Part shown: in pieces, positions 1 to 64,000 of the stretch
How the letters are laid out: each line of letters starts with the position of its first letter
Position numbering within the stretch: position 1 is the stretch's first letter
Assembly (NCBI RefSeq): GCF_016617715.1
Contig: NZ_CP067225.1
Span: 2,982,001-3,046,000 of the forward strand
DNA from: Paracoccus sp. MC1862
GTDB taxonomy: Bacteria; Pseudomonadota; Alphaproteobacteria; Rhodobacterales; Rhodobacteraceae
Reading direction: 5' to 3'
Length of the DNA stretch: 64,000 nt
Position numbers and translations under genes: made by a program
Notes under the pieces: model-generated
Database searches by the model: none
What the model was told of the DNA's origin: nothing
What the model saw: only the letters and a program-made list of their open reading frames with translations

Positions 1-1011
1 GACCGGCGCGCGGCCAGTCAGGCGCGCGGTGACGGCGGCCAGGGTCGAGCGGCCGTCCTCTGCCGGCTGGCGGGCCTCCGGCTCGGGATCGGTGCGGTGA
101 TGGCGGATGGCGTCGGTGATGCGGGCGCTGACCTCCCCGGCATCCGGCGCGGCGGTCGCCTCGTCGTAATGGGGGTCAGGCTCGACCAGTTCGGGCTGCA
201 GGACCTCGGGTTCGGGTGGAGGGCGCAGGCGCGAGAACATGCCCGAAGGCGCCGGCTCTGCCTCGGGCAAGGCCTCGGGCGCCTGCTCTTTGGCTGCGGC
301 GGTGCGCTGGCGCCAGGCCTCGGCCCGGCGACGGACCTCGCGGGCGGCGATGACCGAGGCGCTTGCGCCCCGCCCCAGAAGGGTCATCGTCAGGTCATAG
401 GCGGTCGCCAGCCCGGCCGACAGGAACCGGCCGATCCCCATCAGCTCGCGCCGGTCGAAGCCGAGGACGAAGGCCACGATCGCCACCGTGCCGATCGCGG
501 TCAGGAAGGCCAGGATCTTCAGCCCGGCGGCGGCGCTGACGGGCAGCAGGCCCAGCATCGCGCCCATCAGCATGTCGCCGAGATAGCCGCCGAGGCCGAA
601 GCTCTGCGTCCAGCCCTCGGGCGGGACCAGCGAGCTTGCGTGGACCGACACGACCACCATGGCAATGGGGGTGAAGACGCCGCGCAGCAGCCGCTCCTCG
701 CCTTGGTGCAGCATCAGGCGCAGGCCCCAGAAAATGCCCGAAACCGCCAGCATCCAGCTTCCCTGCCCCACGATCATGAACAGGGCCGAGGCGATATAGG
801 CGCCCAGCCGCCCCAGCAGGTTCTGGGCCGGCTGGTCGGTCGCGGTGCCCACGCCGGGGTCGTCGGGCGTGTAGGAAAACAGTATCATGGCGACCAGAAC
901 GCCTGCCACGATCAGTCCGGCGCCCGCCAGTTCCTTGCTGCGGCGCTGCAGCGCCACTTGCGTGGTCTGGTCGAACAGCGGGTCGCGGTGTCTCGCGTGC
1001 CAGCTCGCCAT
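1..1011 (-). CDS. ftsK: DNA translocase FtsK, N-terminal part (runs off window)
   Basis: The reading frame starts at an ATG (1011) and is open to the window edge, giving about 337 residues of the N-terminal part. It begins MASWHARHRDPLFDQ and has four hydrophobic segments at roughly residues 27-47, 70-95, 105-125 and 140-180. A charged, Pro/Ala/Glu-rich linker follows. This is the layout of the FtsK/SpoIIIE membrane anchor plus linker; the motor and gamma domains would lie outside the window. FtsK sits at the division septum and pumps chromosome dimers toward XerCD/dif. The gene starts 7 bp after the aminotransferase stop, so it is probably the last gene of an amidase-aminotransferase-ftsK unit. 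The motor domain is not visible, so the family call rests on the anchor and linker. Confidence 0.8.
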   Translation of the reverse strand, partial: MASWHARHRDPLFDQTTQVALQRRSKELAGAGLIVAGVLVAMILFSYTPDDPGVGTATDQPAQNLLGRLGAYIASALFMIVGQGSWMLAVSGIFWGLRLMLHQGEERLLRGVFTPIAMVVVSVHASSLVPPEGWTQSFGLGGYLGDMLMGAMLGLLPVSAAAGLKILAFLTAIGTVAIVAFVLGFDRRELMGIGRFLSAGLATAYDLTMTLLGRGASASVIAAREVRRRAEAWRQRTAAAKEQAPEALPEAEPAPSGMFSRLRPPPEPEVLQPELVEPDPHYDEATAAPDAGEVSARITDAIRHHRTDPEPEARQPAEDGRSTLAAVTARLTGRAPV

Positions 1012-1018
1012 GCCTGCC

Positions 1019-2200
1019 TTACCCCTTTCCATAAAGCGTGTCGCGGATGCGGGTCAGCGCATCCTCGGTCTCTGCCGTCGGACCCACCAGCGCCACCCGG
1101 ACATAGCTGCGGCCGGGATTGCCCTGGTCGGTGTCGCGGGCCAGGTAGGCGCCGGGCAGCACCTGCACCCCGGCCTCGGCCCACAGCTTCCGCGCGGCGG
1201 CCTCGCCGTCCTCGGCGGGCAGCCACAGGAAGAACCCGCCCTCGGGCGGCTGGTAGCCCGGCACATTGCCGAAGATCCGGTCGGCGATGGCGTATTTTTC
1301 CTGATAAAGCGCCCGATTCGCCTGAACATGGGCTTCCTCGGCCCAGGCGGATTCGCTGACGCGCTGGTGGGGCAAGGGGACGGGGGCGCCGGCATAGCTG
1401 CGAAGCACGCGCAGGCGGGCGATATGCTCGGGTGCCCCCGCGATGAAGCCCGAGCGCAGGCCCGGCAGGTTCGACCGCTTGCTGAGCGAGTTGAACATGA
1501 TGACGCGGTGGCCCAGCCCCATGCCCATTGCGACGGCAAGCGCGCCGGGGGGCGGGGCGGTGCGCCAGATCTCCGAATAGCACTCGTCGGCGAAGATCAG
1601 GAAATCGTGGCGCTCGGCCAGTTCGACCAGCCGTTCCAGATAGTCGCGGCCCGCCACCGCGCCCTGCGGATTTGCGGGCGAGCAGAGATAGCAGATGGCT
1701 GTCGCATCCAGCGTGGCCGCATCCAGCCCGGCGAAATCGGGCAGGTGGCCGGTTTCGGCGGTGGCGTTGACGAAGACCGGCACGGCCCCCACGGCGGCGG
1801 CGGCCACGGCATAGACCTGATAGAAGGGATTTGGCACGAGGATTCGCGCCGTGGCGCCGTTCTTGCGTTCCGGGCAGAGCGCGAGGGCCGCATTGAACAG
1901 ACCCTCGCGGGTGCCGTTGACGATGGTGATGCCCTCGGGCGGCACCTCGATGCCGTGGCGGGTGGCAAGCCAGCCCGAGATCGCCTTCAGCAGTTCGGGC
2001 GTGCCCTCGTTCGGAGGGTACTTACCCAGTTCATCGACGGTTCGCGACAGGATCGGGGCGACGAAATCGGGGATGCCATGGCGCGGCTCTCCGATCGTCA
2101 TGACGATCGGATCGGGGCCGGGGGCCACGTTGGACAAGAGCTTCCGCAGGCGCGGAAACGCGTATTCCGGCAGGTTCGAGAACCGCTCGGGAGATGCCAT
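1019..2200 (-). CDS. PLP-dependent class I/II aminotransferase
   Basis: 393-residue fold-type I aminotransferase. Visible features are an early substrate-site stretch (VMTIGEPRHGIPDF), a YLCSPANPQGAV motif with the conserved Asn, FADECYSEIW with the Asp that contacts the pyridine ring, and FNSLSKRSNLPGLRSG carrying the PLP-binding Lys. These place it in the aspartate/succinyldiaminopimelate aminotransferase superfamily. In Rhodobacterales such proteins next to ftsK are often called DapC-like or simply aminotransferase, so a lysine/DAP role is possible but unproven. The ATG at 2200 is chosen over an in-frame TTG at 2212 because GAGGC lies just upstream of it. It sits between the amidase and ftsK on the same strand. 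Confidence 0.85.
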   Translation of the reverse strand: MASPERFSNLPEYAFPRLRKLLSNVAPGPDPIVMTIGEPRHGIPDFVAPILSRTVDELGKYPPNEGTPELLKAISGWLATRHGIEVPPEGITIVNGTREGLFNAALALCPERKNGATARILVPNPFYQVYAVAAAAVGAVPVFVNATAETGHLPDFAGLDAATLDATAICYLCSPANPQGAVAGRDYLERLVELAERHDFLIFADECYSEIWRTAPPPGALAVAMGMGLGHRVIMFNSLSKRSNLPGLRSGFIAGAPEHIARLRVLRSYAGAPVPLPHQRVSESAWAEEAHVQANRALYQEKYAIADRIFGNVPGYQPPEGGFFLWLPAEDGEAAARKLWAEAGVQVLPGAYLARDTDQGNPGRSYVRVALVGPTAETEDALTRIRDTLYGKG

Positions 2201-2290
2201 GCTGCCTCGCAATCACGGGATCGTGCCGTCCCGTTTTGCGGCAAGACTAGCGGCAAAGCGCCGATGCGTCCAGACAAAGGCCGGGCGGGA

Positions 2291-3619
2291 TCAGTCCCGT
2301 AGTGCCATCTCGACGGCCTGCGCCACCCGCAGCAGCCTGAGGTCGCCGCCTGCCGGACCCATCAGCATCAGCCCGCAGGCTGGACGCGCCGTCGGCAGGC
2401 TGATCGCGGGCAGGCCCATCGAGTTGCCGATGCGGGTGTTGCGCAGCGCGAGCAGGTTCTGGGAGGCGAAATAGGCGGCGTCCTCTTCCAGCCGGGCGAT
2501 CTCGGGCGGCAGGGTCGGGGCGGTGGGCAGGATCACCGCGTCGAAGGGGGCAGCGGTGGCGGCCCAGTCCTGCCGCAGATGGAACAGCCGTTCCCATCCA
2601 GCGACGTAATCGGCGGCGCTGACCTCGCGCCCGCCGCGGAAGCGTTCGAGAATCGGGGGATACATCAGTTCCGGCGCGGCCTCGATCTGATCGCGCCACA
2701 GGCCATAGGCTTCGGAGGCAAAGAGCGTGGGCGAAAGCGCGGCGGCGTCGGTGACGCAAGGGGGCGCCGCGCGGGTGATCGAGACGCCTGCCGCCGCAAG
2801 CCGCTGCACCGCTTCCTCGAAACCGGCAACGGGTTCCTCGCGCGCGTCCTCGAAGGGCAGGCCGTCCAGCACCATCAGCCGCAACCCGCGGGCGGACGCC
2901 CCGCGCAGGTCGGGGGCGGGGTGGCCCCGCAGAAGCCCGAAGATCTCGGCGCAGTCCTCGACAGTGCGGGCCATCGGCCCCACGACATCGAAGCGGCGGC
3001 AGAGCGGCAGGATGCCGGTCATGTCCACCGCGCTGGGCGTGGGCTTGAAGCCGACGATGCCGTTCCAGGCGGCGGGCAGGCGGATCGAGCCGCCGGTGTC
3101 CGACCCGATCGCCGCCGCCGCAAGCCCCATCGCCACCGCAACCGCCGATCCGCCCGAGGAGCCTCCGGCGACAAGGTCCGCGTCATAGGCGTTGGGCACG
3201 GTGGCCACGGTCGGGTTCAGCCCGAGGCCCGAGAAGGCCAGTTCCGTCATGTGGGTCTTGCCAAGGCAGATCGCCCCCTGCAGGGTCGCCGTTTCCAGCA
3301 GCGCCGCGTCGCGGTCGGGGATGCGGCCTTCCAGCAGCATGGACCCGGCCTCGGTCGCCACGCCCGCGCTGTCGATGTTGTCCTTCCAGGCCAGCGTCAC
3401 CCCGTCCAGCAGGCTGCGCCGCAGACCCGCCCTGGCGCGGTCATGGGCGGCGATGGCCTCGGCCCGGGCGCGGTCGGGCGTGGTGCGGGCAAAGATGCGG
3501 GGGCCAAGGGGGGCGCGCTCGATTGCGTCCAGATAGCCCTCGGCCAGATCGATGGGGCTGACCAGCCCGGCCATGATCGCCCGTCCCTGTTCCGTCGCCG
3601 AGGCTTTCAGCCAGTCCAT
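2291..3619 (-). CDS. amidase signature family hydrolase
   Basis: 442-residue amidase-signature enzyme. The Ser-cisSer-Lys triad is visible: Lys in LAWKDNIDSAG, the Gly/Ser-rich stretch GGSSGGSAVAVAMG, and the nucleophile region GSDTGGSIRLPA. The family hydrolyses C-N amide bonds; members include GatA, indoleacetamide hydrolases and urea-amidolyase relatives. The neighbours here (aminotransferase, ftsK) do not indicate GatCAB, because gatB and gatC are absent, so the substrate is unknown. The start is the ATG at 3619 (MDWLKASATEQG); the frame stays open upstream through non-conserved sequence. It is divergent from the UbiH-family gene. Confidence 0.85.
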   Translation of the reverse strand: MDWLKASATEQGRAIMAGLVSPIDLAEGYLDAIERAPLGPRIFARTTPDRARAEAIAAHDRARAGLRRSLLDGVTLAWKDNIDSAGVATEAGSMLLEGRIPDRDAALLETATLQGAICLGKTHMTELAFSGLGLNPTVATVPNAYDADLVAGGSSGGSAVAVAMGLAAAAIGSDTGGSIRLPAAWNGIVGFKPTPSAVDMTGILPLCRRFDVVGPMARTVEDCAEIFGLLRGHPAPDLRGASARGLRLMVLDGLPFEDAREEPVAGFEEAVQRLAAAGVSITRAAPPCVTDAAALSPTLFASEAYGLWRDQIEAAPELMYPPILERFRGGREVSAADYVAGWERLFHLRQDWAATAAPFDAVILPTAPTLPPEIARLEEDAAYFASQNLLALRNTRIGNSMGLPAISLPTARPACGLMLMGPAGGDLRLLRVAQAVEMALRD

Positions 3620-3737
3620 GCGATGTTCCCTGAATTTTATGTTCACGCTAGCGGCGCAGGGCCGGGGCGGCAATGCCGGACCGGGGCGCTGCCCGCCCGG
3701 GCTGCTCCCCTTCCTCGCCCCTTCCTCGCCGAAAACA

Positions 3738-3748
3738 GTCCACTGGAC
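3738..3748. repeat. GTCCACTGGAC palindrome core
   Basis: The sequence GAAAACAGTCCACTGGACC contains the near-palindrome GTCCACTGGAC. The same core (GTCCACCGGAC) recurs near 22.2 kb and a degenerate copy near 22.08 kb, all between genes. It is probably a repeated extragenic palindrome. The right arm here is cut short. Confidence 0.5.
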
Positions 3749-3760
3749 CCATTCGGCGGG

Positions 3761-3783
3761 AAAACAGCCTTGATGGCTGTTTT
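3761..3783. terminator. perfect hairpin in the amidase/ubiH divergent spacer
   Basis: AAAACAGCC-TTGAT-GGCTGTTTT forms a perfect 9-bp stem with A and T tails on both sides, so it could terminate transcription in either direction. It lies between divergent genes, where a terminator is not needed for either neighbour. It may insulate the two promoters or belong to a repeated extragenic element. Confidence 0.55.
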
Positions 3784-3900
3784 CTGATCCACCACCTGTT
3801 CCGGGCGCTCGGAAGCCCCGCGGCATTTCGGCCGGAAAGAAGATGCGCAGGCGCTTGCGCCGCATGGACGGTTGCGGGGCGGACGGTTAGGGTGCGTGCC

Positions 3901-5127
3901 ATGGCTGTTGATCACGATGTCATCATTGCGGGCGGCGGGCTGAACGGCCCGACGCTGGCGCTTGCGCTGGCCGAGGTCGGGCTGTCGGTCGCCGTTATCG
4001 ACGCGCGGCCGGTGCGGGCAAGGGCCGAGGTGGGCTTCGACGGGCGCGCCTATGCTCTGGCGCTGGCCTCGCGGCGGCTGCTGACGGCGCTGGGGCTGTG
4101 GAAGGGGCTGGCCGACAAGGCCCAGCCGATCCTGCGGGTCGAGGCGGCGCAGGGGCAGCCCGGCGAGGGCGCGGGACCGTTCCACCTGATCTTCGATTCG
4201 GCCGAGATCGAGGAAGGACCAGTCGGCCACATGCTGGAGGACCGCTTCCTTTACGCAGCACTGGTCGAGGCGATGGCGGGCCGCGTCACCCATCTGCCCG
4301 GCCGTCAGGTTGTCGCGCAGGACGAGCGTCCCGGCCATGTCGCGGTCACCCTGGACGACGGGCGCGCGTTGACCGGACGGCTGCTGGTCGGCGCGGACGG
4401 GCGCGGCTCGGGCGTGGCCGCGCGGGCTGGCATCACCCGGCGCGGGCATGGCTATGGGCAGACGGCGCTGGTCTGCGCGCTCGATCACGAAAAGCCGCAT
4501 GGCGGGGTGGCCTGGCAGTATTTCATGCCGACCGGCCCTCTGGCGATCCTGCCGCTGCCGGGCAACCGCAGTTCCATCGTCTGGTCCGAGACGGACGAGA
4601 ATGCCCGGGCGATCGCGGCGTTGCCGGATGACGCGTTCCTCGACGTGCTGCGCCCCCGCTTCGGCGACTATCTGGGCAAGATACGGCTGGCCGGGCCGCG
4701 GTTCTCCTATCCGCTGAGCCTCAGCCTGGCCGAAGCCTATGTCGCGCCGCGCATCGCGCTGGTGGGGGATGCCGCGCACGGGGTCCATCCCGTCGCGGGG
4801 CAGGGGCTGAACCTCGGGCTGCGGGACGTGGCGGCGCTGGCCGAGGTCGTGGCCGAGGCTTCCCGACGCGGCGAGGATATCGGCGCGCCGGATGTGCTGG
4901 GGCGCTACCAGAGGTGGCGGCGATTCGATGCAACGGCGCTGGGCCTCGGCATGGACGGGGTGAACACGCTGTTTTCCAATGACCTGCCGCTTCTGCGGCA
5001 GGCGCGGGGTCTTGGGATGGGGATCGTCACCGCCATCCCTCCCCTGCGCCGCGCCTTCATGCGGCAGGCGGCGGGGCTGTCACTCGCGCCCATGATGCCC
5101 CGGCTGCTGACGGGGCGGCCGCTGTAG
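3901..5127 (+). CDS. UbiH/UbiF/Coq6-family FAD hydroxylase
   Basis: 408-residue FAD-dependent monooxygenase that probably hydroxylates the ubiquinone precursor ring at the inner membrane. The three flavoprotein fingerprints are present: the N-terminal Rossmann motif DVIIAGGGLNGPTLALALAE, the DG motif in LLVGADGRGSGVAARAG, and the GD motif ALVGDAAHGVHPVAGQGLNLG near residue 285. The length is normal for UbiH/F/COQ6. The ATG at 3901 starts directly on the dinucleotide-binding strand; longer in-frame extensions upstream are not family-like. Sequence alone cannot tell UbiH from UbiF or UbiL regiospecificity. lolA follows on the same strand. Confidence 0.85.
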   Translation: MAVDHDVIIAGGGLNGPTLALALAEVGLSVAVIDARPVRARAEVGFDGRAYALALASRRLLTALGLWKGLADKAQPILRVEAAQGQPGEGAGPFHLIFDSAEIEEGPVGHMLEDRFLYAALVEAMAGRVTHLPGRQVVAQDERPGHVAVTLDDGRALTGRLLVGADGRGSGVAARAGITRRGHGYGQTALVCALDHEKPHGGVAWQYFMPTGPLAILPLPGNRSSIVWSETDENARAIAALPDDAFLDVLRPRFGDYLGKIRLAGPRFSYPLSLSLAEAYVAPRIALVGDAAHGVHPVAGQGLNLGLRDVAALAEVVAEASRRGEDIGAPDVLGRYQRWRRFDATALGLGMDGVNTLFSNDLPLLRQARGLGMGIVTAIPPLRRAFMRQAAGLSLAPMMPRLLTGRPL

Positions 5128-5219
5128 CCCGGAACCGTCACCGGAACGCGAGCGTTCGGGCCCGTGCCGTCCCGCTATCGTGACGTGCAAGTCCTTGGAA
5201 AGGCGGTATCACATCGCTC

Positions 5220-5816
5220 ATGAACCTTCGCTCTCTCGCTCTTGCGCCCGCCTTCGCTCTGATCTTCGCGCTGCCCGCGGCGGCCGAGAGGATCTCGCTC
5301 AATGAAATCTCGCGCTACCTCAACGGTCTCAAGACGGTGGTGGCGGACTTCACCCAGGTGAATGCCGACGGCTCGGTCACGCCGGGCCGCGTCTATATCC
5401 ATCGCCCCGGCCGGGTGCGGTTCGAATACCAGGGCGACAGCACGCTGGTGCTGGCTTCGGGCGGGACGGTGGCGGTCTTCGACCGCAAGTCGAACTCGGG
5501 CGCGCAGCAGTATCCGCTGGCGCGCACGCCCCTGAACATCATCCTCGCCGACAACGTGAACCTTGCGCGCAGCGGATCCGTCATCGGGCACACGGAACGC
5601 AAGAACACGACCGTGGTGACCGCGCAGGACCCTCAGCACCCGGAATACGGCAACATCCAGATGGTCTTCACCGCCAACCCGACCGAGTTGCGCCAGTGGG
5701 TCGTCACCGACGACACCGGCAAGAAGACCACCGTGATCCTGGGCGAGATGCAGAAGGGCGTGCAGATCCCCGCCTCGCGCTTTTCGATCACCAGCGAGGC
5801 ACAGCGCCGGAACTGA
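5220..5816 (+). CDS. lolA: outer-membrane lipoprotein carrier LolA
   Basis: 198-residue periplasmic chaperone that takes lipoproteins from LolCDE to the outer membrane. It has a clear Sec signal peptide ending LPAAA with cleavage before ERISLNEISRYLNGLKT. The LolA features TVVADFTQVNADGS, GRVYIHRPGRVRFEY and a C-terminal beta-strand region follow. The length matches the family. The gene is convergent with the downstream lipoprotein gene, only 6 bp away, which leaves little room for a separate terminator. Confidence 0.88.
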   Translation: MNLRSLALAPAFALIFALPAAAERISLNEISRYLNGLKTVVADFTQVNADGSVTPGRVYIHRPGRVRFEYQGDSTLVLASGGTVAVFDRKSNSGAQQYPLARTPLNIILADNVNLARSGSVIGHTERKNTTVVTAQDPQHPEYGNIQMVFTANPTELRQWVVTDDTGKKTTVILGEMQKGVQIPASRFSITSEAQRRN

Positions 5817-5822
5817 ACCCGG

Positions 5823-6410
5823 TCAGGCGCGCCCGCAGGCCGAAAGCTGCGCCTGATACATCCCCGCCCGCTGGTGCACCCGCCCGGCGACCCCCAGCAG
5901 CCACGGCTTTGACATGTGGCTGCCGCGGGCAAAGCCCGAGCGGCCCTCATGATAGGCGAGATACTGGTTCGCCGCGTCGTTCTTGGGGATGCCCAGCCGC
6001 TGCGCCGTGCCGTGCATGTACCAGCCCATGAAGTCGGTGGCGTCGCGGATGTCGTCGCGGCGGGCGCGGCGCTTGCCGTTTTCCTTCAGGTATTCCTCCC
6101 ACGTCCCGTCCAGCGCCTGCGAATAGCCGTAGGCGGAGCTTTGCCTTCCGATCGGGATGATGCCCAGCGCAAACTGGTGCGGGGTGCGGGCGTCGCCGAT
6201 GAACTTCGATTCCTGGTGGATTGAGGCCATCTGCACCGCCACCGGCACGCCCCAGCGCCGTTCTGACGCTTTCATGGCCCGCAGATAGGCCGGGCGCTGC
6301 GCCACGATCGAGCAGGCGTTGTCCAGATCGCGCGGCGCCTTGAAGTTGCCTCCGCCGCCGCCGCAGGACGCGACCAGCATCACGATGGCCAGCTTGAGAT
6401 AGGTGTTCAT
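5823..6410 (-). CDS. lytic-transglycosylase-like lipoprotein (SLT fold)
   Basis: 195-residue predicted lipoprotein. The signal peptide MNTYLKLAIVMLVASC ends in a lipobox (VASC), followed by a Gly-rich linker. The body resembles soluble lytic transglycosylases: a Glu in SIHQESKFIGDARTP fits the ES catalytic motif, and AYGYSQALDGTWEEY and YLAYHEGRSGFARG match later SLT motifs. It would cleave the MurNAc-GlcNAc bond of peptidoglycan from the periplasm. ATG 6410 is preferred to an in-frame ATG at 6443 because it has a G-rich ribosome site and gives a clean lipoprotein signal. Confidence 0.8.
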   Translation of the reverse strand: MNTYLKLAIVMLVASCGGGGGNFKAPRDLDNACSIVAQRPAYLRAMKASERRWGVPVAVQMASIHQESKFIGDARTPHQFALGIIPIGRQSSAYGYSQALDGTWEEYLKENGKRRARRDDIRDATDFMGWYMHGTAQRLGIPKNDAANQYLAYHEGRSGFARGSHMSKPWLLGVAGRVHQRAGMYQAQLSACGRA

Positions 6411-6569
6411 TGCCTGTGCCCCCGGTTTTTCTTTTTCGGACATCTTAGGGATTATGGCCCGGCGGGGAAATCGCCTTTGCGTCAGCATCGGCGGGACAGT
6501 GCCCCTTGTCACCCGGCGCGCCGCCTCGTTAAGCTTGGCCCGACAGTTTTGTCCGAGGGGGATTTGAGA

Positions 6570-7754
6570 ATGGCAGACAGCGACATCGTGATCCTGTCGG
6601 GCGTCCGCACCGCGATCGGCGGCTTTGGCGGCAGCCTGGCAAGCGTGCCGCCGATCGAGCTTGCGACCACCGTCGCCAAGGAGGCGATGGCACGCGCGGG
6701 CGTCTCGCCCGACCAGATCGGCAACGTGGCCTTCGGCCATGTCATCAACACCGAGCCGCGCGACATGTACCTGTCGCGGGTGGCGATGCTGAACGCGGGG
6801 ATCCCGGAAACCACCCCGGCGATGAACGTGAACCGGCTGTGCGGCTCGGGCGCGCAGGCCATCGCCTCGGTCGCGCAGTCGCTGATGCTGGGGGACGCCG
6901 ATTTCGGCTTGGCAGGCGGGGCCGAAAGCATGAGCCGCGGGCCCTATATCGTCCCCTCGATGCGCCACGGCGCCAAGATGGGCGATCAGCAGGTGCTGGA
7001 CATGATGGTGGGGGCGCTGACCGACCCGATGGGCACGGGCCACATGGGTGTGACCGCTGAAAATGTCGCGTCCGAGCACCAGATCAGCCGCGACGAGCAG
7101 GACACCTTCGCGCTGGAAAGCCAGTCCCGCGCCGCCAGTGCCATCGCGGAAGGCCGCTTCAAGGACCAGATCGTCCCCGTCGAGATCAAGACCCGCAAGG
7201 GCGTCGTCACCTTTGACACCGACGAGCACCCGAAGAAGACCTCGGCCGAGGCGCTTGCCGGTCTGCGCCCCGCCTTCAAGAAGGACGGCGGCAGCGTGAC
7301 CGCAGGCAACGCCAGCGGCATCAACGACGGCGCCGCCGCCATCGTGCTGGCCCGCGCGGATGCGGCCGAGCGCGCCGGCCTCAAGCCCCGCGCCCGCTTC
7401 CTCGGCTATGCCTATGCGGGCGTCCGGCCCGAGGTCATGGGCATCGGCCCGATCCCGGCCGTCCAGAAGCTGATGGAAAAGATCGGCCTGACCGTGGACG
7501 ATTTCGACGTGATCGAATCGAACGAGGCCTTCGCGGCGCAGGCGGTGGCGGTGAACAAGGGCCTCGGCCTCGACGAGGCGAAGGTGAACCCGAATGGCGG
7601 CGCCATCGCGCTGGGCCATCCGATCGGCGCGACCGGCGCGATCCTGACCGTCAAGGCGCTTTACGAACTTGAGCGCACCGGCGGCAAGCGCGGGCTGATC
7701 ACTATGTGCATCGGCGGTGGCCAGGGCATCGCGCTGGCCATCGAGCGGATCTGA
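6570..7754 (+). CDS. acetyl-CoA C-acetyltransferase (beta-ketothiolase)
   Basis: 394-residue thiolase that condenses two acetyl-CoA to acetoacetyl-CoA or runs the reverse reaction. The acylated Cys is in NVNRLCGSGAQAIASVAQ (near residue 90). GGAESMSRGPY follows. The His region is NGGAIALGHPIGATGA and the second catalytic Cys is in TMCIGGGQGIA. This is the biosynthetic/PhaA-AtoB type. No phaB reductase is adjacent, so a role in polyhydroxybutyrate synthesis versus acetoacetate or fatty-acid use cannot be decided. ATG 6570 follows a GAGGGGG ribosome site. A strong terminator follows the stop. Confidence 0.9.
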   Translation: MADSDIVILSGVRTAIGGFGGSLASVPPIELATTVAKEAMARAGVSPDQIGNVAFGHVINTEPRDMYLSRVAMLNAGIPETTPAMNVNRLCGSGAQAIASVAQSLMLGDADFGLAGGAESMSRGPYIVPSMRHGAKMGDQQVLDMMVGALTDPMGTGHMGVTAENVASEHQISRDEQDTFALESQSRAASAIAEGRFKDQIVPVEIKTRKGVVTFDTDEHPKKTSAEALAGLRPAFKKDGGSVTAGNASGINDGAAAIVLARADAAERAGLKPRARFLGYAYAGVRPEVMGIGPIPAVQKLMEKIGLTVDDFDVIESNEAFAAQAVAVNKGLGLDEAKVNPNGGAIALGHPIGATGAILTVKALYELERTGGKRGLITMCIGGGQGIALAIERI

Positions 7755-7772
7755 CGCCTGCCCTGAAACAGG

Positions 7773-7807
7773 AAACCCCGGCTGCTGGAAGGCGGCCGGG
7801 GTTTTTT
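7773..7807 (+). terminator. Rho-independent terminator after thiolase
   Basis: CCCCGGC...GCCGGGG forms a GC stem about 20 bp after the thiolase stop and is followed by six T residues. This is the classic intrinsic terminator form. Confidence 0.85.
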
Positions 7808-7844
7808 CATGCCTTCCCGCACAAGCGGGCGCCGGAAACTCGAA

Positions 7845-7869
7845 CGGGCCGCCCCTTTGGGACGGCCCG
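7845..7869. terminator. GC-rich hairpin downstream of the micro-ORF
   Basis: CGGGCCGCCCC-TTT-GGGACGGCCCG forms an 11-bp stem with one mismatch on this strand (a G-U wobble in RNA). On the minus strand it lies about 75 nt beyond the 18-codon reading frame at 7945-8001. It lacks a good U-tract, so it could end that transcript or be a structural RNA element. Confidence 0.4.
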
Positions 7870-7944
7870 CGAGATCAGGAAGATGGTCCGGTTAGGGATG
7901 GATGATCCGTCCCAGACAAGGGTTCTTCACCCTCGGGGCTGCCC

Positions 7945-8001
7945 TCAGGCGGCGACCCCCCTGGCTGTCCCGGTTCCTCTCTCCAACATCACTCTCGACA
8001 C
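7945..8001 (-). CDS. 18-residue micro-ORF with an extended Shine-Dalgarno
   Basis: GTG-started frame encoding MSRVMLERGTGTARGVAA and ending in TGA. It is marked as a candidate gene only because of its exceptional ribosome-binding site (8003-8016) at correct spacing. It lies within 60 bp downstream of the queuosine-transporter gene on the same strand and is followed by a GC hairpin. No function is recognised. It could be a true small protein, a ribosome-capturing or regulatory leader, or part of a small RNA. Confidence 0.45.
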   Translation of the reverse strand: MSRVMLERGTGTARGVAA

Positions 8002-8002
8002 T

Positions 8003-8016
8003 GGACCACCTCCTTT
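8003..8016 (-). promoter_or_regulatory. extended Shine-Dalgarno AAAGGAGGTGGTCC
   Basis: On the minus strand AAAGGAGGTGGTCC precedes the GTG at 8001. It is complementary to the known bacterial 16S rRNA 3' end (GGATCACCTCCTTT) at all but one of 14 positions, and the odd one can pair as G-U. Most ribosome sites in this window match only four to six bases. Confidence 0.6.
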
Positions 8017-8060
8017 CAATGTTACTCGTGGGGTGAAGGTTGGCACAGGCCGGCTACAAG

Positions 8061-8666
8061 TCAATAGCCGCTGGCGGGGCCTGACAATATTTTGCGGACA
8101 AGCACCCGGAAAGGCACAAGGGCCAGCAGCGCCAGCGCCATCTTGACCGCCCAGTCGGCCACGCCCAGCGACATCCACAGCGGCGCCATGGGGCCTGCGC
8201 CCAAGAGCGGCACGGCTTCGTTCGACCAGCCGGTGTTGGCATCGGCGGGCAGGAACACGGCAAAGGCGATGGTGAAGAACAGCACCGTGTCCACCACCGA
8301 CCCGACCACCGAGGACAGGAAGGGCGCCTGCCACCAGTCGCGGTGGCGCAGCCGGTCGAACAGCCACACGTCCAGAAGCTGCGCCAGCAGGAAGGCCGTG
8401 CCCGAGGCGAGCGCGATGCGAAGCGTGGTCCCCCCGCCCGCCGCCGCGACCAGCGAACAGAAGACGCCGATCACGAAGCCCGCGACCACCACCCGGCGCG
8501 CGGCCTGCAACCCGTGGACGCGGTTGGTGATGTCGGTCACGAGAAAGGCCACCGGATAGGTCAGCGCCCCCCATGTCAGCCAGTCGCCCAGGCGGAACTG
8601 CACGAGGATGTTCGACGCAAGGACGGTCGCGGCCATCGCGAGGATGGCTGGAAGGATCGGGCGCAT
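8061..8666 (-). CDS. queuosine precursor transporter, YhhQ/VUT family
   Basis: 201-residue integral membrane protein with about six hydrophobic segments. It opens MRPILPAILAMAATVLASNI. The family motif region YPVAFLVTDITNRVHGLQAARRVV is clear, with the conserved Asp-Asn-Arg signature after the second membrane span. VUT/YhhQ proteins import queuosine precursors (preQ0/preQ1) for tRNA modification. The ATG at 8666 gives the usual family length. The C-terminus is basic. Confidence 0.85.
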   Translation of the reverse strand: MRPILPAILAMAATVLASNILVQFRLGDWLTWGALTYPVAFLVTDITNRVHGLQAARRVVVAGFVIGVFCSLVAAAGGGTTLRIALASGTAFLLAQLLDVWLFDRLRHRDWWQAPFLSSVVGSVVDTVLFFTIAFAVFLPADANTGWSNEAVPLLGAGPMAPLWMSLGVADWAVKMALALLALVPFRVLVRKILSGPASGY

Positions 8667-8760
8667 CGGATTTTTTCCGTTTTACAAGGTGGCGGAAGAA
8701 CTCGGCCCCGCGGAACGGGACGGCAGGCGGCTACGCCCTGCGGGCGGGAAAGTCAAGGAA

Positions 8761-8804
8761 GGGAGGGCTTTGCCCCTGCGCTCCGCGCTTCCCCGGATAT
8801 TTGG
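8761..8804 (+). repeat. double-hairpin intergenic element, copy A
   Basis: Reads AGGGCTTTGCCCCT, then a CGCGCTCCGCGC-like hairpin, then CCCCGGATATTTGGGC. It has the same order of parts as copies at 15007-15070 (+) and 21820-21875 (-): a G/C hairpin, a second hairpin, then a CCCCGG..ATATTT tail. It lies between the phytase-like gene and the queuosine transporter. Confidence 0.55.
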
Positions 8805-8825
8805 GCGATGAAGAACGGGCCGGAT

Positions 8826-9725
8826 TCAGCGGATGCGGTATTCCACCAGTTCGGTGCGCTGGACGAACAGGAAGTTGTCGTCCGAGATCATGGTGATGCG
8901 GATGCCCTGTCCGTCCGCCCACACTGCGATGCCTTCGAGGTTGTCGAATTGCATCAGGCTGGTTTCGAGGATCGGCTCGGGCGGGCCGAGGCCGGCGTCG
9001 TCCATGGCATAGCGGCGCACCCGGCTGGCAAAGCCGCGCAGGCCCCGGAAGTCGCGCTCAAGGACGTAAAGCCTGCCGTCCGGGCCGACATCGGCGCCGA
9101 CCGGGGCCCAGCGTTCGTCGCGGGGCAGATGGAAGGCGGTGGACCAGGCCCCGTCGCGAAAGCGCCAGACCGGGGTCAGCGGCTCGGGCGAGTTCCAGCG
9201 TTCCGGCATGGTCAGCAGGTCACCCTCGGGCGTCACCGCCAGCGCCTCAAGCCCGGCGTTCCGCAGCAGGGATTGGAACTCGGGCGCGGGGGGGATGCGG
9301 GTGGCAGGGCCGTCGGGGTCGTCGAAGCGGGCGATGCGGTCCAGCCCCTCGAAGCTGACGAACATCCGGCCTTCCCCGTCGATCGCCAGCCCTTCGGCAT
9401 CGCCCAGATAGCCCGGGCGCAGCTTGGTGCCGGTGCTGTCCTGCAGCCGCGCCCGGCCTGCCGTGGACAGCGACCGGATGCGGCCCTGGCCATCGCGCAG
9501 GATGCTGCCCCAGCGCACGGTGCCCCGGTCGGACAGCACCGTGTAGCTGAAGCCGTCGGCGGAAACATCAATCCCCGAAAAACCGCCGAAATCCTCGTCG
9601 GCCCCGGTCCAGACGTGGGTGCCCAGATATTCGACCGTGATATCGGCGCAGGTCGGGGCCGCTGCCCCTGCCGACAGCGCCAGTCCCAACGCCGCCGAGA
9701 TCAGCGCGCGACGAGGGCCTGGCAT
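8826..9725 (-). CDS. secreted esterase-like/phytase-like beta-propeller protein
   Basis: 299-residue exported protein with a signal peptide (MPGPRRALISAALGLALSAG, then a likely cleavage after an Ala-rich stretch). The body resembles the 'esterase-like activity of phytase' family: FGGFSGIDVSADGFSYTVLS, GDAEGLAIDGEGRMFVSFEG and FDNLEGIAVWADGQGIRITM are the repeated blade motifs. Its substrate is unknown. The start ATG (9725) lies inside the 3' end of mepA (25-bp overlap), which suggests translational coupling as the last gene of the MFS-mepA unit. Confidence 0.75.
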   Translation of the reverse strand: MPGPRRALISAALGLALSAGAAAPTCADITVEYLGTHVWTGADEDFGGFSGIDVSADGFSYTVLSDRGTVRWGSILRDGQGRIRSLSTAGRARLQDSTGTKLRPGYLGDAEGLAIDGEGRMFVSFEGLDRIARFDDPDGPATRIPPAPEFQSLLRNAGLEALAVTPEGDLLTMPERWNSPEPLTPVWRFRDGAWSTAFHLPRDERWAPVGADVGPDGRLYVLERDFRGLRGFASRVRRYAMDDAGLGPPEPILETSLMQFDNLEGIAVWADGQGIRITMISDDNFLFVQRTELVEYRIR

Positions 9726-10558
9726 GTCCGGGGAAGCTCGCTCAGCCGATAGCTGCGGGGATGGCGGTAGTTCGGGTCCGCAGGCGCGGGCGGGGCTGGG
9801 TCGATCCGGTTGCGGATCCACTGCGCGGCTTCCTCGCAGCCGTCGCCGGGGGGTGGGGCGGCCTGATCCTCGCAGCCCTGGTTGGGGCAGGAAAGCCGGA
9901 CGTGGAAGTGATAGTCATGTCCATTGATGGGGCGGATCTTGCGCAGATAGGCGCGGTTGCCGCGTTCGGACTGGCACATCGCCAGCTTCGCCACCGGATC
10001 GACGAAGATGCGGGCCACGCGCGGGTCGGACGCGGCCGCCCGCAGAATCGCGTGATGGCTGGCCGACCACAGCGGGCTGAGCTGCGTGCCGCCCCTGGCC
10101 ACCACCGACTGCGACGAGATGTTTTCCCGCTGCGAGGGTGTCAGTTGCAGCGAGGCGGGCGGCAGCATCCAGATGTCGGCGTCCAGCCCGATCTGATGGC
10201 TGGCGTGGCCGGTCAGCATCGGCCCGCCCATCGGCTGGCTCATGTCGCCGATGTAAAGCCCGGCCCAGCCGTGGCGGGTCGCCTGCTGCGACAGACCCAC
10301 GAGGAAATCGACCAACTGCGGGTGCCCCCAGTTACGGTTCCGCGACAGCCGCATCGCCTGCCAGGTCGGTCCGGTTTCGGGCAAGGCGACGTTGCCGGTG
10401 GCGCAGCCGCGCGAATAGCCGCCGAAGGCGCCCGCCGGGCCTCCGTTCGACTGCCGGAAGGCGCCGAAGACATCCTTGGCCAGCGGGTCGGCGGCGGCAG
10501 GCAGGGCCAGCGCCGACAGGGCCAGGGCGGCCAGCATGGATTTGAGGTTGCGGATCAC
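9701..10558 (-). CDS. mepA: penicillin-insensitive murein endopeptidase MepA
   Basis: 285-residue periplasmic peptidoglycan endopeptidase that cleaves D-Ala-meso-DAP crosslinks. A signal peptide (SMLAALALSALALPAAADP) is present. Family hallmarks are the metal-site region SQPMGGPMLTGHASHQIGLD and the C-terminal INGHDYHFHVRLSCP with His ligands. A Cys-rich tail follows (CEDQ...GDGCEEAAQW). The GTG at 10558 overlaps the MFS stop in a GTGA arrangement and has GGGAG upstream, so it is favoured over the internal ATG at 10537. Confidence 0.88.
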   Translation of the reverse strand: MIRNLKSMLAALALSALALPAAADPLAKDVFGAFRQSNGGPAGAFGGYSRGCATGNVALPETGPTWQAMRLSRNRNWGHPQLVDFLVGLSQQATRHGWAGLYIGDMSQPMGGPMLTGHASHQIGLDADIWMLPPASLQLTPSQRENISSQSVVARGGTQLSPLWSASHHAILRAAASDPRVARIFVDPVAKLAMCQSERGNRAYLRKIRPINGHDYHFHVRLSCPNQGCEDQAAPPPGDGCEEAAQWIRNRIDPAPPAPADPNYRHPRSYRLSELPRTCQALVAR

Positions 10559-11913
10559 TGCTCGGGTTCTCCCTCGGATTTTACCCAGCTTAGCAGGGCG
10601 AGCGACAGAAGGAACATCACGATCAGGGGCGAGATGCCAAGCCGCTGGTTGCCTGTTGCCGTGGTGACAACGGCGATCAGGAAAGGCGCGAGAAAGGCCG
10701 TGGCCTTGCCCGACAGCGCGTAAAGGCCAAAGGTGCCCGCCGCCTTTTCGGCCGAGGTGTGGCGCACCATCATGGTGCGGCTTGCGGCCTGCACCACCCC
10801 TCCCGCGCCGCCGATGGCGACGCCGCAGGAGAAGAAAAGCGCATCGGGCAGGCGCGACCCGGGGAGAAGCGCGACGCCGAAGATGCTGGCGCGGTCCATG
10901 CCCACGACCAGCATGCAGACCGCGATCAGGACCAGCGTGCAGGCGGCGATCACCGGCCTTGGCCCCCAGCGCCGGTCGGCGCGGCCGCCAATCCAGCAGA
11001 TCACGGCGGCAGACAGGGCGCTGACGACGCCGAAGATGCCCGACAGGATCACCGGCCAGCCTAGAACCGTCCCTGCATAGACCCCGCCGAAGCCGTAAAG
11101 CGCGTTCAGCGCATCGCGCGAGAACATCGACGACAGTAGCCACGCCGCCAGCGAGCGCCGGTGCCGCAGGCTGCGCAGCAAGGTCCCGAGGTCGCGCATT
11201 GCCTCCCCCAGCCGCAGGGGGCGGGCAATGCCGCGTGGTTCTCGCACCCACAGGAAGAAGGGGATCATGAAGACGAGATACCACAGCGCGGTGAAGGGAC
11301 CGACGAAGCGCGTGCCCTCGCGCGCAGCAGCATCCAGCCCCAGCGCGGGCGGCTTCCCCAGCAGCGTGAGTCCCGTGACCGCGCTTTCGGCAAACAGACC
11401 CAGCATGACCGCCAGCGCCAGCACGCCGCCGACATAGCCGAAGGCGAAGCCCGAACCCGAGATGCGGCCGATCTCGTCCCGGCTTCCCAGCGTCGGCATC
11501 AGGGCGTTGGTAAAGATGGTGGCGAACTCCATCCCGATCAGGCCGAGGCCGAAGAAGACCAGCGCCGCCACCAGCGCACTGCCGCCGGGCGCCAGCACCC
11601 ACAGCCCCGCCGCGCCTGCGACATAGAAGGCAGAGAACAGCCATATCCACGGCATCCGCCGCCCCGTGGTGTCGGCCACCGCCCCGAGGACGGGGGCCAG
11701 CACCGCGATCGCGACCCCCGCCAGCGCCAGCCCCCAGCCCCACAGCGCCTGCGCCTGCGCGCCCGCCTGCCGGGGGTCCGCACCTTCAAGGACGAAGCGG
11801 GCGCTCGCGACCTCGGCGAAGTAGATCGAGAAGATGAAGGTCAGCAGCAGTGTGGCATAGGGCTGGCTGGCGAAGTCGAAGAACCACCAGCCCCAGATGC
11901 GTTTGCGGTCCAT
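10555..11913 (-). CDS. MFS transporter, UMF1 type
   Basis: About 452 residues with some 12 membrane spans. The start RKRIWGWWFFDFASQPYATL is the conserved N-terminus of the UMF1/Atg22-like MFS family, whose substrates in bacteria are unknown. GAVADTTGRRMPWIW fits the loop 2-3 MFS signature. The ATG at 11913 has GGGGACGGCG just upstream; in-frame ATGs at 11925 and 11931 are alternatives. It is the first gene of a coupled unit with mepA and the phytase-like gene. Confidence 0.78.
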   Translation of the reverse strand: MDRKRIWGWWFFDFASQPYATLLLTFIFSIYFAEVASARFVLEGADPRQAGAQAQALWGWGLALAGVAIAVLAPVLGAVADTTGRRMPWIWLFSAFYVAGAAGLWVLAPGGSALVAALVFFGLGLIGMEFATIFTNALMPTLGSRDEIGRISGSGFAFGYVGGVLALAVMLGLFAESAVTGLTLLGKPPALGLDAAAREGTRFVGPFTALWYLVFMIPFFLWVREPRGIARPLRLGEAMRDLGTLLRSLRHRRSLAAWLLSSMFSRDALNALYGFGGVYAGTVLGWPVILSGIFGVVSALSAAVICWIGGRADRRWGPRPVIAACTLVLIAVCMLVVGMDRASIFGVALLPGSRLPDALFFSCGVAIGGAGGVVQAASRTMMVRHTSAEKAAGTFGLYALSGKATAFLAPFLIAVVTTATGNQRLGISPLIVMFLLSLALLSWVKSEGEPEQ

Positions 11914-11957
11914 CGCCGTCCCCATGCCCATGCGCGGCGCATAAGGCCGCAGGTGCC

Positions 11958-12533
11958 CTATGCTGGCAAGTCGTCGGTGCGATCGGTGATCGGTGGCAGA
12001 ACGGGCGGCCATGGGCGCCGGGCGTCGGCCTCGATCCAGGCCGCGACCCAGTCGGGAAGGGGCGGGCTCGGGTCGGAATAGCCCATGGCGGCCATGAACT
12101 CGGCGGGGGCGATCATGCCGCGCCGCGCCGCGCCGCCGACGATGGCCACACGCAGCAGCATGTGGTTCAGGCATTCGCCCTTGGCCCACATCGACTGCTC
12201 CATGTAGACAAAGCGGTCGTCCCAGCCGATCACCCGCGACACCTGCGTGATGCGCTGGAATGCCCTGATCCGGCGGCGGTAACGCACCGTGTTGCCCGCC
12301 ACGGTGAAGCCCCAGCCGTTCTTCTTCAGCGTCTCGGTGATGCCCAGCCGGATCGCCATCGGAATCCGGCCCAGGTCATAAAGCGTCAGCGTCCGGCCGT
12401 TGTTCAGTTCGCGCCACGGATCGAGGTCAAGCAGCGAGATCCGGTGCGTTGAGACATGCGGGTCCAGAGGCCCCAGCCGGGGGGCGCGGCGGGCCGAGGC
12501 GACCTCGCCCAGAAAGCGCAGGATGGGATACAT
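11958..12533 (-). CDS. acyl-CoA thioesterase-like hotdog protein
   Basis: 191-residue protein of the 4HBT-like/THEM6 thioesterase family. Typical motifs are HRISLLDLDPWRELNNGRTL (family form D-hydrophobic-D...E-hydrophobic-NNGR), YDLGRIPMAIRLGI, VAGNTVRYRRRIRAFQ and VYMEQSMWAKGE. The family probably hydrolyses acyl-CoA or another thioester; the substrate is unknown. It is on the minus strand 44 bp upstream of the MFS start and divergent from yggT. Confidence 0.78.
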   Translation of the reverse strand: MYPILRFLGEVASARRAPRLGPLDPHVSTHRISLLDLDPWRELNNGRTLTLYDLGRIPMAIRLGITETLKKNGWGFTVAGNTVRYRRRIRAFQRITQVSRVIGWDDRFVYMEQSMWAKGECLNHMLLRVAIVGGAARRGMIAPAEFMAAMGYSDPSPPLPDWVAAWIEADARRPWPPVLPPITDRTDDLPA

Positions 12534-12676
12534 GGGCCGGATTCCTTTTTCGCACGGGGCTAGAGAGCGGGCACGCCCCCGTCAATCACGACGCCGCGGT
12601 CTTGCGCGCGGGCGCTTGCGCGACGGTGCCGGCTGACCTAACTCAGGCGCGCAAGAGAAAAAGGGCGGACCACGGG

Positions 12677-12969
12677 ATGACGACACTGTTTCAGGCGCTG
12701 ATGCTGATCCTGGATGTGCTGTGGTTCATCATGATCGCGCATATCATCATGTCGTGGCTCATCAACTTCGACGTGCTGAACCTGCGCCAGCCGCTGGTGC
12801 GGCAGATCTGGGACGGGCTGTCGCGCCTGCTGGAACCGCTCTATCGCCCGATCCGCAACATCCTGCCGGATCTCGGGGGCCTGGACCTTGCGCCGCTGGT
12901 GGTCTTCATCGGCATCATCATCCTGCAGCGGGCTCTGGTGAACAACGCCGGGTTCTTCCTGGGCTACTG

Positions 12970-12970
<1 letters not shown>
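12677..12970 (+). CDS. YggT-family membrane protein
   Basis: 97 residues with two hydrophobic segments, LILDVLWFIMIAHIIMSWLI and the C-terminal LVVFIGIIILQRAL. The loop LEPLYRPIRNILPDLGGLDL is the YggT signature. YggT proteins are linked to osmotic tolerance and cell division; the mechanism is unsettled. The stop shares one base with the recQ ATG (TGATG), so the two are coupled. Confidence 0.85.
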
Positions 12971-14991
<2,021 letters not shown>

Positions 14992-15006
14992 CGACTTCAG
15001 CGCCGC

Positions 15007-15070
15007 AGGGGGCTGTCCGCCCCCCCCGTCGCCGTTCCGGCGACTCCCCCGGAGGATATTTGTGACCGTC
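15007..15070 (+). repeat. double-hairpin intergenic element, copy B
   Basis: GGGGGCTGTCCGCCCCCC, then GTCGCCgttccGGCGAC, then TCCCCCGGAGGATATTTG. It is the closest relative of copy C (21820-21875, reverse orientation), sharing GGGCTGTCyGCCCC, a second hairpin and the GGATATTT tail followed by GACCG. It sits between the convergent recQ and RND genes and could serve both as a terminator. Confidence 0.65.
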
Positions 15071-15080
15071 CAAAACATGC

Positions 15081-18000
15081 TCAGGGTTCTTCGGACAGTC
15101 TCGAATATCCCGGAGGTCCGGGGGCTGGCCTGCGGTCTGAGGGTGAAGCCTGACCCTGCGGCTCGCGCACCCGGAAAAAGACGCAATAAAGTGCCGGCAC
15201 GAACAGCAGCGTGATCAGCGTCCCCGCGATGATGCCGCCCATCATGGCATAGGCCATTGGACCCCAGAACACCTGCCGCGAGATCGGGATCAGCGCAAGG
15301 CTCGCGGCAGCCGCCGTCAGCAGGATCGGCCGGGCGCGGCTGTCCGAGGCCTCGAACACCGCGTCCCACCGGCTGCGGCCGCGGTCCAGCAGCGACTGGA
15401 TTTCGTGGACAAGGATGATCGAGTTGCGGATCAGGATGCCCCCAAGCGCAAGGATGCCGAGGATCGCGACGAATCCCAAGGGCACGCCGAAGGGCAGGAG
15501 CGTCGCCACCACCCCGATCAGCCCCAAGGGGGCCGCGGCGAAGACGATCAGCGACAGGCGGAAGCTCTGCATCTGGATCATCACCAGCAGCGCGATCGCC
15601 AGCAGCATCAGCGGCACCACCGCCGCGATGGGCTGCTGGCTTTCGGCCGAGCTTTCAACCGTCCCCCCCACCGTGATGGAAACCGAGGGCGGCAGCCCGG
15701 CCGCGTAGTCCGCCACCCGCGGGGCCAGCGCAGCCACCAGCGTCGCGGGCTGGTCCGAGGTCGCCACGTCCGCCTTGACCGTGACAGTCGGCACGCCGTT
15801 TCGCTGCAGGATCAGCGGCTGCTCGGTGTCGAAGCTCAGCCGCGCCAGTCCGGCCAGCGGGATCGGCGTGCCGGAGGGCGTGGCCAGTTCCAGGTTGTGG
15901 ATCGATTCAAGCGACTGGCGGTCGGCCTCGACCCCGCGCGCCACCACGTCGATCAGGAAGATCCCGTCGCGCAACTGGGTGACGGTGAGCCCCGAGAACA
16001 CCGTCGCCAGCGTGTTCGAGATGTCCTGGCTCGATACCCCCAGCCGGCGGGCGCGGTCGTGATCGACCTCGACCCGGACCACCCGCGCGGGCTCGTTCCA
16101 GTCGAGCGCGATGTCGCGCAGGCGCGGCTCGCCCGCCAGCACGGCGGCAAGGCCGCGGGCGGCGTCCCGCGCTTCCGCCGGGTCGCTGGCGCTGACGCGG
16201 TATTGCACCGGCTTGCCGACCGGGGGACCGACCTCCAGGAATTTCACATAGATGTCGGTGCCGATCATCCGGCTTTCCGCGAACCGGCCGATCTTTTCCT
16301 TCAGCGCGTCGCGGGCGGCGATGTCGGAGGTCTGGACCAGCACCTGCCCCATGAACGGCCCCGGCGTCGGTATGTCCAGCGCCAGCACGAAGCGCGGCGC
16401 GCCGCGTCCGACATAGCTTGTCCAGAACAGCGCCTCTGGCTGCTCGGCCAGGAAGGCTTCGAGATTCGCGATCGAGGCGTCGGTGCGGGCGATGGAGGCA
16501 TTGTGCCGTTCGGTGACGTCGATCAGCAACTCGGGCCGGTCCGAAGGCGGGAAGAACTGCTGCTCGACGAAGCGCATCCCCCAGACCGAGGCGGCGAACA
16601 GCAGAAGGGTCACGCCGATGGTGATCCAGCGGAACCGCATGGACCAGCGCAGCATCGCGTGGAAGGCCCGGCGCAGGCGGCTGACGCGGCCTGCCTGATG
16701 TTTCAGCGCGCGGGGCAGGAAGGTCACGCCCAGAAGCGGCGCGAACAGCACCGCGACGATCCAGCTTATCACCAGTGAGACGGCGATGACGACGAACAGT
16801 GAGAATGTGAACTCGCCCGCCATGGAGCTGTTCAGCCCGATCGGGATGAAGCCCGCGACCGTCACCAGCGTCCCCGTCAGCATCGGGAATGCGATCGAGG
16901 TCCAGGCGTAGCTGGCGGCCTGTTCCCGGCTTTCGCCAAGCTCCATCCGCGAGATCATCGTCTCGATGGCGATCATGGCGTCATCGACCAGCAGGCCCAG
17001 CGCGATGATCAGCGCCCCCAGCGACACCCGCTGCAGGGTGATCCCCCAGACCTGCATGACGACAAAGGTGATCGCCAGCACCAGCGGGATGGTCAGCGTC
17101 ACGATAAGCCCCGCCCGCAGCCCGAGGCTGAGGAAGCTGACCAGCAGGACGATGGCCACCGCCTCGGCCAGCGCCTTGACGAAGGTGCCGACGGCATGGC
17201 GGACGACCTCGGGCTGGTCGGCGAACTTGTGCATCTCGATGCCGATGGGCAGGTCCAGCGCGATGCGTGCCATCAGCGCGTCCAGATCGGTCCCGAAGCT
17301 CTGGATGTTCTCGCCCTCGCGCATGGCGATTTCCAGCCCGATGGCGTCACGGCCGTTGTGGCGGAAGATGGTGGCGGGCGGGTCGGCATAGGCGCGGCGC
17401 ACCGTCGCGACCTCGCCCAGGTTGAAGAAGCGGTCGCCGATCCGCAGGTTGACGGCGGCGACGGCCTCGGCGGTGTCGAACTGGCCGCCGACGCGCAGCA
17501 GCACCTGTTCCGGGCCGGCCTGCACGATCCCCGCCTGGGCGATGGCGTTCTGCGCGGCCAGCGTCTGCAGCACCTGCGATTCGTTCAGCCCCAGCGCCGC
17601 CAGCCGGGCGGGCGAGAACTCGATGTAGATCTGTTCCTCGCGCACCCCCAGAAGCGAGGTCCTGCCGGCGGCGGGCAGGGCGCCCACCTGCTTGCGGATT
17701 GCCTCGACCCGGTCGCGCAGTTCCCGCGGGGTGAAGCCGTCCGCCGTGAAGGCGTAGATGTTGCCGAACACGTCGCCGAAGCTGTCGTTGAACTGGAAGC
17801 CCGCGAATTCCTGCGGGAACTCGGGGCGCAGGTCGTCCATCATGTTGCGCACGCGCTGCCAGCTTCGCCGGACATTTTGCCCGCGCACGTTGTCCAGCAG
17901 CTCGACATAGACGACCGCCAGCCCCGGCAGCGTGACCGAGCGCGTCAGCTTCAGTTGGTCCAGCTCCTCCAGCTTGGTCTCGATCCGGTCGGTGACCTGG

Positions 18001-18197
18001 CCCATCATCTCGTCGGTGGTGGCGCCGGGCATGGCGGCGGTGATCACCATGACCTTGACGGTGAAGCTGGGGTCTTCCTCGCGTCCCAGGGCGCGATAGG
18101 CCATGGTGCCCGCGATCATCGAAAGGATCAGCAGGAACCACACGAGCGAGCGGTGCCGCAGCGCCCAGTCCGAAAGGTTGAAGCCGCGGCGGCTCAT
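15081..18197 (-). CDS. RND efflux permease (AcrB/D/F family)
   Basis: 1038-residue inner-membrane pump with the two-fold RND layout: 12 spans and two large periplasmic loops. The N-terminus MSRRGFNLSDWALRHRSLVW precedes TM1. LGLLVDDAMIAIETMISRME carries the TM4 Asp residues of the proton relay (LVDDAM). The second half repeats the pattern, with GILALGGILIRNSIILVHEI. The protein most likely exports drugs or other small amphiphiles. It forms one unit with two upstream adaptors (ATGA overlap). No outer-membrane factor or regulator is adjacent, so a TolC encoded elsewhere would be needed. Confidence 0.9.
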   Translation of the reverse strand: MSRRGFNLSDWALRHRSLVWFLLILSMIAGTMAYRALGREEDPSFTVKVMVITAAMPGATTDEMMGQVTDRIETKLEELDQLKLTRSVTLPGLAVVYVELLDNVRGQNVRRSWQRVRNMMDDLRPEFPQEFAGFQFNDSFGDVFGNIYAFTADGFTPRELRDRVEAIRKQVGALPAAGRTSLLGVREEQIYIEFSPARLAALGLNESQVLQTLAAQNAIAQAGIVQAGPEQVLLRVGGQFDTAEAVAAVNLRIGDRFFNLGEVATVRRAYADPPATIFRHNGRDAIGLEIAMREGENIQSFGTDLDALMARIALDLPIGIEMHKFADQPEVVRHAVGTFVKALAEAVAIVLLVSFLSLGLRAGLIVTLTIPLVLAITFVVMQVWGITLQRVSLGALIIALGLLVDDAMIAIETMISRMELGESREQAASYAWTSIAFPMLTGTLVTVAGFIPIGLNSSMAGEFTFSLFVVIAVSLVISWIVAVLFAPLLGVTFLPRALKHQAGRVSRLRRAFHAMLRWSMRFRWITIGVTLLLFAASVWGMRFVEQQFFPPSDRPELLIDVTERHNASIARTDASIANLEAFLAEQPEALFWTSYVGRGAPRFVLALDIPTPGPFMGQVLVQTSDIAARDALKEKIGRFAESRMIGTDIYVKFLEVGPPVGKPVQYRVSASDPAEARDAARGLAAVLAGEPRLRDIALDWNEPARVVRVEVDHDRARRLGVSSQDISNTLATVFSGLTVTQLRDGIFLIDVVARGVEADRQSLESIHNLELATPSGTPIPLAGLARLSFDTEQPLILQRNGVPTVTVKADVATSDQPATLVAALAPRVADYAAGLPPSVSITVGGTVESSAESQQPIAAVVPLMLLAIALLVMIQMQSFRLSLIVFAAAPLGLIGVVATLLPFGVPLGFVAILGILALGGILIRNSIILVHEIQSLLDRGRSRWDAVFEASDSRARPILLTAAAASLALIPISRQVFWGPMAYAMMGGIIAGTLITLLFVPALYCVFFRVREPQGQASPSDRRPAPGPPGYSRLSEEP

Positions 18198-19288
18198 GGA
18201 TCGACCCGGCGCCCGACCGCCTGCCCGTCCGCCAGCGAGTTGACCCCGCGCACGACCACCTCGGCCCCGAGGGCAAGTCCCCCGATCACCTCGACGCGGC
18301 CGTCAAGCCGCGCGCCCGTCACGATGACCTGCAGCGTGACGCGGGCGGTCTCGCCCTCGCGGGCCACGACCCAGACGGCATGGCCTTCGGGCCTTTCCAC
18401 CAGCGCCGATGCCGGCACGGACAGCCTTGCTGCGCGCGAGGTGACGCGGCCGGCGCGGATCAGGCTGCCCAGGCGAAAGCCGGTGCCGGGGGGCAGGGCG
18501 ATATGGACGCGGCGGGTGCGGGTCAGGTGGTCGGCCACCGGCGAGATGCGGCTGACCTCTCCCCGGACGCCTTGCTCGATCTCGTGGTCGCGCCAGACCA
18601 GGAACAGGGCGCCGGGCGCCAGCCCGGCAAGCTCGGGCTCGGTCAGGTCGATGCGGGCTTCGATGCGGTCTTCCGAGGACAGCGTCAGGATCGGATCGCC
18701 CGCCGCGACCACTGCCCCCGGCGTCGCCCGCACGGCGCTGACGACGCCCGAAACCGGCGCGCTCATCACCGCAAAGCGTTCCGCGTCGCGGGCGCTTTCC
18801 ACCCGCGCGCGCGCCTGTTCAAGCGCCGAGCGCGCGGCCGACAGCGCCTGCTCGGCCCGTTCAAGCTGGGCGGTCGAGGTCACGTCGCGGTCCAGCAGCG
18901 CCTGCGCCCGCGCGGCGGTGTTGTCGGCGGTCGTCAGGTTCACCTCGGCCGCCGCCAGCGCGGCCTCGGCGGCAAGGGTGGCGCCGGCAAGATCCTCGGG
19001 GTCGAGCCGGGCCAGCACGTCCCCCTGGTTCACCCGGTCGCCGATGTCCACGCGCCGTTCGATCATCCGGCCCAGGGTCTGGAAGGCCATCTGCACCTCG
19101 GTCGCGGCGGTGACCACCCCCGGAATGCTGCGGCCGACGGGACGGCTGTCGCCGTTGGTGACGATTTCGGTGACGACCGGGCGGGGCAGGGGCGGCGTCC
19201 CGGCCCGCGCCGGGCCGAAGTGCAGGGTGAAGGCCCCCGCGGGGGCCGCCGCCAACAGGCCGAGCGCCAGAAAAAGGGCCAGACGCAT
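18194..19288 (-). CDS. RND periplasmic adaptor (membrane fusion protein) 2
   Basis: 364-residue HlyD/AcrA-like adaptor linking the pump to an outer-membrane channel. It has a signal sequence (MRLALFLALGLLAAAPAGAF). The lipoyl half motif is ERRVDIGDRVNQGDVLARLD. A coiled-coil hairpin rich in Ala/Arg/Glu follows (about residues 95-165). The second lipoyl half is VSGVVSAVRATPGAVVAAGD, then the beta-barrel. ATG 19288 has AAGG at -10 and is favoured over an in-frame TTG six bases upstream. Its stop overlaps the permease start as ATGA. Confidence 0.87.
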   Translation of the reverse strand: MRLALFLALGLLAAAPAGAFTLHFGPARAGTPPLPRPVVTEIVTNGDSRPVGRSIPGVVTAATEVQMAFQTLGRMIERRVDIGDRVNQGDVLARLDPEDLAGATLAAEAALAAAEVNLTTADNTAARAQALLDRDVTSTAQLERAEQALSAARSALEQARARVESARDAERFAVMSAPVSGVVSAVRATPGAVVAAGDPILTLSSEDRIEARIDLTEPELAGLAPGALFLVWRDHEIEQGVRGEVSRISPVADHLTRTRRVHIALPPGTGFRLGSLIRAGRVTSRAARLSVPASALVERPEGHAVWVVAREGETARVTLQVIVTGARLDGRVEVIGGLALGAEVVVRGVNSLADGQAVGRRVDP

Positions 19289-19290
19289 CC

Positions 19291-20355
19291 TCAACCTTTC
19301 TCTTCCGCCGTTGTCACCCGGCGGCCCGGATACATGAGCTGCGAGCCTTCGCCCACGACCAGATCCCCTGGCGAAAGGCCCGATCTCAGCACCACCCGGC
19401 CGGTGTCGAACCGTTCGATCCCCACGGGGGCGAGGGCCACGGTGCCATCCTCGGCCACGCGCCAGACGGCCGGGTCGGCGCCTGTCGAGGTCAGGGCCGT
19501 CCAGGGCACCTCGATCCCGGTCCCGGCGGGCAGGTGGACGATGCCCAGCACCGCCGCGCCCAGCAGCGTGGCGTCAAAGGGGCCCTCGATCTCGGCCCGC
19601 ACCGCCACCGACCCGCTGGCCGGATTGACCAGGGGCGCGATCTCGGTCACGCGGCCCTGCAATTCGATACCCCGCCTGTCGATGATGCTCAGCGAGACAT
19701 CGGCGCCCATCGCCATGTCCAGTTGCGGCGCGTCGGGCACCTGGAAGACGGCCTCGAGGCTGGTCAGCGCCGCCACCGTCAGGACCGGCTGGGCGGCGCC
19801 CACGACCTGCCCCGGCTCGGCCATGCGTGCGGTCACCACGGCGGCCTGAGGCGCGCGGATCATTGCGTCGAAGACCGCGCGGCGGGACTGGTTGACCATG
19901 ATGCGAGCGCTTTCCAACTGCCCCTGTGCCGCCGACAGCGCCTGTTCGGCGGCTTCAGCGGCGGCACGGGTGCCGATGCCCCGACGCAGCAGCTCGGCCG
20001 CGCGGGCCGCGGCGTGGCCTGCCTGCTGCTCGGCGGCCTCGGCAGCGGCGCGGGCGGCCAGGGCCTGAACCAGAGTCTGCCGCTGCTGCACGCCCTCGGT
20101 GCGGGCCAGCACATGGCCGCCCATCACCCGGTCGCCCGCCTGCACATGGATGTCGGTGATCCGGCCGGCCGCCGGAAAGGACAGGTCAATGCTGTGCTGC
20201 GCGGTGATCGAGCCGGTCAGCCGAAGGTCGATCGTCATCGGGCGCTCGCCGACCCGGACGATCTCGACTGCGATGGGGGCGTCGGGCGACTGTGCGGGTG
20301 CCGCCGCCGCCATGGCCATGATCGCGCAGAAGGTCAGAAGCGAACGGCCGGTCAA
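19291..20355 (-). CDS. RND periplasmic adaptor (membrane fusion protein) 1
   Basis: 354-residue second adaptor, first gene of the pump unit. It has a signal peptide (LLTFCAIMAMAAAAPAQS), a lipoyl half (ITDIHVQAGDRVMGGHVLAR), an Ala-rich coiled coil and a beta-barrel ending before a basic tail. The only in-frame start covering the signal peptide is a TTG at 20355 with GGAG 7 bp upstream. Two different adaptors for one permease may form heteromeric or alternative pump assemblies, as in some triclosan- or TriABC-like systems; that parallel is inference. Confidence 0.82.
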   Translation of the reverse strand: MTGRSLLTFCAIMAMAAAAPAQSPDAPIAVEIVRVGERPMTIDLRLTGSITAQHSIDLSFPAAGRITDIHVQAGDRVMGGHVLARTEGVQQRQTLVQALAARAAAEAAEQQAGHAAARAAELLRRGIGTRAAAEAAEQALSAAQGQLESARIMVNQSRRAVFDAMIRAPQAAVVTARMAEPGQVVGAAQPVLTVAALTSLEAVFQVPDAPQLDMAMGADVSLSIIDRRGIELQGRVTEIAPLVNPASGSVAVRAEIEGPFDATLLGAAVLGIVHLPAGTGIEVPWTALTSTGADPAVWRVAEDGTVALAPVGIERFDTGRVVLRSGLSPGDLVVGEGSQLMYPGRRVTTAEEKG

Positions 20356-20423
20356 GCGACGACTCCACGGTTCATCGGGGCGTTATGGCGCGGCGCGGTC
20401 CACTGCAAGGCCATTGCCCCGGA

Positions 20424-21611
20424 TCAGGTCACCGCGGCCCGGCGGTGGTGTTCGGGCCTGTTCCAGCGGCCTTCCCGCAGGACTGTCGCCAGCACCTCCA
20501 CCGCCCGCGCCACGTCGTCCGTGTTGTTGTAAAGCGGTGCAAAGCCGAAGCGCAGCACGTCGGGCGCGCGGAAGTCGCCGATCACCCCCTCGGTGATCAG
20601 TGCCTGCATCACGGCATGGGCCTGCGGGTGGCGGAAGCCCACCTGGCTGCCCCGCTGCGCAGGGTCACGCGGGGAATGCAGCGCGACATCGGGGCAGGCG
20701 GCCTCGATGCCGCGGATAAAGGCTTCGGTCAGCTCGATGGACCGGGCGCGCAGCGCGGCCATGTCCACGCTCTCCCATATGTCCAGGGCCGCATCCAGCG
20801 CCGCAAGCGCGATGACCGGAGGGGTTCCGACCCGCATCCGCTCGATGCCCTGTGCGGGGGCATAGGCCTGGTCGAAGGCAAAGGGCGCGGCGTGCCCCAT
20901 CCAGCCCTGCAGGCAGGGTCGGGCGGCATCCGCATGGTCCGGGTGGACCCAGATGAAGGCCGGGGCGCCGGGGCCGCCGTTCAGATACTTGTAGGTGCAG
21001 CCCACCGCGAAATCCGCGCCCGCCCCCAGCAGGTCCACGTCCACCGCCCCGGCCGAATGGGCAAGGTCCCAGACCGTCAGCGCCCCTGCCTCATGCGCGG
21101 CGGCTGTCAGCGCGGCCATGTCGTGGCGACGACCGGTGCGGTAATCGACCTCGGTCAGCATCAGCACGGCGATGTCGGGCGCGATGTGCGCGGCCACCTC
21201 TTCAGGCGCGACGACACGCAGTTCCGCGCCAACGGTTTCGGCCAGCCCCTGCGCGACGTAAAGGTCCGAGGGGAAGTTGCCGCTGTCCGACAGGATCACC
21301 CGCCGGTCCGGCCGTATCCGCAGCGCGGCGGACAGCGCCTGGAACACCTTGATCGACAGCGTGTCGCCCATGACGACCTGCCCCTCGCCCGCGCCGATCA
21401 GTCGCGCGATCCGGTCGCCGACGCGGCGCGGCTGCACATACCAGCCGGCCCGGTTCCAGCCGGTGATGAGCATCCCGGCCCACTCGTCCCGCATCATCGC
21501 CGCCGCCCGGTCGGCGGCATGGCGCGGCATCGGCCCCAGCGAGTTTCCGTCGAGATAGGTGATCCCGTCAGGCAGATGGAAGGCGGCACGCGTCTGGGCG
21601 AAGTCGGTCAT
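20424..21611 (-). CDS. kynU: kynureninase
   Basis: 395-residue PLP enzyme that cleaves L-kynurenine to anthranilate and alanine in tryptophan breakdown. Kynureninase motifs are GITYLDGNSLGPMPRHAA at the N-terminus, DEWAGMLITGWNRAGWY, AHSAGAVDVDLLGAGADFAV and the PLP-lysine stretch GCTYKYLNGGPGAPAF. ATG 21611 follows AAGGGGAACCAC; an upstream in-frame extension is not family-like. kynA and kynB are not next to it, so the pathway genes are dispersed or the enzyme feeds another route. Confidence 0.9.
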   Translation of the reverse strand: MTDFAQTRAAFHLPDGITYLDGNSLGPMPRHAADRAAAMMRDEWAGMLITGWNRAGWYVQPRRVGDRIARLIGAGEGQVVMGDTLSIKVFQALSAALRIRPDRRVILSDSGNFPSDLYVAQGLAETVGAELRVVAPEEVAAHIAPDIAVLMLTEVDYRTGRRHDMAALTAAAHEAGALTVWDLAHSAGAVDVDLLGAGADFAVGCTYKYLNGGPGAPAFIWVHPDHADAARPCLQGWMGHAAPFAFDQAYAPAQGIERMRVGTPPVIALAALDAALDIWESVDMAALRARSIELTEAFIRGIEAACPDVALHSPRDPAQRGSQVGFRHPQAHAVMQALITEGVIGDFRAPDVLRFGFAPLYNNTDDVARAVEVLATVLREGRWNRPEHHRRAAVT

Positions 21612-22222
21612 GTGGTTCCCCTTTGGTATGAGGCTAGCAGCGCAACCGGCGGCTGCAAGATGGCGCATGCCATTCATCCTTCCGGCCCGCCGCCGCGGCT
21701 TTCCTTGCCGAAAGGCTCCAGCAGCCCCATCCGGCCGGAAGACAGCCGTGGCATCGGTTCCCTGACCCGCCTGCTAAAAGCCGCCGCGATGTTCAGGGCC
21801 GCTCAAGGTTGTTTCAGACGGTCCTGAAATATCCCCGGGGGAAGAGGCCGAAGGCCTCGCAGGGGCAGACAGCCCGCGTGCGGCGGCGCAACAGGGGCCA
21901 GGCTCGCGGATGAAGCAATGGCCAACCGCCAGCTGCATCTGTGCTGTCCGGCACCTGCCATCTTCGGATCCCCTCCAACTCGTCACCTGCACTTCGGCGT
22001 TCGAGGAGGCGCGGTCGCCGGAACTTTCCAGCACCCTGCCCAAGTCCTGCGCGGCAGGCCTCGGGACTGCAAACCGTCCACGGGATTGTCTGCGGCCAGC
22101 CTTTTGCCTGCGCCGGGGCCTTCGCCGGCGGCAAGGTCCGGCGGACCTTTCCCTGATCCGGCCCGGCCCTTCGCTTGCGCTCGGGGCTTCAAACGGTCCA
22201 CCGGACCGTTTGCGGACGTCCC
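21612..22222. other. 611-bp non-coding stretch packed with palindromes
   Basis: No credible gene is seen. The stretch holds double-hairpin copy C and, at 22071-22211, a run of palindromes. The clearest is AAACGGTCCACCGGACCGTTT (22191-22211; arms of 9 bp, 3-base loop). AAGGTCCGGCGGACCTT lies at 22133-22149, and a degenerate AAACCGTCCACGGGAT copy at 22071. The copies at 22071 and 22191 share flanks (CTCGGG-CTKC before, TGCGG after). Confidence 0.6.
21820..21875 (-). repeat. double-hairpin intergenic element, copy C
   Basis: Read on the minus strand: GGGCTGTCTGCCCCT, then GAGGCCttcGGCCTC, then TTCCCCCGGGGATATTTCAG and GACCG. It matches copy B in order and in the conserved GGGCTGTCyGCCCC and GGATATTT blocks while the second hairpin has different, compensating bases. 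It lies about 350 bp downstream of glyS, in the same direction. Confidence 0.65.
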
Positions 22223-24625
22223 TCACCCCTCGATCCTGCCGAAATCGGCGATCAAGCGGCCCGCTTCGCGGATGCGGGACAACAGGTTCAGGCGGTTTCG
22301 GCGGAGGATGGGGTTGTCGGAGTTGACCTGCACCGCCTCGAAGAAGGCGTCGATGGGCGCGCGCAGGGCGGCGATGGCCGACATGGCGGCGGGGAAGTCC
22401 TCGGCCCGCATGGCGGCGGCGATCTTCGGCTCGGCGGCGTCGAGTGCTGCAAAGAGTGCGCGTTCCTCGTCGGTTTCCGCGAATTTCGGGTCCGCGCCGA
22501 AGGAGTATTCGACGCCGTCCTTCTCCTCGGCCTGCGCCAGGATGTTGGCGGCGCGCTTGAGCCCCTGCAGCAGGTTCGGGCCGTCCTCGGTTCCCAGCAT
22601 CCCGTTCAGCGCGGTGGCGCGGCGCACGACGAGCGTGAGGTCGTCCGACCCCGGCATCGCCAGCACCGCGTCGATCACGTCATGGCGGATGCCTTGGTCG
22701 CGGAGATGGACCTTGAGGCGGTCGTGGAGGAAGGCGAGGAGGTCGGCGGTAAGTGGAGCAACAAATGCCGCGAGCGAATCTTCGGCTTCTTCCGGGATTT
22801 CACCACATTCCTCTTCCGCGATATTTAGCTTTCCAAGAAAGACCTCGGCAGCAGTCCTCTCCTCGATGGACAGCGGACCGAGGACTTCAAGGATGTCTGT
22901 ATGCTTTGAGAAAAGGATGCCCTTGGTAACGGCCTCTTCAACAGCGTTCGAAATCCGGTGCCGCAGACTATCACTTACGCCGTGGAGCAGATACATGTCC
23001 TGCAGTGAGCGGGGAACGGAATGCTCAAGAGCCTCTACAAAATCCAACGGGTTGAGGGCTAAGGAAAACACAAGGTCAAGAGTTCGTCGTCCGAAAAAGG
23101 CTCGCTCATTTAGATGGGTTGAAAGCTGCGCCTTCAATCCCAACCGCAGCCCATTTCCTGTCACCAGCCGGATCACACCCAGCGCCGCCCGCCGCAGGGC
23201 AAAAGGGTCTTTGCTCCCGGTGGGCTTCTCGTCAATCGCCCAGAACCCGGCCAACGTGTCCAGCTTGTCAGCCAGTGCCACGGCCACCGACACCGGCGCG
23301 GAGGGCACCTCGTCCGACGGCCCCAGCGGCGAGTAATGGTCGCGGGCCGCATCCGCGACCGCCTGAGGCAGCCCGGCAGCCTGCGCGTAGTACCGACCCA
23401 TCGTCCCTTGCAACTCAGGGAATTCGCCCACCATCGCCGACCGCAGGTCCAGCTTTGCGACACGCGCGGCCTGTTCCGCTTGATCTGGGTCCGCACCTAT
23501 GGCGGGCGCGATCTTGCGCGCCAGATCCGCGATGTGATGTACTCGGAGGGCTTGCGAGCCCAACTTGGCGTGGAATGTTACCTTCCCCAGTCCAGTAGCC
23601 CAGGCCTGCATCCCCGTGAGGGCCTCGCGCAGGTCGTTCTCCCAGAAGAAGGCGGCGTCGGAGAGGCGGGCGGCGAGGACGCGCTGGTTGCCGGCCAGGA
23701 TCGTCGCGCCGTGATCGGGTGTCTCGATATTGGCGACGGTGACATAGCCCTCGATCCGGCCCGTCTTCGGGTTGCGGGCCGAGAGGAACTTCTGGTGCGC
23801 CTTCATCGAGGTCTGCAGCACCTCGGGCGGCAGGTCGAGGAAGCGCGCCTCGATCACCCCCATCAGCGGCACCGGCCATTCGACCAGCCCGGCGAGTTCC
23901 GTCATCAGGCCCTCGTCGGGCACGATCTCCCACCCCCGCGCAAAGGCGAGGTTCGCGGCCTCCTGCCGGATCGCGGATTCGCGCTCGGCGGGGTCGAGCA
24001 TCACCTTTGCCCGGCGCAGCTTGGCGGCGTAGTCGTCAAAGCCCGTCACGCGGAAGGCGTCGGGCGCCATGAAGCGGTGGCCGTGCGTCGTGTCGCCCGC
24101 GGCGATGCCGTCCACTGTCAGCGGCACGACCTGCGCCCCCGCCTCGTCGGACAGGATCGCGATGATGGAATGCAGCGGGCGAACCCAGCGCAGACTGCCG
24201 GAGCCCCAGCGCATCGACTTGGGCCAGGGGAAGTCGCGGATGGTCGCCTCCAGCACCTCGGCCACAATCTCGGCGGCCTTGCGGCCCGGCTTCTCGATGA
24301 CGGCGAAATAAACCTCGCCCTTCTTCTCGGGGCGGCGTTCAAGCTGGTCCAGCGTCAGGCCGGTCGAGCGCAGGAAGCCCTCGATGGCCTTTTCGGGCGC
24401 GTCCGTCCTCGGTCCCTTGCGTTCCTCGCGCACGGGCCTCGATTCCGGCGTCAGCCCCTCTACCGCAAGCGCCAGCCGCCGCGGCGTGGAAAAGGCGCCG
24501 GCAGAGGCATAGGTCAGGCCCGCTTCCACCAGCCCGTCGGTGATCAGGCGTTTGAGGTCCTCGCCTGCGCGGGGCTGCATCCGGGCGGGGATTTCCTCGG
24601 AGAACAGCTCGATCAGCAGGTCCAT
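22223..24625 (-). CDS. glyS: glycyl-tRNA synthetase beta subunit with internal insertion
   Basis: 800-residue beta subunit of the alpha2-beta2 GlyRS. Start [20 protein letters not shown] is the family N-terminus. FSTPRRLALAVEGL, KSMRWGSGSLRWVRPLHSII and DPFALRRAALGVIRLV are family landmarks. The E. coli protein is about 690 residues; the extra ~110 lie at about residues 490-625 (about 22750-23160), where the DNA is clearly less GC-rich and codon use differs. The normal C-terminal region then resumes with DLLAFLHDRLKVHLRDQGIR. The frame is intact, so the protein is probably active. It starts one base into the upstream gene's stop. Confidence 0.9.
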   Translation of the reverse strand: MDLLIELFSEEIPARMQPRAGEDLKRLITDGLVEAGLTYASAGAFSTPRRLALAVEGLTPESRPVREERKGPRTDAPEKAIEGFLRSTGLTLDQLERRPEKKGEVYFAVIEKPGRKAAEIVAEVLEATIRDFPWPKSMRWGSGSLRWVRPLHSIIAILSDEAGAQVVPLTVDGIAAGDTTHGHRFMAPDAFRVTGFDDYAAKLRRAKVMLDPAERESAIRQEAANLAFARGWEIVPDEGLMTELAGLVEWPVPLMGVIEARFLDLPPEVLQTSMKAHQKFLSARNPKTGRIEGYVTVANIETPDHGATILAGNQRVLAARLSDAAFFWENDLREALTGMQAWATGLGKVTFHAKLGSQALRVHHIADLARKIAPAIGADPDQAEQAARVAKLDLRSAMVGEFPELQGTMGRYYAQAAGLPQAVADAARDHYSPLGPSDEVPSAPVSVAVALADKLDTLAGFWAIDEKPTGSKDPFALRRAALGVIRLVTGNGLRLGLKAQLSTHLNERAFFGRRTLDLVFSLALNPLDFVEALEHSVPRSLQDMYLLHGVSDSLRHRISNAVEEAVTKGILFSKHTDILEVLGPLSIEERTAAEVFLGKLNIAEEECGEIPEEAEDSLAAFVAPLTADLLAFLHDRLKVHLRDQGIRHDVIDAVLAMPGSDDLTLVVRRATALNGMLGTEDGPNLLQGLKRAANILAQAEEKDGVEYSFGADPKFAETDEERALFAALDAAEPKIAAAMRAEDFPAAMSAIAALRAPIDAFFEAVQVNSDNPILRRNRLNLLSRIREAGRLIADFGRIEG

Positions 24626-25107
24626 CAGTCCATCACTCCGCGTGCGGGGGTCTTGTCGTTCAACTGGTGCCAGCCGAAAGCTCGGCCGTCGGGATAGACG
24701 GCGATCACGCGGTCCACGTCGGGGTGAACCTCGGACTGGCCCAGGATGGCGCGGGCATTCCCGGCCTCGAGGTCGGCGGTCAGGGCACGCGCGGAATAGC
24801 ACTGGAACCAGCCCGGCCCGTTCAGGGGCGTGGCCTGCGGGAAGGGGGTGGCGTCCGCGACCTCGGCCGGGTCCAGCGTGAAGCAGGACCGCCAACGGAT
24901 GGGCGAGGAGTCCGCGTCGATGGCCCGGAAGCCCCCGACCGCAACCGGCCGGGTCGAGCCGTCGAGCAGCGTCACCATCATCTCGGATGCGCCGGTGATC
25001 TCGTCCACGTCCTCGTAGAAACCGTAGACCTGCAGGTAATACATGGCGAGGCCCGCCAGTAGCGCGGTCAGCACCAGCATCGAGGCCATGATCTTGCCGG
25101 TGGTCAC
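24625..25107 (-). CDS. DUF6446-like membrane-anchored protein between glyQ and glyS
   Basis: 160-residue protein with a single N-terminal membrane anchor ([20 protein letters not shown]) and a soluble domain facing the periplasm. It contains paired Cys in WRSCFTL and FQCYSARAL that could form a disulfide. A gene of this type between glyQ and glyS is, as far as I recall, common in Rhodobacterales (DUF6446). Function unknown. It is tied to both neighbours: GTGA overlap with glyQ and a one-base overlap with glyS, so all three are probably co-transcribed. Confidence 0.7.
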
Positions 25108-26051
25108 GCCTCGGCCCCCGCGTTCGCCCCGGTCGCAGCCTCGGTCGTGACGAACAGGTCGGCGCAGGCCTTCGCCAGCGCCCGGACCCGGCCGATATAG
25201 GCTTGCCGTTCGGTGACCGAGATCACCCCGCGGGCGTCCAGCAGGTTGAAGATGTGGCTGGCCTTGATCGCCTGGTCATAGGCAGGATGCGCCATCGGGA
25301 TATGCCGCCCCGCGCTGTCCTCGGGCGGCGCATCGAGGATGCGGGCGCATTCCGCCTCGGCGTCCTTGAAATGTTGCAGCAGCATGGCGGTGTCGGCCAC
25401 CTCGAAGTTCCAGCGGGAATATTCGCGCTCGGTCTGGCGGAAGACGTCGCCATAGGTCAGCGGGATCGGCGCGTCGGGGGCGTTGAAAGGCATGTCCATG
25501 ACGTGTTCCACGCCCAGCACATACATCGCCAGCCGTTCCAGCCCATAGGTCAGCTCGCCCGACACCGGGCGGCAGTCATGCCCGCCGACCTGCTGGAAAT
25601 AGGTGAACTGGCTGACTTCCATGCCGTCGCACCATACCTCCCACCCAAGGCCCCAAGCGCCGAGCGTCGGGGATTCCCAGTCGTCCTCGACGAAGCGGAC
25701 GTCATGGACCAGCGGGTCCAGCCCGATCGCCTTGAGCGAACCCAGGTAAAGCTCCTGCAGGTTCGGAGGCGAGGGTTTGATGATGACCTGATACTGGTAG
25801 TAATGCTGCAGCCGGTTCGGGTTCTCGCCATAGCGACCGTCCGTGGGGCGGCGCGAGGGCTGGACATAGGCAGCGGCCCATGGGCGCGTCCCTAAAGATC
25901 GCAGCGTCGTCGCCGGGTGGAAGGTGCCCGCGCCCACTTCCATGTCATAGGGCTGCAGGATCGCGCAGCCTGTGGCCGCCCAATAGTCCTGCAGCCGCAG
26001 GATCACGTCCTGGAAACAGCGCGGCCGGTCGGTCTGTTCGGGGCTGGTCAT
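25104..26051 (-). CDS. glyQ: glycyl-tRNA synthetase alpha subunit
   Basis: 315-residue catalytic alpha subunit of tetrameric GlyRS, which charges tRNA-Gly. Family motifs are [60 protein letters not shown] and the class II motif 3 region [21 protein letters not shown] 26051 follows AAAGGA and is favoured over an in-frame ATG at 26069. The matching tRNA-Gly gene lies 3 kb away at 29098. Confidence 0.94.
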
Positions 26052-26147
26052 CCCGGCGTCCTTTCGCATAACTGACGCGAATGCAGGCCGCTCATAGGGT
26101 GCGGTCCGGGCCGGGTCAATCGGCCCACGGGGGCAAGGGGGTTGCCG

Positions 26148-27563
26148 ATGCGGGGCTTGGGCTTTCTGATCGTCGCGATGCTGCCGGGGGCGGCGCTGGC
26201 CGAACCGGTGGTGCTGCGGATCGAGGCACAGCGCAGCGCGGCAGTCGCTCCGGTGGCCGAGGGCTGGGCCGGGCGCTTCCCCGACGTGATGACTTTCCCG
26301 CTGCCGGGCGGCTGGACCGGCATCGGTCTTGGCCCCATGGAGCGGGAGGCGGCCGAGGCGGAGCTTGCGCGCCTGCGCGCCTCGGGCGAGATCCCGGGAG
26401 ACAGCTTCATCGTGCCGGTGCCCGAGGGCGCGCAGCCCGTGCAGGCCACAGCCGCGCCGCCGGAAGCGGAGGGCCCCTCGGCGGCCGGACCGGCCCCGGG
26501 TTCCTCGACTTTCGTGCCCTCTGGTGCCGAGGGGGACGAACCTGCCACCCCTGCCGATACTGGACCCGAAGCCGACGAACAGGCAGATGCGCCGGAGACG
26601 GCGGCGGTGGAGCCAGCCCCCGCGCCACCCGCCGGCGACTACCTGCGCCTGCAGCGGTTCGACACCCGCGAGGCGGCGGATGCGGCGCTTGCGTCATGGC
26701 GCGAGGACTTCCCCGAGGCCGGGCTGTTCCAGCAGCCCGACGGTGGCCTCGCCATCGCCCTCGGCCCGATGCCTGCCGAGGTGGCCGAGGCCTGGCTGGG
26801 CGCCTTCCGCACCGCCCAGCGCGTCGGCCGCTTCGCCGCCGTCCTGCCGCCCGCCGACCTGGGCCAGCCGCTGGAGCCGGCGGAAGAGATCGACCTGCCC
26901 GCCCCCGGCCCCGCCGCCGAGATGCCGCCGCTTGAGGACATCCAGCGCGCCCTGCGCTGGGCGGGGCATTACGACGGCGAGATCGACGGCAAGGACGGCC
27001 CCCAGACCCGCGCCGCCATCGCGGCCGAGGTGCTGGCGCTGCGGGCCTCGCCGGACCCTGCCGCCACGATGCAGGCGCTGATCGCGCAGCGCGAGGACTG
27101 GCGCGAGGACATGAACCTGACCCGGCTGGACGACCCGCAGTCCGGGCTGTCGCTGGTCGCGCCGATGGATCGGCTGCAATTCGACCGCAACGAGCAGGGG
27201 CTGTCGATCTATGGTCCCAGGGACGGCTCGGGCGCGGCGCTGATCCTTTACGGCGCGCCGGGCGGCCAGCAGGAGATGCTGGATTTCACCGGCCTTGTCA
27301 CCGCGCTGGGCTGGGTGCCCTCGCCCGAGCGGCAGGTGGCGCGGGGCCGCGCCACGCTGGTCGGCCGCAACGACACCCATATCGGCCAGGCCGAGGCGCG
27401 GGTCGCGGACGGCCGGGTGCAGGGCATGGTGCTGATCTGGCCGGTGATGGACGCCGCGGACCAGCCCCGCGTCGCCGCCGAGATCCTCGACAGCATCCGG
27501 GTTACGCCGGCGGCGGAACCCGTGCCCGAGGACGCCCCCCTGTCCCCGGACGATCCCGCCTGA
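26148..27563 (+). CDS. secreted peptidoglycan-binding protein with SPOR-like repeats
   Basis: 471-residue exported protein. A signal peptide ([18 protein letters not shown]) is followed by a first SPOR-like repeat (to about residue 90), a Pro/Ala/Glu linker, a second SPOR-like repeat ([20 protein letters not shown]...), a PG_binding_1-like helix bundle ([20 protein letters not shown]) and a C-terminal domain without recognised relatives. It probably binds peptidoglycan at the cell envelope; no catalytic residues are evident. ATG 26148 follows a G-rich site. It ends directly against the convergent trkH. Confidence 0.7.
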
Positions 27564-29012
27564 TCACTGCCGCCAGAAGCGCGGCATCAGCACCACGAAG
27601 ACGGTAATCAGTTCCAGCCGCCCGAGATACATGCCGCCGATCATCAGCCACTTGGCCGTGCCGGGAAAGCTCGTCACGCCGCCGTTCGCGGTGACCTCGG
27701 GTCCCCAGATCGGCCCGACATTGGCGATGGCGGTCCAGGCGGCGGTCAGTGCCGTGCGCGCGTGCAGCCCGCTCAGCGCCAAGGCCACGATCAGCACCCC
27801 GAAGCTCAGCACGAACATGGTGAAGAAGGCCATGACCGAGTTCACCACCTCGGCGTCCAGCCTGCGCCCCTGCAACCTGAGCGGCCGCACACGATGGGGC
27901 GAGTGCATCTGCACCAATTGCCCGCGCAGCGCCTCGAACAGCACCTGATAGCGGAAGACCTTGATCGAGCAGACCGTCGAGCCGGTGCAGCCCCCGACCA
28001 GTCCCATGAGGATCAGCAGCACAAAGGGCAGGTGCCCCCACTGCGTCACGTCCGTTGAGGCAAAGCCGGTGCCCGAGATGACGGTGACGACGTTGAAGAT
28101 CACCTCGCGCATAAGGTCATGGGACAGGGCGACCTCGCGCCAGATTGCCTCGTAGACCACGATCAGCGCGCAGACGGTGGCGATGATACCCAGATAGGCT
28201 CGGATCTGGCTGTCGCGCCAGATCGGCCGGGGGTCGCCATGCGCCAGTTGCAGCATCCGCACGAAGGGGATCGAGGCGAGGATGGTGAAGAATGACGCCG
28301 CATACTGGATCGGGCCGATGAAAGGGCCGAAGCTCGCGTCATAGCGGCCGAAGCCGCCGGTGGAACAGGTCGTCAGCGCGTGCATCACCGCGTCGAAGCC
28401 GTTCATGCCCAGCGCCGCATAGGTCAGGGCGCAGGCGATGGTGATGCCGAGGTAAAGTTCTGCCATCTCGGCCGCGATCTGGCCCGCCCGCGGCATGACC
28501 TTGCCCATGGTGTCAAAGCCTTCGGACTTGAAGAACTGCATCCCCCCGACGCGCATGACCGGCAGGAAGACCATGGCGACGACGACGATGCCCAGGCCCC
28601 CCGACCATTGCAGGATGCCGCGCCACAGATGCGTGCCCAGGGGCAGGCCGTCGAGGTCCCGGAACGCCGTGGCGCCGGTGGTGGTCATGCCCGACATCGA
28701 TTCGAACATCGCGTCGGTCCAGCCCGCCCCCGGCGCGCCCAGCATGAAGGGGATCGCCCCCAGAACCGGCAGCACCAGCCAAAGCCCCGAGGTCAGCAGA
28801 AACGCCTGCTCGATCTGGAACCGCCCGCCGTCGCTGCGGGTGGCGAGCATGGTCATGCTGCCCAGCAGGATCGTCCCGCAGCCGGTGGCGAGGAAGGCCA
28901 GCCAGTTGGGATCGCCCGCCGTCCAGTCGATCGCCGCCGGCAGCAGCATCAGCCCGCCCATGGCAACGGAAAGCATGGCAATCGCGTGGACCACGGGGCG
29001 GATGTCGATCAT
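27564..29012 (-). CDS. trkH: Trk-type potassium uptake channel TrkH
   Basis: 482-residue membrane protein with four K+-channel-like pore repeats. The selectivity strands are visible as SMSGMTTTGATAF, TTCSTGGFG, VISGTGFAS and AWTAIANVGP. Potassium entry through TrkH depends on the cytosolic NAD/ATP-binding TrkA ring, which is not encoded nearby. GVVGGCTGSTV-like region LVGGCTGSTVCSIKVFRYQV is family-typical. The start is an ATG at 29012. Confidence 0.9.
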   Translation of the reverse strand: MIDIRPVVHAIAMLSVAMGGLMLLPAAIDWTAGDPNWLAFLATGCGTILLGSMTMLATRSDGGRFQIEQAFLLTSGLWLVLPVLGAIPFMLGAPGAGWTDAMFESMSGMTTTGATAFRDLDGLPLGTHLWRGILQWSGGLGIVVVAMVFLPVMRVGGMQFFKSEGFDTMGKVMPRAGQIAAEMAELYLGITIACALTYAALGMNGFDAVMHALTTCSTGGFGRYDASFGPFIGPIQYAASFFTILASIPFVRMLQLAHGDPRPIWRDSQIRAYLGIIATVCALIVVYEAIWREVALSHDLMREVIFNVVTVISGTGFASTDVTQWGHLPFVLLILMGLVGGCTGSTVCSIKVFRYQVLFEALRGQLVQMHSPHRVRPLRLQGRRLDAEVVNSVMAFFTMFVLSFGVLIVALALSGLHARTALTAAWTAIANVGPIWGPEVTANGGVTSFPGTAKWLMIGGMYLGRLELITVFVVLMPRFWRQ

Positions 29013-29097
29013 TGCGCCTGAGTGCCCCCGGCATCCGCGCCGGTCAAGCGCAGCCCGCTTGCACGGGCGGGCGCGCTTGGGTAAAGCTGCCGCCCAT

Positions 29098-29171
29098 GCG
29101 GGTGTAGCTCAATGGTAGAGCAGCAGCCTTCCAAGCTGAATACGTGGGTTCGATTCCCATCACCCGCTCCA
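29098..29171 (+). tRNA. tRNA-Gly (anticodon UCC)
   Basis: Complete cloverleaf of 74 nt. The acceptor GCGGGTG pairs with CACCCGC. The D arm is GCTC...GAGC, the anticodon loop CTTCCAA carries TCC, the T arm includes GGTTCGATTCC, and the 3' TCCA end is encoded. It reads GGA/GGG glycine codons. GC content drops sharply right after its 3' end, so it marks the left edge of the accessory stretch. Confidence 0.96.
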
Positions 29172-29510
29172 CCTTCCCGTCTTTTGATCTGATTTAACTG
29201 GATTTTATCCTGGTCCAAGCGGTCAGGCGCCACCCAGTTTCGCACCCAGCAACATGGTTTTGGGCGAATGAAGAGGTCGGTCGCGAGAGTTTTGCAGGGA
29301 ATCGCCACCACGGGCTTTGACGATCCACTCGATGATCCGGTAGGGTTGAAGGCCCTCTACCATAAGTCTTGCTTCAGCATCAACGAAGCAGGCGGCCGCT
29401 TGAAACTCAACAACATGGGAAATCAAGTTCTAAACGCCGCCTGGCTTTTGATCATGTAGTTGCAATCTTCTTGAGTAGTTGGTCTGCACCAAATGGGCCG
29501 ATCAGGTTAA
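29172..29510. other. low-GC spacer without a recognisable gene
   Basis: About 340 bp with GC content well below the window average. Short open frames exist (for example 29268-29459) but show no family resemblance. This is the likely eroded 5' side of the HEPN-type gene that follows, or old mobile-element DNA next to the tRNA. Confidence 0.45.
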
Positions 29511-29735
29511 ATCCATGTCATTCGAGCAAGGAGCCGCATTGCTTTATTCATTGGACATCTGGACATTTTGAGAGGTGAGAATCTGCGCTGGGCAAAGAGT
29601 GCCAACGCTCTCAGGAACAAGCTGGCGCACGAGATGAGCTTCAAGGTTTCAGACAAAGGTGTTGCCAGGGTTGCTCTGCAGTTCAAGGATGCTGACGAGG
29701 AAGGCTTGTCGAAGTGTCGGCAATTCGCCCACTGA
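29511..29735 (+). pseudogene. 3' fragment of a HEPN-domain gene
   Basis: An open frame of about 74 codons after an in-frame TAA at 29508, with no start codon fitting a full protein. It reads RSRIALFIGHLDILRGENL, then ANALRNKLAHEMSF. The ALRNKLAH stretch is the R-x4-H motif of HEPN domains (as in MltR-like and toxin or RNase HEPN proteins). Only the last part of such a domain remains. The 5' half is missing or frameshifted. Low GC supports foreign origin. Confidence 0.5.
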
Positions 29736-29839
29736 ACTGGCCCCCCTTCCGACCGCACACCCGGGCATAGTCATGGAAGCTCAGGCATGCGCCTGAGCAC
29801 GTCCTTATGTCTGAGATCGAGATCATCACCGACAGCGGC

Positions 29840-30510
29840 CGCCGTCGCCGCTGGAGTATGGTCCGGCGAAGACCCTCTACAATCGCTGGAGAGGGTGGAG
29901 CGACATGGGGGGCTTCGCCCCGGATCATGGAAGGGCTTGCCGCCACGGAGGAGCGACCGGGGACAATCATGATCGACACCACCTACCTCAAGACACATTG
30001 CACGGCTTCCAGCTTGCGGGCGAAAAGGGGTGTGGACGCCTGATCGGCCGCAGTTCGAGCATCAGAAAAGGATCTGCGAGATCGTTTTCCCGAGAACAGG
30101 CGGCATGAGCACCATACTTCATGCCATCACCCACGCCCAAGGCCGTCCGATCCGGTTCTTCATGGCCGCAGGTCAGAACGGCGACTACGTCAGGGCAGTT
30201 GCCTTTCTGAGCGACCCTCCCGCGGCGGAATGGTTGCTGGCTGATACGGGCTGCGATGCCGAATGGTTCCGGGAAGCTTTGAGGGACAAAGGGATACGTG
30301 CCTGCATCCCCAGCCGGAAATCACGCGCCAAACCCATCAGGTATGACAAGCGCCGATACCGGCGTCGCAACAGGATAGAGATCATGTTCGGTCGTGTGGA
30401 AAACTGGCGGCGCAGAGCAACCCAGCTCACGACAGACGCCCGAAGGTCTGCGTTTCCGCGTCGATCCGTGCGTCGATCCCCCGCCACCACCGTCATCTTC
30501 TGGCTATGAA
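29840..30510 (+). mobile_element. IS5-family (IS427-like) transposase remnant
   Basis: Pieces of an IS427-group DDE transposase are spread over several frames: AKTLYNRWRGWSDMGGF, then TIMIDTTYLKTHCTASSL (first catalytic Asp), then LLADTGCDAEWFREAL (second Asp), then RRNRIEIMFGRVENWRR (catalytic Glu). An in-frame stop follows KRGVDA. The last 30 residues before FWL are out of the family frame. IS427 elements use programmed frameshifting, but the number of breaks here suggests decay. Terminal inverted repeats were not resolved. Confidence 0.75.
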
Positions 30511-30561
30511 GACGATGGGTCATGAGCCTGGCATGGCCCTGAGCAAAATCCGCTGCATTGA

Positions 30562-30600
30562 AAGGGAGCGCAGTCTGCACGGCTGCAGTTGCGCTCCCTT
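30562..30600 (-). terminator. strong terminator of the Mo-oxidoreductase gene
   Basis: AAGGGAGCGCA and TGCGCTCCCTT form an 11-bp perfect stem, with an inner CTGCA/TGCAG stem, just beyond the stop at 30607. On the minus strand the stem is followed by TTTC. Confidence 0.8.
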
Positions 30601-30606
30601 GGCGGG

Positions 30607-33294
30607 TCAGTTGACCGACGTCGCCGCGTCCGAGGCGTTGCGCATCAGGAAGTCGGTGACCATCGCCGCCTCGTCGGCATCCAGCCCCGCGCGCGGGAAC
30701 ATCGAGGGGGTGATGCCGCGCCACTGCAACTGGGTGAAACCGCCAGGATCGCGTGGCCCATGGCAGACGGTGCAGCGCTGGTAGAAGATGCGCTCGCCCG
30801 GCTCCATGTCGGCATAAAGCGATTCGACCAGTTCGGCCACGCGGTCGAGGCCCAGTTCGGATTCGTCCACCGCGGCGAACTGGTAGTCGGTCAAGATCGG
30901 CGGCTTCTGATGCGCCTGGTTCGGGCGCTCGGCATCCTCGCATTTGGCCACGGACGCCACGCAGGTATTGGCGATGGTCGCCTGCGTCAGCCCCGAGGCC
31001 GGGCGTTCCGAGGTGATCCAGTTGATCTGCCCCGAGTTGCAGCGCCCCTTGCTGTCGAGGTCCGGCCAGACCCCCTCGTAAAGCGACATGACGCCCGGCA
31101 TGATGTCGTCCGACAGCACCGCGCCCGCAATGATCGCGCCGCGTTCGTTGCGGATCTCGACCAAGTCGCCTTCGGCGATGCCGCGCGCCTCGGCATCTTG
31201 GCGGTTGATCCGCACCGGCTCGCGCCCGTCGATCTTGTAAAGCTCGCGCAACTGGGCCGAGTTGTCCATCTGGCTGTGCAGGCGATACCAAGGGTGGGGG
31301 CTGACGATGTGCAACTGGCCTTCCTGCGCGTTGCCCAGGTATTCCAGCGGCTCCTGCCAGATCGGCATGCCGGGGTTGTCGGGCACGTTCATGTCCGCGA
31401 TGGTCGTGCAGAACATCTCGACCTTGCCCGACAGCGTGTGCAGCGGATTCTTCTCGGGGTCCTCATAGAAGGCGCCGTGGCGGACCCATTTGCGGGCTTC
31501 GGGCGGGGCGGGTTGCAGGGCGTAGCCTTTTTCCCAGAACTCCTCGAAGGGCGTGGTCTTGGACGCACCCGTCCGGCCATAGGCCGCCATGATGTGGTCC
31601 ATGTAGTCCAGCGAATCGGTGAACTGCGCCCAGAGGCCCATCTTGTCGGCCAGCGCCTCGAAGATCTCGTAGTCGCTCATCGACTCGCCCAACGGCTCGA
31701 TGACCTTCTTCATCGCGTAGATCTTGTCGTTGGAATAGGTGCCGCCGACCGAGATATCGTCGCGTTCCAGAGTCGAGGATGCCGGCAGCACGATATCGGC
31801 CCAGCGCACGGCCGCTGTCCACCAGACGTCCTGGCTGACGATCGTGTGCAGCTTGCCGAAGGCCTTGAGCAGCCGGTTCAGGTCCTGCTGGTGCGAGACG
31901 AAGTTGTTGCCCGCGTTGTAGATCATCTTGATGTCGGGATAGGCGCGGGTCTGGCCGTTGTAGAAGAATTCCTTGCCCGGATTTTCCAGCATCTCGACGA
32001 TGCGGCTGGCGGGGCAGAGCGTGGACACCATGTTCTTGCCCGAGGACAGGCCCGTGGGCGTCGGCTGGCCCGACTGCGGCATCCCGCCGCCGCCATAATG
32101 CCAGCTGAAGCCCACGCCCTCGCCCGGCTTTCCGATCTTGCCGGTCAGCGCGGCGAAGTTGATGATCGCGTGGTGGACCAGTTCGCCGTGATGGGCGCGC
32201 TGCAGCGACCAGGCGCCGCCGAACTGGGTGCGCGAAGAGGCGAACAGCTCGGCCATCTCGCGGATCTTCTCGGCCGGGATGCCGGTGATCGCGGCGGCCC
32301 AGTCGGGCGTCTTGGGGGTGCCGTCGTCCTCGCCGCGGACATAGGCGATCCAGCGGTCGGCGCCGGTCGTGTATTTGTCCATGTAGGCGCGGTCCTCAAG
32401 CCCGTTTTCCAGCACATGATGGGCCATGCCGAGGAACAGGGCGATGTCGGTGTTCGGGATGATCTGCAGCCATTCCGCGTTCAGGTAGTAATCGGACGCG
32501 GTGCGCTGCGGGTTGATCGAGATGAAGCGGCAGCCGGCATCGCGGATTTCTGCCCAGGGGCGGGACATGCCGTGGTCGGCGACGGTGAACTCGATCCGGT
32601 TGTTCTTGACCGGGTCGCAGCCGACGAGGACGAAGACCTCGGTGTTGTCGCGGATGACCTCCCAGGCGGTCTGGGGCGAATAGACCTCCATGTCGCCGAT
32701 GATATGCGGCAGGGCCACCTGCGCCGCCCCGGCCGAGAAGTCCCCCTGCGTGATGGTGCAGCCGCCGATCAGGTTGAAGAAGCGCTGCTGCATGACGTTC
32801 GGGCGGAACGAGCCCGCGTTCGACCAGCCACCATAGGACGAGCTGAAGATCGCCTCGTTCCCGTCAGCCTCGATGGTGTTGATGATGGCATTGGCCGCCA
32901 GGGCCAGCGCGGTGTCCCAGTCGACCTGCACGAACTCTTCCTTGCCGCGCAGTTCGGGCTTGGTGTCGCCGGTCTGCCAACCGTCCAGGTAGGACTTGCG
33001 GACCATGGGATAAAGGATGCGCGTCTCGTCATAGGTGCGGTCCACGGTGCCCAGCATCAGCATGTCGGTCGGCTGGTGGTCCAGTTCCGTGACCGGCGAG
33101 ATCGCCGTGATGCGGCCGTCGCGCACCACCGCCTCGAAGGGGCCGTAATGCGAAGCGTGGAAGATCCGCTGCGAATGCGAGTTGGGATCGATCGAAGCCA
33201 GCGCGGTGCTGTTCATCAGCCGACCCATCGACAGCGCCCCTGCGGCGGCGACGCCGACCTGCATGAAGTTGCGACGGGAAAATTGCATGGTCAT
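30607..33294 (-). CDS. TorA/DorA-type molybdenum S/N-oxide reductase fused to a cytochrome c motif
   Basis: 895-residue periplasmic Mo-bisMGD enzyme, probably reducing TMAO, DMSO or a related oxide as terminal acceptor. A Tat signal (SRRNFMQVGVAAAGAL) is present. SSSYGGWSNAGSFRPN (151-166) corresponds to the DorA/TorA region with the Mo-ligand Ser, probably Ser158. TQGDFSAGAAQVALPHIIGD and the C-terminal MopB domain (DLVEIRNERGAIIAGAVLSD) match the family. Unlike TorA/DorA, it carries a C-terminal CTVCH heme c site at 841-845. ATG 33294 follows AAAGGTGGCAGCC. No torC, torD or regulator is adjacent. The frame is intact despite decayed neighbours. Confidence 0.82.
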   Translation of the reverse strand: MTMQFSRRNFMQVGVAAAGALSMGRLMNSTALASIDPNSHSQRIFHASHYGPFEAVVRDGRITAISPVTELDHQPTDMLMLGTVDRTYDETRILYPMVRKSYLDGWQTGDTKPELRGKEEFVQVDWDTALALAANAIINTIEADGNEAIFSSSYGGWSNAGSFRPNVMQQRFFNLIGGCTITQGDFSAGAAQVALPHIIGDMEVYSPQTAWEVIRDNTEVFVLVGCDPVKNNRIEFTVADHGMSRPWAEIRDAGCRFISINPQRTASDYYLNAEWLQIIPNTDIALFLGMAHHVLENGLEDRAYMDKYTTGADRWIAYVRGEDDGTPKTPDWAAAITGIPAEKIREMAELFASSRTQFGGAWSLQRAHHGELVHHAIINFAALTGKIGKPGEGVGFSWHYGGGGMPQSGQPTPTGLSSGKNMVSTLCPASRIVEMLENPGKEFFYNGQTRAYPDIKMIYNAGNNFVSHQQDLNRLLKAFGKLHTIVSQDVWWTAAVRWADIVLPASSTLERDDISVGGTYSNDKIYAMKKVIEPLGESMSDYEIFEALADKMGLWAQFTDSLDYMDHIMAAYGRTGASKTTPFEEFWEKGYALQPAPPEARKWVRHGAFYEDPEKNPLHTLSGKVEMFCTTIADMNVPDNPGMPIWQEPLEYLGNAQEGQLHIVSPHPWYRLHSQMDNSAQLRELYKIDGREPVRINRQDAEARGIAEGDLVEIRNERGAIIAGAVLSDDIMPGVMSLYEGVWPDLDSKGRCNSGQINWITSERPASGLTQATIANTCVASVAKCEDAERPNQAHQKPPILTDYQFAAVDESELGLDRVAELVESLYADMEPGERIFYQRCTVCHGPRDPGGFTQLQWRGITPSMFPRAGLDADEAAMVTDFLMRNASDAATSVN

Positions 33295-33326
33295 GGCTGC
33301 CACCTTTCTTGTTCGCTCCGCCACCC

Positions 33327-33358
33327 CTTCAACTGTCCGCTACAAGGGATGGTTGAAG
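33327..33358. promoter_or_regulatory. inverted repeat in the divergent promoter region
   Basis: CTTCAAC (33327-33333) and GTTGAAG (33352-33358) are perfect inverted 7-mers 18 bp apart, 33 bp upstream of the Mo-oxidoreductase start. They could be a two-turn operator for a dimeric regulator shared by the divergent genes. Confidence 0.35.
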
Positions 33359-33491
33359 CGCGATGGGTGAGCCAAAGTCTGAAGACATGGCGCGGCAATG
33401 GCAAGGCGCAGCAACCACAGCAAGCGCAAGGGACTTGAACATACCGGGAATCTGCGGCGTTGTGTCGCGAGATAGTGGAAGGAGAAACACC

Positions 33492-34019
33492 ATGTTCACC
33501 AATCACGCTGCAGGCGCCGGGCGACTGGCTGCCGCATTGGCCTTGTCCGTGCTGCTTCCGGTTGCGGCCCTGGCGCAGACACCGGCACCATCGGCCGACA
33601 CCGGGGCGTCGGCGGTTCCCGCGCAGTCTTCAGGGACCCCGGCTCAGGGCGCTGTGGGGGGTGCGGGGGCCGCGGCCGACCCGGCGGCTGATCCTCACAG
33701 GCTGCTGGACGAGATGAGCGGCGGCCCGCAGGGCTCGCCCACGGCGCAGCGCGGCAACCCGCAGCCGGGGACCTCGACCTCGATCCCGACGACCAATCCC
33801 GCCACCATCCGGCCAGTGGAGCAGGAAAGGGCCGGGAACTCGGACATGGCTGTCGAGGACACCGGCTTCGAAGGCCAGTGCGATCCGGTGGTGAGCATCG
33901 GCTGTCCGGCAGTGGCGGACCAGTTGCCACAAGCCGATGCCGCCGGTGGGTCCACCGCCGGCACGGCGGCGCAGTCGGCGAACGACGCCCCGGCGGAACC
34001 AGCCGAAGCGGCGAACTGA
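33492..34019 (+). CDS. secreted Ala/Pro-rich protein of unknown function
   Basis: 175-residue exported protein. A signal peptide (RLAAALALSVLLPVAALAQ) precedes a low-complexity chain rich in Ala, Pro, Gly, Ser and Thr. The only structured hint is a Cys pair in FEGQCDPVVSIGCPAVADQ, which could form a disulfide loop. The ribosome site GGAAGGAGAAACACC before ATG 33492 is strong. It is divergent from the Mo-oxidoreductase gene and followed by a hairpin. No family was recognised. Confidence 0.6.
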   Translation: MFTNHAAGAGRLAAALALSVLLPVAALAQTPAPSADTGASAVPAQSSGTPAQGAVGGAGAAADPAADPHRLLDEMSGGPQGSPTAQRGNPQPGTSTSIPTTNPATIRPVEQERAGNSDMAVEDTGFEGQCDPVVSIGCPAVADQLPQADAAGGSTAGTAAQSANDAPAEPAEAAN

Positions 34020-34047
34020 CCGCCGGGCAGTCTTCCGCAGAGACAAT

Positions 34048-34080
34048 GCAGCCTCAGTGTCCGAGGATGGGAGGCTGCCT
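34048..34080 (+). terminator. hairpin downstream of the secreted-protein gene
   Basis: GCAGCCTC (34048-34055) and GAGGCTGC (34071-34078) form an 8-bp stem about 30 bp after the stop. The following T-tract is weak. Confidence 0.55.
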
Positions 34081-34391
34081 TCATGGCTCGGGCAGCCGTT
34101 CAGGACGGCATCCATGCCCGAGTCGCAGGGTTGGTTGAAAGTCGCCGACCGGCATCCCCGCCAGCAGCAGGGACATGCGGGCAACGTTGCGGTTGCCCTC
34201 GCGCGCCTGATCGGGGCAACCGAACATCATGTCAGCGACGGCTTCCCAGACGACCCGGTTGCGCGCTATCAGTGCGCAGCGGCACCACGCTCCAGATCGT
34301 CGGTACGGATCAACGACGGCGCCACCCCCATGGCAGCCGATAAGGGGGTCCGGGTGTCGTAGCAGATGAAGGCGTCGGCTGTGACACTCCC
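34081..34391. other. spacer with no recognised gene
   Basis: About 310 bp between the secreted-protein terminator and the IS481 end. Short frames on the plus strand (33937-34362) show no family resemblance. It may be the remains of a gene displaced by the insertion sequence. Confidence 0.4.
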
Positions 34392-35275
34392 CTTCAGCGG
34401 TTGCGCTTGGCGTTACATGTCACATTCCGTGTGATTATAGGGCTGTTTCCTGAACAGTTCGGGTCTTTCGCGATGCCAGACCTTGAGCGCGTCGATGGGC
34501 GTTCGACCCTTGAGGACAGGCTGGGGCAGCTGGCCGTTGTAGAGGCGGACATGAGCCGCAGGATGGTCTGCTTCAAGTCCTCGCCCCTGTGGAAGCGGTG
34601 GCTCTGCAGGACATCCTCGATCCGGCCATTGAACCACTCGACCATGCCGTTCGTTTGTGGGTGCATCGGGGTGCATCGGGGTGCATCGGGGTGCATCGGG
34701 GTGCCAGGCGGTGCTCGATGCCGAGAACGTCTCAAAGACGGTCGAACTCGTGGTTGCCGGTGGCGGCGCGGCGGCGCAGCCTGAAGAGCCGGTCGGTGAA
34801 CTCCTTGCCGTTATCGGTCAGCACCCGAGTAATCCGCATCGGTGCGGCGCGGTCGATGGCCACGAAGAGGTAGCGCCGGCGGTCCTCGTCGGCCATCTGG
34901 GGCAGGTATTTGACATCGATGTGGAGGTAGCCCGCAGCATAGTCCTTGAAGGGCTTGTGGGCCGGACGCGGCGTGGCCGGTTTCAGATCGCGCAGGTTGC
35001 CAGCGCTATGCCGCCGCAGGCAGCGGTCAAGGTCGGAACGCGAGACATTCGGGTTCAGAAACTCCCGCACCACCGACAGCAGGTCGTCGAGCGGCAGCAG
35101 CAGCGACCTGCGCAACGCAACCGCCACCGCCTGCCTCGGGCGGGCGTCAGCGTGGTCTGCAACCGGTGCGCCGTGTGGCTCCGGTCATGGAGGCTGTCGC
35201 GCTTGCGCCATTTCCAGACGGTCTGCCAAGAGATGCCGTAGCGCTCGGCAACCATCCAGGCAGGTGGAGCCTGGC
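34392..35275 (-). mobile_element. IS481-family insertion sequence, inactivated
   Basis: The transposase is read on the minus strand in several frames: RYGISWQTVWKWRKRDS (helix-turn-helix), LRRSLLLPLDDLLSVVREFL, GYLHIDVKYLPQMADEDRRR (first Asp), VLTDNGKEFTDRLF (second Asp), PQTNGMVEWFNGRIEDVLQS (Glu), ending PYNHTECDM. Between VAIDRA and MRITRVLTDNG about 35 residues usual in the family are missing. A 10-bp tandem repeat breaks the frame near the catalytic Glu. The TGTAACGCCAAGCGCAACCG stretch at the left end fits the IS481 terminal repeat. It lies directly behind the 3' end of the SLC13 permease. Confidence 0.82.
34661..34700. repeat. 10-bp tandem repeat (GTGCATCGGG x4)
   Basis: Four perfect head-to-tail copies of GTGCATCGGG, followed by a decayed GTGCC unit, within the IS481 transposase just before the conserved QTNGM region. 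The unit length is not a multiple of three, so copy-number change alters the reading frame. Confidence 0.9.
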
Positions 35276-35292
35276 GACCAGGTTCACCCCCG

Positions 35293-37079
35293 TCAGCCGC
35301 CCAGGCCCCAGATCAGCGCGATCATCGGGGTGCCGACGACCACCATCAGGATCGACAGCGGCAGGCCGAGCCGCCAGTAGTCGCCGAAGCGATAGCCGCC
35401 CGGTCCCATGACCAGCGTGTTGCACTGGTGCCCGATGGGGGTCAGAAAGTCGCAGGCCGCGCCCAGGGCCACCGCCATGAGGAAAGGGTCGGGGTTCAGC
35501 TCAAGCCGCCCGGCGAGGCTCGCGGCGATGGGGGCCATCACCAGAACGGTTGCGGCGTTGTTAAGGAAGGGCGTCACCGCCATCGCCAGCACGATCATCA
35601 GCGCCACCGCGGCCAGTGGCGGCACCTCTCCGGCCACGCGCTGCAGCCCGGCGGCGATCAGGTCCGACCCGCCGGTCGCCTGGATCGCGTTGCTGACCGG
35701 GATCAGTGCGGCCAGCAGGACGATCACGGCCATTCGATCGATTGATAGGCCTCGTCCATTGTCATCACGCGCAGCAGCAGCAGCGCCGCCGCACCCGCGA
35801 AAGCCACGGCCACGGGGACGACATGGCCGGCAACCAGCACCATCGCCGCGGCCAGGATCAGGATCGGAAGCCAGCTGCGCTTGCGGCTTCCAAGTGCCAC
35901 GTCGCGCTGGCTCAGGGGCAGGATGCGCAGCTCGCCCAAGGAAGGCGCCAGCCGCTCGGGGGCAGCCTTGAGGATCAGCACATCCCCGACTTCCAGCCGC
36001 AGGCGGCGCAGCCTCCGGTTCAGGCGCTGGCCGCGGCGGCTGACGGCAAGAAGCTGCAGCCCGTGGCGGCGCAAAAGCTGCGCCTCGGCCGGGGTGCGGC
36101 CGACCAGCACGGAATCGGCGGTGACGACGCCTTCCGCGACCACGCTTTCGTTCTCGTCGGCCTCATCCTCGGCCACCTCCTCGCCTGCCAGACGCAGGCG
36201 GGCGCGGGCGACGACGCGCTCCAGGTCCTCGGGCTCGCCGCTCAGCAGCAGCACGTCCTCGGCCTCAAGCGCCTCGTCGGGGCGGGGCGCATGGCGGCGG
36301 AAGCGTTCGCGGATCACCATGATCACGCGCAGGCCTCCCTCGGCCAGCGCCTCGAGGTCCGCGACCGTGCGGCCGACGAAGGGAGAGCCTTCGGGCACGC
36401 GGGCCTCAGTGGCGCATTCCTCCAGCGTGAAGGCCGCGTCCATGGAGCGGCTGGCCGCGCGCCGGTCGGGCAGCAGGCGATACGCGAAGGACAGGAATAC
36501 CACGCCCAGCATGGCGATCACGATGCCCACGGGCGTGTAGTCGAACACCCCGAAGGGCTTGCCCAGGATATCCTCGCGCACCTTGGAGACGAGGATGTTG
36601 GGCGAGGTGCCCACCAGCGTCACGATCACGCCGATCAGCGAGCCGAAGGCCATGGGCATCAGCATGAGGGACAAGGGCGTCTCCGTACGCCGCGACAGCT
36701 GCGCCGCGACCGGCATCATCATGGCCAGCGCTCCCACGTTCTTGGTCACCATCGACAGCACGGTGACTGCCGAAACCAGCACCGTCACCTGCGCCTGCGC
36801 GCCCCTGAGGTTTCGCAGCAGGGGCCGCATCGCGGTTTCCACCGCCCCCGACCGTGCCACGGCGGCCGAGACCAGCAGGGCGGTCGCCACGATGATCACC
36901 ACGTCGTCGCCGAAGCCGGAAAACGCCTCGGCCGCGGGGATGATCCCGATCAGGACGCCGGCCAGCAGGGCCAGCAGGGCGACAAGGTCGTAGGGCAGCC
37001 GCCCCCAGATGAACAGGCCGATGGTGACGGCCATCAGTCCGAAGGCAAGCGCTTGATCGAGGGTCAATTCCGGGGTCAC
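35293..37079 (-). pseudogene. SLC13/DASS-type permease with RCK_C domains, one frameshift
   Basis: A single divalent-anion:Na+ symporter-like protein split into two frames. The N-terminal part (from GTG 37079, VTPELTLDQALAFGL) has the first membrane half and two TrkA-C/RCK_C-like cytosolic domains (VPEGSPFVGRTVADLEALAE; VLVGRTPAEAQLLRRHG), ending YQSIEWP. The C-terminal half resumes in the next frame as VIVLLAALIPVSNAIQATGG. Restoring one C in the CC run near 35729 joins them smoothly. The loss could be a mutation or a sequence error. Family members carry sulfate or dicarboxylates. Confidence 0.75.
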
Positions 37080-37154
37080 TCCGCAAGGGCAGCGCGGAAC
37101 CGCCGGCCCTCGGACCCGGTTCCACCCGGCATTGACGCAGGGGAGCCTTTGGCG

Positions 37155-37727
37155 GTGGATATCATGGGATGGCTTTTCCGGGCCTCGCGCTACCGCGACG
37201 GCCAGGCCGTGGCACTGCAGGAACCGGCGCTTCACCCGCCCGCATCCGCGCTACCCTCCGGTCCCGCCCCCGACCCCGAGGCACGGCTGGAGGTGGCGCT
37301 GGCCACCCGCCTGCTCGACGGCTGGCTGTCGAACGGCCAGCAGCTGCTGGTGCCGCACACGCTGAACTTCCGCGCCATGGGCCCCGGGCAGGCCGCGCTG
37401 CTGGTCGAGGTGATGGCCGCCGCTGCCCAGGCCGACGGCGCGGTCGATCCCCGCGAGGCGCAGGCGCTGCCCCAGGTGCTGCGGCGGGTCGGCGCGGACG
37501 CCCCCGAGGATGCGCGGCTGGCGGCCGCCCTGGCCGAGCCGCAGAACCTCGGGGCGCTGCTGGCGCGGGTCGAGGTCGAGGGGCTGGCAACCCACGCCTA
37601 TGCCGCGGCGCTGCTGGCGATCAACCGGCGGGACAGGGTGAACCGTGCCTTTCTGGACTACCTGGCCGGCCGGCTGGGGCTTGCAGCCGAGGTCGCCCGC
37701 AGCCTCGAACGCCGCTACCGCGCCTGA
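37155..37727 (+). CDS. DUF533/TerB-like protein
   Basis: About 190 residues (187 if ATG 37164 is used). GTG 37155 has GGGGAG 9 bp upstream. After a short variable N-terminus the protein matches the DUF533/YebE type: LLVEVMAAAAQADGAVDPREAQ resembles TerB-like acidic helices, and HAYAAALLAINRRDRVNRAF continues the all-helical fold ending LERRYRA. These proteins have no established function in most bacteria. It is divergent from the SLC13 permease. Confidence 0.65.
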   Translation: MDIMGWLFRASRYRDGQAVALQEPALHPPASALPSGPAPDPEARLEVALATRLLDGWLSNGQQLLVPHTLNFRAMGPGQAALLVEVMAAAAQADGAVDPREAQALPQVLRRVGADAPEDARLAAALAEPQNLGALLARVEVEGLATHAYAAALLAINRRDRVNRAFLDYLAGRLGLAAEVARSLERRYRA

Positions 37728-38213
37728 AGGGAGCAGGGCGCGCGCGGCACTTTCCGGGCGTCCCGCCCGGTCCCTTCCAGCCGCGTCTCACAGCCCGCGC
37801 GAAGGGCCGGGTGCCGCCTGTCCCCCCCTCGGGGCGTCCTGCGGGCTTCCGCCCCTTGGACATCGCGGCCGCGACTTGGCCGGCAGGGGCAAAGGCGACA
37901 TGCCGTTGCCGCATCATGTTCGATGCGGTGGGCAGCGGCCATTGCCTTGCAGTGGTGGAAGAGGGCAGGGCGCCTGTCATCGGCTGGCGACCCGGCGGCA
38001 GATGGAGAAGGCGTCCCTCAAGGAAGGGCCGGGCGGCCGGCCGCAGTTCAGCGCGCAGTCAGATCCCGTTCCCGGATTTGACCAGTCCCTTTCTGCAAGG
38101 CCCGGCCGGGCAGCGGACCGCCGTTCAGGGCGCAGGCGCAGTCCGGATCTCAGAACCATGCGGCTCTTCCCGAAACCCCGCAGCCGCCAGTCCGTGCTGC
38201 CCGGCCCGCGCCC
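37728..38213. other. 486-bp spacer, no gene seen
   Basis: High-GC stretch between the convergent DUF533 and CBS genes. Open frames exist on all strands but none resembles a family or has a good ribosome site. A small hairpin, CCGCATCatgttcGATGCGG, lies near 37910-37930. Confidence 0.5.
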
Positions 38214-38669
38214 TCAGCCCTGTGCCGGCGCGGGCGCGGCTTCGGTTCCCGGCCCCTCGGTCAGTTCGCGCAGCGCCGCCTGCACGGTGCCGCGTTCGAC
38301 CAGCAGGTGGCGGGCAAGGTCGGCCAGTGTCAGCCAGCCGATGACTTTGCCGCCCGCGTCCCGCACGACCAGCCTGCGGATGTGATGGGCGGCCATCAGG
38401 TTCATCGCGTCCCGCAGGCTGTCCTCCTCGCCGCAGCCGATCACGGGGCGGGTGGCGATCTCGCCCACCGGCAGCTCGGCGGCCGAGAGGCCGCGGGCGA
38501 CCACGCGATAAAGGATGTCGCGGTCGGTCACCACGCCCAGCAGGTCCTCGGCCGTCCCCACGGGCAGGGCGCCGACCTCCAGCTCGCCCATCAGCTCGGC
38601 GGCCTCGGACACGGGGGCGTCGGCCGGGATGAAGTCGACATGGCGCGCCATGATCTCGCCCACCCTCAT
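38214..38669 (-). CDS. tandem CBS-domain protein
   Basis: 151 residues made of two CBS domains: MRVGEIMARHVDFIPADAPV...GVVTDRDILYRVVARG and VGEIATRPVIGCGEEDSLRD...GWLTLADLARHLL. A Pro/Ala tail follows. Paired CBS domains bind adenosyl ligands and sense energy state or regulate partners. The gene starts within the stop of the response-regulator gene (ATGA), so it belongs to the same unit as the receiver protein and the hybrid kinase. Confidence 0.88.
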   Translation of the reverse strand: MRVGEIMARHVDFIPADAPVSEAAELMGELEVGALPVGTAEDLLGVVTDRDILYRVVARGLSAAELPVGEIATRPVIGCGEEDSLRDAMNLMAAHHIRRLVVRDAGGKVIGWLTLADLARHLLVERGTVQAALRELTEGPGTEAAPAPAQG

Positions 38670-39037
38670 GCCGCGGCCCCCAGAGCGGCGTCGATCTGGG
38701 TCATCAGGCGCGAGAAGTCGATGGGCTTGGGGTGATAGTCGTCGCAGCCCGCCGCCAGCGCCTTTTCCCGGTCGCCGGCCAGCGCGTGCGCGGTCAGGGC
38801 GATGATCGGGATGGCCGCCGTCGCGGGGTCGTCCTTGAGCCGCCGCGCCACCGTCCAGCCGTCCATCACCGGCAGGTTCATGTCCAGCAGGATCACCTGC
38901 GACCGGGCCGCCTGCGCAGCGTCCAGCCCCGCCTGCCCGTCATGGGCCAGCGCGACCTCGTGCCCGCGCCGGGCCAGGCGGCGGGACAGGAAGTCCCAGA
39001 TCTCCGGCGTGTCCTCGACCAGAAGCAGCTTGGCCAT
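38666..39037 (-). CDS. single-domain response regulator (CheY/DivK-like)
   Basis: 123-residue receiver domain without an output domain. Acidic pocket LLVEDTPEIWDF, phosphoacceptor Asp in QVILLDMNLPVMDGWTVARRL (about residue 52), conserved Thr in IIALTAHALAGDR and Lys in DDYHPKPIDFSRL. It probably takes phosphate from the hybrid kinase encoded directly upstream; the two share a base at 39037. The CBS protein follows. Confidence 0.9.
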   Translation of the reverse strand: MAKLLLVEDTPEIWDFLSRRLARRGHEVALAHDGQAGLDAAQAARSQVILLDMNLPVMDGWTVARRLKDDPATAAIPIIALTAHALAGDREKALAAGCDDYHPKPIDFSRLMTQIDAALGAAA

Positions 39038-42000
39038 CAGCCCTGTCCTTTCACCCGTGCCTTTTCCCGCTCGCCGGCGATGCGCTTCAATTCGTCCAGC
39101 AACTCCTCAACGCTCTCCTCGCCCGGCTGGATCACCTGCCGCACCTGGTCGCGCAGGCGGGCGCGGTCCTCGGGCGACAGGCCGCCCTCGGTCAGCGCGA
39201 TGACGGGGATGCGCCGCAGGTCGGGGTCGCGGCGCAGTTCGCCCAGAAGCGCAAAGCCCCCGACCTGCGGCAGGTCCAGGTTGACGAGGATCAGGTCGGG
39301 CCGCCGCTCGGCCATGCGGGCGTGGGCCGGCCCGGCGGCCTCGGCCTGCGCCATCTCCCAGCCCTCGCCTTCCAGCAGGCGGGCGAGTTCCTCGCGCGCG
39401 GGGGCGTCGCCCTCGACCAGCAGCGCCAGCCCCGCGGGCGGGGCCGAAGGCAGGCGGTGGCGGTCCACCGTCTCCTTGAGCCGCTGCCAGTCCACGGGCT
39501 TGGTCAGGTAGTCGGCCGCCCCCAGCGAATAGGCCAGCCCCGTTTCCCGGATCATCGACACCATGATGACCGGGATCTCGGTCAGATCCGGGTCAGCCTT
39601 CAGCGCCGACAGCACCGCCCAGCCATCCATCCGCGGCATCATCACGTCGAGGATGATGGCCGAGGGCGAAATCCCGCGCGCCAGCGCCAGCCCGTCCTGC
39701 CCGTTCGCGGCCGTGGCGACCCCCAGCCCGTCGCGACCGAGGAAGCGCACCAGGAGGTCGCGCATATGCGGGTCGTCGTCGATCACCAGCACTTGGCCGC
39801 CGGTCGCCTCGCCCACGGCGGGGGCAGCGTCGGAGCCTTCGGGATGGCGCAGGTCGGCGGGCAGGGTCAGAGTGAAGACCGTCTCCATCCCCTCGGCGCT
39901 GTCGACGGCGATCGATCCGCCCAGCATCTCGGCGAAGGCCTTGGTCAGGCCAGCCCCAGCCCGGTGCCGCCGAAGCGGCGGGTGGTGGACACGTCGGCCT
40001 GGGTAAAGCGCTGGAACAGCTTCTCCTGCTGCTCGGGCGTCATGCCGATGCCGGTGTCGGCCACGCGGAAGACCAGCCGCCCGCCCGTACGCCGGGCGCT
40101 CAGCGTCACCTCGCCGCCCTCGGTGAACTTGGCGGCGTTGGACAGCAGGTTGAACAGGCATTGCCGCAGCTTGACCGGGTCGGATTGCATCGCGCCGAGG
40201 TCGGGGGCGAGGTCCGCGGCGAAGCGGTTGTCCTTCTTCGCCATCAGCCCCTCGACGGTGGTGCAGACCTCGTCCAGCAGGGGAGCGAGGTCGAAGGCCT
40301 CGACCTCGACCTCCATCTTCCCCGCCTCGATCTTGGACAGGTCAAGGACGCCGTTGATCAGCGACAGCAGGTGCCGGGCGCTGACCTCGATCTTGCCCAG
40401 GTCCTCGGCCATGTTGCCCGCGGCCTCGCCCAGGTCCTCGGCCTCCTCCTCCAGCAGTTCGGCATAGCCGATGATGGCCGACAGGGGCGTGCGCAGCTCG
40501 TGGCTCATGTTGGCGATGAACTGGCTTTTCGCGCGGTTGGCCTCCTCGGCGGCCAGCTTGGCGGCGGCCAGATCCTCCTCGCGCCGCTTCTGCTCGGTCA
40601 CGTCCCAGGTGATCCCCAGGGCATAGACGCCGCGCCCGAAGGGCCGCCGCTCGACCGAGCCGCGCAGGACCGCCCAACGCACCTCGCCGTCCCGCGTGCA
40701 CAGGCGGAATTCAAGGTCGAACTCGCCCTGCTCGCGGCGGGCCAGGGCCAGGACCTCGGTCACGCGGGGGCGTCCCCGGGATGCAGGCGGGCGAGGAAGT
40801 CGGCGGCGGGCAGGTCGGCCTCGCCGGGGTGGAGGTCGAGGTCGAAGAGTGCGCAAAAGCCCTCGTCCGCCTCCAGCGTCTCGCGGTCGAGGTCCCAGGT
40901 CCAGGACCCGATGCGGGCGACCTGCAGGGCAAAGCGCAAGCGGCGCTCGGCGGCCAGCGCCCGCGCCTCGGCCTGGCGCTGTGCGGTGATGTCGGTGTTG
41001 GTGCCGAACCAGCGGGTGATGCGGCCGTCCTCGTCGGGGATCGGGACGGCGCGGGACAGGAACCAGCGATAGCGCCCGTCCTGCCCGCGCAGGGGGAAGG
41101 TGTCCTCCCACACGGTCCCGGCCTCGATGGCGGCGCGGTAGGAGGCTTCGGCCCGCTCGACATGGTCGGGGTGATGCAGGGCGCGCCAGCCCCATCCCTC
41201 GGCCTGGCCGGGCGTGGTGCCGGTGTAGTCGTGCCAGCGGCAGTTGAACCAGTTGATCGCCCCGGTCGCATCCGTGATCCAGGTCAGTTGCGGCAGGTTC
41301 TCGGCGAAGTCGCGGAACTCCTCCTCGCGGTCGCGCAGGGCGGCCTCGGCCCGCCTGCGGCGCAGGTATTGCGCCGCCTGCTGGCCGATGGCCGAGGCGC
41401 TGTCGATCAGGTCGTCCCCCGCTTCGACGGGGCGGTCGGCGTAAAGCTCGATCACGCCGAGGACGCGCCGCCCGAGGCGCGCCGGGATGGCCAGCGCCGA
41501 AACCAGCCCCGCCGCCCGCGCCGCCGCTTCCCGGCCCTCGGGGGGGTGTGCAGGATCTCGCCTTCCTCCCAGGCGCGGCCGGGCAAGTCCTCGCCGCGGT
41601 CGAGCGTCAGGGCCATGGTCTGCCCGGCCAGCGCGCCCGCCTCGAAGCCCGGCGCGGTCCAGCTGGCGGTCGCGGTCAGCTGCCGCTCGCGGTGGCTCAC
41701 GTCCCAGAAGAAGCCCGCCTGGAAGCCGAGGCTGCCGCCCACCGCCGCCAGAAGGCGGGCAAGCACCTCCTCGGGTTCGGCCATGCCGGCCAGCACACGG
41801 CTAACGGTGACCTGCAGCGCCAGCCGGTCCGAGGCCCCGCCCAGCTGCGCAGTATCGACCAGCGTGACCACGCTGCCCGCGATCCGGTCGCCGTCCCGCA
41901 GTGGCCAGGCGGAATATTCGGCGGTGAAGAAGCTGCCGTCGCAGCGCCACAGGACCTCGTTCGACAGCCGCACCGCCCGCCCCGTCATGCGGGTGGCGAC

Positions 42001-42258
42001 CATCGGGCAGGCCGATTGCGGATAAGCCGAGCCGTCGGGATGGCTGTGGTGGATCAGGTCGTGCATGTTGCGCCCCAGCACCTCGTCCGCGGCATAGCCC
42101 AGCATCGCCAGGCAGGCCGGGTTTGCATAGGTGCAGCGCCCCTCGTCATCGAGGCAGTAGAGCCCGAACCCGAGCGCATCGAGCGCGGCCCGGTCGGGGA
42201 AGGGTCCGCAGGCAGTGGGGGCCGGAGTGGCAGGGTCCAAGGTGGCCTCGTGCGGCAA
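39037..42258 (-). pseudogene. large PAS/GAF hybrid sensor histidine kinase, three frameshifts
   Basis: One protein of roughly 1070 residues spread over four frames. In order: PAS (LGFGLYCLDDEGRCTYANPA), a GAF-like domain, PAS ([20 protein letters not shown]), a further PAS/PAC, HisKA H-box ([20 protein letters not shown]), HATPase (N and G boxes ending FGGTGLGLA), a receiver (VLVIDDDPHMRDLLVRFLG; Asp in IILDVMMPRMDGW) and a second receiver. Frames break in a G7 run (about 41540-41546), a G5 run (about 40766-40770) and near 39949, each fixed by one added C on the coding strand. The start is uncertain (TTG 42258). The genome copy is either inactivated or mis-sequenced. Confidence 0.75.
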
Positions 42259-42422
42259 GGATTGGCGGGGCTCGCCTCAACCCGGTGCGCGGCCAGCCGT
42301 TCCGGGGAAGTTATGCGGGCGGCGCATTTTGCCCGCGTCAGGAGCCGGGCCGTTCCTCCATGTCGAAAACGCCAGCCGGCATAGGGATGTCGCGTTTCAG
42401 AATGGAATCCGTCGGTGTTCGG

Positions 42423-42680
42423 ATCGGTGTCCCGGCAGATCAGCGGCGCAGGCGCTTGTTGGCATTTCCGGCCGAGCCTTTACGCCAGGGCGACGGTGCC
42501 TCGCAGAACCATGCCAAGCATGCCGACCTGCTGAAGACCATCCGGAAGATCATCAGCCTGTCCGTGTTCGGCGTGCTTTCATGGCTCTATCTGGACGATA
42601 ACCCGACCCGCCAACATGGTGCGGGTTTCTCCCTGATCTGCTCGGGAGCATGGATTGTCCTTCACGGCCGGTACTCGATC
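42423..42680 (+). pseudogene. DUF486/DMT-family transporter fragment
   Basis: Within a longer open frame, LLKTIRKIISLSVFGVLSW, LYLDDNP and QHGAGFSLICSGAWIVLHG match the last two membrane segments of DUF486 (DMT-type) small transporters. The upstream part is present only as a short match (GVPADQ) and is scrambled. The first two spans are absent. It lies directly in front of the Bcr/CflA remnant. Confidence 0.5.
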
Positions 42681-42690
42681 TCCGCCCAGG

Positions 42691-43660
42691 ATGGCGACGC
42701 TGATGGCATGGGCAGGGATCGCCGCTCTTTCCATGAACGTGTTCCTGCCGTCGCGGCCGGCGATGGCGCGGTATTTCGGCGTTGAATACGGACTGATGCA
42801 GTTGTGGGTCTCGGCCTGTCTCGGTGCCTCGGCGGTGGTGCAGTTGCTCGTCGGGCCAATCAGTGATCGCTGGGGACGCCGCCCGGTGATGCTGGGCGCC
42901 TTGGCGATCTTCCTGGCTGCGACCGCGGGGACGCTGCTGGCGCCGACCGCGGGTTGGCTCCTGGCCATGCGAATGATCCAGGCGGTGGTGACCACCGGGC
43001 CGGTGCTGTCACGCGCCGTCGTGCGCGACATGGTGTCCGGCCCTGCGGTCGCAAGCCGGATCGGCTGTGTCACCATGGGCATGGCGGTCGTCCCGATGCT
43101 GCCCCCCGTATTGGGCGGCGCGCTGGATCAATTTTGGGGCTGGAAGGCCAGCTTCACCGCGACGCTCGCCTTGCGGGCCTTCTTCGCTTATCTGGACGGC
43201 GCACCGTTCGTGGGCGAGACAGTGTTCCGGCTCACCCCTGCCGAGGTGGGCTACTGGTTTGCCGCGCCTCGGTCGGCTATCTGCTGGGCAACTTCGCTTC
43301 AGGCCGCTGGTCGATCCACCTCGGCATGGACCGGATGATCCTGTGGGGCGCAGGGGTGACGGTGGCCGCAGTGTCGCTGACCGCCGATCTGGCACAGTTG
43401 CACCACCCGCTGATGTTCTTCGGGGCAGGAGCGTTCATGGGGCTGGGGAATGGCATGGTCCTGCCGAACGCGAATGCCGGCATGATGAGCGTGCGCCCCT
43501 AGTTCGCAGGCACCGCTAGCGGGCTGGAGGGCGCAATGGCGGTCGCGGGCGGGGCGGCGCTTGCCGGCTATTTCCTTGTGTCGGGTGCGGGGGTGACGCC
43601 GCTGCTGGTTTTCATGCTGCTGTCCGCACTCGGGTCCTGCCTGGCCTGCCCTGCTGGGGT
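42691..43660 (+). pseudogene. Bcr/CflA-type MFS drug exporter remnant
   Basis: From ATG 42691 (MATLMAWAGIAALSMNVFLP) the first six spans are readable, including the loop GPISDRWGRRPVMLGALAIF. About 40 residues appear deleted after SFTATLAL, joining directly to FFAYLDGAPFVGETVF. One base is missing near 43267, after FAAP, and the frame resumes as VGYLLGNFASGRWSIHLGMD. An in-frame TAG at 43500-43502 replaces a likely CAG between MSVRP and FAGTASGL. The 3' end fades at about 43660 near an IS3 remnant. Clearly dead. Confidence 0.78.
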
Positions 43661-43689
43661 GGTCCCTTTCCGATCTTGGTGCATGACGG

Positions 43690-44961
43690 GTGCTGGCGCC
43701 ATGCTCCGGGTGGCGAAGGCGGTCCCTGCGGGACCTCGGGAGCGGGGGGCCGCTCGCCCGGGGAGGAATGCGGGCGCTTTGTGGTGCAAGGGCGGCGCCC
43801 CGCCGCGAGGACGATCTTCGCCGCGGCGAGGCTGCAGAGGATGTCGCCGGTGAGCCGCTCGTCGCGCAGCTTGGCGGTGAAGCTCTCGCAGCGGCCCGTC
43901 GTCGGGCACACAGTCCCCCGGACCGTTTCCTGATCCTCCTCCCTCCCCGGGGGATCCAGGCTCGACAGAGGCCGTTCCGGCGCCGGCCGCGGCGATCCGG
44001 TCGCGCAGCGCGGTGGCCACGAACGCCGGGCCGTTGTCCGGCCGGACAGGGCCGGGCACGCCGCGGAGGAGGAACCGGTCCGGCAGCACGTCGATGACAG
44101 CCGGCGCGTTCAGCTTGCGGCTGAGCCGGAGCGCCAGGGATTCCCGGGCGAACCCGCCGATCAGGTCGCGCATGCGGAACTTCCCGCCGTCACGGGTCCG
44201 GGCCGCGACGAAGTCGCAAGACCGGACGTGGTCTGGACGCGCTGGCCGCAGACGGAGGCACGATCCGTCGTCGCGCCGGAGCCGCGCCTTCCCCGGTTGC
44301 GGCGCAGGCGCCGTCAGCCCCTCCCGCCGCCGGCGACGCAGGCCTCGCCCCCTCGCCGCGCGTCACGTTCCCCGTCCGGCCGGCATGCCCGAGCAGGGCC
44401 GGGATCCGCCGCTGGCCGCAGCGCCCCTGCCGGGCGGCAAGCGCAACGATGCCGGCAGTCAGCGCCTCTTCATCGGCCCGTCCGCGCGGCACCTTCCGGC
44501 TCGGGTCGAGCGAGGCGGGCCGGGCACGCGGCAGGCGAGGCGCGCCGAGACACGGAACTCCTGCCGGACCTGCCCGATGCAGGCACGGCGACGCGCGGGG
44601 CCTGGAAGTTGCCCGAGGCGTTCGGCCACAGGCCTCACCACGCAGGATCAGCTTCTCCGGCGTCAGGCCGGAGACGGCCTTCCGCAGCCGCCCGTTCTCC
44701 TTCTCCCGCTCCTTCAGGCGTTTGACCCGATCGCTCTGCAGCCCGCCGAACTCCTTGCGCCACCGGGAGCAGGTCAACTGCGCCACGCCGATCGAGCGCA
44801 CCGCCCCGGCCACCGACCGGCCCCGCGACACCAACACGCCGACCTGCCGGAGCCTGGCCACGATCTCCTCGGGTTCGTGCTTCTTCCGGGACATTCCGCC
44901 GGCCTCCATCCGGCTCGAAAGCCTGCGTCAGGGAGGACCACTTTCAGGGGGCGGACCACAT
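43690..44961 (-). mobile_element. IS3-family (IS407-like) remnant
   Basis: On the minus strand OrfA begins MSRKKHEPEEIVARLRQVGV (44894) and continues AVRSIGVAQLTCSRWRKEFGG, the IS3 OrfA helix-turn-helix and leucine-zipper type. OrfB is broken into short frames: LALRLSRKLNAPAVIDVLPD, FLLRGVPGPVRPDNGPAFVA (DDE second Asp) and ESFTAKLRDERLTGDI, plus a PHSSPG end. Many frameshifts make it inactive. The right end near 44961 reads TGTGGTCCGCCCCCTGAAAG inward, fitting an IS3 terminal repeat. Confidence 0.78.
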
Positions 44962-45475
44962 GGAGAACTGAAGAGGAAGCCTTGCGAATGAGACGTGGAG
45001 GACGTGTCGTGCAGCCTGCTCATGGGCAGGTGAGTGAACGCCATTCTCGGGATCCTCCACTGGCACCACTGCGCAAGCTCAACTTGCCGGTAACCCTCCC
45101 GATAACTGAGTCCCCGATTTCGCCAGCAAGGATGCGGGGATATTCCAGCAGGCTCTGGGAATGCACTCTGTTGTCCGCTGAGACCACAACGCCGGTCTGC
45201 AGGTTGGGTGCGCCTCCGTGGATCGCAGCCATGCAGAGGTTGCAGCGGATGCGCCCGGGCGCGAGGTCATGCAATGCGTCGCGGTGCCGTCGGGGTCGCA
45301 ACGCTCTCATGGATCAAGGGCCTTGGCCGCTGGCTTCTGCGGCGGCTGGACGGCGCTTTCAGAAAAGGTAGCCTTCAGGCCGCCCGAATACGGGCGTAAA
45401 GTAGTAAGACACTGAATTTAAATGATTAAATTAGTACGCGCTGCGAGCACCACCTGCTATCAGGCTCCGGGGCGG
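44962..45475. other. spacer with an unrecognised 96-codon frame
   Basis: About 510 bp. The minus strand has an open frame at 45020-45310 (APGRIRCNLCMAAIHGGAPN... ending SREWRSLTCP) that I cannot assign. A plus-strand frame overlaps it. Near 45390-45430 the sequence becomes AT-rich (TAAAGTAGTAAGACACTGAA and TTTAAATGATTAAATTAG), unlike its surroundings, and could be a promoter remnant or a junction. Confidence 0.4.
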
Positions 45476-45958
45476 ACGAGGCGAATGACACCGAACTGGC
45501 CCAGGCGATCGTTCGCTTCTGGATCGAAGGTGCCGCAGCCGGCTACATCCTCATTGCCCTTAGTTCTTGATCTGCCGCCGCCAGGCGTTGCGGCGCTTGT
45601 CGCCGCGTGGATGGGGATATTCTTTCTGGTCTCGACCTGGCTCTTTGCAGCCATCCGCCGCGATCCCGGTGTCCGGCACCGGCGGCGGGCGCTGGCGATG
45701 CTCAACGACTACGGCAGCACGGCCTTTGTCCTGTCGATGGGGACAGGATCCTGCTGCCGATCTTCATGGTGCTGATCTGGATCACGCTCGGATACGGGAT
45801 GCGCTACGGCCCCCGGTATCTGCTGGCGAGCACCTTCAGTGCCTTATTTGTCATCGCCACCATCACGATGTTCTCCGATTTCTGGCGCGCCCAGCCCTTC
45901 ATGGTGGCGACCTTCATCCTGGCGGCGGCCTGGTTCCGGCTTACGCGCATGTCCTGCT
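45476..45958 (+). pseudogene. N-terminal membrane fragment of an RpfC-like sensor kinase
   Basis: Three frames give a consistent but broken membrane region: ELAQAIVRFWIEGAAAGYIL, then WMGIFFLVSTWLFAAIRRDP and RRRALAMLNDYGSTAFVLSM, then LPIFMVLIWITLGYGMRYGP and RYLLASTFSALFVI. The TLGYGMRYG and MLNDYGSTAF stretches resemble the input domain of RpfC-type hybrid kinases. No HisKA or HATPase domain follows; the sequence changes at about 45940 into the ABC transporter. Probably a recombination junction. Confidence 0.5.
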
Positions 45959-47546
45959 GATCCTCGCCATTTTCCTCGCGCTTGAGGTGGCGGTGATTGC
46001 CCTGCCGATCGGCTTTGCCCTGATCCTCGACGAGGTGGCGGCGGCGGCAAATGTCGACCTGCTCACCATCATCGCGCTGGCGCTCCGCCTGCTTCTCGCG
46101 CCGCCGGTCGCGCAGGGATTTGCAAGCGCCTGGGCAACTATGATTCTCGGCACCAGCCTGACGCTGCAGTGGAAGGTCAGCCTCTTCGACCAGATGGTGC
46201 GCCTGCCGCTTGCCTTCTTCACCAAGCGGCACATCGGTGACGTCGTCTCGCGCTTCGGCTCGACCGACGCGATGCAGCGCACCCTGACGACGCGGGCGAT
46301 CCAGTCGATCATCGACGGCATCATGTCGGTCACGCTGGTGGTGATCATGTGGCTGTATGGCGGCTGGCTCATCTGGACCGCGATTGCCAGCCTCGGCGCC
46401 TATATCGCGCTACGCCTGACCTCGTACCGCGCCTATCGGGCGATGTCCGAGGAGGCGATCCTGCACGCGGCGCAGGAAACCACCCATTTTATGGAATCGG
46501 TGCGCGGCATCGGCAGCGTCAAGGCGATGAACATTGAGGGGCGCCGCCGGGGCACCTGGATCAACCACCTGATCGACCGGGTGAATGCCGAGCTGCGGGT
46601 CCAGAAGATGGATGCCGCTTTCGTGGCCGCAAGCTCGGGCCTCTTCGGCTTTGATCGCATCCTAGTCATGACGCTTTGCGCCCGGGCGATTCTGACCGGT
46701 GACCTCACGGTGGGCACCCTGGTCGCCTTCCTCGCCTACAAGGACCAGTTCGCCACGCGGGTGAACGCGCTTGTCGATACGGCGCTGCAGTTCCTGATGA
46801 TGTCGCTGCACGGCGAACGCATCGCCGACATCGCGCTGGCCGAAACCGAGGAACCCGATCCGCCGACAGCACTTCCTGCGCGGATCGGCTGGAAGGCGGC
46901 TTCGCTGGAGCTGCATGACGTCTCCTTCCGCTACGCGCCGGGCGACCCCAAGGTGCTGTCGGACTTCTCCCTTCATGTCCGCGCCGGAGAATGCTTGGGC
47001 ATCACTGGCCCGTCGGGGGTGGGCAAATCCACCCTTCTGGCGATTATCGCGGGCCTCGCGCGTCCCACGCAGGGGCAGATGCTGATCGACGCCATCCCGC
47101 TCGGGCGGAGGGGGCTTGCGGCTTACCGCGACCGGATCGGCTGCGTGCTGCAGGATGACCGGCTGTTTGCCGGTTCCATCGCCGACAACATCGCCGGCTT
47201 CGATCCCGAGGCAGGCCGGGATGCGGTTATCGCTGCAGCGCGGATGGCCGCGATCCATGACGAGATCGAGGCCTTCCCCATGGGCTACGAGACCCTGGTG
47301 GGCGACATGGGAGGCGCGCTTTCCGGCGGTCAGCGCCAGCGGCTGTTTCTTGCCAGGGCACTTTACCCGCGCCCAGGCATCCTGATCCTCGACGAGGAAA
47401 ACGAGCGCGCGATCAACGCCGCCGTCCGTCGGCTCGACATCACCCGCATCGTCGTGGCGCACCGCCCCTCGACCCTCGCCGCCACCGACCGGGTGGTGAG
47501 CCTGGGCGAGGTCCGGGGCGAGGCGTTCGTGACGGCCGCGGAATAA
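45942..47546 (+). pseudogene. peptide-exporting ABC transporter (CvaB/RaxB type), truncated
   Basis: About 535 codons covering the membrane domain and the ATPase of a bacteriocin-type exporter. LQWKVSLFDQMVRLPLAFFT, KRHIGDVVSRFGSTDAMQRT and AAQETTHFMESVRGIGSVKA are typical of CvaB/RaxB-like permeases. The ATPase has Walker A (GPSGVGKSTLL), signature GALSGGQRQRL, Walker B ILILDE and the H-loop VVAHRPS. The N-terminal C39 leader peptidase is absent. At 47391-47404 LILDEENERAIN lacks about eight residues, which removes the D-loop. The frame is open to the stop, but no proper start exists. Precursor peptides follow. Confidence 0.7.
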
Positions 47547-47584
47547 CGACCAGCCTGGCCACCAACCGGAAGGAGAAAACCGTC

Positions 47585-47752
47585 ATGGACGTCATCAAGC
47601 GCATCGCCCCCGACAGAAAGCAGGGCGAACTGACGCCGCTTCTCGAGGCGCATCTCGACAGCATGTCGGGTGGGGCGAACCCCGGATTGGGCTGCGCCCA
47701 TATCTCGACGGGCTGCAACGAGACCCACGACAGCCGCACCCAGTGCAGGTAA
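47585..47752 (+). CDS. double-glycine-leader precursor peptide A
   Basis: 55-residue peptide with a strong ribosome site (AAGGAG 9 bp before ATG). The leader ends LLEAHLDSMSGG, the double-glycine form cut by C39 peptidases. The 25-residue core begins ANPGLGCAHISTGC and ends NETHDSRTQCR, with three Cys plus Ser/Thr. It resembles a bacteriocin/RiPP precursor substrate of a radical SAM enzyme and a CvaB-like exporter. Leader and core C-terminus match peptide B. The frame is intact, unlike most neighbours. Confidence 0.72.
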   Translation: MDVIKRIAPDRKQGELTPLLEAHLDSMSGGANPGLGCAHISTGCNETHDSRTQCR

Positions 47753-47774
47753 GCCGCCGGCAGGAGAGACGGAC

Positions 47775-47984
47775 ATGACCACGCGTTCCACCTATGGCCG
47801 CCTGATCGGCGGCATCACCGGCTCGGGCGAGCCGGCCGCTCCGCTCACGCAACTCCTCGACGAGCATCTCTCCGAGGTCTCGGGCGGGCGTTGTGGCTGT
47901 AGGCACAGTTCAAGTTCCAGCCACATGTCGACCATCTCGGGAACCAACCACGATTCTCGAACCGACTGCACCGTTCAGCGCTGA
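47775..47984 (+). CDS. double-glycine-leader precursor peptide B
   Basis: 69-residue peptide 22 bp after peptide A, with AGGAG upstream of ATG 47775. The leader contains APLTQLLDEHLSEVSGG. The 31-residue core begins RCGCRHSSSSSHMSTISG and ends TNHDSRTDCTVQR. Against peptide A, conserved elements are L-L-x2-H-L-x3-SGG in the leader and HDSRT-x-C in the core, so the two are paralogues. The Ser run and Cys residues are plausible modification targets. Function unknown; a modified antimicrobial or signal peptide is inferred. Confidence 0.72.
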   Translation: MTTRSTYGRLIGGITGSGEPAAPLTQLLDEHLSEVSGGRCGCRHSSSSSHMSTISGTNHDSRTDCTVQR

Positions 47985-48071
47985 GGCGCCGGGGAGGGTG
48001 TGGTTCATGCCGCGCCCTTTACCCCAGACCGTCGCCTGTTGCGGCAGGCTTGCTTTCCGAAAGAGATCCCG

Positions 48072-49378
48072 ATGACCCAAGTCCGCCGGCAGCGCTCGAT
48101 CGACATCGTCGCCAAGATCACCGAACGCTGCAACCTGGCCTGCACCTATTTCTTCTTCGGGAGGGGACGAAACATGGCTTCGCCACTCGGCCGTGATGAA
48201 GCCCGAGACGATCGACGCGCTTGCCGGGTTCCTGGTTCGGGGCCAGCGAACTGGAACTGGACGACATCTACCTCGGCCTGCACGGCGGCGATCCGCTGCT
48301 GATGAAGAAGCCCGCCTTCGATGCGATGTGCATCCGCCTGCGGGCGGCGACGCCCGAGCGGACCAGGCTTTACTTCGGCGTGCAGACCAACGGCATGCTG
48401 ATCGACGCGGAATGGATCGATCTCTTCGAAAAGCAAAAGGTCGGCATCGGCATCAGCCTTGACGGGCCTGCGGCGGTCAACGACCGCGCCTGGATCGACA
48501 AGAAGGGCAGGGGCAGCCATGCCCGCGTCCTGCAGGGTCTTCGCATCGCGCAGGAGGCCGCCCGGGCAGGCAGGATACCGCAGCCCGGCTGCGTTTGCGT
48601 CATCGACCCCGATCAGGACCCGGCAGAGATCTATGATCACCTGATCGGGGAACTCGGCTTCCTGCTGCCGCGTGAGGGGCATGACACCCGGATGCAGATC
48701 GACGCCGGGAAATGGCGCGGCTTCATGCGCCGGCTCGTGCCGCATTGGACCGATCCGGCGACATCCACCGTGCCGATGCGGATCCTGTCCGAGCCGCTGA
48801 AGGGCATGATCTCGGACGGGGGCGCGGCATGGCGCGACATATGGATCGCGAACCGCCACAACGTCATCACCGTGACAAGCGACGGCGAGTTGGGGCCGGA
48901 CGACAACCTGAAGGGCCAGGACCCGCGCTTCCAGGAAACCGGCATGAGTGTCTTCGGCACCACCCTCGGCGACTTCGTCGAAAGCCCGCTCTGGCAGGGG
49001 ATCGTCACGGGCATCGACCAGCTTCCCCAGCGCGGCTGCGACTGGCGGCGCGTCTGCGGCGGCGGGGACGTCTTCAACCGCTACAGCCGCGCGCATGGCT
49101 TCAGCCGCGAGAGCGTCTTCTGCGACGCCCTGGACGAGATGCACCTTGAACTTGCGCGCTACGCCGTGGGCCACGGCATCCTCGCCGAGGAGATCGCGGA
49201 GCGCCTTTCAAGGCCGCGTAGCTGCCGTGCGAGCAACCTGGCAGAAACGCGCCATGACGCCCGAGATGGGACGAATGAACGAGAGATTGCCCTGAACCAA
49301 GCGGATGCCTTCGTCGCAGGTCACGGTGCCGGGGCCGAGATCGCCTTGCTCTCGCGACCTGCAGAAGCGCTGACCTGA
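48072..49378 (+). pseudogene. radical SAM/SPASM-type peptide maturase, interrupted
   Basis: ATG 48072 follows GAAAGAGATCCCG. The N-terminus reads IVAKITERCNLACTYFFFG: the radical SAM CxxxCxxC motif has lost its third Cys. The frame then shifts near 48165 (MKPETIDALAGFLVRG) and near 48240 (ASELELDDIYLGLHGGDPLL). The rest is open: LYFGVQTNGMLIDAEWIDLF, IGISLDGPAAVNDRAW, and a C-terminal Cys-rich region CDWRRVCGGGDVFNRYSRAH...VFCDALDEMH like FxsB/SPASM maturases. The tail after about 49205 is not family-like. As written it cannot bind a full 4Fe-4S cluster. Confidence 0.72.
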
Positions 49379-49574
49379 ACCCAGCCAGCCATATCGCAGC
49401 CACGCTGCGCACGATCTCGCAGCCCCCGAAGCTGTCTCGAAGACCTGATGCCCTGCCAGTTCGGGCAGCCGAACCTTCGAGCCGGGAAATGCGCCTGCTG
49501 TGATCCTGTTCCGCGGTCCCATGTTCCGGCACCCTGCCGGAGCCGTCCTGTTCCCCGGCACGTCCCGGCTTTCA

Positions 49575-49611
49575 CACCCTGCCGGAAGGTTCAGATCCCC
49601 TCGGCAGGGTG
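49575..49611 (-). terminator. terminator-like repeat after the dehydrogenase gene
   Basis: ACCCTGCCG (49576-49584) and CGGCAGGGT (49602-49610) form a 9-bp stem 13 bp beyond the stop of the minus-strand dehydrogenase gene. It has no long T-tract. Confidence 0.5.
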
Positions 49612-49622
49612 CAGGGGCAGGG

Positions 49623-52547
49623 TCACCCCCGGATCAGCGCCCGGTCCAGCACCTGCGCGACATGGATGGCCTGCCTGTCCGCGCCGTCCTGGATCTGGTG
49701 GCGGCAACTGGTGCCGTCGGCCACGATCAGGTCGTCCGGCCCGGCCTTGCGGACGGCGGGCAGAAGCGACAGCTCGGCCATCTTCATCGACACCTCGTGG
49801 TTCTCGGTTGCATAGCCGAAGGCCCCCGACATCCCGCAGCAGGAGCTTTCGATTACCCTCAGTTCCAGCCCCGGCACGGCGCGCAGGACAGTTTCGACCG
49901 GGCCCATCACGTCGAAGGCCTTCTGGTGGCAATGCCCGTGCAGATGGGCGACGCGCCCCCCTTGGTCGGCCAGCGGCAGGCTGATGCGGCCCGCCTTGAG
50001 GTCGGCGGCCAGCACCTCCTCGAACAAGAGCGCCTGCCCGTCGAGGAAGCCGGTCTCGGACGCCGGCAGCAGCGCCGTCATCTCGTCGCGGAAGGTCAGG
50101 ATGCAGGACGGCTCCAGCCCCACGACCCGCGCGCCCCGTTCCACGAAGGGCCTGAGCGCCTCGGCCGAGCGGCGGACCTCGGCCCGCGCCTCGTCGGTCT
50201 GCCCCGAGGCGAGCCATGTCCGCCCGCAGCACATGGGCCTTGTGCTGCCCGCGGGCTGGACCCGGTGCAGGCGGTAGCCCGCGGCGATCAGCACCTGCTC
50301 GGCGGCCTCGAGGTTACCACGCTCGAAATAGCGGTTGAAGGTGTCGCCGAAGAGGACGAGATCCAGCCCGTCGCCCACGACATCCTCGGGCCGGGCCACG
50401 GGACGCGCCTCCTTCCACGGTTTGCCCCATTTTGGCAGGCTGCGTTTCGCGGAAACGCCCAGCATCCGTTCCGAAAGCTTTGCCACGAAAGGAAGCCGGT
50501 CGCGCAGGTTCAGGGCGGGCGCGAGGCGGTTCGCACGATGGGCAAGGCGCGGCAGGTTGGCGATCAGCCGTTCGCGCAGGGGAAGCCCGTGTTTCTTGTG
50601 GTAATGGTGCAGGAACTCGATCTTCATCCGCGCCATGTCCACGCCCGTGGGGCAGTCGCGCTTGCAGCCCTTGCACGAAACGCAAAGATCCAGCGTTTCC
50701 TTCATCTCGGCCGAGGTGAAGGCGTCCGGCCCCAACTGCCCCGAGATCGCCAGCCGCAGCGAGTTTGCCCGGCCGCGCGTCAGGTGCTGTTCCTCGCGCG
50801 TCGCGCGGTAGGACGGGCACATGGTCCCGCCCGCCAGCTTCCGGCAGGTGCCGTTGTTGTTGCACATCTCGACCGCGCCACCGAAGCCGCCCCATTCCGA
50901 CCAGTCGAGCGCCGTCTTCTGCGGCTGCGTCGCCGCATAGCCGGGCTGAAAACGCATCAGGTTGCGGTCGTCCATCTTCAGCGGACGAACGATCTTACCC
51001 GGATTCAGCCGGTTTTCCGGGTCGAAGCTGTCCTTCACCTGCTCGAAGGCGCGGGTCAGCTTGGCGCCGAACAGCGGTTCCACGAATTCCGACCGCGAGA
51101 TGCCGTCCCCATGCTCGCCCGAGAACGATCCCTTGTAGCGGCGCACCAGATCGGCCGTCTCCTCGGCGATGGCGCGCATCTTCCGCGCGCTGTCTTCGGT
51201 CTTCATGTTCAGGATCGGACGGACATGCAGGCAGCCGACAGAGGCATGGGCATACCATGTCCCGACAGTGCCGTGCCTGCTGAAGACCTCGGTCACGGCG
51301 TCGGTGTAATCGGCCAGGTGTTCCAGCGGGACGGCGCAATCCTCGATGAAGGAGACTGGTTTCCCGTCGCCCTTCATCGACATCATGATGTTCAGGCAGG
51401 CCTCGCGCACGTCCCAGACGGGTTTCTGGCGGGCCGGCTCGATCACCTCGACCACCGCGTCGGGGAAGCCATGGTCGGCCATGCACTGGTCAAGCCGTTT
51501 CAGGTCGCGTTTCAGCCCGTCGAGGTCGTCGCCCGCGAATTCGACCAGCAGCAGGCAGTTGGGCTTGCCGCGGGTGATGTCGCTCAGCGTGCGGACGAAC
51601 AGGGGGATGTCGGCGCCCAGCACCAGCACGTTGTTGTCCACCAGTTCGACCGCGACCGGGTCGAGCGCGACAATGTGCTGCGTCGTCTCCATCGCGCCGC
51701 GGAAGGTGGGGAAATGGCAGACGCCCATGACGCGATGCTTCGGCAGCGCCGACAGCTTCAGCGTGACGCCGGTGGTCAGCGCCAGCGTGCCTTCGGAACC
51801 CACCAGCAGATGCGAGTAGTTCGGGTTTTCCGGCAGTAGCTCGTCAAGGTTGTAGCCGCCGACGCGGCGCTGGACCTTGGGAAAGATCGTCTCGATATCC
51901 GCGCGATGCTCGCGGGCGAGTGCCGTCAGCCGCTCCATGATCCCGCGGGCGCGGAGGGGCAGGGCGGTCAGTGGCGCGTCCCCGAGGGAAAAGTCCTCGC
52001 CGTCCGGCAGCATCCCGTCAATGGCCAGCACGTTGTCCACCATCTTGCCGAAGCGCAGCGAGCGTGCCCCGGACGAGTTGTTCCCGGCCATCCCCCCGAT
52101 GGTGCAGCGCGAGGCGGTCGAGGGCTCGACCGGGAAGAACAGCCCGTCCTTGCGGAGATGGTCGTTCAGCGTGGTCAGCACGGTGCCGGGGCGGACATGG
52201 ACCGTGCGGGCCTGCGGGTCATAGGCGGTGATGCCGCTGAAATGGCGCGACATGTCGAGGATCAGCCCGTCCCCGATCGGCTGGCCGTTCTGCGAGGTGC
52301 CGCCGCCCCGCGCGATGACCGGCACGCCATGCTCGCCCGCGACCTGCAGGGCGGCGGCGATGTCGGTCGTGTGCCGGGGGAAGGCCACGGCGCGGGGCAT
52401 GATCTGGTAGATCGAGGCATCCGTCGCATAGCGCCCGCGGGTGAAGGCGTCGAAGCGGACCTCGCCTTCCAGCGCCTTGGCCAGGGCTGTCTGAAACGCT
52501 TGGCTGCGGGCGGCCGGAGGGGTGCGGGGCTTGGTGGATGCGTTCAT
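49623..52547 (-). CDS. FAD/4Fe-4S D-2-hydroxyacid dehydrogenase (YdiJ/D2HGDH type)
   Basis: 974-residue fusion of a GlcD-like FAD domain and a GlcF-like iron-sulfur domain. FAD-binding: VIARGGGTSQNGQPIGDGLI, GTVLTTLNDHL and GGMAGNNSSGARSLRFG. The iron-sulfur part has CVSCKGCKRDCPTGVD (CxxCxxCxxxCP), another Cys set around NGTCRKLAGGTMCPSYRA, and CCG-type motifs (SSCCGMSGAFGY). It oxidises a D-2-hydroxy acid such as 2-hydroxyglutarate, lactate or glycolate and passes electrons to the quinone pool or another carrier. Context with GlcG, an aminotransferase and a carboxylate permease favours glycolate or a related acid. An operator-like repeat lies upstream. Confidence 0.85.
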   Translation of the reverse strand: MNASTKPRTPPAARSQAFQTALAKALEGEVRFDAFTRGRYATDASIYQIMPRAVAFPRHTTDIAAALQVAGEHGVPVIARGGGTSQNGQPIGDGLILDMSRHFSGITAYDPQARTVHVRPGTVLTTLNDHLRKDGLFFPVEPSTASRCTIGGMAGNNSSGARSLRFGKMVDNVLAIDGMLPDGEDFSLGDAPLTALPLRARGIMERLTALAREHRADIETIFPKVQRRVGGYNLDELLPENPNYSHLLVGSEGTLALTTGVTLKLSALPKHRVMGVCHFPTFRGAMETTQHIVALDPVAVELVDNNVLVLGADIPLFVRTLSDITRGKPNCLLLVEFAGDDLDGLKRDLKRLDQCMADHGFPDAVVEVIEPARQKPVWDVREACLNIMMSMKGDGKPVSFIEDCAVPLEHLADYTDAVTEVFSRHGTVGTWYAHASVGCLHVRPILNMKTEDSARKMRAIAEETADLVRRYKGSFSGEHGDGISRSEFVEPLFGAKLTRAFEQVKDSFDPENRLNPGKIVRPLKMDDRNLMRFQPGYAATQPQKTALDWSEWGGFGGAVEMCNNNGTCRKLAGGTMCPSYRATREEQHLTRGRANSLRLAISGQLGPDAFTSAEMKETLDLCVSCKGCKRDCPTGVDMARMKIEFLHHYHKKHGLPLRERLIANLPRLAHRANRLAPALNLRDRLPFVAKLSERMLGVSAKRSLPKWGKPWKEARPVARPEDVVGDGLDLVLFGDTFNRYFERGNLEAAEQVLIAAGYRLHRVQPAGSTRPMCCGRTWLASGQTDEARAEVRRSAEALRPFVERGARVVGLEPSCILTFRDEMTALLPASETGFLDGQALLFEEVLAADLKAGRISLPLADQGGRVAHLHGHCHQKAFDVMGPVETVLRAVPGLELRVIESSCCGMSGAFGYATENHEVSMKMAELSLLPAVRKAGPDDLIVADGTSCRHQIQDGADRQAIHVAQVLDRALIRG

Positions 52548-52599
52548 CTGCCGGTGCCTTCCTGCTGGTGGGGTGCGGGAAAGTTAGACGACGCATGGA

Positions 52600-52640
52600 T
52601 TGAATACAATATTTGGATTCAGGCGCGAGATCGTATTCAG
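52600..52640. promoter_or_regulatory. GntR-type operator candidate in front of the dehydrogenase
   Basis: TGAATACAAT (52601-52610) and, inverted, ATCGTATTCA (52630-52639) face each other across about 19 bp between the dehydrogenase and the first GntR gene. The same decamer type occurs at 53399, 55886 and 57414. Confidence 0.55.
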
Positions 52641-53326
52641 TTCGTAGCGAGGTTCCGTAAGATGGCGTCCTTCGTGCTGCGCAGATGGTCGAACAGCAGG
52701 TCCGCCAGTTCGCCTCCCGCCCGGCGGCGCAGGGCGTCGAGGATCAGTTCATGTTCCCGCACGGCCTCGCGCCAGCGTTCGCCCTGCTCGTCAAGGTTCG
52801 CAGTGAAACGGACGCGGCGCAGCCGGCCCAGCAGGATGCGGGCGGCCGAGGACAGGGCGTCGTTGCCAGCGGCGGCAAGGATCGATTCGTGAATCTTCTG
52901 GTTGCAGGCGAAATAGCCCTGCCGGTCGCCGCGTAGGTAGAAGGCATACATCTCGCGATGGACCTCTTCGATGGCGTCGAACCAGGCGGGTGTGATCCGC
53001 TCGCAGGCGAGTCGCCCGGCCAGGGCCTCAAGCCCGCCCATGAGGTCGAACAACTCGCCGATCTCGTCGGGCGTCAGCACCTTCACGCGGGCGCCGCGGT
53101 TGGGCAGAAGCTCGATCAGCCCTTCCGAGGCCAGCACCTTCAGCGCCTCGCGCAGCGGCGTGCGCGAGACGCCGAAGCGTTCGCACAGCTCACGTTCCGA
53201 GATGCGGGCGCCGTCGGGAAGATCGCCGTGCACGACGTGATCGCGCAGTCGGGACAGGATCTCGCCATGCAGGGTGGTGCCGATGCGTTGGGCCGCAGGC
53301 CCGTCGCGTGTCGTCAGGTCGTTCAT
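52637..53326 (-). CDS. GntR-family (FCD) transcriptional regulator 1
   Basis: 229-residue regulator. The N-terminal winged helix-turn-helix has ISERELCERFGVSRTPLREA and LKVLASEGLIELLPNRGARV. An all-helical FCD effector domain follows, with the metal/acid-binding pattern around NQKIHESILAAAGN and REHELILDAL. FCD regulators bind small carboxylates. ATG 53326 follows GGGAGGGGGCGG. It lies next to a second regulator of the same length and may control the surrounding catabolic genes through the TGAATnCRAT sites. Confidence 0.88.
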   Translation of the reverse strand: MNDLTTRDGPAAQRIGTTLHGEILSRLRDHVVHGDLPDGARISERELCERFGVSRTPLREALKVLASEGLIELLPNRGARVKVLTPDEIGELFDLMGGLEALAGRLACERITPAWFDAIEEVHREMYAFYLRGDRQGYFACNQKIHESILAAAGNDALSSAARILLGRLRRVRFTANLDEQGERWREAVREHELILDALRRRAGGELADLLFDHLRSTKDAILRNLATN

Positions 53327-53398
53327 CCGCCCCCTCCCTGTCATCCGGGCAGCAAGCATAGCGGGTGGGTGGCAATCCGCCTAGATCGCGGCGCGGAC

Positions 53399-53408
53399 TG
53401 AATGCAAT
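53399..53408. promoter_or_regulatory. TGAATGCAAT motif between the two regulator genes
   Basis: TGAATGCAAT lies at the junction of regulator 2's stop and the region upstream of regulator 1. It matches the copy at 55886 exactly. Confidence 0.45.
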
Positions 53409-54097
53409 CAAGCCGTGCCCGCCGCCTGGCCCGCAAGCGACTGGCTGACAGCGCGCAACTTGTTTTCCAGATGCTGCCGCAGGGTCGTGGCCAGCTTCTC
53501 ACCGTCCTGGGCCGACAGGTGTTCGATAATCCACTCATGCTCCTCGACCGCCTGCGCCCAGCGGGCGGGGGTGGTGTTGGCGACATAGCGCGCCCGCTGC
53601 ACCCGCGCCGACAGTGCCCGGTAATGGGCGGTCAGGGTCGGGTTGCGGGCGGCATTCAGGATGCCCTCGTGGATCTTCTGGTTCGCGGCGTAATAGCCGC
53701 CAAGATCGCCTGCCCGGTAACGGTCCAGCATCGCGGCGTGATGGGCGCGGATTTCTCCAAGCTCGGCGGGGGTGATATTCTGGCAGGCGAGTTCGCCCGC
53801 CAAGGCTTCAAGCGCGCCCATGACAGGGAACAACTCGTCCAGATCTTCCTGCGTGATCCGGCTGACGCGGGCGCCGCGGTTGGGTTCCAGCACCACCAGC
53901 CCTTCCGAGGCCAGCACCTTCAGCGCCTCGCGCAGCGGCGTGCGGGACACGTCATAGGCCTCGCACAACTCCATCTCGGGCACCTTCGCCCCCGGCGGCA
54001 ACTCGCCGTGGATGATGAGGTCGCGCAGGCGCTGCGTCAGTTCCTCGTGCAGCGTCCGGCGCCGCGGCGGCTTCATGCTGTCGGGGACGTAGTTCAT
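53408..54097 (-). CDS. GntR-family (FCD) transcriptional regulator 2
   Basis: 229 residues, the same length as its neighbour, and clearly its paralogue: VSRTPLREALKVLASEGL is identical in both, as is NRGARV. The winged helix has KVPEMELCEAYDVSRTPLRE. The FCD domain has NQKIHEGILNAARNP and EEHEWIIEHL. ATG 54097 (MNYVPDS) is used; ATG 54076 (MKPPRRR) is a shorter option. It is the upstream gene of the pair and follows the glcG gene on the same strand. Confidence 0.85.
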   Translation of the reverse strand: MNYVPDSMKPPRRRTLHEELTQRLRDLIIHGELPPGAKVPEMELCEAYDVSRTPLREALKVLASEGLVVLEPNRGARVSRITQEDLDELFPVMGALEALAGELACQNITPAELGEIRAHHAAMLDRYRAGDLGGYYAANQKIHEGILNAARNPTLTAHYRALSARVQRARYVANTTPARWAQAVEEHEWIIEHLSAQDGEKLATTLRQHLENKLRAVSQSLAGQAAGTA

Positions 54098-54176
54098 CAA
54101 GCGGTCGCCTGTGGCTGGTCCGGGCGGGGTCTTCGGGGGCGATGGTATCACCGCCCCCGCACCCCGCGCCAGACCC

Positions 54177-54602
54177 TCAGCCCGGATCGGCCTGCAGGCC
54201 CAGGGCCTCGATGGCGGCGACGGCGCAGACCTCGTCATTGTCGGATGTGTCGCCGGTGATGCCGACCGCGCCGATGATCTCGCCGTCCTTGCGGACCAGC
54301 ACGCCGCCCGGCACGGGAACGAGGCTGCCGCCCGCGATCGTGTTCATCGCCTGGATGAAATAGGGCTGTTCCTGCGCGCGGTTGTAGATCGCGCGAGAGC
54401 CCATCCCCATGCCGATGGCCCCCCGCGCCTTGCCCTGCGCGATTTCCGCCCGCAGCAGGCTGGTCCCGTCCTGCCGCAGCAGCACCTTGAGATGCCCGGC
54501 GGCGTCCAGCACCGCCACGGTCAGCGGCTTCAGCTTCATCTCTCCGGCCCGGTCGAGGCAGAGATCGGCCAGCTTGCGGGCCATGTCGAGTGTCAGGGTC
54601 AT
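54177..54602 (-). CDS. GlcG/HbpS-family heme-binding-like protein
   Basis: 141-residue protein of the GlcG/HbpS/PduO-C fold: LKPLTVAVLDAAGHLKVLLR, DGTSLLRAEIAQGKARGAIG, VPVPGGVLVRKDGEIIGAVG and SDNDEVCAVAAIEAL. In enteric bacteria glcG sits in the glycolate oxidase locus; HbpS-type members bind heme. Its biochemical role is unsettled. The AGGAGGACCGC ribosome site before ATG 54602 is near-ideal. Confidence 0.85.
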   Translation of the reverse strand: MTLTLDMARKLADLCLDRAGEMKLKPLTVAVLDAAGHLKVLLRQDGTSLLRAEIAQGKARGAIGMGMGSRAIYNRAQEQPYFIQAMNTIAGGSLVPVPGGVLVRKDGEIIGAVGITGDTSDNDEVCAVAAIEALGLQADPG

Positions 54603-54661
54603 GCGGTCCTCCTGTCGGTTCCCCGTGGTGATGCGCCCCGGCGATGCGGGGCGCAAGCCGC

Positions 54662-55849
54662 TCAGGCGTCGATGCCGGGGGCGGGGGTGGCTTCCAGATG
54701 CGCCATGGCGGCCGCGACGCCGCCCCTGTCATGCGGCACATCGGCCTTGGACAGCGCCATTTCCACGCCGCTGAGCGCACCCACCAGCGTCAGGTCGTTG
54801 ATGTCGCCCAGATGGCCGATGCGGAACACCTTGTCCGCGACCTTGGACAGCCCGCTGCCCAGCGAGATGTTGTAATGCCGCAGGGCTGCGGCCCGGAAAG
54901 CGTCGGCGCTGTGCCCTTCCGGCATCATCACCGTGGTCAGGACGCCGCTTTCATGCCCCTGCCGGTTGCACAGCACCTCCAGCCCCCAGGCGCGGACGGC
55001 GGCTCGGGTCGCGGCGGCATGGCGCTGGTGGCGGGCAAAGACGGTGTCCAGTCCTTCCTCGTGCAGCATGGCGATGGCCTCGACGAGGCCGTAGAGCATG
55101 TTGGTCGCGGGGGTATAGGGAAAATAGCCCTTGCCGTTGATCTCGACCATCTCCTGCCAGTCCCAGTAGGACCGGGGCATCCCGTTCTGCTTCGCGGCCT
55201 CCAGCGCCTTGCCGCTGACGGCGTTGAAGCTGATCCCCGGCGGCAGCATCAGGCCCTTCTGCGAGCCGGATACGGCGACATCGACGCCCCATTCGTCAAA
55301 GCGGAAGTCGATCGAGGCAAGACCCGAGATCGTATCCACCATCAAGAGCGCCGGGTGGCCTGCCGCGTCGATCGCCCGCCGCACATCCGCGATGGGCGAG
55401 ACCGAGCCGGTCGAGGTCTCGTTGTGGACGACGCAGACGGCCTTGATCTCGTGGTCCGTGTCGGCGCGCAGGTGCTGCTCGATCTGGTCGGGATCGGCGC
55501 CTGCGCGCCAGTCGCCGCCGATGAACTCGGCCCGGACGCCCAGCTTCTCGGCCATCTTCTGCCACAGGGTGGCGAAATGGCCGGTTTCGTACATCAGGAC
55601 GCGGTCGCCTTCCTTCAGGACGTTGGCCAGCGCCGCTTCCCATGCGCCGGTGCCCGAGGAGGGGTAGATGATGACGTCCGCTTCCGTCTTGAAGATCGTC
55701 TTCATCCCCGCCAGCGCCTTCAGGCCCAGTTCACCGAACTCGGGGCCGCGGTGGTCGATGACCTGCGCCGACATGGCCCGCAGGACGCGGTCCGGCACCG
55801 GGCTGGGACCGGGGATCTGAAGGAAGTGACGACCGAACACATGGGTCAT
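54662..55849 (-). CDS. class V aminotransferase (serine/alanine-glyoxylate type)
   Basis: 395-residue fold-type I PLP enzyme. GRHFLQIPGPSPVPDRVLRA is the family start, VIIYPSSGTGAWEAALANVL binds PLP phosphate, VHNETSTGSVSPIADVRRAI and LLMVDTISGLASIDFRFDEW carry the ring-binding Asp, and AVSGSQKGLMLPPG holds the Schiff-base Lys. The group moves amino groups to glyoxylate or similar oxo acids and includes AGT, SGAT and the aspartate:glyoxylate enzyme BhcA. BhcB, BhcC and BhcD are not present here, so a full beta-hydroxyaspartate cycle is not shown. Likely takes the oxo acid made by the neighbouring dehydrogenase. Confidence 0.82.
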   Translation of the reverse strand: MTHVFGRHFLQIPGPSPVPDRVLRAMSAQVIDHRGPEFGELGLKALAGMKTIFKTEADVIIYPSSGTGAWEAALANVLKEGDRVLMYETGHFATLWQKMAEKLGVRAEFIGGDWRAGADPDQIEQHLRADTDHEIKAVCVVHNETSTGSVSPIADVRRAIDAAGHPALLMVDTISGLASIDFRFDEWGVDVAVSGSQKGLMLPPGISFNAVSGKALEAAKQNGMPRSYWDWQEMVEINGKGYFPYTPATNMLYGLVEAIAMLHEEGLDTVFARHQRHAAATRAAVRAWGLEVLCNRQGHESGVLTTVMMPEGHSADAFRAAALRHYNISLGSGLSKVADKVFRIGHLGDINDLTLVGALSGVEMALSKADVPHDRGGVAAAMAHLEATPAPGIDA

Positions 55850-55885
55850 GGACCTGTCTCCCATAAGAAGCGTAATTTTGAATAA

Positions 55886-55895
55886 TGAATGCAAT
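55886..55895. promoter_or_regulatory. TGAATGCAAT motif upstream of the aminotransferase
   Basis: TGAATGCAAT follows a second, partial TTGAAT at 55879, 37 bp upstream of the aminotransferase ATG. It matches the 53399 site exactly. Confidence 0.5.
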
Positions 55896-55960
55896 CTTTG
55901 GCATCGTGGGTCAAGGCCAAAGCGGATGCGGCGCAACCACGCCGCATCCCGGGGCAGGGA

Positions 55961-57343
55961 TCAGCCGGGGATGACCACGAAGATGATCCACAGCAGGAAG
56001 GGCGCCACCCCTGTCACCAGTGCGCCATAGCCGAGCAACTGGCGATAGAAGACCTGACGGTCGATGCCCTGCGCGTTGGCCAGCACCAGGGCGCCGCTGG
56101 TCGAGAAGGGGCTGACGTCCACGATGGTCGAGGCGACCGCCATCCCGGCGATGAAGGCGACCGGGCTGATGCCCGTGCCCGCCTGCAGGAAAGGCACCGC
56201 CAGCGGGATCAGCGCCCCCAGCAGCGCGGTGGACGAGGCGAAGGCCGAGACGATCCCGCCGATGTAGAACAGCAGCAGCCCCGCCATCAGCGGCGAAGCC
56301 ATCGAGGCCACGCTGTTGCCGACGAAATCGATGGTGCCCATGTTTTCCAGCACCGCGACATAGGTGCCGACGCCGGTGATCAGCATGATCTCGGGCCAGG
56401 CGACCTGCGCCATCGCCCGCTTCTGCAGGTTGGGCTGGCACAGCGCGATGACAAGGCCGATGGTCAGCGACACGAAGCCGATGTCGAGCTTGAAGGCCAG
56501 CACCATCAGCGCCAGCGCCGCCAGCCCCACGACCGTGATGATCTGGATCGGGCTGCCGTCGGGCATCTCGCCCTTGGGCGCGTCGGTTGTCAGCCGGTTG
56601 GGGTCGCCCCCGGCCTCGGCGCCGATGCGGGGGGTAAGGGCCTGCGCCTCGCTGTCGCCGAAGATCTGCGGGCCGGTGGCCGGTCGGGCGATTTCGAGAT
56701 GCGGGACGGTGACGGTATGGCCCAGGTCCACGCGCGCCTTCATCAGCTCGCGCCCGCCAAGGACGAGGAACAGGATCACCACGCAGACGAGGTTGCAGAA
56801 GAAGCTGGCGGCGAAGGTCACGCCGGGGCTGAGCGGCAGGCCCGAGCGTTCCACCACGCCGTTGGTGATGCTGCCGAAGATCCCGATGGGCGAGAAGGCC
56901 CCGGCCGAGGCCCCCATCGCCACCATCATCCCCATCATCAGGGGCGAGATCTTGTAGCGGAAGGCGAAGCTCAGCGCGATCGGCGCCACGATGGCCACGG
57001 CCCCCGGCGTCACCGCGCCGATGGCGGTGAGCACCGCCGAGATCGAGAACATGATCCAGGGGATCAGCGCGAGCCGCCCCTTGACCGCGCGGACGGCCGA
57101 CCGGACCAGCCAGTCGATGGTGCCGTTGTTCTGCGCCAGCGCGAACAGCCAGGTGATCCCCGCAAGTGTGAGGAACAGGCCGCTGGGGAATTCTCCGATG
57201 ATCTCCTTTGTGGTGTCGCCCGCAAGCAGCGTTCCGACAAGGAACGCGCCCACGAAGGCGAGAACGCCGATATTGATCGGCAATGCGGTTGCAATGACGA
57301 ACATCGCAACCAGCGCGCAGATGGCAATGAGATGATGTGTCAC
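55961..57343 (-). CDS. MatC-like dicarboxylate/carboxylate permease (SLC13-like)
   Basis: 460-residue membrane protein with about 11-12 spans in two repeated halves joined by a hydrophilic loop (about residues 205-275). The N-terminus, THHLIAICALVAMFVIATAL and PINIGVLAFVGAFLVGT, is of the MatC_N type of dicarboxylate carriers, and AVTPGAVAIVAPIALSF resembles a substrate-site hairpin. It probably imports the organic acid used by the neighbouring dehydrogenase. The GTG at 57343 has GGGAGG upstream and is preferred to an in-frame ATG at 57382. It is transcribed toward the aminotransferase. Confidence 0.78.
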   Translation of the reverse strand: MTHHLIAICALVAMFVIATALPINIGVLAFVGAFLVGTLLAGDTTKEIIGEFPSGLFLTLAGITWLFALAQNNGTIDWLVRSAVRAVKGRLALIPWIMFSISAVLTAIGAVTPGAVAIVAPIALSFAFRYKISPLMMGMMVAMGASAGAFSPIGIFGSITNGVVERSGLPLSPGVTFAASFFCNLVCVVILFLVLGGRELMKARVDLGHTVTVPHLEIARPATGPQIFGDSEAQALTPRIGAEAGGDPNRLTTDAPKGEMPDGSPIQIITVVGLAALALMVLAFKLDIGFVSLTIGLVIALCQPNLQKRAMAQVAWPEIMLITGVGTYVAVLENMGTIDFVGNSVASMASPLMAGLLLFYIGGIVSAFASSTALLGALIPLAVPFLQAGTGISPVAFIAGMAVASTIVDVSPFSTSGALVLANAQGIDRQVFYRQLLGYGALVTGVAPFLLWIIFVVIPG

Positions 57344-57413
57344 GCGCGGCCTCCCTTCCTCGCATGGTATGTCCGGCGCCATGGATGCCGCCGTTGTGAA
57401 AAATTATGAATTA

Positions 57414-57423
57414 TGAATTCGAT
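57414..57423. promoter_or_regulatory. TGAATTCGAT motif upstream of the permease
   Basis: TGAATTCGAT lies 71 bp upstream of the permease GTG and is preceded by a direct partial repeat TATGAATTATGAATT. It is the most divergent member of the TGAATnCRAT set. Confidence 0.4.
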
Positions 57424-57672
57424 CTCGACAAGGGATGTCATGCATCAGGGCTGGTCCATGTGGCAGATGCCTGGTCCCGTGCTGGCAGGCGGACCACGGG
57501 CTGCGGTCAGGTGCAGGGGCGAGGGCTGTTTCAGGAAGGATTGATGGGCCGATCTTCCGCACCGCTGCCCTTGCAGGCTGTTGGCACGCCGGGCAGGATG
57601 ACATGTGCCGGCCCCGATCCCGCTGCGCACGGCCCGTCGCCGCCGGGGCCAAGGCCGATGACGCCGGGACGC

Positions 57673-57704
57673 CGCCGGTGATCATCCGGGATGGATCACC
57701 GGCG
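57673..57704. repeat. perfect 11-bp inverted repeat upstream of psd
   Basis: CGCCGGTGATC and GATCACCGGCG are separated by 10 bp, 50 bp upstream of the psd start. It could be an operator or an mRNA hairpin in the psd leader; no U-tract follows, so a terminator is less likely. Confidence 0.5.
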
Positions 57705-57753
57705 CCCCTGTGCTTTATGACGCGCAGGGCAGACAGGACAGGGAAGCTTCTCA

Positions 57754-58434
57754 ATGCGGATGCGCGACACGATCATCAAGCCGATGCACCCCGAGGGCAG
57801 GCGCTTCGTCGCGATCTTCGCCGCCGTCACCATCCTGCTGTTCCTGCTGTGGGAGCCGCTCGGCTGGATCGGCACCGGGCTGACGGTCTGGTGCTATTAC
57901 TTCTTCCGCGACCCCGAGCGGGTGACGCCCGCCCGTCCCGGACTGGTGGTCAGCCCGGCCGACGGGATCGTTTCCCTGATCGAGCCTGCGGTCCCGCCGG
58001 CCGAGCTGGGAATGGCCGACACCCCCCTGACCCGTGTTAGCGTCTTCATGAGTGTCTTCAATGGCCACATCAACCGCAGCCCCGTCGCGGGCGAGGTCAC
58101 GGCGATCTCGTATCGCCCCGGCAAGTTCTTCAACGCCTCGCTGGACAAGGCGAGCGCCGATAACGAACGAAACAGCCTGCGCATCCGCATGGCGGACGGG
58201 CGCGACCTTGCGGTGGTGCAGATCGCCGGGCTGGTCGCGCGGCGCATCCTGTGCTTCGTCCGGCCCGGCGACCGGCTTGCAACAGGGGAACGCTTCGGCC
58301 TGATCCGCTTCGGCTCGCGGCTGGATGTCTACCTGCCGCCGGGGGTCGCGCCTCTGGTCGGCATCGGCCAGACCATGGTGGGCGGGGAAACCATCCTTGC
58401 CGACCTGAACGCGATCGTTCCGGTGCAGACATGA
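57754..58434 (+). CDS. psd: phosphatidylserine decarboxylase proenzyme
   Basis: 226-residue short-form Psd that makes phosphatidylethanolamine at the inner membrane. [14 protein letters not shown] and [20 protein letters not shown] are family motifs. The self-cleavage site is the Gly-Ser in [15 protein letters not shown], giving a pyruvoyl group on the alpha chain. An N-terminal hydrophobic segment ([13 protein letters not shown]) anchors it. ATG 57754 has GGGAAG 7 bp upstream. Its stop overlaps pssA (ATGA), the next step back in the pathway. Confidence 0.9.
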
Positions 58435-59168
58435 TCCAGCCCGCCCCCCAGGCCGAGTTCTCGCTGTTCCAGCTTCTGCCGAACGTCCTGACCATTCTTG
58501 CGATCTGCGCCGGGCTGACGGCGATCCGCTTCAGCGTGCAGGGGGATTACGTCGTGTCCGTGCTGCTGATCATCGGCGCGGGCATCATCGACGGGATCGA
58601 CGGGCGGCTGGCGCGGCTCTTGGGCAGTTCCAGCAAGATGGGAGCGGAGCTGGATTCGCTTGCCGACTTCCTGAACTTCGGCGTGGCCGCGCCCCTGACG
58701 CTGTATTTCTGGGCCTTGCAGGACATGCGCGGGCTTGGCTGGATCGCGGTCCTGGTCTTCGCGGTCTGCTGCGTGATCCGGCTGGCGCGGTTCAACGTCT
58801 CGGCCAAGGCGGATGCGCCCGGCGACAGCGCCTATTTCCAGGGCGTGCCCTCGCCCGCGGGGGCGCTGCTGGTCATGCTGCCGATGTATCTGTCCTTTGC
58901 GATTGCCGACCGGGCGGTGCTGCCGGACGTGGTGATCTGCCTTCACATGATCCTCGTGGGGCTGCTGATGATCAGCCGGCTGCCGACATGGTCCTTCAAG
59001 ACCACGAAGATCTCGCGCGAGAACGTCAAGTTCTTCCTTGTCGGCGTCGTGGTCTTCGGCGCGGCCCTGTTCAGCTTTGCCTGGGCGACGCTGATCGTGC
59101 TTTGCCTGGGCTATGTCGCCATGGTGATCTGGGCGTGGATCGACCGGCGACGCCCCCGAAGCGGATAG
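58431..59168 (+). CDS. pssA: CDP-diacylglycerol-serine O-phosphatidyltransferase
   Basis: 245-residue membrane enzyme that makes phosphatidylserine. The CDP-alcohol phosphotransferase motif is complete: [20 protein letters not shown] followed by LDSLAD, which fits DGx2ARx8Gx3Dx3D. About seven spans are predicted, with [20 protein letters not shown] at the start. The gene overlaps psd by four bases, so both steps to phosphatidylethanolamine are co-translated, and pmtA follows 9 bp later. Confidence 0.92.
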
Positions 59169-59177
59169 GAGGTCTCC

Positions 59178-59804
59178 ATGGATATCGAAGCGGTCCGATC
59201 CTCTTATTCGCGCTGGGCGCCGATCTACGACCGCACCTTCGGGGCGATCACCGGAAGCGGCCGGCGGCGGGCCGTGGACTACATGAACAGCCGTCCGGGA
59301 TCGGTCCTTGAGGTCGGGGTGGGCACCGGCCTGTCGCTCGACATTTACGGGCCGGATATGCAGGTCACCGGCATCGATTTCAGCCGCGAGATGCTGCAGA
59401 AGGCCATCGCCAAGACCGAGCGGCTGCAACTGGACCATGTCCGCGAGTTGCGGCAGATGGATGCGCGCAGTCTCGACTTTCCCGATGACAGCTTCGACAT
59501 GGTCGCGGCGATGCACGTCCTTTCGGTTGTCCCCGAGCCCGAGCGGGTGATGGCCGAAATCGCGCGGGTCTGCAGGCCCGGCGGAAAGGTCGTCATCACC
59601 AATCATTTCGCGCGGGAAAAGGGCGGGCTTGCCGCGCTGGAACGCGTCTTGGCCCCGCTGGCCGACAGGATCGGCTGGCATTCCGACTTCCGCATCGAGA
59701 CCGTCCTGCAAGAAGACTCGCTTGCCCTCGAACAGCGCAAGGCCCTGCCGCCGCTGGGCCTGATGACCTTTCTGGTGCTGGGCAAGCGCGGCAGCCATAC
59801 CTGA
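59178..59804 (+). CDS. pmtA: phosphatidylethanolamine N-methyltransferase PmtA
   Basis: 208-residue SAM-dependent enzyme that methylates phosphatidylethanolamine stepwise to phosphatidylcholine. Motif I: VLEVGVGTGLSLDIYGPDM; motif II-like VTGIDFSREMLQKA; motif region ARSLDFPDDSFDMVAAMHVL; and RVCRPGGKVVITNHF. Size and sequence type match the Rhodobacter-type PmtA rather than the larger rhizobial form. The ribosome site GGAGG lies 6 bp before ATG. The order psd-pssA-pmtA forms a complete route from CDP-diacylglycerol to phosphatidylcholine. Confidence 0.88.
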   Translation: MDIEAVRSSYSRWAPIYDRTFGAITGSGRRRAVDYMNSRPGSVLEVGVGTGLSLDIYGPDMQVTGIDFSREMLQKAIAKTERLQLDHVRELRQMDARSLDFPDDSFDMVAAMHVLSVVPEPERVMAEIARVCRPGGKVVITNHFAREKGGLAALERVLAPLADRIGWHSDFRIETVLQEDSLALEQRKALPPLGLMTFLVLGKRGSHT

Positions 59805-59856
59805 TCCGATGCCGCGGTCCCGCCGGTTCCGGCCCGGCCGCTACGGACTCCGCCGA

Positions 59857-60213
59857 TCAGTCCGTCAGAGCTTGCGCCGACACCGCGCAGTGAACGGCAG
59901 GGGTGGCCGCGGGCGCGGGGTGGCAGTTCTCGGTGGCGCCCAGCGGCTCGATCACGGCGCCGCTTGCGGGCAGCGTCACACGCCAAGGGTGAACATGCGG
60001 TCCCTGTGCCTCGCCATGGGCATAGGCGGTGAAGCTCAGGTCGGTCTCGGCGCAGCGGGTCGCGATGACCTTTACCCCGGCGCCTTCCAGCACGCCGCGC
60101 ACGGTCTCGGCGCGGGCCGCGCAGGCGGCGGTGTCCTCGGGCGAGGACAGGGCCAGATGCGTGGCCCCGCCTCCGGGCGCCAGCGTCAGCACGACAAGAA
60201 CGGGTTTCAGCAT
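59857..60213 (-). CDS. small exported protein of unknown function
   Basis: 118 residues starting MLKPVLVVLTLAPGGGATHL. The first 20 residues are hydrophobic, but a standard signal cleavage site is not obvious. The rest has four Cys residues (AACAAR, ATRCAET, ATENCHPA, AVHCAVS) that could pair into disulfides, and a HGEAQGPHVHPW stretch. No family is recognised. It is convergent with pmtA. Confidence 0.5.
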   Translation of the reverse strand: MLKPVLVVLTLAPGGGATHLALSSPEDTAACAARAETVRGVLEGAGVKVIATRCAETDLSFTAYAHGEAQGPHVHPWRVTLPASGAVIEPLGATENCHPAPAATPAVHCAVSAQALTD

Positions 60214-60362
60214 GGCGCAGTCCTTTGCGGCAAGGGGTCGGGTCGGTCCCGGTCTTGCGGGGGATCGTAGCGGCCGGGGCCGGGCTTCGCCATCCCCGCG
60301 TCAGCCGGAGGACGCGGGCAGCGACCCTTCCCTTTTGCGCGAATCTGCCGCACACAACGGCC

Positions 60363-61808
60363 ATGTCGCGTGACCCGGACAACAACCAGACGTTGATAGC
60401 CGCCACCAACGGCCCGGTGGTCGAGGCCGACTCCACCGGCTTGGTGCTGCGGCTGTCTGACCGGGTGATCCGGGACATCGCCCGCCGCCTTCCGCGACCC
60501 CCCTTCGGCACTCCTGCCGTGCCTGCCGGCGAACCCGCGGCTCTCGTCCCGGCCGAGCGGCTGGATGCAGGGTTGCTGGGCGACATCGATGCTTGGGACT
60601 TGCAGCGCGAAGGCGACTGGCTGCGCTTTGTCGCGCATCGTCCGGGGGCGGAAGGGGCACGGCGCTATCGCCGCCATGTCGCGGGCGGCGGCGTGATCGC
60701 CGAAACGCCCGGCCCGGTCCTGGGGCTTCTGTCGCTGGGCGCGGGACGACGGCTGACCACCTTTGCGGGCGCACCCTGCTTTCCCCATCACGTCATGGCC
60801 TGTGCCCCCCCCGACGAGGGCGAGCCGGATCTGCCCGTGACCGGCTGGCGCAACCGGGGCGCGGACACCATGCTCGCCGATGCGCTGCTGTCGTTGCGGC
60901 ACGAGGCCTATCGCGCGCTGCCGCTGATCGTCGCCATGCCCATGCCCCTGCCGCTTGGACCCTTGCCCTCGGCCGCAGGTCCCGCAATGGCGGGGTTGGA
61001 CGACCAGTTGCGGCGGCTGGAGGAACTGGCGGGCTCGCTTGGAAAACCCGCGCGGCTTGCCTGCATCGGCATCGAGATCGGCCACGATCAGGCTCCCGTC
61101 ACCGCCGCGCGGTTCCATGCCGATGCGCTGGCCTTCATGGATCTGATCGCGGCGCGGCTGGCGCCCGATCTCGGCACGCCGCGCTTTCTGATGGTCGCGG
61201 ATGCGGGACCATGGTGGGCGAATGACGCTGATGCGAACCGCGCGGCGATCGAGGGACAGCATCTGCTGGCGCTGCGCCCCGGCCTGCATGATCTCACGGT
61301 GGTCGCGCCATCCTACATGTTTGCGCAGGACGACCTCGGCCAGCCGACCGAGGCGGCCCTGCTGGACCGCGCCCGGATCGAGGCCGAGGCGCTGGAGACC
61401 CTGCTGCGGCGGAAACCCTGGACCTGCCCGATACTGTGCCTTGCCGAGCGGGACGACCGCAGGCTCCGCGCCGTCTTCAAGGCCGACGGGCCGCTGGCGA
61501 TCGATGCCTCCGACCCCTTCGGAGCCGGTCCGGCGGCGGGCTTTGCGCTGGCCGGGACCGCGGCGGGCATCTCGGGCGTCGAGATTGCCCCCGACGATCC
61601 GCAGAGCGTTCTCATCCATCTGGACGGCCCGCTGGAACCGCTTGCCGGTGCCCAGCCGCGGCTGGACTACGCCGTCGGCGGCCCTGCGCGCGGCCGGGGC
61701 GCGGCGCACCCTCCGGCCTGCGGGGCGTTGCGGGACCAATGGTCGCTGAACCGCGATGGCGGAACACTGCGGCGCTGGGCCTTGCCCGGCAGTCTCGTGA
61801 TCCGGTGA
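60363..61808 (+). CDS. unrecognised 481-residue protein upstream of the sulfatase unit
   Basis: ATG 60363 opens MSRDPDNNQTLIAATNGPVV. No signal peptide. The central part (RLACIGIEIGHDQAPVTAAR..., FLMVADAGPWWANDADANRA) is reminiscent of SGNH-like or carbohydrate-esterase folds found in surface-polysaccharide and prophage-tail genes, but no catalytic motif is clear. The stop overlaps the next gene in GTGA form, so it probably works with the LamG-like protein and the sulfatase. Confidence 0.55.
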   Translation: MSRDPDNNQTLIAATNGPVVEADSTGLVLRLSDRVIRDIARRLPRPPFGTPAVPAGEPAALVPAERLDAGLLGDIDAWDLQREGDWLRFVAHRPGAEGARRYRRHVAGGGVIAETPGPVLGLLSLGAGRRLTTFAGAPCFPHHVMACAPPDEGEPDLPVTGWRNRGADTMLADALLSLRHEAYRALPLIVAMPMPLPLGPLPSAAGPAMAGLDDQLRRLEELAGSLGKPARLACIGIEIGHDQAPVTAARFHADALAFMDLIAARLAPDLGTPRFLMVADAGPWWANDADANRAAIEGQHLLALRPGLHDLTVVAPSYMFAQDDLGQPTEAALLDRARIEAEALETLLRRKPWTCPILCLAERDDRRLRAVFKADGPLAIDASDPFGAGPAAGFALAGTAAGISGVEIAPDDPQSVLIHLDGPLEPLAGAQPRLDYAVGGPARGRGAAHPPACGALRDQWSLNRDGGTLRRWALPGSLVIR

Positions 61809-62518
61809 CGCCGATGCTGACGCTTCCCTTTGCCGTGCCCGAAGCTGCCCTGACCAATCGCGAGTCCGCCCGCCTGTCCAGGCTGACGCACGAGGCCGGG
61901 GGGGTATGGCTGCGCGGCGCCGATGGCCGGGCGGACCGATGGCCTGCAACGGATGGTGGAACAACCGCGGCGCCGGTTGCCGATCCCCCCGCCTTCGCGC
62001 TGCACGCCGGCCGCATGGCGCTGAACCTGACGGCGGGAGAGAACGGCGGCCTGCACCTGCCTGATGCCGTCCCCGACCCGGCGTGCTGGTCGGCGGCGAT
62101 CCTGTGGACCAGCGACAGCCCCGCGCAGGCGCTGCTGGCCATGCGGCCCGAACGCGGCGGCAATCCGGTCCATCTTTCCGAGACCGAGGAAGGGCTGGTC
62201 TTCCGCGACGACGACGGCACCGCCTTGGCCAGCCTGCCGCATCGGGGCAGGGGCTGGCGGCTGACGCTGCTTTCCTGCGTTGATGGCACACTGCGGCTTT
62301 CGCAGGATGGGCAGACCGCCCGCGCAGAGGGGCTCGTGGTTCCCGAAGGCCCGGCGCATCTGCTGATCGGCTGCCGCAGCGCCCGGCGCGGGATGCGCCG
62401 GACGCTGGGCGCGGGCCGCATTGCCGAGGTCTGGCTCTGGCCCGGCCTCGACATCCTGTCCGATGCCGGCGCCGACCTGCGCCATGCGCTGGACGACCTT
62501 CTGCTGTGGGAGAGTTGA
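61805..62518 (+). CDS. LamG/concanavalin-like beta-sandwich protein (weak)
   Basis: 237 residues from the coupled GTG 61805 (234 if ATG 61814 is used). Alternating short hydrophobic strands, such as MALNLTAGENGGLHLPDAVP, WSAAILWTSDSPAQALLAMR, GWRLTLLSCVDGTLRLSQDG and AHLLIGCRSARRGMRRTLGA, and the ending AGRIAEVWLWPGLDIL resemble LamG/pentraxin jelly-roll folds. No enzyme motif is seen. It is tightly sandwiched between the 481-residue protein and the sulfatase (2-bp gap). Confidence 0.5.
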   Translation: MTPMLTLPFAVPEAALTNRESARLSRLTHEAGGVWLRGADGRADRWPATDGGTTAAPVADPPAFALHAGRMALNLTAGENGGLHLPDAVPDPACWSAAILWTSDSPAQALLAMRPERGGNPVHLSETEEGLVFRDDDGTALASLPHRGRGWRLTLLSCVDGTLRLSQDGQTARAEGLVVPEGPAHLLIGCRSARRGMRRTLGAGRIAEVWLWPGLDILSDAGADLRHALDDLLLWES

Positions 62519-62520
62519 GC

Positions 62521-64000
62521 ATGGCCTTTACCCGCGACAGCATCGAGGGCGACAACATTTGCCTGATCTGGGTGGATGACATGATCGACGTCTTCACCTG
62601 GCGCGACGCCTTCGGCGTCACCATCCGAACCCCCAACATCGACCGGCTGCTGAACGCGGGGGTGCACTTTTCCAACACCTATGCCTCGGTGCCGCTGTGT
62701 GCGCCCTGCCGGGCCGAGGTGGCGACGGGGATCTCGCCTTATCGCTCGGGGCTGGTGGACCTGAACCGCGTCTGGCGCGACGTGATGCCGCCCGAACGCG
62801 CCTGGGCCTATGACCTGCGGCGCGCGGGCTTCTACAATTTCACCACCGGCAAGACCGACGCCCATTACAAGCCGATGCCCGAGGACTACCGGCGCATCCT
62901 GTTCCACGAGGACCCCGAAGCCAGCGACAAGGGGGGGCGGCGCAACGTCAAGGACTATCTGGGCGGCAAGGGGCCGGGCGTCTCGGGGGTGAACCACCCG
63001 GATGACGACGGCTCTCAGGACGACCGCTTCTACGACTACTGGGTCGCGCAGAACGCCATCGACCATCTGCAGCGCGCGGACCCAGGCCGCCGCCACCTGA
63101 TCCAGCTTGGCTTCAAGCACCCGCATTTCAACCTGGAATGCCCGGACCGCTTCTACCAGATGTATGACCCGGCCGAGATCACCTGGCCCGCGGTCGCCGC
63201 GCCCGAGGATTTCCACGGCCCCCAGCCCGGCATGGCGGTCTATGAACTGGCTTATATCGTCAACGGAAGCTGGACCCCGGAAAAGGCGGGGGACGAGGGC
63301 TGGCGGCAGGTCGTGCGCGCCTATTTCGCCGCCTGCAGCCATGTGGACCACGAGATCGGCCGGTTCCTCGACGCGCTGGCGGCCTCGGCCCTGGGCGACC
63401 GGACGACGGTGGTTTTCCTGTCGGACAACGGCTTCAACCTCGGCAACCACGACAGCTTCCACAAGATGAGCCAGTGGGACAGTGCCGCCCATGTTCCCTT
63501 GGGCATCTGGAGCCCGCGGATGGAGGCTGGCCGGGTGGTCGATCTGCCGATCTCGCTGCACAACCTGCCGATGACGATCATGGACCTTGCGGGCCTGCCG
63601 TGCCGGCCCGACTGGCCCTCGGGGCAGAGCCTGCTGCCGCTGATCGACGACAGCTTCGGCAGCTTCGACGAGACGAAATCCCCCGTGACCTCGGTCTTCG
63701 GCACCCTGTCGGTGCGCCCCACCGCGCCCGACCTGCGCCATCTGCGGTATTTCCGCTATCCCAACGGCGAGGAACAAGTCTACGACCTGATCGCCGACCC
63801 CGGCGAGACCACGAACCTCGCCGGAACCGCGCCCATGGACCGGCTGCGGGACGAACTGGTGCGGAACGCGGCCGATCTTGGCATCGACCTTTCGGGGGCA
63901 GAGAACCCGGCCTATGGCATCAACGCGATGATGGCCGTGGATGGCTCGGTCGTGCTGGCGGGGGGCGCGGGGGACACCCATTACTGGGCCTATGGCGCCG
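62521..64000 (+). CDS. sulfatase family protein (runs off window)
   Basis: 493 residues visible. The sulfatase signature is at residues 60-70, CAPCRAEVATG: a formylglycine-type C-x-P-x-R with Cys at the fourth position rather than the common Ser. Metal-site elements are ICLIWVDDM at the N-terminus and VVFLSDNGFNLGNHDSFHK (Asp-Asn-Gly...His) near residue 300. No N-terminal signal peptide is evident. The last residues (VDGSVVLAGGAGDTHYW) resemble the start of RTX-like Gly/Asp repeats, hinting at type I secretion. It would remove sulfate or phosphate esters from an unknown polymer. Confidence 0.8.
   Translation, partial: MAFTRDSIEGDNICLIWVDDMIDVFTWRDAFGVTIRTPNIDRLLNAGVHFSNTYASVPLCAPCRAEVATGISPYRSGLVDLNRVWRDVMPPERAWAYDLRRAGFYNFTTGKTDAHYKPMPEDYRRILFHEDPEASDKGGRRNVKDYLGGKGPGVSGVNHPDDDGSQDDRFYDYWVAQNAIDHLQRADPGRRHLIQLGFKHPHFNLECPDRFYQMYDPAEITWPAVAAPEDFHGPQPGMAVYELAYIVNGSWTPEKAGDEGWRQVVRAYFAACSHVDHEIGRFLDALAASALGDRTTVVFLSDNGFNLGNHDSFHKMSQWDSAAHVPLGIWSPRMEAGRVVDLPISLHNLPMTIMDLAGLPCRPDWPSGQSLLPLIDDSFGSFDETKSPVTSVFGTLSVRPTAPDLRHLRYFRYPNGEEQVYDLIADPGETTNLAGTAPMDRLRDELVRNAADLGIDLSGAENPAYGINAMMAVDGSVVLAGGAGDTHYWAYGA

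Follow-up and report, generated by a model that had tools for sequence, protein, structure and literature searches.

A decayed peptide cluster in Paracoccus and a candidate family of His-Xaa-Ser peptides with a cyclophane-type radical SAM enzyme

Part of an ABC exporter, two small genes with double-glycine leaders (P1 and P2) and a broken radical SAM/SPASM gene lie on the same strand at positions 45956-49378 of a 64,000-nucleotide stretch of Paracoccus sp. MC1862 DNA (the window; Table 1). What would such a cluster make when whole, and can the copy in the window still make it? The sequence-only reading had proposed a modified-peptide cluster in decay, with an intact relative elsewhere.

Table 1. 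Features of the cluster and its flanks in the window
Feature	Position	Strand	Evidence
Hybrid sensor histidine kinase, 5' remnant, frame-shifted	45440..45955	+	blastn 83% vs L098 5650-6338, small gaps
Join lacking ~3.7 kb found in G120	45956..45963	.	blastn blocks, 8-base overlap
ABC exporter remnant, TMD and NBD, without C39	45956..47546	+	PF00664, PF00005; 92.5% vs G120
Precursor P1, 55 aa	47585..47752	+	ORF translation; relatives in other genomes
Precursor P2, 69 aa	47775..47984	+	ORF translation; relatives in databases
Radical SAM gene, N-terminal piece	48072..48160	+	TIGR04496 weak match, 0.002
Radical SAM/SPASM gene, main open piece, 385 aa	48221..49378	+	TIGR04496 192 bits; 87% vs intact P0002
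IS3-type transposase frame (context, outside the system)	44190..44909	-	PF01527 3e-7; NF033516 39 bits (cut-off 160)
FAD-linked oxidase gene, intact (context)	49623..52547	-	PF02913, PF01565; gap-free vs G120

Intact cassettes in two Paracoccus genomes

The gene assignments of the sequence-only reading held up in profile searches, which recovered both exporter domains (PF00664, 7e-26; PF00005, 3e-29) and the TIGR04496 match of the enzyme; both leaders end in SGG. Its start at 45942 was about right, and the kinase remnant just upstream is part of the same wreck. The exporter frame opens at 45567 because it is read through from that remnant.

A sister Paracoccus genome (G120) carries an intact cassette of seven genes, encoding a hybrid kinase, a LuxR regulator, an HlyD adaptor, a C39 exporter, P1, P2 and the radical SAM enzyme, at the chromosomal place of the wreck, which is marked in both genomes by the FAD-linked oxidase gene. 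The G120 kinase has 563 amino acids with HisKA, HATPase_c and Response_reg domains (the last below its cut-off), and in the G120 exporter a C39 domain (PF03412, 2e-33) is fused to PF00664 and PF00005, the architecture of a C39 PCAT. In a second genome of the genus (G088) the cassette is also intact, at another place and in surroundings that differ from those in G120. The G088 exporter matches the peptidase/permease/ATPase model TIGR03796 over its full length at 491 bits, under the cut-off of 853. The kinase/LuxR pair is present in both, and P1, P2 and the enzyme gene are adjacent in that order in both. The gene set is not a chance assembly, since G120 and G088 both carry it whole in this order and the relatives of P1 and P2 are separate database proteins. 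The expected relative, with both precursors lying between a C39 exporter gene and a full-length radical SAM gene bearing CxxxCxxC, was found in both genomes, and the small frames do co-occur with radical SAM and exporter genes. At the level of sequence, the comparison also identifies what the earlier reading lacked, namely the missing regulator and adaptor half of the cassette.

Precursors and the His-Xaa-Ser motif

The P1 and P2 leaders share the pattern L..LL..HL..[VM]SGG. In P1 a leader of residues 1-30 ending in GG precedes a core (31-55) with two His-Xaa-Ser (HxS) motifs and three Cys, and in P2 a leader of residues 1-38, also ending in GG, precedes a core (39-69) with three HxS motifs. 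As sole query, P1 retrieved itself and one relative. An alignment of eight precursors gave 15 matches, eight of them new and seven that the query already contained, outright or in nearly the same form (P1 and P2 of the window, P0037, P0038, P0039, P0042 and P0045). One match, in G036 (E 0.005), sits inside a long frame and was rejected as chance; a scan of viral contigs gave no relative. The relatives of P1 are those in G120 and G088 (P0042) together with P0037, P0043 and P0046, and those of P2 are P0038, P0039, P0041, P0044, P0047, P0048 and P0050.

Over 16 precursors, 41 of 44 core His residues stand in HxS. The fraction is 37/37 in the 14 Paracoccus-type precursors (the window's P1 and P2 included) and 4/7 in the two of Verrucomicrobia type, where the other three lie outside the motif; in eight proteins absent from the query alignment it is 22/24. 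Phe, Trp and Tyr occur in none of the 16 cores, leaving His as the sole aromatic residue. The middle residue of the motif varies at four of five positions (I/D/S; D/N/T; A/I/M; D/S/V). Motif 1 of P2 is HSS without exception, and because of this a crosslink to its first Ser is possible. Shuffling the motif gave values of 0.002-0.024, with a weak 0.05 for locus L020 (seven precursors, window P2 left out). Cys is also patterned: all six P1 cores have three Cys at fixed spacing and all eight P2 cores have CGC within the first five residues, and both Verrucomicrobia-type cores are free of Cys. Against the open PMC library, the HxS rule in the 14 Paracoccus-type precursors, the absence of Phe, Trp and Tyr from all 16 cores and the Cys-free Verrucomicrobia-type cores are new here, although HxS peptides may already be among the precursors listed by Sugiyama 2022, Nguyen 2020, Morishita 2024 and Ruel 2025.

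In loci L005, L098 and L020 a precursor, with its aromatic-X-X motifs, adjoins the enzyme gene. Among upstream small frames, 4/215 near enzyme relatives had at least two HxS motifs, compared with 13/3226 in the background. This count, which does not use the leader pattern, covered 78 of 82 loci (all but L041, L046, L053 and L084, in which no enzyme frame was recognised) and missed the G088 P2, which is covered by a longer frame. All four frames belong to the clade of 11 enzymes described below; three are the starting cassettes and only L020, with a Verrucomicrobia-type precursor, is independent, so that outside Paracoccus the link between motif and clade rests on one locus. The leader pattern was present in 7/215 near and 1/3226 far frames, a comparison that is not an independent test, the pattern having been written after the peptides were known.

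The enzyme and its predicted product

A tree of 44 chosen rows placed the enzyme in a clade of 11 with a bootstrap of 100; the enzyme beside the L020 precursor falls in the same clade. The rows comprised L102-L104 and 41 rows of a 117-row enzyme set, which omits L016, L017, L041, L046, L053 and L084 (no recognised enzyme frame). For the intact members P0002 and P0005, respectively, the best models were XyeB (TIGR04496; 278 and 281 bits, cut-off 450; 192 bits for the window's long piece), FxsB (TIGR04269; 233 and 228 bits, cut-off 370) and YhhB (NF041707; 231 and 240 bits, cut-off 445). No NCBIfam subfamily cut-off was reached by the clade members scanned (P0002, P0005, P0006, P0008, P0010 and L020). 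The nearest solved structure is ChlB, both by sequence (1.5e-31) and by fold (5e-25, TM 0.74/0.87), with 24% identity in the fold alignment. Given these models and this structure, a SPASM radical SAM enzyme related to 3-CyFEs, predicted to form three-residue cyclophanes (the triceptide kind), is the best reading. For the cores, which the earlier reading could assign to no family it recognised, a class can now be offered, His-Xaa-Ser peptides with a cyclophane-type enzyme. Further sampling gave no new close member, either in the family sample (1/394 at 1e-50, the window's own) or in the class sample (4/385 at 1e-60, the window's own included), where the other three are 34-35% identical and outside the clade of 11. 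A plasmid search returned 27 records, all below 60% identity.

Known triceptide systems (XyeB/XncB, FxsB, GrrM/OscB, YhhB, HaaB and MscB; 3-CyFEs; PMC11002830) resemble the Paracoccus cassette in their SPASM enzyme of ~400 amino acids and small aromatic-X-X precursors, and they include His as a cyclophane partner in HaaB (His-Ala) and YhhB (His-Arg) and Ser in MscB (Phe-Ser). GG leaders like those of P1 and P2 also occur beside the Xenorhabdus and other enzyme relatives. In contrast to the known triceptides, the Paracoccus cassette has the HxS motif, His as sole core aromatic, two precursors of different core type, a kinase/LuxR pair and an enzyme in a separate clade whose scanned members fall below the subfamily cut-offs. 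ChlB is a multiple cyclophane synthase according to the title of its reference (PMC12636437). Unlike in ChlBH, no hydroxylase gene appears in the frame lists of the Paracoccus cassettes, as judged from those lists rather than a model search; in the Verrucomicrobia relative an aKG-HExxH protein is encoded separately (TIGR04267, 60 bits, cut-off 40).

In the intact cassette, P1 and P2 would be recognised by the enzyme through their leaders, and each core His would be linked, by way of a 5'-deoxyadenosyl radical, to the Ser at i+2. The expected bond, from the imidazole C2 of His to the Cbeta of Ser, would cost 2 Da per motif and give two rings on P1 and three on P2. Cleavage after Gly-Gly would then fall to the exporter's C39 domain and secretion to the ABC exporter with its HlyD adaptor, and the neighbouring hybrid kinase and LuxR regulator would probably control production. 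A more far-reaching reading, slightly more likely than not, is that these cassettes form a triceptide family of their own, ranging from Paracoccus to Verrucomicrobia and served in Paracoccus by a dedicated two-component system, whose single enzyme forms His(C2)-Ser(Cbeta) rings on a pair of peptides free of other aromatics, with at most three rings on each. If true, this would be a one-enzyme answer to the fate of His-Xaa-Ser motifs. The compact system, its natural variants and the lone aromatic in 16 cores make the chemistry experimentally tractable.

His-Ser rings leave the three fixed Cys of P1 unexplained. These could be the targets of Cys thioethers of the sactipeptide or ranthipeptide type, with HxS incidental, and the CGC of the P2 cores and the SPASM-type Cys set in the enzyme alignment agree with such chemistry. 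We nevertheless consider it unlikely, as the ranthipeptide (PapB) model reaches 80-83 bits with P0002 and P0005 against 278-281 for XyeB, the solved sactipeptide enzyme 5wgg/5why ranks lower than ChlB, and the two Cys-free cores include that of L020, which lies beside a clade enzyme. The His-rich motifs could also bind metal without crosslinks.

His-Xaa-Ser peptides were reportedly described by Haft and Basu as products of the Hxs system, in which HxsC is a partner of HxsB. Origin of the present peptides from HxsA/B/C/D chemistry, with the enzyme a stray HxsB, is very unlikely: the core motif is identical and the radical SAM enzyme of that system is HxsB (PMC9062424), but P0002 and P0005 score 54 and 68 bits with the HxsB model (TIGR03978, cut-off 370), the cassettes have a single radical SAM gene among their listed frames, and their precursors are short, each with two or three motifs. 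In a Mucilaginibacter lappiensis cluster, one HxS precursor accompanies radical SAM enzymes unrelated to HxsB/C; by its description it is set apart by two such enzymes and a lantibiotic dehydratase-like gene. That 2022 paper could not decide whether the Mucilaginibacter motif is meaningful or coincidental (PMC9062424).

P1 and P2 might instead be unmodified double-glycine peptides, microcin- or signal-like, with the enzyme acting elsewhere. C39 exporters serve unmodified peptides too. This is highly improbable given the adjacency of P1, P2 and the enzyme gene in G120 and G088, the placement of P0046, P0048 and P0003 each on a single contig of 3652 bp (presumably the same one), and the fixed H and S around a free middle residue.

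Decay of the window copy

Blastn matched L098 5650-6338 to window 45279-45963 and L098 10088-20000 to window 45956-55864. Compared with G120, the ~3.7 kb gone from the window held most of the kinase, the LuxR regulator, the HlyD adaptor and the C39 domain. The remaining exporter frame has no PF03412 and hence no C39-ABC fusion, and no PF03412 domain was found in the window's own genome (0/1; 8/14 controls positive). Smaller lesions follow: the exporter has a short in-frame loss directly after Walker B, the N-terminal enzyme piece lacks the third Cys of CxxxCxxC, invariant in enzyme alignment A1, before the frame is lost, and the main piece lacks one conserved SPASM Cys. The window thus does not contain all seven genes intact, and its cluster is not expected to run, because it has lost the adaptor, the regulator and the C39 domain, and conserved cluster cysteines are missing from the enzyme.

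DNA identity to G120 is 92.5% for the exporter (one gap) and 91.7% for the enzyme. A general sequencing fault does not account for the damage, since the adjoining oxidase gene is gap-free over 2925 bp, the exporter and radical SAM genes together have six gaps and the 3.7 kb are lost as well. Values of dN/dS relative to G120 are 0.24 for exporter plus enzyme, 0.15 for the neighbouring gene, 0.28 for P1 and 0.40 for P2; the low value for exporter plus enzyme is probably a legacy of the time that both copies shared until the loss, which would be recent. The contrast between intact precursors and broken enzyme genes, which the sequence-only reading had stressed, is real as an observation and carries little weight: at the rate of the neighbouring sequence, zero indels in 378 bp are expected 46% of the time, so that intact P1 and P2 are no evidence of use. 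That the cluster works in pieces, or that the damage is an assembly artefact, is scarcely credible: the intact P1 and P2 and the dN/dS of exporter and enzyme speak for it, but the missing 3.7 kb, the gap-free neighbouring gene, the genome in which no C39 domain was found and the two lost cluster Cys speak against it.

The window cluster is probably the dead remnant of a cassette of seven genes for two radical-SAM-modified peptides of the triceptide kind. It exemplifies the loss of such a cluster beside an undamaged neighbour gene, and the wreck points to an uncharacterised, testable peptide family. An IS3-type transposase frame, with an NF033516 score below the cut-off, adjoins the wreck.

The cluster and its intact counterparts

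An ABC exporter, two double-glycine precursor genes and a radical SAM gene had been recognized from sequence alone as lying in order on one strand, and the frames of the window agree. Both precursors, P1 and P2, have leaders that follow the pattern L..LL..HL..[VM]SGG.

Parts of the window cluster, in order
Feature	Position	Strand	Remarks
ABC exporter remnant	45956-47546	+	first of the cluster
P1	47585-47752	+	55 aa, after the exporter remnant
P2	47775-47984	+	69 aa, after P1
Radical SAM/SPASM gene	48072-49378	+	in pieces, last of the cluster

The same reading expected an active relative elsewhere, and intact cassettes are indeed present in two genomes, G120 and G088. In a genus search the enzyme was matched at 1e-20 in 11/125 genomes, with close matches in three of the 11 (the window's own genome, G088 and G120). 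Judged from sequence, the genus searched is Paracoccus, because one of its genomes (G108) shares an identical enzyme with P. laeviglucosivorans (locus L045). The G120 cassette (genome 86% complete) sits at the window's chromosomal place, adjoining the same FAD-oxidase gene, and comprises a hybrid kinase, a LuxR regulator on the opposite strand, an HlyD adaptor, a 730-aa C39-ABC exporter, P1, P2 and the radical SAM enzyme. All seven genes are also present in G088, in surroundings other than those in G120 or the window; there, the kinase, regulator and adaptor owe their names to likeness to the G120 genes, not to a model search.

A tRNA-Gly gene lies ~1 kb from the cassette in G120. The same tRNA-Gly (29098-29171) is ~16 kb from the remnant in the window, and the sequence between them (29098-45279) has no match to the compared G120 stretch; the spot beside this tRNA is likely an insertion site.

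Enzyme class and core motif

The intact relatives P0002 and P0005 score best with the XyeB model (278 and 281 bits, cut-off 450), followed by FxsB and YhhB (228-240 bits, cut-offs 370 and 445); all three models are named cyclophane-forming. P0006, P0008, P0010 and the enzyme of the Verrucomicrobia locus L020 follow the same pattern, best with cyclophane models and under the cut-offs. ChlB is the closest solved structure both by sequence (1.5e-31) and by fold (Foldseek 5e-25, with an AlphaFold2 model of P0002, mean pLDDT 82.9). The window enzyme, P0002-P0010 and L020 form a clade of 11 (support 100/99 in a 44-row tree; SH-aLRT 99 in a 117-row tree).

With an alignment of eight precursors as query, 15 proteins were found, eight of them beyond the query. 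Motifs were counted in a set of 16 precursors (six P1, eight P2, two Verrucomicrobia-type), which includes the window's own P1 and P2. Ser occupies position +2 of 41/44 core His residues, which places every core His in an HxS motif in the Paracoccus type (37/37) and four of seven in the Verrucomicrobia type. The middle residue is variable in 4/5 Paracoccus motifs, and Phe, Trp and Tyr are absent from all 16 cores. Among 78 loci around enzyme relatives, small frames with at least two HxS motifs numbered 4/215 within 700 bases upstream of the enzyme versus 13/3226 elsewhere. All four upstream frames fall within the clade of 11; three are the Paracoccus cassettes themselves, so independent support for the link between motif and clade comes from one locus, L020. 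Elsewhere in the tree, the precursors next to the enzymes have different motifs, e.g. W-rich (Xenorhabdus) or FDLS/FDLT repeats (Nitrospirillum).

Enzymes that form three-residue cyclophanes link an aromatic side chain to Cbeta at position i+2; a review records the pairs His-Ala (HaaB), His-Arg (YhhB) and Phe-Ser (MscB) (PMC11002830). The natural reading of HxS would be a His-Ser crosslink; the C39 domain would cut past Gly-Gly and the exporter would send the peptides out. As to their role, we can only guess at competition or a signalling pair under kinase/LuxR control. The three fixed Cys of P1 would instead fit an enzyme that forms Cys thioethers, but neither the model scores nor the two Verrucomicrobia-type cores, which are free of Cys, agree with this. 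Membership in HxsB is contradicted by scores of 54 and 68 bits (P0002, P0005) against a cut-off of 370. The putative His-Ser family was not encountered in the open-access literature searched, and a 2022 triceptide survey may list such precursors; the closest remark concerns a Mucilaginibacter HxS precursor that is accompanied by different enzymes (PMC9062424).

At L020:4327-9402, a divergent C39 exporter is followed by the HxS precursor, whose leader ends in IAA rather than SGG; the radical SAM enzyme comes next, and then a gene for an aKG-HExxH beta-hydroxylase. A second cyclophane-type cluster occurs in other Paracoccus genomes (L010, L011, L012, L045); its enzyme is 33-36% identical to P0005, and its GG precursor has a core of another kind (FGR or FGRA/S, FLR, HSK or HNK, TTTTG). 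GG precursors with five FDLS/FDLT units adjoin enzyme relatives at L021:6679-6915 (Nitrospirillum) and L102:2827-3024 (another genome of the window's class).

Decay of the window copy

Two blocks matching G120 join at 45956-45963 in the window, and the intervening 3.7 kb of G120 is missing. With it went the regulator and adaptor genes, the exporter's C39 domain and the greater part of the kinase gene. Compared with G120, the exporter remnant has a short in-frame loss just past Walker B, and in the radical SAM gene there are five short indels, including two frameshifts. Read from its frames, the enzyme is without two of seven invariant cysteines (defined from 14 relatives), namely the last Cys of CxxxCxxC and one SPASM cysteine. 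These lesions, together with the absence of gaps in the neighbouring 2925-bp FAD-oxidase gene, make it very unlikely that the copy still works or that the damage is an artefact.

A search for C39 domains found none in the window's genome (0/1; 8/14 control genomes positive). Given the lesions as well, P1 and P2 could be processed neither by the window cluster nor by another C39 exporter of that genome. The sequence-only reading had set intact precursors against broken enzyme genes, and P1 and P2 are indeed gap-free relative to G120. Their intactness is nevertheless no sign of use, since, at the indel rate of exporter and enzyme, the chance of no gap at all in 378 bp of precursor is 0.46.

Near 49530, between the cluster remains and the FAD-oxidase gene, the window has 45 bases that G120 lacks. 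At 42655-43853, frames that by eye resemble a Bcr/CflA-like major-facilitator transporter, broken over several frames, directly precede an IS3-type transposase frame.
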